Made by a program: the position numbers and the translations under genes. 38,028 bases of DNA, taken from Candidatus Peribacteria bacterium (lineage in GTDB: Bacteria; Patescibacteriota; Gracilibacteria; UBA1369; UBA12463). The DNA lies in the NCBI GenBank assembly GCA_943354965.1, contig CALRDN010000002.1, positions 1 through 38,028 on the forward strand, given 5' to 3'. Under the pieces are notes generated by a model that worked only from the letters and a program-made list of their open reading frames with translations, had not been told where the DNA came from and ran no database searches. The first letter of the stretch is position 1; each line of letters starts with the position of its first letter. Below, in pieces: positions 1 to 38,028 of this stretch.

Positions 1-46
1 CTTGGTAAGGGGGAGGTCGGGAGTTTGACTCTCCTCGACGGCTCCA
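1..46 (+). tRNA. tRNA-Thr (GGT), 3' part only
   Basis: The window opens inside the anticodon arm. Position 1 is the last 5' stem base. The loop TTGGTAA at 2-8 gives anticodon GGT (Thr, codon ACC). The 3' stem is GGGGG at 9-13 and the variable loop AGGTC at 14-18. The T-stem is GGGAG/CTCCT around the T-loop TTTGACT at 24-30. The 3' acceptor strand is at 36-42, with discriminator T43 and an encoded CCA at 44-46. The 5' half, with the acceptor and D arm, lies outside the window, so acceptor pairing cannot be checked. Confidence 0.75.
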
Positions 47-60
47 GTTAGGCATATTCA

Positions 61-273
61 TTACATATCCAGCCACATTTTTTCAACTTTTTCCCTTGCC
101 CATGGGGTTCGTCTTAGAAATTTGAGGCTGGAAATCATAGTCGGGTCGAACATGAAACATCGTATCTGAACTTTTTCCGCTAAATATTTCCACCCGTATT
201 GCTCGACCAGATCTTCAAGTATTTTTTTTAAAGTTACGCCATGAAGTGGATCGCTGTGTTGTTGTGTGTCCAT
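61..273 (-). CDS. VF530 family (DUF2132) small DNA-binding protein
   Basis: Seventy-residue protein that matches from memory the VF530/DUF2132 family, a small helical fold with proposed DNA binding. The characteristic stretches are DPLHGVTLKKILEDLVEQYGW, IRCF.FDP and SSLKFLRRTPWAR near the C-terminus. A longer reading frame opens at 363. The start is placed at the ATG at 271-273 because the family begins there and because a good promoter (280-308) lies inside the upstream extension. The -10 box ends 6 nt before this ATG, so the message is probably leaderless. It is divergent from the cupredoxin gene. Cellular role is unknown. Confidence 0.85.
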   Translation of the reverse strand: MDTQQHSDPLHGVTLKKILEDLVEQYGWKYLAEKVQIRCFMFDPTMISSLKFLRRTPWAREKVEKMWLDM

Positions 274-279
274 ATTTCT

Positions 280-308
280 ATCATACGGAAGTATAAAAAA
301 TAACGCAA
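280..308 (-). promoter_or_regulatory. Promoter of the VF530 gene
   Basis: Read on the minus strand: -35 TTGCGT (303-308), a 17-bp spacer and -10 TATGAT (280-285). The ATG follows 6 nt later, so the expected transcription start falls at or beside the start codon. Confidence 0.6.
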
Positions 309-337
309 AAAACATATATAAAAATCGATAATAAGGG

Positions 338-343
338 TATAAT
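338..343 (+). promoter_or_regulatory. -10 box of the cupredoxin gene
   Basis: Perfect TATAAT, 23 nt upstream of the ATG at 367. The -35 region is A/T-rich with no clear match, so only the -10 is claimed. It is divergent from the VF530 promoter. Confidence 0.45.
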
Positions 344-366
344 AAAGAAAATTCTAACCTCATTTT

Positions 367-867
367 ATGAAAAAAATTTCTCTCGCAATGCTATTCACGG
401 TATCACTTTTCGTTTTGAACGCCTGCACTGCGCAAAATACTGCAGCCGTACAGCCAACAAGTCCATCAACGGCTCCTGTAGTTATATCAAGTGAAGTTGC
501 CGCTCCTCCTTCCGCGCAAACTACTCCTACAATCAAAAAGGCAACTATAACCAAGCCCGTTGCTGCACCTGTCGTTACGCCTGTTGCTACACCCGTCGTT
601 GCACCTATTGCTGCACCAAAAAATGCCTCTGTTTCCATACAGAATTTCGCCTTCAGTACCCCAACGGTTCGGATCAAAAAAGGTGCCCGTGTGACCTGGA
701 CCAATCTCGATTCCACTCCCCACACCGCAACATCTGACGCCGGAAGCTTCTCATCCGCAACACTTGCGCAAGGAGCAAGCTACAGTTTCACTTTCAACAC
801 CGTCGGAAGTTTCCCTTATCACTGCCAACCACATCCTTCAATGAAGGGAACAATTATTGTTGAGTAA
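367..867 (+). CDS. Cupredoxin (plastocyanin-like) lipoprotein
   Basis: Predicted exported, membrane-anchored blue-copper protein of 166 aa. Residues 1-20 form a lipoprotein signal ending in the lipobox LNAC, so Cys20 would be lipidated. Residues 21-85 are a low-complexity Ala/Pro/Val/Thr linker with APVVTP-like repeats. Residues 86-166 are a single cupredoxin domain. The likely copper ligands are His119 (TPHTAT) and the C-terminal cluster Cys153, His156 and Met159 (spacing C-x2-H-x2-M). This implies electron transfer or copper binding at the outer face of the membrane; the redox partner is not visible here. The 3' end overlaps the end of the convergent PLP-enzyme gene by 14 bp. Confidence 0.88.
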   Translation: MKKISLAMLFTVSLFVLNACTAQNTAAVQPTSPSTAPVVISSEVAAPPSAQTTPTIKKATITKPVAAPVVTPVATPVVAPIAAPKNASVSIQNFAFSTPTVRIKKGARVTWTNLDSTPHTATSDAGSFSSATLAQGASYSFTFNTVGSFPYHCQPHPSMKGTIIVE

Positions 868-2206
868 AAGCAAAATCAGCCAGTACCTGCTCAAATCTTT
901 CAACTAAATCCGGCTCCGCTCCGCAGGAAATTCTCACAAGTCCCGGGGTGATTCCAATGCGATCCAACTCATCTTCTGGCATTTCCGAATGTGTCGTCTG
1001 ACTTGGGATACAATAATACGTATGCTCCGAGCCCAAACTAACGGCTCCACGACTCACACCCGCCCGTATCATGGCATCCACGAAATCACTCGCCTGCTGA
1101 GCATCATCCATAAAAAGAGCCACCATTCCATTACTCACGCTATGTGGAATGGCATTATTTCTCATAGCGGCATATTCAGGAAAATCCTCAACAGTCTTCA
1201 CGCGGAACCCGGCTTTCTCAGAAGCATTCCGAACACCTTTAGCATTTTGCGTCACTCTCAATAATCTCTCAGGAAGAGTCGCCAAATGTTTCAGAAACTC
1301 TTTCGCCACACGTGGCGCCATAATAGCCCCACCCAGCATACGTCTCCCTTCATGAAGATCTAGAAACGGAGCAATCATCGCCGCAGAACCGGAAACACTA
1401 CCGCCCAAATCCTCACTCTGACCATTAAAATACTTCGTCATCGAGGTGACGGTGAGATCGATACCATTCTCCACAGGACGCACCGACAACGGTGTAAACG
1501 TATTATCACAAACAGAAACAGCACCCACTCGCTTCGCCTCCTGCGCCACATCGTTCAACGGAACAACCTTCAATGTTGGATTATTACTACTTTCACAAAA
1601 AACCATAGAGGTATCATCAGGAAGTCCATCTTTCAGAAAATCCGTAATAGATAAATGACGAAACTCCCGACCGGTCTCCTTGCATGTGTTCATAAACTGC
1701 GCATACGTTCCACCATAAATACTTCCAATAACCATAATATTTCCGCCTCTAGTATATTTTTCTCCATCATGGGAAGCAGGCGCCACAAACTGCCTCACAG
1801 CCGCATCAATCGCCGCAAGTCCAGATGCAAAAACGGCTGTCTTCTCCGTTCCATCAATTTTCGCAATCACCTCCTCGAGGAGTTGATTCGTAGGATTCGT
1901 CAAACGACTATAAATCCAAACCTGTTGAAAAACTTTTTCCAGATCCGCATCCGTAATACCGGCCAAACGAATAATTCCCGCATGATCTTCTTTTGCTTTT
2001 CCCATCGCCTCCTCTCCCGTCTGTCCCGCGCTCTGTAACCTCCCCTGGAATGCCGCTGCCAACTCCCCTGCCGTAGAAAAAGCCTGTGTCGTATGCTGCA
2101 CGCCCAAAATACGCGCCAAATGAATATTCCTAAGCACCAGCGCCTGAATCTCCATAATCTGAGGATTGAGTGCTAGTTCCTCGCGTTGCTCTCTAATATC
2201 CAACAT
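854..2206 (-). CDS. Cys/Met-metabolism PLP-dependent enzyme (cystathionine gamma-synthase / methionine gamma-lyase type)
   Basis: Fold-type I PLP enzyme of about 450 aa acting on sulfur amino acids. From the ATG at 2204-2206, the tetramer/active-site motif YSRLTNPT is at about 99-106. The PLP-N1 aspartate is about D234 (VCDNTFTP), and the Schiff-base lysine is about K258 (SMTKYFNGQSE followed by LGGSVSG). It is longer than the usual 380-400 aa, with about 60 extra helical N-terminal residues before the first family motif. The frame is open to 2278, but a TTGACT/TATGTT promoter lies inside that extension, which favours the start at 2206. Substrate choice (synthase, beta-lyase or gamma-lyase) cannot be decided from sequence. 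No other sulfur-metabolism gene is nearby apart from msrA at 7.7 kb. Confidence 0.88.
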   Translation of the reverse strand: MLDIREQREELALNPQIMEIQALVLRNIHLARILGVQHTTQAFSTAGELAAAFQGRLQSAGQTGEEAMGKAKEDHAGIIRLAGITDADLEKVFQQVWIYSRLTNPTNQLLEEVIAKIDGTEKTAVFASGLAAIDAAVRQFVAPASHDGEKYTRGGNIMVIGSIYGGTYAQFMNTCKETGREFRHLSITDFLKDGLPDDTSMVFCESSNNPTLKVVPLNDVAQEAKRVGAVSVCDNTFTPLSVRPVENGIDLTVTSMTKYFNGQSEDLGGSVSGSAAMIAPFLDLHEGRRMLGGAIMAPRVAKEFLKHLATLPERLLRVTQNAKGVRNASEKAGFRVKTVEDFPEYAAMRNNAIPHSVSNGMVALFMDDAQQASDFVDAMIRAGVSRGAVSLGSEHTYYCIPSQTTHSEMPEDELDRIGITPGLVRISCGAEPDLVERFEQVLADFAFTQQ

Positions 2207-2239
2207 AGAAGTAATACTATATAATTTACGTTTGTAAAT

Positions 2240-2268
2240 AACATAGGGAGAATAAAGAGAAGAGTCAA
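2240..2268 (-). promoter_or_regulatory. Promoter of the PLP-enzyme gene
   Basis: Minus strand: -35 TTGACT (2263-2268), 17-bp spacer and -10 TATGTT (2240-2245). It gives a 5' UTR of roughly 25-30 nt to the ATG at 2206. A second possible -10, TATAGT, ends 9 nt before that ATG but has no good -35. Confidence 0.6.
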
Positions 2269-2365
2269 TAAATTTCAAAATGGCTGCTAAAAGACCTTTT
2301 TATAGCCACTTTGTCAACTACCCAAACAATAGACAAAACACAAAAATTACGGTAAACATCAACGC

Positions 2366-4705
2366 ATGAATAGCTCGTTCAATATAACAAGCGCAGGAGG
2401 AAAAACCGATTTCGCCACACTGCAAACAAAAAGAAAAGTAGAGGGCCCCATAGCCGAAGCCATGCGACAGCAATGCATGGAATTAGCCAAACGCGAACTC
2501 ATACGAACATTTGGATATGACGCCTCATCCATCGAACATTCAGTATCAGTAATAGAAACCGTAGCCAACAAGGCCGTAGATCAGTTCACCGGAGGAGGAT
2601 GGATAGATGGTATCTCCCTTCCGCAAGTTATTCGAAATGAACTCCTCATACAATTCGGAGGTATTGAATACATTCGCAAAATCATTCATGCAGCACTCCT
2701 GGATCAGCGACTACGCGCAACCGATTTACCAAATGATGCCGTCGTAGCCCGCGTAACAAACGACGTAGTAGTGGAATTTGCAGAAATTCATAGCAACTCC
2801 GAAACAGTATACGCAATATCGAGAAAAAAATTACAACTATTCCTAGCCGACATAGAAACCTACGAAAAAGCAGAAGATAGCGAAGATGCAAAATACAAAG
2901 TGCGCGAAGGTTCACTCGACGGCGCAGAAAGAAAATCCGAAAAACGACTAAGAACAGCCAGAGAATCAGCAAGCGAACAAGAAAAAAGAGCCTACGCACT
3001 CACAGATGGAATGGACATCATAAGAAACTCAAAAAACGGAAAGGCACACATTCTCGACCTCACAATGAGTGTCATGACATCATCATTTCCCCCGGAAATG
3101 TTTAATGTCGAAAAACTCGAAACACCCAAGCTGAGCGTAACGCAGCAAAACGACTTAGCCGTTAATTTTCTACTCTACACGTTACAAAATAATCGCTTAT
3201 TCACACCAGATCACCGATTAGTGGTCTATATGATGGTTTGGAGAGGAATGACAGAGGTAGAAATCTGCGAAGAAGTCAGAATATACGAAGAAAAAGACCA
3301 GAAAAAATACGAGCTTACGACAGACAAAATAAAAAAACTGTACGACGAAGTGGTAAATGTATTGAAACAAGACGGAGAAAAACTTCTCAATACATTTCTT
3401 GCAAAGATGAATCCGCTAAGAACGGACAATCAAGCCAGCATGCTTAATTACGATGATGTAGCAAGAAATGTTCGAATGTTCATAGACAAAACAACATCCA
3501 AACGCAGCGCAACAGATGTGAATAGAACCTATGCTATGAGTATAGAGTTCCCTCAGTCCGAATATGACAAAACCCTGGAAGAGACGGACATCATTCTCCT
3601 GCAACATGGGAATATTACTGCCAGAAGCCGCGCTCTCGTACGGCTACTCCGAATGATTGGAAAAATGGTACATGGATCTTTTGGGAAATACTGGGTACAT
3701 CGGAGCGGAACTACGGAAGATTTTAGCGATATCATGCAGGGAACAGCCGAAATGGCACTCAAGAAACTCATAAAAGTCGACCCATCCCGCACGCGCATTA
3801 CAACCTATATGATGACCTGGATCAAATCAACCATCCAGAAATATGTTATCGAAAACGATCTCGTAGAGAGCCCCGTTCATGTATTCGAAATCGCAACAAC
3901 GTTATACCACCATCCGGAAATGCCAGACGAAGCAGTTGCAAACAAGCACAAGGCCTCTCTCGCAACCGTTCAATTTGTCCGAAATGAAAGAGCAAGAGGC
4001 ATGATATATATCGATGAACCCGTAAGAACTGATAAAGGTGACGGAGCAGACAAAGGTAACTTCATCCCCGAGCTCAGAACCGGTCACAACGTTCAGTTAA
4101 GACAGCTGGAAGAAGACACTCAGGAAAAACTCATACAGGCCGTGCTACGAATTCTTCCGGCAAGAGAAGCCGAAATTCTACGAATGCGCTTTTTTGAAAA
4201 CATGACGCTAGAAGCTGTAGGTAAAAAATTTGGTTTAACACACGAACGTATCAGGCAAATCGAAGCTGCCACTATCAAAAATATCCTAGGAGAACCAACC
4301 GCAATCATTGACGATGAAGAAGGTGAAAAAAATGAAGAAAATCATCGAACCATAAATACAAATATTATCCTCGTCGCAGATCGAGAAGGGTACAAAAAAT
4401 GGCTAGAAGACACATTCCACAACCCTACTGATAGGAAAATAGCGGAGCTGTATATGGGTCTTGATGCGGATTCTAATTATGGAAGATGCTCAAACAAGCA
4501 AATTCTAGATATTTTGGCAGAAAACGGCGAAATCGTAGACAAATCAAAGGTAAGCAAAACCATCAAGAAAGCAAAAAAAGAAAAGGTAAGCAAAACCATC
4601 AAGAAAGCAAAAAAAGAAATGGAAAGAACGGCAACGCTTATTACCATCTCTCGAGAAGAAGCCTATGGGGAGGTACGCAGAATGTTCCGTGAGCTTTCAA
4701 ATTAA
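2366..4705 (+). CDS. Large divergent sigma-70-like protein with several HTH segments
   Basis: Soluble, charged protein of 779 aa. Residues about 420-495 resemble sigma-70 region 2: a helical stretch with GTAEMALKKLIKVDPSR followed by TYMMTWIKSTIQKYV. Residues about 500-560 fit region 3. Residues 591-645 are a convincing region 4: LPAREAEILRMRFFENMTLEAVGKKFGLT, then HERIRQIEAATIKNIL. Two further region-4-like segments are weaker: 278-340 (MTEVEICEEV... DKIKKLYDEVVNVL) and 688-752 (NKQILDIL... KSKVSKTIKKAKKEMER). The N-terminal 260 residues have no recognised domain. Ordinary sigma factors are 200-600 aa, so this is unusually long and N-terminally extended. A 36-bp tandem duplication lies in the last segment. 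It is 30 bp upstream of the winged-helix-repeat gene and probably cotranscribed. An alternative sigma factor is the most likely role; a DNA-binding regulator derived from one is possible. Confidence 0.75.
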   Translation: MNSSFNITSAGGKTDFATLQTKRKVEGPIAEAMRQQCMELAKRELIRTFGYDASSIEHSVSVIETVANKAVDQFTGGGWIDGISLPQVIRNELLIQFGGIEYIRKIIHAALLDQRLRATDLPNDAVVARVTNDVVVEFAEIHSNSETVYAISRKKLQLFLADIETYEKAEDSEDAKYKVREGSLDGAERKSEKRLRTARESASEQEKRAYALTDGMDIIRNSKNGKAHILDLTMSVMTSSFPPEMFNVEKLETPKLSVTQQNDLAVNFLLYTLQNNRLFTPDHRLVVYMMVWRGMTEVEICEEVRIYEEKDQKKYELTTDKIKKLYDEVVNVLKQDGEKLLNTFLAKMNPLRTDNQASMLNYDDVARNVRMFIDKTTSKRSATDVNRTYAMSIEFPQSEYDKTLEETDIILLQHGNITARSRALVRLLRMIGKMVHGSFGKYWVHRSGTTEDFSDIMQGTAEMALKKLIKVDPSRTRITTYMMTWIKSTIQKYVIENDLVESPVHVFEIATTLYHHPEMPDEAVANKHKASLATVQFVRNERARGMIYIDEPVRTDKGDGADKGNFIPELRTGHNVQLRQLEEDTQEKLIQAVLRILPAREAEILRMRFFENMTLEAVGKKFGLTHERIRQIEAATIKNILGEPTAIIDDEEGEKNEENHRTINTNIILVADREGYKKWLEDTFHNPTDRKIAELYMGLDADSNYGRCSNKQILDILAENGEIVDKSKVSKTIKKAKKEKVSKTIKKAKKEMERTATLITISREEAYGEVRRMFRELSN
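4547..4618 (+). repeat. 36-bp exact tandem duplication inside the sigma-like gene
   Basis: Two adjacent identical 36-bp units (4547-4582 and 4583-4618) encode KVSKTIKKAKKE twice, adding 12 residues in frame to a basic helix near the C-terminus. Because the copies do not differ at the nucleotide level, the duplication looks recent or slippage-prone. Confidence 0.95.
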
Positions 4706-4735
4706 ATATAATTTTATTCCTTCATATCTCGCCAT

Positions 4736-7687
4736 ATGAGCCCAGAATCAACCTCGGAACACCAATCCCGTGCCCTCTCCAGCACAGCCCGTCACCTCAC
4801 CCAGCGAGATTTTCCTGGATCAGATGAGGTTTTTCAGAAAATCAAAGCGCTCATCGGAGGAAAAAGTACAGAAAATATTCCACAAATACAGAAGCTCCTC
4901 GAGGAGATGCAAACGGCATATAGTAAACGAATCAGCAACCTTCTCTCGAATATCCAGAATGGATCTATTCGCATCCGTGACGCCCACCAAGAGGTCCAAC
5001 AAATGCTCCACGAGATCCAAGTGTTCAAAGGAAATGACATGCCCGAAGAAGTCGCCGCCGTAACCGAAGCTATCACCTCTATGTGCGCCCAAATCGCAAA
5101 AAAAGTACAAGCCGTTAAAGAGCTTATAAATGAAACGCCTGTAGCAGCGCCTGCCGTTATGGCACCAGCAGAGCCCGTAGAAACAATAACACCTGACATA
5201 GTTGCTCCAATAATAGCTGCACCGGAAGCTGATCAGTCAAAAGAAAAACTTCTAGCAACATGGAATCAAGAAATTATTAATTATACCAAAGGAAATACCC
5301 TTACGAGAAAACTACTATTAGCAATAGCCGAAAAAAGCGCTAAAGGAGAATCCATAACAAGAGCAAATTTAGCTACACAATTTGGAGTCGAGGAAAGAGT
5401 TGTTAACTATACTCTACAAAATTGGAAACAATCGAAAATGAATCTTTCCTTTATCCTACGAACGAGTAATCCACATAAAATATACCAAAAAAACCAAGAA
5501 GCCCCAATCATAGCCGCGCCGAAACCTGTAGCCACAGCAGCATTACAGCTCGCACCTAATACAAGCGAGACAAAGAAAAAATCATGGCTAGAAGCCATTC
5601 GCACCAATAGCAAAGATGGAACCGGAACACGAAAGGCTCTCGAACATATCGTGGCGACGTACGAAACAGGCACAACGTGGGAAGAGTTAATGAGCATTAC
5701 CGGACAAGGAACACCTAAATTAGTTTATGACTGTTTGCGAGCATGGTGGTCTGACAAAAAGACGCGCATGCCATTCACTCTCACGATAATACCATCATCA
5801 AAAATAAGAATATTTCAAAAAGCTGAGACACTTAGCGTTGCCGAACCAGCAGCCGAACCGCCAAAAGCCCTTATATTGGCCGATAAAGCAGAAACCGTCG
5901 ATACCGATCCCGCTTTAAAAACAAAATGGCTAGAATACATGCGCGAACATACCAGAAACGGAAAAACGCGGATAGCTCTTGCGCATATCATTGATAATTA
6001 TCCAGCAGCAACAGCATGGGAAGATTTAGCAACAATTACCAGATCCGAAACAGCAGTTGCTATATATAACTGCATAATCGCATGGCGAACCAGAAATGGA
6101 AATGCACCATTTAAGCTTCATGCGACAGGACCAAAAGTAATAATATCAAACAATAGTGCAGCATCTATTGAGCCCTCCAAAGAAGAAGCCTCAAAATCAC
6201 CTCTCCCTACCAAAACAGCGCCTATAATTGAATCACCAATTGCAGCAAACGAGCAAGTAGAAAAATGGCTCAAAGAAGCCGAAGAAAACTCAGCTGCCGA
6301 TAGTACAATCCGGAAAATTCTCACACATGTCATTACAAATTACACGAGAGTAGTATCGATGGAAGAGCTGATGAAAATCACCGGACATGAAACAAAAAAA
6401 CAAGTGCTAAAATGCATGGATAATTGGAGAGCAAGACATGGAAAGAATACGTCTATCAGAATAATGATGGTAGATTCAGGAATAAAGATGGTATCAGAAA
6501 TCACACCACCAACTCCTGTCACGAAGGCAGATATTGCAGCGCCTGCACCAACACCTGTCCCTATAGCAATTGTTACTCCTGCTCCGCGAATAATCCCCCC
6601 TACCGTAAAAGCTAGCCCCATAATCAACGCCGTGGTTGAGACATCAACCGCTCCAATAGAATGGCTTAACGAAATAAACAGAATCAGCTCCCCCGGTACA
6701 TCAAGTAGAAAAATTCTTGTCAGTATGACTAATAATAATAATGGAAAAGAAGTATCATGGGCAGAGCTTTTACGAGTCTCGGGAGAAGAAGTAGAAACGC
6801 AGCAACTTGAAAAACGCATCGGAAGATGGCAAGAAAAGTTCGCAAGAAACGCTCCGTTCAAAATTGTAACATCCACTTCAGGAGCAAAAATGGTACCAAA
6901 AGATGCCCCGGAAGAAGTGTCACCCGTTCAAACCCCAAAAGTTATTACAACCGCAACAGTAGCGGCAGTTATTGCCACAATCACAGAACCACAACCGGTC
7001 ATACCACCAAAAGCACCACTTACCGAAGCAGAAACCAGTGGCCATCAAGGCAAAGCAATGATCTGGATATCCAAACTACCACCAGGCCGAATGACGGAAA
7101 AAGTTGTCTATGAGGCACTCGCTGGGAAGTTCGGAACCGAAGTAACAAAAGAAGAGCTCATGAACGTAGAAAAAGTCTACAATAGAGAAAGAATGATAGG
7201 AAGAATCGACATGATATCATTCATATATCGATTGGATAACGATCGCGTTCCCTTCAGCGAAATGCCATTCACCATTGCGAGGACAGAGAAGGGATTCAAA
7301 ATGATGCAAAAAGAAACGAAAAAAGTTCAAACAGCTGGACCGCTACCTGAAGCCACTCCGGAACAAGTGCGAAAGGAAAAAGCCATGAGATGGGTCAACA
7401 ACCTCAATCTAGATAGCAGCATGATACTTTATGGATTTCTGAAGACACTGGCAGAAAATCCTAGCGCGAAAATATCAGACCGAAAAATTCTAGAAGGAGC
7501 GAGAAGAATTAATCCAAAAATGACAACTGATGACCTGTATACGCTATTCTCAGATGCAAAAAAAAGAGGAAAAATAAGATCCGCAATATACCCTATGTCA
7601 AACTACACGCTCGACATAGAGATGAAATCCCAACGAACTGACGATGCGGATAAATATTTCTTCAAGTTGCACGAGATACGTCTATAA
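4736..7687 (+). CDS. Giant protein of about seven winged-helix-like repeats joined by Ala/Pro linkers
   Basis: No known full-length family recognised; 983 aa with no signal peptide or membrane segment. Residues 1-135 are helical and coiled-coil-like. Then about seven units of 75-88 aa follow, near residues 172-252, 284-362, 397-471, 510-587, 643-720, 771-858 and 882-965. A typical unit has a W-L start, a T-R-K-x-L helix, a W-E-E-L-(x)-x-I-T-G helix, an amphipathic helix ending in R/N-W, and a beta-wing of the type PF.(I/L)....(S/G).K(I/M). That order of helices and wing resembles a winged helix-turn-helix. Linkers are rich in A, P, V and T. The last two units diverge most. It lies 30 bp behind the sigma-like gene, so a joint DNA-associated role is inferred. 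The stop overlaps the convergent msrA stop by 6 bp. The repeats are seen; the DNA-binding role is inference. Confidence 0.7.
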
Positions 7688-8158
7688 GTGACAACTATCC
7701 AACCCTCTCTTCTGCAAATACTTCTGATGGTACTCCTCTGCGCGGTAAAAAGGTGCGGCGGGGACGATCTGGGTCACGATAGGATTACGCCATTTACGAG
7801 ATTCTTCGAGAGCTGACTTCGACTTTTCCGCAAGCTGCTGCTGCGCGGGAGTGTGATAAAAAATAACCGATCGATACTGCGTGCCATGATCAGGACCCTG
7901 TTGATTCGGTGTCGTCGGGTTATGATTGTTCCAAAAAACCTCCAGAAGTTGCTCATAAGAAACTTTCTCGGGATCGAACTCAACACGTACCGCCTCGGCA
8001 TGACCCGTAGCATCGCTGCAAACCTCCTCATATGAGGGATTCTCACCTTTTCCGCCACTATATCCAACTTCGGTAGAAATAACACCAGGGAGGATCCTGA
8101 AGGTTTCTTCCACACCCCAAAAGCATCCCGCCGCAAATGTTGCCTGTTCTGTTTTCAT
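7682..8158 (-). CDS. msrA: Peptide methionine sulfoxide reductase MsrA
   Basis: Reduces the S-epimer of methionine sulfoxide in proteins; cytosolic repair of oxidative damage. The 158-aa product has the catalytic GCFWG motif with the nucleophile at Cys12, the EVGYSGG segment, the DHGTQYRS substrate motif, and a C-terminal Cys156 that can act as resolving cysteine. Length and architecture are standard for a single-domain MsrA. The ATG at 8156-8158 is chosen because family members begin about 8-10 residues before GCFWG. The longer frame to 8227 runs into the upstream polymerase gene. It lies 4 nt downstream of that gene's stop, so the two are probably cotranscribed. Confidence 0.95.
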
Positions 8159-8162
8159 AAAG

Positions 8163-9416
8163 TTAAAACGTGTGACGTTTTTTACCAACCTGTTGATCAT
8201 ACTGTGCAGGGTCGCCGTTGCCCGCACGTGCCTTCATACTACCACCCAGGTAAATGGTGTGTCGTCCCATTTTTTCCACCAGCGCATCAACGGCGGTGTA
8301 CATACGCTCCGATTTCGCATCCCTCTGCGGCGAATCAAAGATCGATAACTGTTGCGCCTCATCCGCAAACTTCAACCCCGTGAGTGTCACGCCCGTCGCG
8401 CGATATATCACGCCTTGGCAAAAAATTCTCTCAAACATCACGCGAAGCGTGCCCACCATATCCGTCGGCAGAGCGCTCCTCCGCTCCAATCTCATATCAA
8501 GTTTCGCATAATGAAATTGCGCCGTCTTCAGAAAAACACTCAACCCCGTCGCAACCTGCCCATACGCACGCATCCTCTCGCAAGCATGCTCCAAATTTTT
8601 CAATAATTGCCCGAACAAAAACGCACGATCCCCCGACCCCGGTGTAAACGTCCGCGTCTTACTCACCGATGATTGCCCCTCCTTCGGCGCATCCACAACC
8701 GGATAAACCGACTCGCCATGAAGCTCCCTCCACAACTCCAACTGCGGCTTCGCAAAAAAAGCCCTGACAAATCCCTCGCCTTTCTGCGCAAAATCCAGCG
8801 CGGTATGAATACCATGATGTTGGAGACTTTCAGCCGTCCTGCCACCAATCCCCCACACGCTTCCCGCCGGAAGCTTTCCCAAAAAAGTATCAATCTCCTG
8901 CGGCGCGATAACCGTACACCCCGACGGCTTCTTCCACTTCGATCCAACCTTCGCCAAAACTTTCGAGACACTCACGCCCGCCGAGACGGTAATCTTCAAC
9001 TCCTCCTCAATCGCCTCTTTCATCCTGCGTGCAATTTCTCCATACGAACATCGGTACAAGCGATCATATCCCGTGATATCCGCAAACGCCTCATCAATCG
9101 AATACTCCTCCACCGTCGGCGTGAATTTCCTCATCACCGCAAACATCCTCTGAGAAAATTCGCTATACACCTGATAATCCGACTGCACAAAAATCAACCC
9201 CGGGCACATCTTCTTCGCATCCCACGGCGTCACCCCACGCTTCACCCCAAACTTCCGCGCCTCATAACTCGCCGACGAGATAATCCCTCGCTCACTCCCC
9301 GTCACCACCGGCCGCCCCCGGAGCTCCGGATGCATCACCTGTTCACACGAGGCGAAAAACGCATCTCCATCGATGTGCACGATCGCCCTCGGCCACGATT
9401 GTCCCTGATATATCAT
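8163..9416 (-). CDS. dinB: Y-family DNA polymerase (DinB / Pol IV type)
   Basis: Error-prone translesion polymerase, 417 aa from the ATG at 9414-9416. The first metal-binding motif is [15 protein letters not shown] (Asp16, Asp18). The second is [12 protein letters not shown], with the catalytic Asp-Glu pair. The palm, thumb ([15 protein letters not shown] helix-hairpin-helix) and little-finger regions follow. The frame continues upstream to a TTG at 9441-9443, directly abutting the HNH stop. The ATG is preferred because family members start 10-15 residues before HIDGDAF, but the TTG start cannot be excluded. It is the middle gene of an HNH-dinB-msrA run on the minus strand. Confidence 0.92.
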
Positions 9417-9443
9417 AAAAAAATATTTATCCCGCGACGCCAA

Positions 9444-10355
9444 TCACCCCCTATACCGCTGCACCATCCGATCAACTTGATACTTCGGATCACTCTCATC
9501 CGCCTCTTCCATTATTTTCCACTCCATCGGCCTGATTTTTTCATCCTCAATAAGCCCCAAATGCACCATGCGTTCATGTGGCTTACACAAGGCCACAATA
9601 CGACTCGGATCGTGCACCCTCTCCAACGCAAATCGCTGGATATGATGCAAAATCTCATACTTCTTCGCACACGCCCGGAACTCGCACACTCCCCTCGCCC
9701 TATCGATGACATATCTTTCTATCGCAGCTGGAATATGCCTCGACTCGGTCACCTTTTCTTCAGGTTTCTCTTGAGCCAATATTTTCTCTCTCAGCTCCAG
9801 CAATTCCATCATGAGCGTATTCCAATCTCCATCTTTCCCTTTTAATTTTTCTAACTTCCTCACCACCTCCAAATCAAGATCAAGAGTAATGGTCATTTTT
9901 ACAATGGCTTGCTGCTCAGGAAATTCGACATTTTCCAACGTCCTAGGAAGGTCTGAACATGCAGCAACATCAGCATTGCTTTTCCACTCACGCACATACA
10001 TTTCCAACGTATTCTTACTCATAACTCTCGCCTTCTCCGCCAAAAATTCCTGATTGGTTTCATTCAAAATAGTCATAAGAGGCTTAACACTATTGATTCC
10101 TTTTTCTTCAATAACCTGCCGGATCGCACTCATCCCTTCAACTTTTCCCAAAATACGCAACGCATCATTCACCGCCTCACGCCCCATCCCCGCCAACACA
10201 CGAGCATACGTATATAGGGAATCAAACCCCTTTTTCTCCCACACTCGCTCGCGCACAATCTCCGGCAACAACAACGCACACTTGCGCGTCCATTCACGGG
10301 CATTGCGCCCATACATCTGAAATCTAAAATGCAAATTCTGAACACTCTTTTCCAT
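9444..10355 (-). CDS. DUF222-like protein with C-terminal HNH nuclease domain (copy 1)
   Basis: 303-aa protein. Residues about 40-125 resemble the helical DUF222/13E12 repeat (FDSLYTYARVLAGM... then the SVKPLMTILNETNQE region). Residues 222-266 are an HNH-type domain with a Cys4-like zinc site: Cys224, Cys229, the HH pair 237-238, His248 followed by Asp-Pro, Cys257, His260 and His265. Predicted endonuclease; the target is unknown. It is the most divergent of three paralogues in this window; the others end at 26003 and 36839. It ends with TGA, 27 nt before the dinB ATG. Unlike the other two it lacks their shared leader, and instead has an inverted repeat at 10456-10473 near a possible promoter. 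Confidence 0.82.
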   Translation of the reverse strand: MEKSVQNLHFRFQMYGRNAREWTRKCALLLPEIVRERVWEKKGFDSLYTYARVLAGMGREAVNDALRILGKVEGMSAIRQVIEEKGINSVKPLMTILNETNQEFLAEKARVMSKNTLEMYVREWKSNADVAACSDLPRTLENVEFPEQQAIVKMTITLDLDLEVVRKLEKLKGKDGDWNTLMMELLELREKILAQEKPEEKVTESRHIPAAIERYVIDRARGVCEFRACAKKYEILHHIQRFALERVHDPSRIVALCKPHERMVHLGLIEDEKIRPMEWKIMEEADESDPKYQVDRMVQRYRG

Positions 10356-10447
10356 AAAAATCCATGAAGGAATATAGAAAACAGTAGCTCAAACAAGCCA
10401 TAAATTCCATACAACTCACAAACTTTCCGACGACAAAACATCAACAT

Positions 10448-10473
10448 ATTTTATAGGTGAGGATTTACTCACC
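10448..10473 (-). promoter_or_regulatory. Possible promoter/operator of HNH copy 1
   Basis: Perfect 6-bp inverted repeat GGTGAG-6 nt-CTCACC (10456-10473) beside TATAAAAT on the minus strand (10448-10455). The repeat would occupy the spacer of a promoter, a usual place for a repressor site. No convincing -35 is seen. Confidence 0.35.
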
Positions 10474-10491
10474 ACACCAAAACTATTCACA

Positions 10492-10679
10492 TTAAAAAAG
10501 CCCACCAATCAAGGTGGGCTTTATAAGGTCTCCGGCGATGCCGTCTCTACCAAAAATACTAACACCCCGCAAATGCAGAGCGGGAATTCGCACGAAACCA
10601 CCACGGTGGCTCCGAATCTAGAATCCCCATAAGGTAATGATGGAGAGAGTATTACTGACGTCAACGAACATCCTAGAGT
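10492..10679 (-). ncRNA. Candidate standalone structured small RNA, about 188 nt
   Basis: The 521-bp gap between the HNH and M50 genes holds no convincing ORF but looks like an RNA gene on the minus strand. A promoter (10686-10713) predicts a start near 10679, and a strong intrinsic terminator ends near 10492. Between them the transcript offers several pairings: AATACT (about 10646-10651) with AGTATT (about 10555-10560), CCCGC with GCGGG around a 9-nt loop, and GGT...CGGC-3 nt-GCCG...ACC just before the terminator. The length resembles 6S RNA, but I recognise no conserved motif of 6S, SRP, RNase P RNA or tmRNA. It could also be a long leader of the HNH gene, but the terminator lies before that gene. 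Confidence 0.5.
10494..10522 (-). terminator. Intrinsic terminator of the candidate small RNA
   Basis: Ten-bp perfect stem AAAGCCCACC / GGTGGGCTTT (10497-10506 and 10513-10522) with a 6-nt loop. On the minus strand it is followed by a run of six T (10494-10499). The plus-strand side has only TTTATAA, so minus-strand termination is favoured. Confidence 0.85.
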
Positions 10680-10685
10680 GATTTA

Positions 10686-10713
10686 ATTTTATCAAAAATA
10701 TACCGCGCGTAAA
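10686..10713 (-). promoter_or_regulatory. Promoter candidate for the small RNA
   Basis: Minus strand: -35 TTTACG (10708-10713), 16-bp spacer and -10 TAAAAT (10686-10691). Confidence 0.4.
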
Positions 10714-10876
10714 GAGCAACCTTCGACACATTTTTCCACAAGTCCATACCACTACTATCAGGTGCACAAAAATAACATACCACCTACATTTCGTAGCACC
10801 ACTCCTACACTTTCACCATTACAAAAAACTCCGAACATACGTCAACAGCAATAAGGCGCTTGCAGCCATCAAATCA
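10714..10876. other. Gene-free DNA between the small RNA promoter and the M50 gene
   Basis: No ORF of note and no clear hairpin. On the minus strand a TTGACG followed 16 bp later by TGTAAT could be a second, more distal promoter for the small RNA. Nothing else is recognised. Confidence 0.4.
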
Positions 10877-11500
10877 TCATGCACCAAGCACTATTACGCC
10901 CTTCACAAATGCCGCCGCAAAAGAAATAAAACGCGCAATCAAACTGACATGTCCCAGTAATGGAGCCAAAACAATAGCATCAAACACCACAAACAAAATC
11001 ACATATACCACACCCTTATCCAAAAAATGTTGATACGCTTTTTCAAAACGTCTCGGCACAAAAAGCGCCACAACCTTCGAACCGTCAAACGGTGGAAACG
11101 GCAATAAATTAAAAACACCCAAAACAATATTCACATCAATAACAAAATTCAACAAAGAAAAAATCACATCCGGCATACCATCACCCACCCCCCGCAGAAC
11201 CAAGGCCAACACAAACGCCACCAAAAAATTCGAAACCGGTCCGGCCAGCGAAACCAACGCCATATCCCTCACAGGCGAACGGAAGTACTGATTATTGACC
11301 TGCACAGGCTTCCCCCATCCAAAACGGAAGAGAAGCATCATGATTGTCCCAACGACGTCTATATGAGCCAAAGGATTCAATGTAAGCCTCCCCTGGATCC
11401 TCGGAGTCGGATCCCCAAGCCTATCAGCTACAAAAGCATGACTACATTCGTGAATCGTAATGCCTACCAACAAGCCGATAATGAGATATATAAGCTCCAT
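10877..11500 (-). CDS. M50 family (site-2 protease-like) membrane zinc metalloprotease
   Basis: 207-aa integral membrane protein. The catalytic zinc motif HECSH is at 17-21 in the first membrane helix. The second M50 motif, NLLPFPPFDG, is at 131-140 and supplies the Asp ligand. GPVSNFLVA at about 87-95 is a conserved intramembrane segment. There is no PDZ domain, which matches the short FpvA/YwhC-like subgroup. It probably cleaves membrane-embedded substrates; the substrate is unknown. The message appears nearly leaderless: TACAAT ends 8 nt before the ATG. It is divergent from the tRNA-Ser/DUF2177 unit. Confidence 0.92.
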   Translation of the reverse strand: MELIYLIIGLLVGITIHECSHAFVADRLGDPTPRIQGRLTLNPLAHIDVVGTIMMLLFRFGWGKPVQVNNQYFRSPVRDMALVSLAGPVSNFLVAFVLALVLRGVGDGMPDVIFSLLNFVIDVNIVLGVFNLLPFPPFDGSKVVALFVPRRFEKAYQHFLDKGVVYVILFVVFDAIVLAPLLGHVSLIARFISFAAAFVKGVIVLGA

Positions 11501-11508
11501 ACCCGCGT

Positions 11509-11537
11509 ATTGTAGCGAAAAGCGTTGAACTTATCCA
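11509..11537 (-). promoter_or_regulatory. Promoter of the M50 protease gene
   Basis: Minus strand: -35 TGGATA (11532-11537), 17-bp spacer and -10 TACAAT (11509-11514). The -10 is 8 nt before the ATG. Confidence 0.5.
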
Positions 11538-11596
11538 CTAAACCTGCTAAGAATAGAAGGCCTGAAAAGGCAAATATAGGGAGAGCTTACATATCT

Positions 11597-11684
11597 GGAG
11601 GGGTCGCATAGTGGCCTAGTGCGCAACATTGGAAATGTTGTATACCGCAAGGTATCGAGGGTTCAAATCCCTCCCCCTCCGCCA
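11597..11684 (+). tRNA. tRNA-Ser (GGA)
   Basis: Acceptor GGAGGGG (11597-11603) pairs with CCCCTCC (11674-11680). The anticodon arm CAACA-TTGGAAA-TGTTG gives anticodon GGA. The long variable arm TATACCGCAAGGTATC is typical of class II tRNA-Ser. The T-arm is GAGGG-TTCAAAT-CCCTC, the discriminator is G, and CCA is encoded (11682-11684). Confidence 0.96.
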
Positions 11685-11703
11685 TTCCATAATCACCATC
11701 AGT

Positions 11704-12102
11704 ATGTTTATAAAACTCTATCTGATTGCACTACCAATATTTATGGCTTTTGACATGGTCTGGTTGGGATTAGTAGCAAAGAATTTTTATGCAAAACAAG
11801 TAGGATTTCTCATGAGAAGTTCTATCAATTGGACCGCGGCTATTCTCTTTTATTTACTTTTCATTGGAGGGCTAGTGCTTTTCGTCATCGCCCCGGCCGT
11901 TGAAAAAAAATCATGGATACACGCATTACTACTAGGAGCCATTTTCGGATTAATCACGTATGCAACCTACGATCTCACAAATCTCGCAACACTCAAAAAC
12001 TGGCCATTGGCAGTAACCATTGTTGATCTAGCATGGGGAGCAGTATTGGGAGGATCCGTATCGGCAATAGCATATTTTATTGGAACAAAAATAGGCCTAT
12101 AA
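11704..12102 (+). CDS. DUF2177 family membrane protein
   Basis: 132-aa protein with four hydrophobic segments (about 5-25, 45-65, 75-95 and 105-128). It matches from memory the DUF2177 family through the early FMAFDMVWLGLVAKNFY motif and GLITYATYDLTNLATLKNWP. Its function is not established. The start is set at the ATG at 11704 because an upstream extension would run through the tRNA-Ser gene. It begins 20 nt after the tRNA and ends 7 nt before the PAP2 gene, so the two membrane-protein genes are probably cotranscribed, possibly with the tRNA. Confidence 0.88.
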   Translation: MFIKLYLIALPIFMAFDMVWLGLVAKNFYAKQVGFLMRSSINWTAAILFYLLFIGGLVLFVIAPAVEKKSWIHALLLGAIFGLITYATYDLTNLATLKNWPLAVTIVDLAWGAVLGGSVSAIAYFIGTKIGL

Positions 12103-12109
12103 AATAAAT

Positions 12110-12658
12110 ATGAACCTCCTCCAAACTCTCGACTCTCTTGTTGCCAACTTTTTTCTAACCCTGAGAACTCCACTTCTTACGCAAGTTTTCGAATTCATTA
12201 CCGTATTCGGATCACCGCTTGCTACCGCGATAATCACGCTTATTCTGGCAATCATTATCTACAAAAAACACCGAACCTATCTCCTTCCTCTTCTCACTAC
12301 ATCTATCGGCGCCGGAATCACTATCTATACTACGAAAATTTTCTTTCACCGTCTTCGACCTCTTGACGCACTCGTTACAGAAAAAAGCTTCTCCTTCCCA
12401 AGTGGCCACGCCCTCATCGCTATCGCTCTCTATGGGCTTCTCACCTACATCATCTATCTCAACCTCAAAAATAAATCACAAAAAATCGCAACTGTTTCAA
12501 TAGGAACAATTCTCATTCTCCTCATCGGTATCAGCCGCCTATATCTAGGTGTCCACTATGGCAGTGACGTGCTCGGAGGCTACATCATCGGAAGTCTATG
12601 GCTTGCCGTAGGAGTCATTATGCTCAAACTACTTCTTAATTCTCATCGCAGCATTTGA
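12110..12658 (+). CDS. PAP2 superfamily membrane phosphatase
   Basis: 182-aa membrane protein with the three phosphatase motifs: KIFFHRLRP (K-x6-RP) at about 80-88, FPSGH at about 100-104, and SRLYLGVHYGSDV at about 145-157 with the catalytic His. About five to six membrane helices are predicted. The family dephosphorylates lipid phosphates such as phosphatidic acid or undecaprenyl pyrophosphate at the outer membrane face. Which lipid is used here cannot be told. It follows DUF2177 by 7 nt and overlaps the convergent 462-aa orphan gene by 30 bp. Confidence 0.92.
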   Translation: MNLLQTLDSLVANFFLTLRTPLLTQVFEFITVFGSPLATAIITLILAIIIYKKHRTYLLPLLTTSIGAGITIYTTKIFFHRLRPLDALVTEKSFSFPSGHALIAIALYGLLTYIIYLNLKNKSQKIATVSIGTILILLIGISRLYLGVHYGSDVLGGYIIGSLWLAVGVIMLKLLLNSHRSI

Positions 12659-14017
12659 TTTGATGCTGTATTTTTTCAGCTCGGTCAAAATAAGAGTAAC
12701 AACGCGCTCCTGAGCATCTTGATCAACTACAAAAATCTTAGAAGGAGCATTTTTTGCAATGTTTTCCTTATTGATATTGTTAAGAGCCGCAAGAATAATA
12801 GGCTGAATAAGCTTTACAAGACTATCGAGTACCGGCTTGCCTGCAACAGGATCAACAGATTTAATCGCCTCAAGAGCGACAACTCCCGCTAACTGTTCAA
12901 GTGTCTGGCCTTCAGCCAACTCATATCGTGCCTTCATCGGACTGGCGTTCAAAATTCGCTCAGCCAACTCTCTCGATTCTCGCGCATCAGAACCCTCTCG
13001 TGGAACCGAAGCCTTTTCTACAGGCTTTTCCGCCTTCACAACCGCCGCCTTAATGCGAATAATGGTTTCATCAATAAGCTCCAATCGAGCCATATCCCTA
13101 TCACTTACTTCTCTCTTTGAAGCAGCATCTCGTAAACTAAGTCCGTTAAGAGAATCCCTATACTCAGAAGCGTCCTCATACTTCATTTGCCCTTTTTCAA
13201 GGGCAACGCTAATACGAGCCATAAGATTATTGCGCTCAGCTAAGTAATCGTTCATCTGCTCGTTAAATACTTCTCCAAGCCCTTTCCTAGCATTCTTCGC
13301 CTGATCAAGTAGCTTTTGACGTTGAGTATCAGGTTTCTGTTCCGATAGCTTAACGGCTTCCTTCTCTTCGTCTTCCTCATAGAGTCGTACCGAACGCTCT
13401 GCACTCTTGCCGGACGAACGAAGTTCATATGTTGCCTTTGCGCCGCTATCACGAAGCCTAAAGCGCATCTTATCAACGGCTCTTCGATATGCCAAAATCA
13501 CATTATAAAGACCTTCGGGACCATAGAGATTATCAGATCCCAAAAATTTTTCAGATTTCTCCTTCCACATAACATGATCAAAAGTACCATCAGACAATTT
13601 CATCTTTCCTTCACCCATGGATGATGTCACAAGAAATTCAAGCATAGTTTTTAACTTTGCCTTACCATCCGAAGTAGAAAGTGAGGGAAATTTAAGAACA
13701 ATTTGATCAAAATTCTTCAACATATCACGAGCAAAACCGGCATCGGTTACATAAAAACTCTTTTCCTTAAGTTTTGAAGAAAAAGAAGCTCTATCAACCG
13801 TTCCCTCAAAACGATATTTCTTAGATTTTTCAAACGTAACAGCATCAAGTTTTTTTTGCTGTTCAGGTTCCGGCGCAGTCTGGCCAACCTTCTTGAAACG
13901 CACATCAACAAGCTTTCGCAAAGCCTTACGTTCCTGAGCAGCACTCGCAACAACTTCATTGCGATCGCCTGATCCTTCCTGTCGTCCTTCCGGTCCACGT
14001 GATGCTGATGATGCCAT
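12629..14017 (-). CDS. Hypothetical 462-aa charged protein
   Basis: Not recognised. It is highly charged and mostly helical, with no signal peptide or membrane helix. The N-terminus (1-30) is Ser/Gly/Arg-rich and looks disordered. Residues about 60-200 form a globular, Lys-rich region. Residues about 200-345 are Glu/Lys/Arg-rich and probably coiled-coil. The C-terminal 110 residues (MKARYELAEGQTLEQLAGVV... to the end) look like a compact helical domain. Codon use and a good upstream promoter support a real gene. Its end overlaps the PAP2 gene by 30 bp on the other strand. A cytoplasmic structural or scaffold-like role is only a guess. Confidence 0.75.
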   Translation of the reverse strand: MASSASRGPEGRQEGSGDRNEVVASAAQERKALRKLVDVRFKKVGQTAPEPEQQKKLDAVTFEKSKKYRFEGTVDRASFSSKLKEKSFYVTDAGFARDMLKNFDQIVLKFPSLSTSDGKAKLKTMLEFLVTSSMGEGKMKLSDGTFDHVMWKEKSEKFLGSDNLYGPEGLYNVILAYRRAVDKMRFRLRDSGAKATYELRSSGKSAERSVRLYEEDEEKEAVKLSEQKPDTQRQKLLDQAKNARKGLGEVFNEQMNDYLAERNNLMARISVALEKGQMKYEDASEYRDSLNGLSLRDAASKREVSDRDMARLELIDETIIRIKAAVVKAEKPVEKASVPREGSDARESRELAERILNASPMKARYELAEGQTLEQLAGVVALEAIKSVDPVAGKPVLDSLVKLIQPIILAALNNINKENIAKNAPSKIFVVDQDAQERVVTLILTELKKYSIKSNAAMRIKK

Positions 14018-14047
14018 ATGTTTTTTGTTTATTTTTTACTTTATACC

Positions 14048-14076
14048 ATTATATCACAAAACATGAATAAAAACAA
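14048..14076 (-). promoter_or_regulatory. Promoter of the 462-aa orphan gene
   Basis: Minus strand: -35 TTGTTT (14071-14076), 17-bp spacer and consensus -10 TATAAT (14048-14053), about 30 nt upstream of the ATG at 14017. Confidence 0.65.
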
Positions 14077-14106
14077 GGGAGCTGTGTGCCATACACATAC
14101 CCCCCC
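14071..14106 (-). terminator. Possible terminator of typA
   Basis: Downstream of typA on the minus strand, a G-run and TGTGT pair imperfectly with ACACA and CCC (14077-14106), followed by TTGTTTTT. The stem has an internal loop, and the T-run doubles as the next gene's -35, so this is tentative. Confidence 0.35.
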
Positions 14107-14125
14107 ATCAAAAGCTAAATCAAAG

Positions 14126-15931
14126 CTATTCCCTTGAGCCCTTCTTCCTATCATTCTCCGTCAAACCCTTCTTTCTGAGACGGATAGACTTCGGAGTGAT
14201 CTCGACGAGCTCATCGTTTTCAATGTACTCAAGAGCCTGTTCCAAGTTCATAGACTGAGGCGGAGTGAGCTTGATGGACTCATCCGTACCGGAAGCACGC
14301 ATATTTGTAAGTTTCTTTTCCTTACATGGATTTACCGTAAGGTCATTATCGCGTGAGTGCTCACCAATAATCATACCGGCATAAATCTCAACAGCAGCTC
14401 CGAGGAAGAGTTTTCCACGTTCCTGAAGATTCCACAAAGCATATCCAACCGTCTTGCCAGTTTCTCCAGAGATAATAACTCCGTTCTGTCGGTGCTGGAT
14501 ATCGCCCTTATACGGCTGATATTCAAAGAAGCTGTGATCCATAATTCCCTCACCACGCGTATCCATAATGAAGTCCGTACGGAAACCCAGGAGTCCACGA
14601 GTAGGAACGTTATATTCCAAACGGGTATGCGCATTCTCTGATTGCATATTCAACATTTCTCCCTTTCTCTTACCCAAACGCTCGATAACGATACCGGCAT
14701 AACCATCCGGAACATCGATCATCACATATTCAATAGGCTCACATTTCTGACCATTAATCGTCTTCATAATAACCTCCGGTCGAGAAACCTGGAGCTCAAA
14801 ACCCTCACGTCGCATATTCTCAAGCAATACTGATAGGTGCAATTCTCCTCGTCCTGCAACCGTATATCCATCTGTTCCCTCAAGAGCGGTTACTCTGAGT
14901 CCTACATTCGTCTGCAACTCACGATCAAGTCTTTCTCGGATATGTCGAGTTGTCACAAACTTGCCTTCTTTACCGGCAAATGGAGAGTTATTAACGATGA
15001 AGTTCATCTCCAATGTTGGCTCATCAATCTCAATAAGAGGCATAGCCTTTGGATTCTCTGCATCGGTAATGGTCTCACCGATAGTGATATCAGAGATACC
15101 GGCAACCGCACACAAATCTCCACACTCCACACGATCAACCTCTACCTGGCGAACACCTTCGTAGACCAAAAGTTTGGTTAATTTCGCTGTTGTAATAGTT
15201 CCATCTCGTTTAGAAACCACAACTGGTTTGTTCTTCTCCAATGTTCCGCTGAACACACGGCCGATGGCAATACGTCCAACGTAGTCATCATACGCGAGGT
15301 TAGAAACCTGCATCTGCAAGACCTCATTACCATTTTCAGGATAGGTAGGGACATGCTTCATGATCGTCTCGAAAAGCGGTGTAAGGTCGGTGCTCGTCGT
15401 ATCATCCATAGATAACTTGGCGAGACCCTGTCGACCAATCGTATAGACAATCGGGAAGTCGAGCTGAGCATCCGTAGCGCCCAATACCACAAAGAGGTCG
15501 AATACCATATCGATAACTTTCTCCGCACGCTGATCGGCTCTATCAATCTTATTGATAACAACAATCGGTCGAATTCCAAGCGCGAGAGATTTTCGAAGTA
15601 CGAACTTCGTCTGTGGCATAGGTCCTTCTTTCGCATCTACGAGGAGCAAAACACAGTCAACCGTCTTCAAAACACGCTCAACTTCTGATCCGAAGTCGGC
15701 ATGTCCCGGAGTATCAACGATGTTAATTTTGACTCCGTTATAGTGAATAGAGCAGTTTTTGGCAGAAATCGTAATACCACGCTCTCGCTCGAGCGGGTTG
15801 CTATCCATAACACAATCGTCCACCGCCTCATTCTCACGGAAGGCTCCTCCCTGCTTCAAAAGATGATCAGTAAGGGTTGTTTTTCCATGATCTACGTGAG
15901 CGATAATGGCAATATTGAGAATTTTCTGCAT
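14126..15931 (-). CDS. typA: Translational GTPase TypA/BipA
   Basis: Ribosome-associated GTPase of the elongation-factor family, 601 aa and full length. The G1 motif AHVDHGKTT is at about 11-19. The switch region is [12 protein letters not shown]3 is DTPGHADF, and G4 is NKIDRAD. Domain II and the EF-G-like domains III and V follow. The TypA-specific C-terminus includes [11 protein letters not shown] and [20 protein letters not shown], which separate it from LepA and EF-G. It is known to act in ribosome assembly and stress adaptation. It stands alone, with a promoter at 15980-16007. Confidence 0.97.
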
Positions 15932-15979
15932 GGGGGTTGGGGTTGGATTCGTTCAAGCTATAGCGCCTAAAGCTCGGAG

Positions 15980-16007
15980 ATTATACAGAGAAAAGCCAAA
16001 AATGCAA
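15980..16007 (-). promoter_or_regulatory. Promoter of typA
   Basis: Minus strand: -35 TTGCAT (16002-16007), 16-bp spacer and consensus -10 TATAAT (15980-15985). The UTR is about 40 nt. Confidence 0.55.
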
Positions 16008-16175
16008 ATGATGGTGTGGGGCGAGTAGAATGAGGAGTTAATACATCAAATATCAGCTTTGTAAGTACACAATCAGCTTTACATGAATACGCTGCATTCA
16101 ACATTCTGTCAGGAATTTGTTAAAGAGAGGATATAAAATAATGGACATCTGTAAATGTACATACAACACTATCGC

Positions 16176-16204
16176 TTGACGATACTATCGCGATACGATA
16201 CTAT
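16176..16204 (+). promoter_or_regulatory. higBA promoter with embedded operator
   Basis: -35 TTGACG (16176-16181), 17-bp spacer and -10 TACTAT (16199-16204). The spacer holds the perfect palindrome TATCGCGATA (16186-16195). CGATACTAT occurs twice, at 16180-16188 and 16196-16204. A repressor on this palindrome would block the promoter, which fits autoregulation by HigA. The palindrome and repeats are seen; the binding is inferred. Confidence 0.65.
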
Positions 16205-16219
16205 ATAACCAATAAGCAA

Positions 16220-16504
16220 ATGATCGTAAATTTCAAATCGAAAGAAACAGAAAAAGTATTCAATCGAAAATGGTCATCAAAACTGCCAGAACATATACAG
16301 AGGAGGGCAAGAATAAAATTGCAATTGTTAAATAGAGCTGAAACAATAAATGACATGCGCTCACCGCCGTCTCATCACCTCGAGCACCTAAAGGGATCGC
16401 GAAAAAACCAATATAGCATTCGAATAAACGGTCAGTGGAGAATATGTTTCGAGTGGCACATCAATAACTCATATAATGTAGAAATAATCGATTACCATAA
16501 CTAA
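16220..16504 (+). CDS. higB: HigB-type toxin (RelE/ParE superfamily mRNA interferase)
   Basis: 94-aa basic protein of the HigB/PF05015 type. The visible family features are the early F..KETEKVFNRK, LEHLKGSRKNQYSIRIN, and the WRICFEWH strand near the C-terminus, which carries likely catalytic and RNA-contact residues. HigB toxins cut mRNA on the ribosome. The toxin-first order and the 3-nt gap to the antitoxin are typical of higBA. Confidence 0.92.
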   Translation: MIVNFKSKETEKVFNRKWSSKLPEHIQRRARIKLQLLNRAETINDMRSPPSHHLEHLKGSRKNQYSIRINGQWRICFEWHINNSYNVEIIDYHN

Positions 16505-16507
16505 ACT

Positions 16508-16867
16508 ATGCGACCAAAGAAAATACCAAATGCCCATCCGGGCGAAATTCTCAATGAAGAATTTCTTATTCCCCTGAATATATCAATGTATCGTCTCGCA
16601 AAAGATATCAACGTATCAGCAATACGAATTTCTGAAATTGTCCGAGGAAAAAGATCAATAACTCCAGATACCGCTATTCGTTTAGGAGCATACTTCAAAA
16701 TATCTCCCGAACTCTGGATTGGCCTGCAAGCAGACTATGACATGGAAGAGACAAGAGATCGCAAAGAAGCTATCGTAAAACAGGTTAAACCTTACAAAGC
16801 TCTGCCAAAAACAAAAATCAAAGCCATAGTGAAACATTCCTTGCGAAAGATTGCCCTTCACCGCTAG
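16508..16867 (+). CDS. higA: HigA-type antitoxin (XRE HTH)
   Basis: 119-aa antitoxin and autorepressor. It has the HigA N-terminal signature HPGEILNEEFLIPLNIS at about 10-26, then an XRE helix-turn-helix (RLAKDINVSAIRISEIVRGKRSITPDTAIRLGAYF) and the GLQADYD segment typical of HigA. It is expected to neutralise HigB and bind the palindrome at 16186-16195. The basic C-terminal tail beyond residue 95 is longer than in many HigA proteins. Confidence 0.93.
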   Translation: MRPKKIPNAHPGEILNEEFLIPLNISMYRLAKDINVSAIRISEIVRGKRSITPDTAIRLGAYFKISPELWIGLQADYDMEETRDRKEAIVKQVKPYKALPKTKIKAIVKHSLRKIALHR

Positions 16868-16909
16868 CCAATCCCATGGCATACTGGCGTGCGCAACCCG
16901 CAACTTCAT

Positions 16910-16999
16910 GGAGAGGTGCGTGAGTGGTTGATACGAGCACTCTCGAAAAGTGCCAGAGTCGCAAGACTCTCGGGAGTTCGAATCTCCCCCTCTCCGCCA
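16910..16999 (+). tRNA. tRNA-Ser (CGA)
   Basis: Acceptor GGAGAGG (16910-16916) pairs with CCTCTCC (16989-16995). The anticodon arm CACT-CTCGAAA-AGTG gives anticodon CGA (codon TCG). The long variable arm CAGAGTCGCAAGACTCTC is class II. The T-arm is GGGAG-TTCGAAT-CTCCC, the discriminator is G, and CCA is encoded at 16997-16999. Confidence 0.96.
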
Positions 17000-17217
17000 A
17001 ATAGTACTTTCAGCGAAACGGATTATTTCACTTCGTATATATAATATTTCTTCTTCAGGCAAACACGCCAAATTATGTAGAGTTAGCATATATACTCTTA
17101 TCAGCTTTACTTTTCTTCGCTAATCATTTTTTTTCTTACGTTTACAACAGGGCGAGAGATACGAAAAAACAGAGCATTGGTTCGTTAATGTTCTACCCTT
17201 ATGCAAGGATAATCCCC

Positions 17218-17346
17218 ATGCACCTCATTCTTATACTTGGTTCTTCTTTTATTGGCGCCTTACCTTTCTTTCTTGTGCTTAAAACGCTTGCCGATGCTAC
17301 GATGCATATCGTAGAGCATAACGTGCTGAGGAAATCGGTACCATAA
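17218..17346 (+). CDS. Possible 42-aa membrane microprotein
   Basis: Not recognised. A short frame starts at the ATG at 17218, with a fair Shine-Dalgarno AAGGA ending 8-9 nt upstream, unusual for this window. It encodes one hydrophobic segment (about residues 2-22, LILILGSSFIGALPFFLVLK) followed by a short polar tail (ADATMHIVEHNVLRK). It fills part of the gap between tRNA-Ser(CGA) and the kinase-like gene. It may be a real small membrane protein or a chance frame. The rest of the gap (17000-17217) is A/T-rich with nothing recognised. Confidence 0.4.
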   Translation: MHLILILGSSFIGALPFFLVLKTLADATMHIVEHNVLRKSVP

Positions 17347-17355
17347 ATTTTGAAC

Positions 17356-17384
17356 TGGACAGGAAAGAAAGACTCACCTAAAAT
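17356..17384 (+). promoter_or_regulatory. Promoter of the kinase-like gene
   Basis: -35 TGGACA (17356-17361), 17-bp spacer and -10 TAAAAT (17379-17384). The ATG follows after 8 nt, so the transcript is nearly leaderless. Confidence 0.6.
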
Positions 17385-17392
17385 CACCCCCT

Positions 17393-18352
17393 ATGAAAAT
17401 TAATGGCGTTTTTGATAGTGGCACCCCGGAACTCATACCAGAGCGTGTCATATCAGCACTAAAATTTGGGGGTAAAATGGTAGAGGGACGAAGCGAGATG
17501 TCGCAAATCGTCTGCCAAAAACTATCCGAAGCAATCCGGAGAAAAATGACCATGGTCTTATGCGTTGATGGACTGCCTGGCTCAGGAAAAAGCGGAATTA
17601 CGGAAAGAATAGTCTCAAAAGTCGAAAAAGAAGGAATCCTTCCCCTGGAACATATTTTTACATTGCCATTAGATCTCTTCCTGGGAACCGAACGAACAAG
17701 TCAGGCAAGAGAAAAACTCACACAAAGTGGACCAGTATTTTTCCATCAAAACTATATGCGATATGCAGAAGCGATGGCTGTATTAGATGAAATGATACAG
17801 CGAATATCGGACGGCAAAAATGGAAATATCGTATTACCAAAAGCATACTTACGCGAAGGTGAAAACAGAGGAAAATTCGGAGAATATACGTTAAAAGCAG
17901 AAAAAGGCACGCGACTCATATTGGTCGAGGGCACTGGCTCCATTCACAATATTGCGGCTCCCTATACACCACCTCTTAGATTACAAAAATACTCAATTTT
18001 GATGCACGCCGCCAACAAGGAAAGCCTCTTCCGGGCAACACTCCGCGATATGCTCGATGGAAGAAATGGCATGACATTTGAGCAAGTCTACATGAGACGA
18101 CAAGCCGAATATCAACACCTCGTTCCACGTCTCGCACCAGCCGTTCGAGAATCAAATATGATCTGCATGCGCTTTCCAAAAAAGAATGACTTCGTAAAAA
18201 GTCTTGTAAAGATAGAGGAAGAGCTCGCCGCTGAACCAGCAAACGACTTCGGAGTAAAAAAAAGCATACGTAGAATACTCGCATCTGTTGATACAACTTT
18301 TTTCAAGGCGGTTTTCCCAGGATCTATTCCCGAAAAATTAATATCCGGTTAA
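17393..18352 (+). CDS. P-loop kinase-like protein (uridine kinase / phosphoribulokinase fold)
   Basis: 319-aa soluble protein with a Walker A motif GLPGSGKSG at 60-68 inside a beta-strand context (MTMVLCVDGLPGSGKS). A DLFLG segment follows at about 101-105 and a strand-Glu motif LILVEGTGS at about 190-198. That layout fits the uridine kinase/PRK-type P-loop fold. The substrate is not predictable. The first 50 residues are helical and precede the P-loop, an extension relative to uridine kinase. The promoter lies just before the ATG. No pathway neighbour is visible. Confidence 0.65.
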   Translation: MKINGVFDSGTPELIPERVISALKFGGKMVEGRSEMSQIVCQKLSEAIRRKMTMVLCVDGLPGSGKSGITERIVSKVEKEGILPLEHIFTLPLDLFLGTERTSQAREKLTQSGPVFFHQNYMRYAEAMAVLDEMIQRISDGKNGNIVLPKAYLREGENRGKFGEYTLKAEKGTRLILVEGTGSIHNIAAPYTPPLRLQKYSILMHAANKESLFRATLRDMLDGRNGMTFEQVYMRRQAEYQHLVPRLAPAVRESNMICMRFPKKNDFVKSLVKIEEELAAEPANDFGVKKSIRRILASVDTTFFKAVFPGSIPEKLISG

Positions 18353-18387
18353 AAAAACTTCCTATACTATCCATAAGTAGATGATAC

Positions 18388-18396
18388 TGCTAAAAT
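18388..18396 (+). promoter_or_regulatory. Extended -10 promoter of the DUF475 gene
   Basis: TGC immediately followed by TAAAAT forms an extended -10. The -35 is weak. It lies 29 nt before the ATG at 18426. Confidence 0.45.
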
Positions 18397-18425
18397 AGCG
18401 AAGAAAATATTCAATTACGCTGCCT

Positions 18426-19373
18426 ATGAACATCACCGCCATCATTCTCACCCTCCTCGGCCTCTCCCTCTTTGAAATTATCACGAGTATAGATAACGCC
18501 ATCATCAACGCTGAGGTTCTCGGCGGAATGAGTAAAAAAGCTCAGCGCTGGTTCCTCCTTTGGGGATTTTTCTTCGCCGTATTCGTCGTAAGAGGTCTTC
18601 TGCCACTCGTCATTGTCTGGGTAGCCAATCCAGGAATCGGCATACTGGAAGTATTTACCGCCGCATTCTCCAATGACCCAAAAATTGCTGCCGCCATCGA
18701 GGCAACCTCCCCACTTCTCCTCATGGCAGGTGGCGTCTTCATGATCTTTCTCTTCTTCAACTGGCTCTTCCTGGAAACCAAAAATTTCGGACTCAAGGGT
18801 GAACGATTTTTTCAAGCTCATGGAGCGTGGTTTTTCACGATCGTCTCGGTCATGCTTGCTGTCATCGTCTGGTACGCCATCAAGATTAGTCCACTTCTTG
18901 GATTTTCAGCCGTAGTAGGTTCTACTGCCTTTTTCATCATTCACGGCTTCCGGCAATTCGCCGAAGAACAGGAAAAGAAACTCATAAATGGAAGTAATAT
19001 GTCTGACGTCAGCAAGATCGCCTACCTCGAGGTTCTCGACGCAACATTTTCCATCGACGGAGTCGTGGGAGCCTTCGCCTTCACATTCTCCATTCCACTG
19101 ATTCTTATTGGAAATGGCATCGGTGCGCTCGTCCTGCGCAAACTCACCATCAGCAACATCGAACGAATCAAGCGTTACAAATATCTAAAAAACGGTGCCA
19201 TGTACTCCATTTTTGTTCTCGGCGCGGTAATGGTTCTCGATGCATTTGGCTTTCACATCCCGCATTGGATATCTCCCGTCGCCACGTTCGCGGTAGTCGG
19301 GTATTTCTTCTGGAAGTCACGAATAGATATCAAGGCCATGGAACAAGCGTTAGAGCCTGCTATTAACGTATAA
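18426..19373 (+). CDS. DUF475 / TerC-like integral membrane protein
   Basis: 315-aa protein with about seven to eight membrane helices. Two internal acidic membrane motifs, LFEIITSIDNAIINAEVL at about 15-32 and LEVLDATFSIDGVVGAFAF at about 201-219, repeat the SxDN/SxDG theme of the TerC/LysE-like superfamily and fit DUF475 (PF04332). TerC-type proteins are linked to metal-ion handling and export. The direct substrate is not shown here. It ends 4 nt before the first Cys-rich gene, so the two are probably cotranscribed. Confidence 0.9.
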   Translation: MNITAIILTLLGLSLFEIITSIDNAIINAEVLGGMSKKAQRWFLLWGFFFAVFVVRGLLPLVIVWVANPGIGILEVFTAAFSNDPKIAAAIEATSPLLLMAGGVFMIFLFFNWLFLETKNFGLKGERFFQAHGAWFFTIVSVMLAVIVWYAIKISPLLGFSAVVGSTAFFIIHGFRQFAEEQEKKLINGSNMSDVSKIAYLEVLDATFSIDGVVGAFAFTFSIPLILIGNGIGALVLRKLTISNIERIKRYKYLKNGAMYSIFVLGAVMVLDAFGFHIPHWISPVATFAVVGYFFWKSRIDIKAMEQALEPAINV

Positions 19374-19377
19374 ATCT

Positions 19378-21054
19378 ATGCAATCATCCTGCAAAAAATG
19401 TAGCACTTCATTCGAAATTTCTGATTCCGATATTGCCTTTCTCGACAAAGTCGCACCTGAATTTAATGGCGTTAAATATGGAATAACTCCGCCTACACTC
19501 TGTCCAGGCTGCCGACAAATTCGCCGACTCACGCACGTAAATGAAATTAATCTCTACAAAAGAAAATGTGATAAAACCGGAAAAGATATTCTCTCCAATT
19601 ATCACTCATCGCAACCTCATACGGTTTATAACCAAGAATACTGGTGGTCCGACGACTGGGATGCACTGAGCTACGGCAAAGAATATGACTTCAGTAAGCC
19701 ATTTTTTCAACAAATAAATGAGTTATTTTTACAAGTTCCACGCCCAAGTCTTTTTACCGGATTCCGTTATGATGAAAATTGCGACTACACCAATTACGCC
19801 GGGAAGAATAAAAACTGCTACTTAATTTTTGATGCGGATTATTGTCGAGACACCTACTACTCTTATAGCTCCAACCACAACACGAACTGCATAGATGGCT
19901 ACCGTACGCGCGAATCAGAACTATGCTACGAATCAGTCGACTGCAAAAACTGTTACAACTGCAACTATATCTCCAACTCTGTACAATGCACCGATAGCGC
20001 CTTTCTCGATAATTGCGAAGGATGCAAAAACTGTTTCATGAGTTGCAATCAACAACACAAACAATATTTTATCAACAATCGCCAAGGTACCAGAGAAGAG
20101 TATGAAGCGCTTATGGCTGAGTTAAAAACACATACCGGAGTTGAAAAATATAAGAAAGAATTTGAAAATCTTCGCATATCTACTCCGAAAAAATATCTCC
20201 ACGGCACGCAAAATGAAAACGTATCCGGAGACTATATATCCAACTGCAAAGATGTTCAGGACTCATTCGACTGTAACGATGTTCGCGATGGCAAATATAT
20301 CTATCAAAGTTTCGGATCCAACATAATAGACTGCCAGGACTGCGACGAAATCGGTGACAATGCAGAGCTATGTTACGAAAGTTCAAACTCGGGATACAAC
20401 GCCAATCACGTTCTCTTCGGCACCAATATCCTCGATCAAAATAGTGATATTATCTATAGCAACCACTGCCACTACAGCTCAAATTTATTTGGCTGTATCG
20501 GATTAAAGCGCAAAAAATACTGCATTCTCAATAAAGAATATTCGAAGGAAGAATATGAAACATTGGTACCAAAAATCATCGAACATATGAAGAGTACCGG
20601 AGAATGGGGCGAGCACTATCCCGAAACCATCTCCCCTTTCGCATACAACGAATCAATGGCAATGGAATACAAACCCCTCACGAAGGAACAAGCCCTTGCG
20701 CAAGGAGCAACATGGAGAGAAGACGACAAAAAGAAAGTTCCAGCAACATGCGAAATTCCGGAGTCCATAGGCGAAACAAAGAATTCGATTACCCAAGAAA
20801 CTCTCGCCTGTAGCTCATGTAAGAGCAACTACAAAATCATCCCCCAAGAACTCGAATTCTACCGCACAAAAGGCATTCCCATCCCAAAAAAATGTTTCAA
20901 ATGCCGCCATTACGACCGTATGCGCACCCGCAACCCACGACAGCTGTGGGATCGAAGCTGCGCAAAATGCTCAACCTCAATTCGCACGTCTTATTCTACA
21001 AATAGACAAAAGCAAATACTCTGCGAAAAGTGCTATCTTGAGGCGGTATATTAA
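19378..21054 (+). CDS. Cys-rich multi-zinc-ribbon protein, copy 1 (complete)
   Basis: 558-aa cytoplasmic protein of a family I know only as uncharacterised, CPR-associated and sometimes mislabelled caib/baif. An N-terminal zinc ribbon has Cys5/Cys8 and Cys42/Cys45. A YNQEYWWSDDWDALSYG motif is at about 83-99. A Cys/Asn/Tyr-rich core (about 130-230 and 290-385) has recurring C-x-NC and S-N-S elements that suggest a beta-solenoid. SNLFGCIGLKRKKYCILNK at 368-386 is the best conserved block among paralogues. The C-terminus has two more ribbons (C478/C481 with C506/C509, and C528/C531 with C549/C552) and ends in CYLEAVY. It is cotranscribed with the DUF475 gene, and a terminator follows at 21098. 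It could bind several zinc or other metal ions. Function unknown. Confidence 0.85.
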   Translation: MQSSCKKCSTSFEISDSDIAFLDKVAPEFNGVKYGITPPTLCPGCRQIRRLTHVNEINLYKRKCDKTGKDILSNYHSSQPHTVYNQEYWWSDDWDALSYGKEYDFSKPFFQQINELFLQVPRPSLFTGFRYDENCDYTNYAGKNKNCYLIFDADYCRDTYYSYSSNHNTNCIDGYRTRESELCYESVDCKNCYNCNYISNSVQCTDSAFLDNCEGCKNCFMSCNQQHKQYFINNRQGTREEYEALMAELKTHTGVEKYKKEFENLRISTPKKYLHGTQNENVSGDYISNCKDVQDSFDCNDVRDGKYIYQSFGSNIIDCQDCDEIGDNAELCYESSNSGYNANHVLFGTNILDQNSDIIYSNHCHYSSNLFGCIGLKRKKYCILNKEYSKEEYETLVPKIIEHMKSTGEWGEHYPETISPFAYNESMAMEYKPLTKEQALAQGATWREDDKKKVPATCEIPESIGETKNSITQETLACSSCKSNYKIIPQELEFYRTKGIPIPKKCFKCRHYDRMRTRNPRQLWDRSCAKCSTSIRTSYSTNRQKQILCEKCYLEAVY

Positions 21055-21097
21055 ATATGATACAATAAGGTCGAAATGGTAGGTTTGGATATCAAAA

Positions 21098-21130
21098 GAG
21101 CCGCTCAATAACGAGTGGCTCCTTTGTTGT
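21098..21130 (+). terminator. Terminator after the copy 1 Cys-rich gene
   Basis: Nine-bp stem GAGCCGCTC / GAGTGGCTC (one G-T pair) with a 6-nt loop (21098-21121), followed by CTTTGTTGT. Confidence 0.75.
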
Positions 21131-21555
21131 GCCAGAAACTGGTGGTCATTATACCAAAAAGTTCGGACTCATTTCCAGCAGAACCCCGACTGATGTGGCA
21201 CGCGCGGAGCGCGTGGTGGCTCTAAACTGAATCATACGCTCCACGAAAGCCCCGTCACCACCTCGCTTCACTCAGCAACCCCAAAAAGAAAAAAGTTCCT
21301 TGCTTTTCTGATTTTCGCGGGGGTGGATTTTTTCTAAAATGGAAAGGACATTTTTCTTTTTGGGGTTCTGCCCTCCAAGTATTCGGGCAGTGTGGCGGGG
21401 CTTCAATTCGGATTCGGTTTTGCGAAAACTATTTTCTGGGGATTGGATTTTCGCAAAACCGAGACTAATTAGTTTTTGGATTTTGTCCGCGCGGAGGAGG
21501 GGTCTGGGGAGGAATCCGCGCGGGCTTTCCGTTTCCTAAAAATTATTTTGCGTAT
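21131..21555. repeat. Gene-free stretch dense in inverted repeats
   Basis: No convincing gene. In about 350 bp there are CACGCGC-3 nt-GCGCGTG (21199-21215), CTGCCC/GGGCAG, a perfect 14-bp inverted repeat CGGTTTTGCGAAAA / TTTTCGCAAAACCG (21415-21428 and 21448-21461), and the 8-bp palindrome CCGCGCGG twice (21487-21494 and 21516-21523). G/C-rich clusters here contrast with the A/T-rich genes that follow. It marks the left edge of the presumed acquired block and could be an element end, a recombination site or structured RNA. Confidence 0.6.
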
Positions 21556-22713
21556 TTAATAATCGTAGAGATGTTCAATTTTGACACCATCAGTATTTAA
21601 GCTATTCAAAATTGAACTAAGTGATTTTATCGTAGCCTTGATAGCAATTCTTTGTAAATTAGGTTGTGTTAAGATTTCCATCTTGAAAAGGATATCGCCA
21701 CTGTCTAAATTGTATTCCCAATCTTTCGGGGCGATAGCTGTTAGAAAAATCTCGTCATTGCCTGCGATATCAATAAATTGAACGCCCGAATTAGCAAGTT
21801 GGGGAACAATTTCAGTAAATAATCTATAACGAGGAATCTTTATGATGTATGAGCCATCGCTATTTACCTTGATGTTTTTGACTAGAGGATTTTTAACAAA
21901 TACATCTTCCGAAACATTTGCGATTTGTGCATAAACTTCTACTGGCGCTTTTCCATAAAGTGCTCGTGTTCCTAATTTTATCAACCCGCCATAAATAGTT
22001 TCTACTCCAAACTCGAGACTTAGGATTACTTTACGCTCCCATTTACGCAAAATATTTGGTCCAAAAAAGTTTGTATCTAGCCAAAGAGCACCAAAACTTT
22101 TGGCAAACGAAAATTCATACCAAGGATAATCATAAATAAAAGCTACATAATCTTTGTTCACTTGGAACGCGAACAAATCCTCATCCGTTTGCTCATTAGA
22201 ACTAATCCATTCAGTAATTCTGCCAACTGTATTTTCATAAACCCCTTTCACTGCATTTTCAACAGTAAAACTTGTACCGATTACCCAAAGCATAAAATGA
22301 TCTCCGAGATTAAATCCGTATTGTCTACCGGTTATTTTATAGACAGTGCAGTAACTTGACCAAAACTGACCAATTGAAGAAAAATAAGGAAACCCACTCG
22401 GTTTGTTTTTCTCAAGCCAATTCGCATATTCTTCCGAACTATAGACAATGTGCCATTCAGGATAAGTTAGATATGTGCTTTCTTCTGTGCGTTGATAACC
22501 TTCAATGTCGGGGGGAACGACTATTTCAGATTGGGCTTGACTGGTTGATTCTGGGATAGAGACAAAGGAACACCCAACCTTGAAACTCAAAAATGAAATT
22601 AGTAGCATACAAAATATCGCAATAACTGCGATTTTTGTTTTGCGCCAGCGAACAAAAAAGTTTTTAAATGTTTGGCGAACGATTTGCCATCGAGTTTGAT
22701 TTTCCATTGACAT
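21556..22713 (-). CDS. Hypothetical membrane-anchored protein, 385 aa
   Basis: Not recognised. A basic N-terminus and one membrane helix (about 27-48) place the rest outside the cytoplasm or in the periplasm-like space. The large soluble part has conserved-looking aromatic motifs, YLTYPEWHIVYSSEEYANWL at about 81-100 and FPYFSSIGQFWSSYC at about 108-122. Start may be Met1 or Met3. The 5' end overlaps the 3' end of the DUF4383 gene by about 50 bp in the same direction, so the two are translated from one message. Codon use is A/T-richer than in flanking genes. Part of the presumed acquired block. Confidence 0.75.
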   Translation of the reverse strand: MSMENQTRWQIVRQTFKNFFVRWRKTKIAVIAIFCMLLISFLSFKVGCSFVSIPESTSQAQSEIVVPPDIEGYQRTEESTYLTYPEWHIVYSSEEYANWLEKNKPSGFPYFSSIGQFWSSYCTVYKITGRQYGFNLGDHFMLWVIGTSFTVENAVKGVYENTVGRITEWISSNEQTDEDLFAFQVNKDYVAFIYDYPWYEFSFAKSFGALWLDTNFFGPNILRKWERKVILSLEFGVETIYGGLIKLGTRALYGKAPVEVYAQIANVSEDVFVKNPLVKNIKVNSDGSYIIKIPRYRLFTEIVPQLANSGVQFIDIAGNDEIFLTAIAPKDWEYNLDSGDILFKMEILTQPNLQRIAIKATIKSLSSILNSLNTDGVKIEHLYDY

Positions 22714-23116
22714 ATTTACTTAGGAAGAAGCCGATGATAGCCATACTACCACCAATCAAGATATGCGGAACATTTACCGCTATTCGCGTGGCCAGTTCTG
22801 GAATAGCTGGATTTGAAGAAAAAATACCAAAATCTAAAAGGCCTTTGCCGATAAAAATACCAATAACCCCATCAAGTAAATATACCGATCCAAACCACCT
22901 GAAATAAAATGTTGTGGCCTTCATTGAATACCAACCTGCAATCAATGCCCATACAGCGGATCCTAAATGGAGAAGGTCATCGATCAAGTCGAGATGAAAG
23001 AGTCCAAACATATTACCCTGCTCGTCATGTATAGCTGGTATGTAGTTTAGTAAAACCACACCAAAAAATAGTGCAGAATAAACGAAAGCGAGTTTTTGAA
23101 TCAGTGATTTTTTCAT
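22664..23116 (-). CDS. DUF4383-like membrane protein
   Basis: 150-aa protein with four membrane helices (about 8-26, 47-65, 72-95 and 112-133). The second helix starts with LDLIDDLLHLGSAVWALIAG, which fits DUF4383-type small membrane proteins (family assigned from memory). Function unknown. First gene of a two-gene minus-strand unit with the 385-aa protein, divergent from the FAD-linked oxidase over a 66-bp A/T-rich gap. Confidence 0.7.
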   Translation of the reverse strand: MKKSLIQKLAFVYSALFFGVVLLNYIPAIHDEQGNMFGLFHLDLIDDLLHLGSAVWALIAGWYSMKATTFYFRWFGSVYLLDGVIGIFIGKGLLDFGIFSSNPAIPELATRIAVNVPHILIGGSMAIIGFFLSKYVNGKSNSMANRSPNI

Positions 23117-23182
23117 AGTGAAATTTAATAAAAACTGATATAATCATAATACCATATAATTCTGTCAACCACCTAATTTCAT

Positions 23183-24760
23183 ATGAAAAAGTTTTTCCAC
23201 AAAAAGCAGGTTGTAATAATGTCAGTAATTGTAGGATTTTTTGTGTTTGTAAGTTTAAAAGCATATCAGTACGCTACAGCACCGAACAAAGCAAAAAATT
23301 GCGATTTTATTTACACTAATGGAATAGACCAAACTAAGCCGACCACAATAACAATTTCGTCTGAACAATTACTAGAGTTCAAACAGAAAGGTGGTTTTAC
23401 TAATGACGCAAGTTGCTTAAATAAAACTTCTGTCTATGGAGTAGTTAAAGTATCCTCTGTCGAGGACGTTAAAAATGCTTTGTTTTTTGCAAAAGAGAAT
23501 AAATTGAAAGTGACAAGTGCCGGACAGCAACATAGTATGGGCGGTCAATCTTTTATTCAAAACGGGTTAGTGTTAGACATGAAAAGTTTTCAGCAAATGA
23601 AGCTGGATAAAGAGAATAAAATACTGAATGTTCAAAGCGGTGCAATATGGGCAGATGTACAGCAGTTTCTTGATAAGGAGGGGCTTGCGGTAAAAGCAAT
23701 GCAGTCAATAAATATTTTTACGGTGGGCGGTACTTTAAGTGTTAATGCCCATGGTATTGCACACGATCCAGGGCCAATTGCCCCAACGGTAAAATCAATG
23801 CAGGTTATGTTAAGCAATGGTGAAATCAAAACCGCAAGCCCTACTCAAAATCCAGAGTTATTTAAATCAGTTTTAGGAGGTTATGGTTTATTCGGGGTAA
23901 TTCTAGATGCTAATTTGGAAGTCGTGGAAAATGAAATGTACAAATGGACAAGAGATTTTATGGACTATAAAGATTTTCCAGAATATTACAAGAAAAACAT
24001 AGAAAATAATGACAATATCGGTTTGCTTTATGGCAGATTATCTATGTCCCCAACTTCATACCTAACAGACACAATTATTCATAAGTATGAGAAGGTAGAA
24101 TTTGATGGACCAACCCCAGTTCTTGAATTTCCACAGAACACATGGATTAACCGGTTGGTATTCAACTTTTCTAAAACTGGAGGATTTGGTCGCTGGACAC
24201 GATGGATGCTAGAAAAATACGCCGAACCAAAACTCCATTTGTGTTCAAGAAATCAAGCAATGAGCCAAAAAGAGGTTTGCGTAGTTACAAGAAATCAAGA
24301 AATGTATGACGCAATGGGTTATTTAAAAAATAAACTAAAAGATACAGACATTTTGCAAGAGTATTTTATTCCTCACGAAAAAATGCCAGAGTTTGTTGAC
24401 GGGTTAAGAAAGACGGTGAAAGAAAACGGAGCAAATCTTTTGAATGTGACTATCCGAATTGTCAGCAAAGACAACATTACTGCTTTGCCATATGCGAAAG
24501 AAGATATGTTCGCTTTTGTTCTGTACTTCAATCAAAAATTTAATGATAAAGAAAGCAAAATTTTACAGAAAACAACAACTGATTTGATTGATGTCGCTAC
24601 TAATGTTGGTGGCACATACTATTTGCCATATCAACTTTATTATTCAGAAGAACAACTACACAAGGCATATCCTGAGATTGATGCTTTCTTTGCGACAAAG
24701 AGAAGATTTGACCCAATTGCTCTGTTAACGAATAAGTTTTACGAAAAATACGCAAAATAA
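23183..24760 (+). CDS. FAD-linked oxidase of the vanillyl-alcohol oxidase / aldonolactone oxidase family
   Basis: 525-aa flavoprotein. Residues 8-28 form one membrane anchor or uncleaved signal. An FAD-binding PCMH domain spans about 75-260: VYGVVKVSSVEDVKNAL, then AGQQHSMGGQSF (a His-containing flavin-site loop), SGAIWADVQQFL, and VGGTLSVNAHGIAHDPGPI. The C-terminal half fits a sugar/alditol- or lactone-oxidase substrate domain. The substrate is unknown. It may act outside the cytoplasm. Its 3' end lies 13 bp from the truncated Cys-rich gene. Codon use is A/T-rich like that of the two divergent neighbours. Confidence 0.85.
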   Translation: MKKFFHKKQVVIMSVIVGFFVFVSLKAYQYATAPNKAKNCDFIYTNGIDQTKPTTITISSEQLLEFKQKGGFTNDASCLNKTSVYGVVKVSSVEDVKNALFFAKENKLKVTSAGQQHSMGGQSFIQNGLVLDMKSFQQMKLDKENKILNVQSGAIWADVQQFLDKEGLAVKAMQSINIFTVGGTLSVNAHGIAHDPGPIAPTVKSMQVMLSNGEIKTASPTQNPELFKSVLGGYGLFGVILDANLEVVENEMYKWTRDFMDYKDFPEYYKKNIENNDNIGLLYGRLSMSPTSYLTDTIIHKYEKVEFDGPTPVLEFPQNTWINRLVFNFSKTGGFGRWTRWMLEKYAEPKLHLCSRNQAMSQKEVCVVTRNQEMYDAMGYLKNKLKDTDILQEYFIPHEKMPEFVDGLRKTVKENGANLLNVTIRIVSKDNITALPYAKEDMFAFVLYFNQKFNDKESKILQKTTTDLIDVATNVGGTYYLPYQLYYSEEQLHKAYPEIDAFFATKRRFDPIALLTNKFYEKYAK

Positions 24761-24773
24761 TTTTTAGGAAAAC

Positions 24774-26006
24774 GTGATGTACTCCTACTGGATGGTAAAA
24801 GACACCGATGTTGTCGACTCATCATATACGAGCAATTCCACCCTCGGTTACGAGTGCACTCACGGAGAAAAACTTTACAACACGATCATGGTGGAAGAAT
24901 CGAACAACACAAGCGATTCCGCTTTCTGCTACCAAATTCGAGGCTGTGATCACTGCATGTTTTCTTCAAATATTGCAAACAAAAGTTACTACCTCTTCAA
25001 TAAACCATGTACGAAAGAAGAATTTGAAGAGGCAAAAAAGAAATACCTCAATGGCTCACATACCAGCTGGAAAGAAGCCATTTCTCAATTCGAAAACATC
25101 AAAAAATCAACCATTCGTCGAGCCACAAACAACATCAACTGTGAAAATGTAACAGGTGATCACATGTTCAACTCAAGAAACTGTGAAAATGCTTTTGAGG
25201 GAAAAGATTCGGAAGATGTCTATAATTCCGTATCAACCGGAGACTCCAAGGACCTCTACAGCATCTACTCCGCAGGCTGGCCACGATGCGAACTTATTTA
25301 CTACAGCTCTGTATCTCGCGGCTGCACCGACTGCCGATTTTGCTACTACTGCTGGCACTCAAACGACCTCTCCTACTGCGATAGCTGCTCAAGTTCCACA
25401 AGCTGTTTCGGCTGCATCGGCCTGCGACACAAGAAATATTGCATCCTCAATAAGCAGTATACGAAGGAAGAATATGAGGCATTGATGCCAAAAATCATGG
25501 AGCATCTCAAGTCTACCGGCGAATTGGGAAAATTCTTCCCGCACAGCCTCTCGACATTTGCCTACAACGAAACAAGCGCTGCAAACTTCTATCCCCTCTC
25601 AAAAGAAGAAGCTCTCGCGGGCGGCTGGAGATGGAGAGAAAAAGAAAAACAAGATTATCTCCCTGCCACAATTCCTGCACTTCCGGAAAATATACAAGAC
25701 GCCAAAGAAACCATCACAAAAGAAATTCTCGCCTGCACCTCCTGCACCAAAAATTACAAAATCATTCCTCAGGAACTTTCATTCTATCAAAAAATGAATC
25801 TCCCACTCCCCCGATTTTGCCCTACTTGCAGGCATGCTCGACGCCTCTCGCTCGACAATCCTCTGGAACTTTTCAGCGACATCTGCCCTAAGTGTAAAAT
25901 GCAAATTCAGACGAGTTATCCGCCGAATCATCCCCACTCTAGCAAGAGTGCCCCTTGGGGGGAAACAGTCTACTGCGATGCGTGTTATTTGGAGACGATG
26001 AACTAG
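24774..26006 (+). pseudogene. Cys-rich multi-zinc-ribbon protein, copy 2 (N-terminally truncated)
   Basis: The 410-aa frame from GTG 24774 or ATG 24777 aligns with copies 1 and 3 from about their residue 161 onward: YSYW against YSYS, then SCFGCIGLRHKKYCILNKQY and the two C-terminal zinc-ribbon pairs. The N-terminal ribbon and the YWWSDDW region are absent. An in-frame stop lies at 24765-24767, so no upstream remnant joins it. The break coincides with the end of the acquired block. The remaining frame is intact over 400 codons, so it may be young or still expressed. It overlaps the convergent HNH gene by 4 bp. Confidence 0.75.
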
Positions 26007-26830
26007 CCACGCCATCTCATCTCCTGATATTTCACATCAATACTATGTGCAATTTGATGATGCTCCTTGCATAATGGTGCCATGAAGTTTGGATCATGCG
26101 ATGGATTTAGACCAAACCGACTAGTATGATGAACATCTGCTGATGGCTTATAACAGCCATTTTTAGCACATTTTTGTCCATACTCTTTTTTGAGAATGTT
26201 TTTGACTCTTGCTGGAATATATCTGGAGGACGACTCAGGAAGCTCCTCTGCGATCTGATCTTTTGCTTGCGCGATTTTCTCTTCTCTTTGATGGAGAAAC
26301 TCCAACAATGCCTCATTCACATCTATGCCTTTTTCTTTGAGTTCCTTGAGTCGTTTCTGCACCTTTTCATCAAAGCCATACTCATCTTGCAAAGATAAAG
26401 TTTTACTTTCTGGTTTCTGGCCGACCATAGAATCCAGCTTCAGATCTTGAATATATGTTTTCAAAGCAGACAAAGAAAATAATTGCACCTTCTCTGCCAA
26501 CTCGGACTCATTCTCAGCCGTCGCTATACTCATTACTCTGACAATTTTGTTCACACTAACTTCACCACGTTCCAATAACCCCTTCAAAACAGGTTTATCC
26601 TCCAATCTTGAAGCAACGTTCAATGACTCAGCCACTTGCGCCATGCTTAATCCCGCCAAGCGTTCTCCAAACTCATAAACACTTAAACAACCTTTCTTCC
26701 GATACAACTTCCTCCTCTCGACCTCTGGTAACAACGCTCTAAACTTATTTCTCCACAACAGTGCCTCCCTCCCAAACTTCACACATTGTTCCAGTAATAC
26801 TTTATTCGAGAGATTCTTCAAATCATTCAT
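26003..26830 (-). CDS. DUF222-like protein with C-terminal HNH nuclease domain (copy 2)
   Basis: 275-aa predicted endonuclease. Residues about 45-130 match the DUF222/13E12 pattern (CLSVYEFGERLAGLS... LEDKPVLKGLLERGEVSVNKIVRVMSIAT). A charged helical hinge covers 145-205. Residues 219-262 are the HNH domain: Cys221/Cys226, HH 234-235, His245 in NPSHDPNFMAPLC, Cys254, HH 257-258 and His262. It is closest to copy 3 (36839), sharing even the SSRYIPARVKNILKKEYGQ lead-in, and more distant from copy 1. A structured leader and extended -10 promoter precede it. A mobile or self-regulating nuclease is possible; the substrate is unknown. Confidence 0.87.
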   Translation of the reverse strand: MNDLKNLSNKVLLEQCVKFGREALLWRNKFRALLPEVERRKLYRKKGCLSVYEFGERLAGLSMAQVAESLNVASRLEDKPVLKGLLERGEVSVNKIVRVMSIATAENESELAEKVQLFSLSALKTYIQDLKLDSMVGQKPESKTLSLQDEYGFDEKVQKRLKELKEKGIDVNEALLEFLHQREEKIAQAKDQIAEELPESSSRYIPARVKNILKKEYGQKCAKNGCYKPSADVHHTSRFGLNPSHDPNFMAPLCKEHHQIAHSIDVKYQEMRWRG

Positions 26831-26843
26831 AGGAAAAAAATTA

Positions 26844-26943
26844 AAAAAATAAAAACAAACGGGAGAACTAAATCCTGGTCGCCCATGAGGCCGACCGTTG
26901 TGTAGGACTTATTCCTTAACCGTTTTGTAGATACATTATAGCA
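26844..26943 (-). promoter_or_regulatory. Promoter and structured leader of HNH copy 2
   Basis: Minus strand: extended -10 TGC-TATAAT (26935-26943). The leader then carries the 32-nt block at 26899-26930, 31/32 identical to that of HNH copy 3. A hairpin follows (26877-26896, GGTCG...CGACC). The leader's AAACGG (26920-26925) can pair with CCGTTT (26857-26862), and T-rich runs follow before the ATG. It could be an attenuator or a protein-binding leader. Confidence 0.6.
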
Positions 26944-27067
26944 AATTATCCGCAGAGAATACACGTAAATACAACATTATAACGTGACAATTATAACAAA
27001 AATGATAGAGTATATTTTGCACGGAAAACCAGCAAAATAATCGCAGCAATAAGCCAAGCAAAACCAT

Positions 27068-27817
27068 CTACTCATATTTCCCCGCCGCCTCCCATGCGAG
27101 CTCAAACGTCTGTTTGAAAACTTTCACAATTTCTTCGCTCTCAATAATAATTCCTAATTTTTCTTTCCAATCGGCAATCATCATTTTATTATCAAAAAAA
27201 TTTACTTCAGGAGTGAAATCGAGCTTGTCCTTCGGCAATAATCGACTCTGGCGCAACTCAACACTATCTAACGCATGACGCTCGCGATCCTTCGGCGTAT
27301 CGGGAAATAATGCACGAATAGAAATTTTCTTCTCAGCACGTCGCTTGTAATACTGCGGGAAATACCACGGAATCGCATCTTGATTCGCCTGATCCGAAGC
27401 ATAGGCAAGAATTTCCCCACTCGACGATAATGTCTCCTCATACACACGTATCAGACCCTCATCACCTTCGTAGAAATACACCTTAGGACGACCGGAAGCG
27501 CGATAATGAACATTGAGCTCTGGAAGCATCGCCGACGCCTCCTGCGCCAAGTGAGAGAACTTTTCACTCTGCTCTTTCAGATACGCCACGATCTTCTCCG
27601 GAGGAAGCGCCTCGTAATACCGACTCGACTTTTTCTTCTGACTAATCACAAGCCCCTTCTCCAATAAAATTTCCAAAATATCATAGGTCGTCGTTCTATT
27701 CACTACAGCCTTCTTAGCAATCGTCGATACCGGCGAACTCACCCCGAGCCCCATGAGGGCCATATACACCGCCGCCTCTTTCGAACTTAATCCCAATTTG
27801 AGAAGTTGTGCCATCAT
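27068..27817 (-). CDS. TrmB-family transcriptional regulator
   Basis: 249-aa regulator. The N-terminal winged HTH (about 1-70) matches TrmB: LLKLGLSSKEAAVYMALMGLG, then AKKAVVNRTTTYDILEILLEKGLV. An alpha/beta sensor part follows (GRPKVYFYEGDEGLIRVYEETL, then FFDNKMMIADWKEKLGIIIES), similar to the PLD-like ligand region seen in TrmB proteins. The ligand and targets are unknown. It is divergent from the small ORF and copy 3 of the Cys-rich family, so control of that unit is possible. Start is Met1 or Met2. Confidence 0.85.
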   Translation of the reverse strand: MMAQLLKLGLSSKEAAVYMALMGLGVSSPVSTIAKKAVVNRTTTYDILEILLEKGLVISQKKKSSRYYEALPPEKIVAYLKEQSEKFSHLAQEASAMLPELNVHYRASGRPKVYFYEGDEGLIRVYEETLSSSGEILAYASDQANQDAIPWYFPQYYKRRAEKKISIRALFPDTPKDRERHALDSVELRQSRLLPKDKLDFTPEVNFFDNKMMIADWKEKLGIIIESEEIVKVFKQTFELAWEAAGKYE

Positions 27818-27859
27818 AAACGTAAAAGTAAATTGTGTGGAAATATTTCGTCAGAATTA

Positions 27860-27889
27860 ATAATACATCTAATTCATAGCCGATGTAAA
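27860..27889 (-). promoter_or_regulatory. Promoter of the TrmB-family gene
   Basis: Minus strand: -35 TTTACA (27884-27889), 18-bp spacer and -10 TATTAT (27860-27865). Confidence 0.45.
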
Positions 27890-27932
27890 GCTAAAATATA
27901 GACTTACTACTGTCAGAAAGATTCAACAATAA

Positions 27933-27960
27933 TTGACACTGTACGGAATATATGTTTAAT
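27933..27960 (+). promoter_or_regulatory. Promoter of the 77-aa gene and Cys-rich copy 3
   Basis: Consensus -35 TTGACA (27933-27938), 16-bp spacer and -10 TTTAAT (27955-27960). The expected start is near 27967, about 30 nt before the ATG at 27998. Confidence 0.6.
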
Positions 27961-27997
27961 TGTTTTCGTAAACAGATGACATCAATCATCCTCAACT

Positions 27998-28231
27998 ATG
28001 CGTATCACTATCGAATCACCACCAGAGACAGAAGAAAATCGTGACGAGCTGCATGGCATCCAGGATCTTATCCGTGAATTAATAGATGAACGAATATGGC
28101 ATATAGACCTTTCAAAATGGGAGAGAGGAATGTTACATATTGATGTAGAACCGGATGATACAGACTGGAGAATAATTCGTACTACCGTTAAGATTACAAG
28201 GAGTCTTGAATTCCGCATATTAAATACATAA
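27998..28231 (+). CDS. Hypothetical 77-aa acidic protein
   Basis: Not recognised. Small, soluble and acidic (many D and E in the first 40 residues), with an amphipathic helix (ENRDELHGIQDLIRELIDERI) followed by probable beta-strands (WHIDLSKW, MLHIDVEP, RIIRTTVKIT). It has its own good promoter and lies 35 nt upstream of the preferred start of the Cys-rich copy 3 gene, so the two are probably cotranscribed. Copies 1 and 2 have no such partner. Confidence 0.6.
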   Translation: MRITIESPPETEENRDELHGIQDLIRELIDERIWHIDLSKWERGMLHIDVEPDDTDWRIIRTTVKITRSLEFRILNT

Positions 28232-28266
28232 CAACGCCGATGAAAGTAAAACATTATTTTAAACCC

Positions 28267-29925
28267 ATGAATAAAACCTGCGCTACCTGCCAACAAGCAT
28301 TTGAATTCACTCCTGAAGAACAAGCTTTCCTTCTCAAAATCAGGCCAACCTACGGCACAGAAACATTTGAAATTCCGCAGCCCTCCAACTGTCCATCATG
28401 CCGACTTGCCAATCGCACAGCCTACCGCAACGAGCAGTACATGTATCGCAATACATCTGCGATTACAAATAAACCTCTCATCGCCCTCTACTCAAAAGAT
28501 TACAAAATTGTCACACACGAAGAATGGTGGAGTGAGAACTGGGATGGACTTACCTACGGTCAAAATTATGACTTTAATAGGCCATTTTTTGATCAGTTTC
28601 ATGAACTCTGCCTGAAAATTCCCCACGTAAATCTCATCCAGCTCAACAACGAAAACTGCCCCTATACAACTGGAACAGCATTCTGCAAAAACTGCCACCT
28701 CATCAACTGCTCAGAAAATTGCGAGGACTGTTGTTATGGAAAATTGATTCAATCATCACGGGATATCATGGATTCGGATTATGTGTACGATAGTGAACTC
28801 CTCTATGAATGTTTCAACGTCAAAAACTGCAACAACTGTATTTACACATCCTATAGCCAAAATTCATTCGACTGTGCCTTCAGTGAAAACCTCAAAGGTT
28901 GCAAAAACTGCTTCCTCTGCACCAACCTCAACAACAAAGAATATCACTTCATGAACGAACCGGTAAGCAATGAGGTCTACCAAGAAAAAATAAAAGAGTT
29001 TTTCGGATCAAACAACGCCATTCAAAAAGCCAAAGAAATTCTCAATACCCTCCGAGAAAAGCGCATTCACAAGTACTCAAACATCATGAACAGCGAGAAC
29101 TCAACAGGAGATTTTCTCTCTAACTGCCGTAATTGCACGGATTGTTATGACACCAATGACAGCGAAGACTGCAAATATGTAAATGTAGGAGTAAATGTAA
29201 AAGACATCTACGACTGCAGTAATATGTACCTCAAGCCGGAATTAAATTATCAAGTTCTTGGGACCATCGAGACCTACAATGTTATATTTTCTCTCTACGT
29301 TTTTCACAGTCAAAATGTCGCCTACAGCGAGTTTTGCTTCAACTCATCAAATCTCTTTGGTTGTAGCGGTCTGAGGAAAAAGCACTACTGCATCTTCAAT
29401 AAGCAGTATACGAAAGAAGAATACGAAATTCTCGTTCCTCAAATCATAAAACACATGCAACAGACGGGCGAGTGGGGTAAGTTCTTCCCCATGAACTACT
29501 CCCCTTTCGGCTATAACGAGACCGTCGCACAGGATTACCTTCCCCTCACAAAAGAGCAGGCACAGGCCAGAAACTATAATTGGAAAGATCCTGATCAGAA
29601 AGACTACCTCCCGCAATCCTACAAAACTCCCGACCGAATCGAAGAGGCAACAAATGACATTCTCAAAGAAACTCTCGCCTGCGTTTCTTGTGGAAAAAAC
29701 TACAAAATCATTCTCAAAGAACTCGAAAGACTCCGCCAACTCAATCTCCCAATCCCCCACTACTGCCCAGACTGCCGCCATGCGCTGCGCATGCTCTTAC
29801 GCAACCCGCCACATCTCTTTAACCGGCCATGTAACAAATGCTCAACTCCCATCCAAACAACGTATTCTTCTGATCGCCCCGAAATCGTCTACTGCGAAAG
29901 ATGTTATCTTGAGGCGGTTTATTAA
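28267..29925 (+). CDS. Cys-rich multi-zinc-ribbon protein, copy 3 (complete)
   Basis: About 552 aa, the full-length paralogue of copy 1 and collinear with it. It has an N-terminal ribbon (CATC... CPSCRLANR), a HEEWWSENWDGLTYGQNYDF motif, a Cys/Asn/Tyr-rich core, and the SSNLFGCSGLRKKHYCIFNKQYTKEEYE block. The C-terminal ribbon pairs are CVSC...CPDC and CNKC...CERC, and the protein ends CYLEAVY like copy 1. The frame opens at 28240, but the ATG at 28267 puts the first CxxC at the same distance from the start as in copy 1 and is preferred. No signal peptide or membrane helix. Function unknown. Confidence 0.85.
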   Translation: MNKTCATCQQAFEFTPEEQAFLLKIRPTYGTETFEIPQPSNCPSCRLANRTAYRNEQYMYRNTSAITNKPLIALYSKDYKIVTHEEWWSENWDGLTYGQNYDFNRPFFDQFHELCLKIPHVNLIQLNNENCPYTTGTAFCKNCHLINCSENCEDCCYGKLIQSSRDIMDSDYVYDSELLYECFNVKNCNNCIYTSYSQNSFDCAFSENLKGCKNCFLCTNLNNKEYHFMNEPVSNEVYQEKIKEFFGSNNAIQKAKEILNTLREKRIHKYSNIMNSENSTGDFLSNCRNCTDCYDTNDSEDCKYVNVGVNVKDIYDCSNMYLKPELNYQVLGTIETYNVIFSLYVFHSQNVAYSEFCFNSSNLFGCSGLRKKHYCIFNKQYTKEEYEILVPQIIKHMQQTGEWGKFFPMNYSPFGYNETVAQDYLPLTKEQAQARNYNWKDPDQKDYLPQSYKTPDRIEEATNDILKETLACVSCGKNYKIILKELERLRQLNLPIPHYCPDCRHALRMLLRNPPHLFNRPCNKCSTPIQTTYSSDRPEIVYCERCYLEAVY

Positions 29926-29943
29926 TTTGCAGAATTCAAAAAC

Positions 29944-29972
29944 TTGAAAGTGCAAAGCTAATACTCTACAAT
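29944..29972 (+). promoter_or_regulatory. Promoter of the GITNPQTMN-repeat gene
   Basis: -35 TTGAAA (29944-29949), 17-bp spacer and -10 TACAAT (29967-29972), 35 nt before the ATG at 30008. Confidence 0.6.
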
Positions 29973-30007
29973 ATGAGAGAAGTATTATTTTTATTAATCT
30001 CACTCCA

Positions 30008-30310
30008 ATGGCAAAAGCAACCGCAAAAACTTCTGTACACAAAAGCGCATCATTTATTTATTTCTGGTTGGGACTCCTTACGGGAGCTCTCGTTATCATT
30101 ATGACGCTCATGATGCAATCAGCTCTTAGTGACGGACAGGCTTCAATATTTAGTGGCTACAAGGTACGAGGCATCACAAACCCACAAACAATGAATGGCA
30201 TCACAAACCCACAGACAAGAACCGGGATTACAAACCCACAAACAATGAATGGCATCACAAACCCTCAAACCATGAATGGGATTACAAATCCTCAGACAAT
30301 GGGACAATAA
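30008..30310 (+). CDS. Small membrane-anchored protein with five GITNPQTMN repeats
   Basis: 100-aa protein. Residues 1-14 are polar and basic. Residues 16-37 form one membrane helix (FIYFWLGLLTGALVIIMTL). Then come a short spacer and, from residue 55 to 99, five uninterrupted 9-residue repeats (GITNPQTMN, one variant ending RT, the last ending MG). The repeat tail probably lies outside the membrane. It has its own promoter and a strong terminator, so it is a discrete gene. Family not recognised. The tail could be an adhesion or binding module or a slippage-driven spacer. Confidence 0.75.
   Translation: MAKATAKTSVHKSASFIYFWLGLLTGALVIIMTLMMQSALSDGQASIFSGYKVRGITNPQTMNGITNPQTRTGITNPQTMNGITNPQTMNGITNPQTMGQ
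30170..30304 (+). repeat. Five 27-bp tandem coding repeats
   Basis: Units begin at 30170, 30197, 30224, 30251 and 30278. The unit encodes GITNPQTMN. Third-position differences (cca/cct, aac/aat, atc/att) with conserved residues suggest selection on the peptide and not only slippage. Confidence 0.95.
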
Positions 30311-30340
30311 TCAAAGTCTCTCGGAAATCCACGCACAACT

Positions 30341-30373
30341 AAAAACGCCCGCAATTACATTGCGGGCGTTTTT
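30341..30373. terminator. Bidirectional intrinsic terminator
   Basis: Perfect 15-bp stem AAAAACGCCCGCAAT / ATTGCGGGCGTTTTT with a 3-nt loop. A- and T-runs on both flanks serve the repeat-protein gene (+) and the lipoprotein gene (-). Confidence 0.95.
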
Positions 30374-30388
30374 GAATCACATAAATTT

Positions 30389-30976
30389 CTATAATCCCAT
30401 CTTGTTAACCTGTGCAATGAAATCGCCCTTCAATGAGTTACGTCCATCGTCAAACTTCATAGTTCCACAAACATATTTACTATCGAGATGACTAATTTCG
30501 AGAGCACCATTTTTATCAAAAACGCCTCCGGCAAGATTTTTTGAACTAACATTAACTTCCTTAACCTTCATCTTGGCATCAGCAGCTCCGGAGTAGTTTC
30601 CAGCTCCAACCACGTTAGTTACCGCATCCGTAAGTCTTACAACAACGAGCGTATCGGTATCAGCATAAGTATGGTCGACATAAATATTATCCTTTGGAAC
30701 ATCATAGGTACTAAAAACCAACTGAGCCACATCCGGAGTCTTATTCCATACCGTGAACCAGTTGCTTACAGAAGTAAATGTAGTCTCCTTGAAATCAGAT
30801 GTTTTTGCGGTAAGCTTGGTCGACTTTGGGCAACCTTCCGGAGCATCGGCAAATGTGAGAACTTCAGCCGAAACCGGCGCGACCTTTTCAACAGCCGTAG
30901 GCGTAACGGACTGACCGGAACAAGCCGAAAGCGATACTGCCGCGAGCATCAGAGGAACAAAAAGTTTTTTGTTCAT
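30389..30976 (-). CDS. Hypothetical lipoprotein
   Basis: 195 aa from the ATG at 30974-30976, chosen because a lipoprotein signal follows directly (MNKKLFVPLMLAAVSLSAC, lipidated Cys19). The longer frame to 31030 would bury that signal. The mature part (about 175 aa) is not recognised. It is Ser/Thr/Lys-rich, mostly beta-like, with two further Cys (in EGCPKST and KYVCGTM) that could form a disulfide. Surface-exposed by prediction. Convergent with the repeat-protein gene, sharing the terminator at 30341. Confidence 0.75.
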   Translation of the reverse strand: MNKKLFVPLMLAAVSLSACSGQSVTPTAVEKVAPVSAEVLTFADAPEGCPKSTKLTAKTSDFKETTFTSVSNWFTVWNKTPDVAQLVFSTYDVPKDNIYVDHTYADTDTLVVVRLTDAVTNVVGAGNYSGAADAKMKVKEVNVSSKNLAGGVFDKNGALEISHLDSKYVCGTMKFDDGRNSLKGDFIAQVNKMGL

Positions 30977-31054
30977 AAAAATGAAAAATAAAGAAATAAA
31001 AGTACGCCAAAAGCATACTTGTTTCATCAAACGAGTGCAAATAAAGGAAATTGA

Positions 31055-34000
31055 TTACACAAAACTATATTGTACCAAACCTCTTTCCTCCAAGAGATCC
31101 ATTGCCATCTCAACAGATTTTGTCTTCACCCTCACGGCCTGATCATATGAAGGCAAGCGAACCTTCGTCGGCGTACGAAATTCCTCGGTAAGAGCATGCA
31201 ACGAGTGAAGGAGATGAGCATGTTGGGCATCACAATTTCCAAGCTGAGTAAGAAGTCCTTTAAACACCCACTGCACCTCCTCACTATCAAATTGAGTACT
31301 TCCAACAGCCAAACGTGCCAAGCACGGAGCAATATAAAGATTCCAATATGCACTCGCCTTACCGTTTTCACCTAATTTCGTCATACGTTCATAAAAAGTA
31401 GGAGCAGAGGTCTTGCCATCAGGCAACAAGTGCGTAGGACTCAAAACGCGCTTCATCGCCTCCTCCAATAGATGAAGCACATCAGGATCTAAGGGTCGAT
31501 TAAAAGCCGTATGCGAATTCATCATCGTTTCAAGAATATCGAGAATATTCACCATAGCCGTATCAAAATTGGATGAGTGGCTAATATCAGCGGTAATACG
31601 AGCAGCTTGCTCAGAATATTGATGAGCCTTCTTGAGAATATATTGAAGTGAAGTAAAGGCATCATGATCATCAGGAGACTCACCCTGCTCACTACGACGT
31701 ATCAATGAGGCAATAGACATAATAAGCTTCTGAAAATCTTCATCATGAGGATTTGTAAGGAAGTGTTTAGCCATATTACTAAGCATAGAAGTTGCGCCAT
31801 CGGTAATATCCGCAAAACGTTCCGGATCACCATAGCGATGAGCATCGCTACGCGCATCCAAGAAGGATTCAAAAGATTCATAATATTTTCCAAGCATACC
31901 AAGCGTACGAGCAAAAGCCTGTTTAGCCCGATAAACCTGTGTTCTATCCATAACCTGATCAGGATGCTCGGTCGCCTGGCTCAAATATGAGCGAAACAAC
32001 GCTTCAGCATGCAAAAGATGATGGTGCATTGAACTATTGGGATCTCGAGAAGAAACAATACAGGCCTCCTCATCTTCATGAGCAAAAATTGTACCTTCCA
32101 ATCCGGGAACTTCAGCACGGTTAAAGCCCATAAGCCAGCCATTAGCTCCGACTCTCGTCGCCTCAAGATTAAGTCGTTGAAAACGAGGATCAAATTCCAT
32201 ATCAGGAAATTCTCGATTCAAATTGCGACTGCGTATCTCAAATTGAGACGCATACATCTCGCAAGCTTGCGCATAGCGCTGTTGCATATATTCAGCCAAC
32301 ATGAGATAAAACGATTCTTTTATTTCAAAAAATCTCCCCTCTTTGAATTTAATGTCGCTGTTCGCATTGAAAAATAAATCACTTCCAAAACCACTTCCCC
32401 ACTCGGCCAGTTTTTTGGTACTTTCTTCCCGAAGTGCTTCGGATGTACCTTTCATAATATAAAAAGTACACATCAAATCATAAAGATGTTCAATACGAGC
32501 AATAAGAACTTTGTCGTATTGTGTGGATTGCAATAATAACTTCAAATATTTTTCCTTCAAACCTTCCCCAAGAGTTACGGCCATCTCACCCCAATCTTTA
32601 CGTAAAACCGTCATAGAATGAAGCACCGAAAGCTGCAATGCATCATCATTCGCAATCGCAGAAAGAAGTGTAGGATTAGACTGAACAACGGACTTATATA
32701 TTGATAAAGTTGCGGTATGATCGCCTACTTTATAGGCCTCCGTGAGAGCCCTAATAGCATATCCCTCAGCCAGTTTAGATAAACTACCAGATGCAGAGGC
32801 ATGCGTAACAATAGCCCGTGGATTGCATCGCTCAAGAATAGATACCAGATGGGGATTTGTACCGCCACTCGCTCTTGCCTGCATATCGAACATAAATTTG
32901 GCAATAACTCGATGAGCCTCGGCATATAATGGAGCGTAAGATGAACCTTCATCGGTAAATTCTTTTTTTAATCTCGTACCGACGAGATCCTGAGAGAAAG
33001 AAAGTGTAGCCTCATCCCGATCGCCAATTTGCTGAAGCCCGATAGTCTGCTGGGCAACTAACTGGCTATATGCATTTGCAAGTTCTGGTTTTTTCAAAAC
33101 ATTCGTAAGAAATTTCAAAAATAAATCCGCATCACATGCACCCGATTCACGGAAGGCCACCAAGTGTAACAATACATCTCTATAATGTTCATTCTGCAAC
33201 AATCGATCAACTTTTGTAGTTACAATATTATCAGCCTCACCTGTCTCAGTCCACGCCATAAAGCGAATATGATCCACCGTAAGCCTTCCATTCTTTATAG
33301 AAATAACGCCATCCTGATACATACTTTGAACAACTTCCGTTAAAATGCCGGGGTTTCCTTGAGATATTTTCGCAAACCGCTTGAGATAATCTTTACGAGA
33401 AGGAACATCAAAATCAGGAACATGAAGAAGATCTGCCACAAAAGAAGAAAGCATTTTTGTTGGCTCACCTTTTTTATCCAAAAAAGCGAGAGGCTCCAAA
33501 AAAATCTCCTCGGAAGTAGCACACTTCATGGCAGCTAAAAGCATCGGACTTTGCACCTCATCGCCCTTACGAGTTAAATTAAGAACGGCCATATTCCCAA
33601 ATGTAGCATTTTGAGCAAATACTTTAGTCGAAAAAGAATTCGACTCGGCATCAGGCCACTGCATATCATCCGGTACCAAGAAAAGTTTAGAAGAAGAAGA
33701 CGGTAAGAATTGAAAAAATGACACTAATAATGTAGAGAGTTGATTTGGTGACATATCAGTCACCAACCCTTGAGTAAACGCGAAAAGCTGTTGATATACC
33801 GGCGTATTGACGATATCAGGTCGTGAAGAAAAGCCTTCCACAAGCCTTCTAGTAAAAGATTTGACATAGTGAAACGGAGCAGCCTTATGGGTATCCATCG
33901 CAGGAGCAAAAACCAATGTGACATCCGGATAATGTTGTTGCACGTACCGAACGATTTCCGCAGCCATTCTTGTCTTTCCCATCATGGGGTCACCATGAAT

Positions 34001-34936
34001 CGTTAAACTGCTATATTCTCCAGAACATAACGTCTGATCAACCCACTTCCGAATTTGAGCTTCCTCATTTGCTCGTCCATATTGTTTCTCGGCTCCACCG
34101 GCACGGATGCTGTTGATAGCAGGCTTAAGTTGTATCTCGCGGAAGCGCTTTCCGAGCCATCCTATTGGTATCGTGGAAAACTCCGCATCAATATAAACTT
34201 TAACTCGAGGATGTTGAGCGGCACGCATAAAAGCTTCTTCACTAATAAACATCGACATTTCAGTCAAACGCGAGAAACCCTTGCCGGCTTCACGTTGAAA
34301 CGTGTCCAAAACAGAAGAAGTATCCTGTTGTTTCTGATAATGCATAAACATTACTGACGGCGCTGGAAGTTTCTGAGCTATAGATGCCTTACGAATATCG
34401 TCATAAATTTCCGAAGTAGGCACAGCAGATCGCTCACCGGAACAAGAATATATCCATACAGATCCTTTTGGAGAGATAGAAACTTTTTTAAAATTCGGAG
34501 TACCTCGTAAAATTATTCGCTGAATAGTAATATCATCTAAAGCAGTAGAAAAGGCGGCACAAGAAGCACTTCGCATAGAAAGCGGTTCCCTCTCAAAAAC
34601 CCGAGCATCAAATGCAACATCCTCGCGAGTAGTATCGACAGCACTCAACGCAGTAGAAACCTGTCGAGAAGCTTCAAGTTGACCGAAGCCAACCACCCTA
34701 AGAAATTGATCGGCACTACCTCTTCTATCTCGAGGAGGTGGAATAACGGTAGGATGCGGCTCCCTATTACCCTCATCGATAGCAATAGCATTAGGTGCCG
34801 AAACAGCATCTACGGCTAAACTTCCGGGAATATACGTAGGAGCAGGAAGACGTCCAGTATCATTTTGGGGGGGCGAAACAACATTGAAATCTAATTCTGC
34901 AGTATCATTTGGAGTTTTAGGTATATTTCCTGACAT
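31055..34936 (-). CDS. STAND-like AAA ATPase, 1293 aa
   Basis: Large signalling-type ATPase. Residues 1-70 are Pro-rich and disordered-looking. Residues 110-280 form an unrecognised alpha/beta domain. The nucleotide-binding domain follows, with Walker A HGDPMMGKTRMA at about 314-325 and a Walker B-like strand KLFLVPDDMQWPD at about 417-429. A winged-helix-like segment ends near residue 570. From about 650 to the end the protein is all-helical, consistent with TPR-type repeats. This is the plan of STAND ATPases (MalT/LAL type). No C-terminal LuxR HTH or effector domain is recognised, so the output is unclear. It stands alone between the lipoprotein and smpB. Immune or regulatory roles are both possible. 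Confidence 0.75.
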   Translation of the reverse strand: MSGNIPKTPNDTAELDFNVVSPPQNDTGRLPAPTYIPGSLAVDAVSAPNAIAIDEGNREPHPTVIPPPRDRRGSADQFLRVVGFGQLEASRQVSTALSAVDTTREDVAFDARVFEREPLSMRSASCAAFSTALDDITIQRIILRGTPNFKKVSISPKGSVWIYSCSGERSAVPTSEIYDDIRKASIAQKLPAPSVMFMHYQKQQDTSSVLDTFQREAGKGFSRLTEMSMFISEEAFMRAAQHPRVKVYIDAEFSTIPIGWLGKRFREIQLKPAINSIRAGGAEKQYGRANEEAQIRKWVDQTLCSGEYSSLTIHGDPMMGKTRMAAEIVRYVQQHYPDVTLVFAPAMDTHKAAPFHYVKSFTRRLVEGFSSRPDIVNTPVYQQLFAFTQGLVTDMSPNQLSTLLVSFFQFLPSSSSKLFLVPDDMQWPDAESNSFSTKVFAQNATFGNMAVLNLTRKGDEVQSPMLLAAMKCATSEEIFLEPLAFLDKKGEPTKMLSSFVADLLHVPDFDVPSRKDYLKRFAKISQGNPGILTEVVQSMYQDGVISIKNGRLTVDHIRFMAWTETGEADNIVTTKVDRLLQNEHYRDVLLHLVAFRESGACDADLFLKFLTNVLKKPELANAYSQLVAQQTIGLQQIGDRDEATLSFSQDLVGTRLKKEFTDEGSSYAPLYAEAHRVIAKFMFDMQARASGGTNPHLVSILERCNPRAIVTHASASGSLSKLAEGYAIRALTEAYKVGDHTATLSIYKSVVQSNPTLLSAIANDDALQLSVLHSMTVLRKDWGEMAVTLGEGLKEKYLKLLLQSTQYDKVLIARIEHLYDLMCTFYIMKGTSEALREESTKKLAEWGSGFGSDLFFNANSDIKFKEGRFFEIKESFYLMLAEYMQQRYAQACEMYASQFEIRSRNLNREFPDMEFDPRFQRLNLEATRVGANGWLMGFNRAEVPGLEGTIFAHEDEEACIVSSRDPNSSMHHHLLHAEALFRSYLSQATEHPDQVMDRTQVYRAKQAFARTLGMLGKYYESFESFLDARSDAHRYGDPERFADITDGATSMLSNMAKHFLTNPHDEDFQKLIMSIASLIRRSEQGESPDDHDAFTSLQYILKKAHQYSEQAARITADISHSSNFDTAMVNILDILETMMNSHTAFNRPLDPDVLHLLEEAMKRVLSPTHLLPDGKTSAPTFYERMTKLGENGKASAYWNLYIAPCLARLAVGSTQFDSEEVQWVFKGLLTQLGNCDAQHAHLLHSLHALTEEFRTPTKVRLPSYDQAVRVKTKSVEMAMDLLEERGLVQYSFV

Positions 34937-35037
34937 ATGGACAAAAAGCTAAATTAAGGTATGAGTATATGGTGACTCCAAACAAAAGACAAGGCAAAAA
35001 TACACGAAAAAAGAGGCGTGTCTACACATACTTAAAT

Positions 35038-35066
35038 TTGCCGCTCAGAGCGCAAAACGCTACACT
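35038..35066 (+). promoter_or_regulatory. Promoter of smpB
   Basis: -35 TTGCCG (35038-35043), 17-bp spacer and -10 TACACT (35061-35066). The ATG is only 6 nt downstream, so the transcript is probably leaderless. Confidence 0.55.
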
Positions 35067-35072
35067 ACGTCC

Positions 35073-35531
35073 ATGTCGACCGATATCACTATCAGCTACA
35101 ACAAAAACAAGAAAGCCCTCGCTTTTTATGAGATTCTCGACAAAATTGAAGCTGGAATTCAACTTACTGGCGGAGAAGTGAAGTCGGTAAAGGCAGGTCA
35201 TGTAAACCTAAAAGGAAGCTACATCGATATTGGTGATCATGCCGCTTGGCTCAGAAATGCCAACGTCTCCAGATTCCCCTACGACAATAACCCTCTCGAA
35301 ACAACCCGTGTCCGCAAGCTCCTTCTGCATAAAGTGCAACTTTTAAAATTAGAACAACAACAAGAAGAAAAGGGCATCACTCTGATTCCTCTCGAAATTT
35401 ACGGAAAGAAAAATCTCATCAAAGTTCTCATCGGTATATGCCGAGGTAAAAAAATGCATGATAGACGAGACGACTTAAAGAAAAAAGCACAAGACCTAGA
35501 CGTCAAGCGCGCCTTGAAAAAATACGAATAA
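35073..35531 (+). CDS. smpB: SsrA-binding protein SmpB
   Basis: 152-aa partner of tmRNA in ribosome rescue. Family signatures are the early ALAFYEILDKIEAGIQLTGGEVKSVKAGHVNLKGSY, RKLLLHK, and the basic C-terminus KKMHDRRDDLKKKAQDLDVKRALKKYE, which acts in the mRNA channel. Full length. The ATG at 35073 fits the family start. No tmRNA gene is found in the window. It is followed by nadE after 17 nt. Confidence 0.97.
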   Translation: MSTDITISYNKNKKALAFYEILDKIEAGIQLTGGEVKSVKAGHVNLKGSYIDIGDHAAWLRNANVSRFPYDNNPLETTRVRKLLLHKVQLLKLEQQQEEKGITLIPLEIYGKKNLIKVLIGICRGKKMHDRRDDLKKKAQDLDVKRALKKYE

Positions 35532-35548
35532 CCAGTAGGATACGACCA

Positions 35549-36343
35549 ATGGACAACAATATATCACTCCTCCCAATGGATCAGACACAAATCGCACAAA
35601 TGTACGAAGAGCTTGTTAGCGGTCTTCAGGAGTTTTTCAAAAAGAATAATTACAGCAAAGCCGTTATAGGTGTCTCGGGAGGTATCGACTCCGCCCTCAC
35701 CCTAAAAATCGCTGTAGATGCCCTCGGCGCAAGCAACGTAACCGGCCTCATGATGCCGGAAAAAAGCATTACAAGTGAACAAAGTATGTATCACGCCCGC
35801 ACACTCTGCAACTTCCTCGAGGTGAAAAATCACACCATTCAAGTAAATAAATTCCTCATGGATTTCAATACGCTTCCATGGAAAGGCAACGCTCTCTCAA
35901 ATATGAACATCAAGCCACGCGTTCGAATGATGCTCCTCTATCATTTTGCCAACACGCACGGTGCACTCGTACTTGGAACCACCAACAAAAGTGAAATGCT
36001 TCTCGGATACGGAACAAAGTTTGGTGACTTTGCCGCCGACATCGAGGTCATCGCCGAACTCTACAAAGAAGACGTCTACTCTGTTGCGAAATATGTAGGC
36101 CTTCCTGATGAATTAATTTTGAAAAAACCATCCGCCGAACTCGCCATTAATCAGACTGATGAGGCAGAGCTCGGAGCTACATATGCCGAGCTGGACCCGA
36201 TCCTCAAACAGCACGAACTTGGCTTCGATAAGCTCCTGGAGAAAGGTTTAAATCCGGCACTCCTCAACAAAACATTCCGCCGCATCGAGGACAACAGGCA
36301 CAAAACCAGCCCAATCCCGACACTGAAAATTACGAGACAATAG
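35549..36343 (+). CDS. nadE: NH3-dependent NAD+ synthetase
   Basis: Converts nicotinate adenine dinucleotide to NAD+ with ATP and ammonia. 264 aa with the PP-loop SGGIDSALT at about 44-52, GTTNKSEMLLGYGTKFGDFAADIEVIAELYK at about 148-178, and the KKPSAEL loop. There is no glutaminase (nitrilase) domain, so it uses free ammonia. An SD-like AGGAT precedes the ATG. It forms an apparent operon with smpB upstream and the NMN adenylyltransferase 16 nt downstream. Confidence 0.97.
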   Translation: MDNNISLLPMDQTQIAQMYEELVSGLQEFFKKNNYSKAVIGVSGGIDSALTLKIAVDALGASNVTGLMMPEKSITSEQSMYHARTLCNFLEVKNHTIQVNKFLMDFNTLPWKGNALSNMNIKPRVRMMLLYHFANTHGALVLGTTNKSEMLLGYGTKFGDFAADIEVIAELYKEDVYSVAKYVGLPDELILKKPSAELAINQTDEAELGATYAELDPILKQHELGFDKLLEKGLNPALLNKTFRRIEDNRHKTSPIPTLKITRQ

Positions 36344-36359
36344 TTATCGTCGCTCGATT

Positions 36360-36836
36360 ATGTCACTCCCGGCACTCTATATAGGTCGCTTCCAACCATT
36401 CCATCTTGGTCATCTTGATGCAGTAAAACAGATTCTTTCTCATGAAAATTCTGTCATCATCGCCATTGGTAGTGCGCAGTACAGTGGCACCGAAACAAAT
36501 CCCTATACATTCGAAACCCGCAAGAAAATCATCGAATCCTCGCTCGCCGATGCCAAAATCTCGCCGGAAAAATTTACCGTTCTCCCTCTCAACGACATCC
36601 ACGACGACGAAAAATGGTGCGATTATGCAGATGAAACACTCCCTCATTATGGAAAAGTATACACCGGCTCACCTGTGACAAAATCCCTCTACAAAGCACA
36701 AAACAAACATCCCCTCATCACACTCAACCTCCAGCTTCCCATCTCCTCTACCATAATTCGCGAAAAAATAAAATCCGGAGGCGAATGGAGAAAATTAGTT
36801 TCACCCGCCTGTTATAAAATAGTATCCCTAGGATAA
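36360..36836 (+). CDS. nadM: Nicotinamide-nucleotide adenylyltransferase (archaeal NadM type)
   Basis: 158-aa cytidylyltransferase-fold enzyme that joins NMN (or NaMN) to ATP. The nucleotide-binding motif GRFQPFHLGHLDAV is at about 9-22, and the ISSTIIREKI motif is at about 132-141. Size, and SAQYSGTETNPYTFETRKKII, match the archaeal NadM type and not bacterial NadD. Together with nadE it supplies the last two NAD synthesis steps. NadM is a best fit, not certain. Confidence 0.88.
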   Translation: MSLPALYIGRFQPFHLGHLDAVKQILSHENSVIIAIGSAQYSGTETNPYTFETRKKIIESSLADAKISPEKFTVLPLNDIHDDEKWCDYADETLPHYGKVYTGSPVTKSLYKAQNKHPLITLNLQLPISSTIIREKIKSGGEWRKLVSPACYKIVSLG

Positions 36837-36838
36837 TT

Positions 36839-37648
36839 TCACCTCCGTCTCATCTCCTGCACCCTCACGTCTATGGCATGCGCAATCTGATGATGCTCCA
36901 GACACAACGGCGCCAAGAAGCTCGGATCATGTGATTCATCCAACGCCCACCTCCGCATATGATGTATATTTTTTGACATCTTACTGCAGCCATTTTTCGC
37001 ACATTTTTGTCCATATTCCTTCTTGAGAATATTTCTCACTCTCACTGGAATATACCTAGATGATTGTTCCGGAAGTGACTCCGCAACCCGTTCTTTTGCC
37101 TGTGTAATTTCTTTTTCTCTTCGATCCAAAGCCTCCCTCAAGAGTTGATTAATATATATTCCTTTCCTCTCAAGCTCAAGTAATCTGGACTGTACATCTT
37201 CATCAAGATGCAACTCTTGCGCAAATAACAAATTACTTTCTGGCTTCTTCACGTGAAGATTGCGAACATCACGACTAAATACTTCCAAGGTGCGAGTTGA
37301 CATGATTTGCACTTTTGCTGCCAATTCACGCTCATTCTCTACGGTCGCAATAGACATAATCTTGGCAATCTTATTCACACTCACTTCGCCACTCTCGAGT
37401 AAATCTCTCAATGCTGGCTTACCCTCCAACCTCAGAGCAATATTGAGCGACTCACTCACCTGTTCTTCACTAAGACCGGCAAGAATTTTCCCAAAAACAT
37501 AAATCGAAGGATATCCCTTTTTGAGATATAATTTCCTCTTCTCGACTTCCGGCAATAACGCCCTGAACTTATTCCTCCACACCAGCGCCTCCTTTCCAAA
37601 TCTCACACATCGTTCTAACAATTCCCTATCTGAAAGCTCATGAATCAT
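36839..37648 (-). CDS. DUF222-like protein with C-terminal HNH nuclease domain (copy 3)
   Basis: 269 aa from the ATG at 37646-37648. This start aligns with copy 2, and the upstream extension to 37720 would cover the conserved leader. The DUF222-like helical part covers about 45-130 (YPSIYVFGKILAGLS... LEGKPALRDLLESGEVSVNKIAKIMSIAT). The HNH domain covers about 214-257: Cys216/Cys221, HH 229-230, His240 in DESHDPSFLAPLC, Cys249, HH 252-253 and His257. Closest relative in the window is copy 2, with a nearly identical promoter-leader. It starts 2 nt from the end of the convergent nadM gene. Confidence 0.87.
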   Translation of the reverse strand: MIHELSDRELLERCVRFGKEALVWRNKFRALLPEVEKRKLYLKKGYPSIYVFGKILAGLSEEQVSESLNIALRLEGKPALRDLLESGEVSVNKIAKIMSIATVENERELAAKVQIMSTRTLEVFSRDVRNLHVKKPESNLLFAQELHLDEDVQSRLLELERKGIYINQLLREALDRREKEITQAKERVAESLPEQSSRYIPVRVRNILKKEYGQKCAKNGCSKMSKNIHHMRRWALDESHDPSFLAPLCLEHHQIAHAIDVRVQEMRRR

Positions 37649-37659
37649 AGAAATAAGAT

Positions 37660-37765
37660 GAATAAATAAAAAACAAACGGTAGAAATTATCCCGGCCACC
37701 TCCCAAAAGAGACGAACCAATGTGTAGGACTAATTCCTTAACCGTTTTGTAGGGCAATCATAGCA
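37660..37765 (-). promoter_or_regulatory. Promoter and structured leader of HNH copy 3
   Basis: Minus strand: extended -10 TGC-TATGAT (37757-37765). The leader has the 32-nt block at 37721-37752, matching copy 2 except for one base. The leader's AAACGGT (37741-37747) can pair perfectly over 7 bp with ACCGTTT (37675-37681), followed by GTTTTTTATTT just before the ATG, a terminator-like arrangement. Confidence 0.6.
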
Positions 37766-37769
37766 AAAA

Positions 37770-37859
37770 TAAGCCAAAAAATCGACCATCATCGCTTGAA
37801 TTCCCAAGATAATTGTGTTGAAATAATCCACAAAAAATGGCTTACTTAAGCCAAAAAAT
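37770..37859. repeat. Repeated TAAGCCAAAAAAT boxes upstream of the sugar-phosphate mutase gene
   Basis: The 13-bp TAAGCCAAAAAAT occurs at 37770-37782 and 37847-37859. The second copy is also the right arm of a 7-bp inverted repeat TGGCTTA-2 nt-TAAGCCA (37838-37853). Possible operator between divergent genes. Confidence 0.5.
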
Positions 37860-37871
37860 AAATAAATTATG

Positions 37872-37900
37872 TTGCAACTACCTGTCAATCGTGCTACAAG
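37872..37900 (+). promoter_or_regulatory. Promoter of the sugar-phosphate mutase gene
   Basis: -35 TTGCAA (37872-37877), 17-bp spacer ending TGC, and -10 TACAAG (37895-37900). The extended TGn supports it. It makes the upstream in-frame ATG at 37869 unlikely as a start. Confidence 0.45.
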
Positions 37901-37937
37901 GATAGGGACGCAAAATCACATCAAACTAATACTCCAC

Positions 37938-38028
37938 ATGTCCACCTCCCCTATCAAACCATATATCTTTCGCGCCTATGACATCCGCGGGATAGCCATT
38001 ACGGAAGATGGCACCACGCCCGACCTCA
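37938..38028 (+). CDS. Phosphomannomutase/phosphoglucomutase, N-terminus only
   Basis: The first 30 codons of a gene cut by the window end. The N-terminus contains IFRAYDIRG, the conserved opening of the ManB/AlgC-type phosphohexomutases, which interconvert hexose 6- and 1-phosphates for nucleotide-sugar synthesis. The start at 37938 places the motif at residues 10-18, as usual. The catalytic serine and metal sites lie beyond the window. Confidence 0.85.
   Translation, partial: MSTSPIKPYIFRAYDIRGIAITEDGTTPDL

Follow-up and report, generated by a model that had tools for sequence, protein, structure and literature searches.

T4SS coupling proteins include VirD4 and TrwB. VirD4 proteins normally carry a membrane anchor, and in the X-T4SS, VirD4 recognizes its effectors by a C-terminal XVIPCD. 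A different kind of protein, the antifreeze protein of the beetle Tenebrio, is a Cys-rich β-solenoid with flat, 12-residue rungs. In Patescibacteria, most coupling proteins are orphans located far from virB4 and have no known partner; of 5,713 homologues in 2,918 genomes, only 148 lie near it (PMC12102498). Cys-rich extracellular proteins of Candidatus Peribacter average 1,655 amino acids and mostly have signal peptides (PMC4736985). Here, we describe a family of Cys-rich proteins encoded in a 38,028-nucleotide stretch of Candidatus Peribacteria DNA (the window). The family co-occurs with one VirD4/TrwB-like ATPase orthologue group and often adjoins its gene, and a divergent TrmB-type regulator lies beside many members, copy C of the window included.

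An earlier note on this DNA had described three paralogous Cys-rich genes (A, B, and C) in 19378-29925, and their ORFs end exactly where it placed them (Table 1). A and C are 42% identical over their full length, and B, which represents only positions 148-545 of the family model, aligns to C residues 161-559 with 42% identity. The sequence features named in the note were also found. The WW(S)D/E-DW motif occurs as WWSDDWD and WWSENWD and is missing from B, where the N-terminal ~150 positions are absent; the SNLFGC.GL block reads SSNLFGCxGL in A and C and SCFGCIGL in B; and the C-terminal double ribbon ends in CYLEAVY in A and C and in CYLETMN in B. A profile search recovered this architecture from hundreds of loci, far beyond chance, and orthologues of copy C in other genera and families are 54 to 91% identical. 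The family was also correctly described as uncharacterized: no Pfam, NCBIfam, or PADLOC model covers A, B, or C, with nothing above cut-off for the family proteins and no PADLOC match at all, and no PDB entry covers them, as searching the PDB with phmmer and profiles gave either nothing or irrelevant matches.

Table 1. Features of the Cys-rich gene locus and of its counterpart in a sibling genome (window coordinates unless a locus is given)
Feature	Coordinates	Strand	Description
Copy A	19378..21054	+	Full-length family member, 558 aa
Replacement segment	21067..24767		Stands for ~10.3 kb of sibling array (blastn breakpoints versus L039, gene order)
Copy B	24774..26006	+	Member truncated at its 5' end, 410 aa; without N-terminal ribbons and beginning of lobe 1
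TrmB-type HTH regulator	27068..27817	-	Divergent to copy C; PF01978, E = 6.5e-14
Operator-like motif GTGGAAATATTTCGTCAGA	27837..27855		Upstream of TrmB start
Copy C	28240..29925	+	Full-length member, 561 aa; TrmB-linked orthologue group
Copy C N-terminal double treble-clef module	28267..28515	+	Residues ~10-92; second knuckle degenerate
Copy C WWSENWD motif	28525..28545	+	Occupies place of CxxC-Y in second ribbon of C-terminal module
Copy C solenoid lobe 1	28654..28962	+	Residues ~139-241; 12-residue rungs, Cys ladder
Copy C helical hinge joining lobes	28969..29061	+	Residues ~244-274; AF2 helices 244-254 and 258-274
Copy C solenoid lobe 2	29095..29412	+	Residues ~286-391; terminates in SNLFGCxGL...CIFNKQY cap
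Copy C cap helix	29413..29466	+	Residues ~392-409 (AF2); region of highest conservation
Copy C C-terminal double treble-clef module	29671..29922	+	Residues ~478-561; terminates CYLEAVY
A orthologue	Sibling G001, L039:4150-5850		Tree distance 0.10, dN/dS 0.05
B orthologue, full-length	L039:15832-17430		Tree distance 0.05

The family is built of two homologous Cys-rich β-solenoid lobes between two homologous double treble-clef modules. The lobes contain 10 to 14% Cys, with C-x2-C pairs and an in-register Cys ladder on 12-residue rungs. In lobe 1, Cys autocorrelation marks lags 3, 12, and 24, strands are predicted every 12 residues, and the consensus Cys columns fall at 136, 148, 160, 172, 184, 196, and 208. 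The core is an internal duplication (hhalign of lobe 1 versus lobe 2, probability 100, E = 1.7e-40), and in profile-profile comparisons the N-terminal module matched both parts of the C-terminal module (C1, probability 99, E = 2e-17; C2, probability 95, E = 1e-8). The note had remarked neither on these two homologies nor on the truncation of B by a genomic rearrangement. The ribbons and ordered, solenoid-like core that had been proposed are borne out by the AF2 model (pLDDT 88, pTM 0.89). A disordered core was the outcome that the note had set against its own proposal; a core-only protein is instead predicted with confidence (pLDDT 81.5, pTM 0.80). Foldseek with the full model returned no PDB match at E ≤ 0.001 (best E, 2.4), and its hits to the core were generic β-helix enzymes (E ≥ 2.8e-3, TM ≤ 0.17) that we judged unrelated. 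The family shares a 12-residue repeat, Cys richness, and flat rungs with the Tenebrio antifreeze protein; however, there is no sequence or Foldseek match between them, and the family proteins, which have no signal peptide, consist of two helix-capped lobes flanked by ribbons at both ends. The phage profile phrog_15341 (unknown function, 276 aa) matches single lobes (E = 5e-9 for L041:5898-6860), a match to which composition may contribute.

The end modules share the CxxC...CPxCR and CxxC...CexCY spacing of PF13451 (zf_Tbcl) and PF23477 (zf_Tbcl_2), which are probable treble clefs, but here the pair is duplicated at both solenoid ends and its second N-terminal knuckle is degenerate. In A and C, matches of the C-terminal module to zf_Tbcl, zf_Tbcl_2, and SprT-ribbon models lie at the expected places and are all below the curated cut-offs (zf_Tbcl, 16.5 to 17 bits versus 24 bits). 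CxxC columns at both ends are 55 to 99% conserved, and the tail after CxxCY is exactly 5 residues long in 85 of 95 members. The CxxC pairs and the sub-threshold treble-clef matches suggest that the ribbons bind zinc, although the C-terminal ligands are lost in some members; the Cys ladder could serve equally well as a packed core or in metal binding. The C-terminal module is net basic and the lobes are net acidic. A and C have neither a clear membrane segment nor a signal, their N termini being the ribbon itself, with no hydrophobic stretch. They resemble the Cys-rich proteins of Candidatus Peribacter in bacterial group, Cys content, and gene clustering and yet are only about a third as long and lack the signal peptide (PMC4736985).

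The earlier note had read the three copies as a local expansion that suggests functional diversification or repeated recombination. Diversification stands, since A, B, and C represent distinct conserved orthologue groups; local expansion and repeated recombination do not. In the tree, the three are 1.7 to 1.9 apart and only 0.05 to 0.10 from their orthologues in the sibling genome, and for 109 of 111 members the closest relative belongs to a different genome. These distances, together with synteny, rule out recent tandem duplication or recombination, and A, B, and C are ancient paralogues. Selection on them is strongly purifying (dN/dS 0.04 to 0.05). The DNA match of B begins at window position 24768 (L039 16222), 390 bp inside the orthologue. 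The ~10.3 kb lost here holds further family genes and a TrmB gene in the sibling, and the segment standing in its place encodes a 385-aa unknown protein, a DUF4383 protein, and an FAD-linked oxidase. The window holds what is left of a longer array, from which a deletion or replacement took out the genes separating A from B and truncated B. The array has become shorter here rather than longer.

Family members were found in 43 of 59 relatives, in tandem arrays and with up to 30 matches per genome. One record labeled Nitrospirota was discounted as an occurrence outside Patescibacteria, since its 0.9-Mb genome is of a size typical of Patescibacteria. A viral origin was rejected after tblastn found no match among 50,697 phage genomes; IMG/VR gave a single 44-residue match, at a contig end. 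An RT gene lies near the member on contig C13, which terminates there. A diversity-generating retroelement acting on the family is not supported, as no template/variable repeat was found on the sequence up to the contig end near the RT.

With ATPase orthologues taken at E ≤ 1e-190 (paralogues elsewhere, 1e-98 to 1e-160), a cut-off set after the data were seen and tight outside the order (616 versus 590 to 597 bits), the orthologue was present in 39/41 genomes with full-length members and 0/18 without (Fisher P = 3e-13) and, in a phylum sample, in 26/29 genomes with the family versus 0/351 without (Fisher P = 3e-37). Its occurrence is patchy inside at least five families, and two genomes (G011 and G042) have the family with no orthologue detected. 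In 9 of 15 genomes, against 0.24 expected, no more than 1 kb separates the ATPase gene from a family gene, with the ATPase gene usually downstream and in the same orientation; none of 42 other coupling-type ATPases in the same genomes is that close. Adjacency extends to other classes (e.g., 78 bp in G282, 52 bp in G146, 252 bp in G071, and 255 bp in G379), and in G021 the core and the ribbon are encoded separately, in the order ATPase-core-ribbon. The genome from which the window comes has its ATPase gene (C7:7299-9533) on a different contig from the family genes, adjoining no member.

Like VirD4/TrwB coupling proteins, the linked ATPase matches T4SS-DNA_transf, TrwB_AAD_bind, and DUF87 models, as well as TraG-D_C in two members tested. 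Matches to PF02534 (E = 3e-10, 39.9 bits), PF10412 (E = 2e-8, 34.3 bits), and PF01935 (33.4 bits) are above cut-off; DUF87/HerA matches at E = 6e-8, and the PADLOC HerA and Mad8 models match weakly. A simple scan for an N-terminal membrane anchor left seven of eight ATPases without a hydropathy window exceeding 1.6; the eighth had one borderline window, at residue 341. The ATPase and its putative clients differ from VirD4-type systems in having no clear membrane segment.

The window TrmB scores 52 bits against PF01978 (cut-off, 25.6), and Pfam matches its HTH region only, with no sugar-sensing C-terminal domain. The divergent TrmB-copy C pair recurs in many genomes; overall, 23 of 93 TrmB genes lie within 1 kb of a family member (1.5 expected), divergently in 21 of the 23, and most TrmB genes do not adjoin family genes. 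A single copy of the motif GTGGAAATATTTCGTCAGA is present in each of 13 genomes out of 59 (reversed control pattern, 0 matches), and in ~9 copy-C orthologue loci it has been kept upstream of TrmB amid diverged flanking DNA; it is a putative operator. A small ORF between TrmB and copy C (27998-28231) was rejected as a third conserved partner because it has no homologue. No neighbor family other than TrmB and the ATPase occurs in more than five family loci. The ATPase neighbors are mixed, with no third conserved one; no DNA enzyme, such as a nuclease, relaxase, or primase, is found repeatedly beside the ATPase-family pairs, and no virB genes were recognized among the neighbors examined.

Co-occurrence and adjacency are a strong hint that the family and the ATPase work together, and the link between them is well supported. 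We infer physical interaction, client status, and the direction of transport. The reading that we favor, with somewhat less than even confidence, takes A, B, and C to be soluble proteins that a dedicated orphan coupling ATPase handles as its clients, whether substrates or adaptors, with some operons regulated by TrmB. It is possible, though doubtful, that the whole family is the client repertoire of this VirD4-like ATPase in a system distinct from described T4SSs, made up of cytosolic solenoid cargo or adaptors and TrmB-type operon switches. Each family protein comprises, in order, a double treble clef, Cys-ladder β-solenoid lobe 1, a helical hinge, the homologous lobe 2, a cap helix and linker, and a double treble clef with a fixed C terminus. 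About one ATPase gene per genome would serve up to ~30 family proteins, recruiting them via the cap/C-terminal double-ribbon end and moving or remodeling them as one-step export substrates or as adaptors presenting something to it. Target specificity would come from the solenoid face of each paralogue, and the adjacent divergent TrmB-type regulator would control some operons and also itself. As in T4SS coupling systems, there is a single ATPase to many client-like proteins, and these share a conserved C-terminal end; unlike T4SS effectors, the putative clients are Cys-ladder solenoids, not toxins.

Several observations count against the client model: the lack of a clear membrane segment or signal in the ATPase, A, or C; purifying selection of a strength unusual for host-targeting effectors; the loss of C-terminal zinc ligands in some members; the post hoc orthologue cut-off; the many TrmB genes away from family genes; and the genomes in which the ATPase orthologue was not detected (G011 and G042) or, as in the window's genome, is unlinked. 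Ribbons also exist as stand-alone ~100-aa proteins in family-free genomes and so are no dedicated export tag, and the fixed tail and conserved cap/ribbon end, which could be a recognition region, are also explained by ribbon folding. Treble-clef ends, the net basic C-terminal module beside net acidic lobes, and the DUF87/HerA, TrwB/TraG, and weak PADLOC HerA and Mad8 matches of the ATPase would also fit a nucleic-acid module, with DNA or RNA held by the treble clefs and the family loading or guiding a DNA-pumping ATPase of the HerA/FtsK type in DNA uptake, plasmid/replicon handling, or defense. The mixed neighborhoods free of recurrent DNA enzymes, the dispensable C-terminal ligands, and the absence of a PADLOC match to the family speak against this role, which we consider unlikely.

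The Cys-rich, in-register ladders with their C-x2-C pairs, together with the ribbons, could instead buffer zinc, iron, or copper as a cytosolic metal/thiol reservoir or sensor, with TrmB-type proteins sensing metal. Such a role is improbable, because it leaves unexplained both the co-occurrence of one ATPase orthologue group and the ancient, distinct paralogues at dN/dS ~0.04, and because ribbon ligands are dispensable in some members and the Cys could just pack the core. Equally improbable is a mobile island on which ATPase and family travel together by shared ancestry without working together: toxin-antitoxin, ORF6N, and other variable genes lie near family genes in places, but the pair has been kept repeatedly across many families and several classes, persists when unlinked, and in neither sample does the ATPase orthologue occur in a family-free genome. 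Least probable of all are variable surface or host-interaction proteins diversified via duplication and recombination. High copy number, tandem arrays, and truncated and lost copies fit such proteins, yet this explanation is already weakened by purifying selection, by the tree, and by the size and signal peptides of the Peribacter extracellular proteins, compared with ~560 aa and no signal peptide in A and C (PMC4736985).

The family is large and unnamed and occurs in tiny Peregrinibacteria-type bacteria, where it fills an appreciable part of certain very small genomes (as many as 30 matches, each ~1.7 kb, in 1.5 Mb). The lifestyle proposed for these organisms is one of attachment to other cells. 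Purifying selection, strong wherever it was tested, and a predicted fold without a PDB match make the family an obvious unannotated target. Its strict co-occurrence names a partner family for one orphan Patescibacteria ATPase group, whose role thereby becomes testable. If the client reading is true, these bacteria would have a protein-handling or export system beyond the described T4SSs.

Three related open reading frames lie where the earlier note had placed them (table). The sequence blocks described there as shared are present as quoted, but copy B spans model positions 148-545 only and lacks the whole N-terminal part. The window's genome (1.16 Mb, 23 contigs) carries further members, namely, one full member on contig C2 and a core-plus-ribbon pair on contig C13. 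Copy A directly follows a DUF475/TerC-type membrane protein that also adjoins the array in the sibling genomes G001 and G002, and copy C is adjoined by a large STAND-like NTPase conserved in the sibling. Two HNH-like paralogues, whose HNH matches are sub-threshold, each sit on a contig carrying family genes. Contig C13 also encodes a reverse transcriptase, split over two open reading frames and resembling those of diversity-generating retroelements, at a distance of 0.8 kb from the core-only member; no template or variable repeat was found for it in the DNA examined there.

Features of the window and of other contigs of its genome (positions are in the window unless a contig is named)
Feature	Position	Strand	Length	Remark
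DUF475/TerC-type membrane protein	18426-19373
Copy A	19378-21054		558 aa
Segment differing from sibling	21067-24767
FAD-linked oxidase	23183-24760			FAD_binding_4; DprE1/aldonolactone-oxidase like
Copy B	24774-26006		410 aa
HNH-like protein	26003-26830	-
TrmB-type regulator	27068-27817	-		Paired with copy C
Operator-like motif GTGGAAATATTTCGTCAGA	27837-27855			Just upstream of TrmB start
Copy C	28240-29925		561 aa
Small membrane-like ORF	30008-30310			Tandem (M/R)xGITNPQT repeats
STAND-like NTPase	31055-34936	-	1293 aa	AAA_16/NPHP3_N match
Third HNH-like-protein-resembling stretch	~37266-37751
Full family member	C2, 70053-71744
Reverse transcriptase	C13 (L048), 98-1138			RVT_1, E 9e-12
HNH-like paralogue	C13 (L048), 6138-6956

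The anatomy of the family was derived from 95 full-length members, by alignment and profile comparison. The core consists of one ~140-residue unit duplicated in tandem (lobe 1 versus lobe 2, probability 100, E 1.7e-40). Homology also links the ribbon region at the N terminus with the double ribbon at the C terminus (99% and 95% against its first and second ribbons). Most Cys are gone from the second knuckle of the N-terminal copy, where the WWSD-WD motif occupies the place of the C-terminal CexCY. Both lobes repeat every 12 residues: in lobe 1 the Cys autocorrelation is highest at lags 3, 12, 24, and 9, in lobe 2 at 9, 3, and 12, and consensus Cys at model columns 136, 148, 160, 172, 184, 196, and 208 form a continuous in-register ladder. 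The structure prediction for which the earlier note had called gave confident AlphaFold2 models, both for copy C (mean pLDDT 88, pTM 0.89; lobes ~70-80) and for a natural core-only protein (pLDDT 81.5, pTM 0.80), whose lobe 2 shows a strand every six residues, or two per 12-residue rung. Foldseek found no match in the PDB at an E of ≤0.001. Core (~320 aa) and double ribbon (~100 aa) are separate neighboring genes in several genomes, indicating modularity.

The description of these proteins as being of unknown function was borne out. Copies A, B, and C had no above-cutoff match in Pfam or NCBIfam, nor did copy C in PADLOC; no meaningful solved relative was found, and the literature searched held no description of the family. 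Only sub-threshold treble-clef models touch their ends, and the PHROGs profile phrog_15341 (unknown function) matches the lobes, while tblastn detected no relative encoded in phage genomes. Matches occur in 43 of 59 related genomes (between 1 and 30 in each, frequently as tandem arrays) and in 53 of 380 from the phylum, 29 of which have full-length members; many of the others have a stand-alone double ribbon only. These stand-alone ~100-aa double treble-clef proteins (PF13451/PF23477-like) are also encoded where the full family is missing, as in G083, G316, and G160. The nearest named records to the window members are Candidatus Peregrinibacteria and Peribacteria metagenome-assembled genomes; Abawacabacteria, Uhrbacteria, Kerfeldbacteria, and Staskawiczbacteria records also carry the family.

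The earlier reading of the locus as a local expansion was not supported. In a tree of 111 members, 109 have their nearest neighbor in another genome. Orthologues of A, B, and C in sibling G001 lie at distances of 0.10, 0.05, and 0.09, whereas the three copies are 1.7-1.9 apart, and copy C orthologues reach other families at 54-66% identity. On sibling contig G001:C16, ~10.3 kb holding more family genes and a TrmB gene separates the A and B orthologues; a different segment, which includes the oxidase gene, stands in its place in the window, and homology returns at 24768, 390 bp inside B, where the contig may be chimeric. This comparison indicates that the window holds an old array, reduced. In G002, the 5' portions of copy C and of its TrmB gene were deleted, which fused the remnants. 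Another contig, L111, holds a decaying array of several family genes broken over many short open reading frames.

TrmB genes accompany the family: of 93 in 15 genomes, 23 have a family gene within 1 kb (1.5 expected), and in 21 of these cases the two are divergent. The putative operator GTGGAAATATTTCGTCAGA is conserved upstream of TrmB in about nine copy C orthologue loci and has a single occurrence in each of 13 of the 59 genomes (reversed control, no match); other loci have different inverted repeats there. In G028 a TrmB gene with no detected family neighbor follows the site, which may therefore belong to TrmB autoregulation.

A candidate functional partner of the family was found through co-occurrence and adjacency. 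ATPases of 740 to 780 aa with T4SS-DNA_transf, TrwB, and HerA domains adjoin family genes in 24 loci. Every genome has several, and one orthologue group (E ≤ 1e-190) stands out, being present in 39 of 41 relatives with full-length members (counting a 75%-identical contig-edge fragment in G015) and in 0 of 18 without (counting G029 and G031, which have weak or short matches only). Genomes with and without the orthologue alternate within families f2, f3, f4, f8, and f14, so the pattern is not that of one inherited block. In the phylum sample the orthologue occurs in 26 of 29 genomes with full-length members versus 0 of 351 without. The Fisher P values (3e-13 and 3e-37) are optimistic because the genomes are related, and the cutoffs were set after scores were seen, with a narrow gap outside the order; the next-best scores belong to G245, where the ATPase has a partial relative of the family close by, and to G196, with an ATPase domain match only. 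Position depends less on cutoffs: in 9 of 15 genomes the orthologue has a family gene within 1 kb (0.24 expected; 7 on the same strand), versus 0 of 42 other ATPases there. Gaps of 52-460 bp recur in other classes (G282, G146, G325, G405, G300, G291, G071, and G379). In the window's genome, the ATPase lies on contig C7, where no detected member is nearby.

We tentatively favor, at somewhat short of even chances, a model in which the family proteins would be clients (substrates or adaptors) of one coupling ATPase, because one ATPase is matched by many soluble, conserved partners that lack signal peptides and share a C-terminal end; 85 of 95 members stop exactly five residues past CxxCY. A coupling ATPase with its clients is the closest likeness to this arrangement. 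That the two instead form a DNA-handling complex is unlikely. Simple hitch-hiking of ATPase and family genes is more doubtful still.

Metal or thiol buffering by the Cys-rich proteins seems about as improbable as hitch-hiking. A few members have lost C-terminal ligands and yet keep the surrounding sequence, meaning that not all of them need zinc. Least probable are variable surface proteins; the Cys-rich proteins described from Peribacter, mostly with signal peptides (PMC4736985), are much larger than the family members. The dN/dS values against the sibling (A, 0.05; B, 0.04, which may mostly reflect time before truncation; C, 0.04) speak against an effector role in an arms race, though not against transport. 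The family is undescribed and assembled from known modules, and it may be the partner of one group of coupling-type ATPases.
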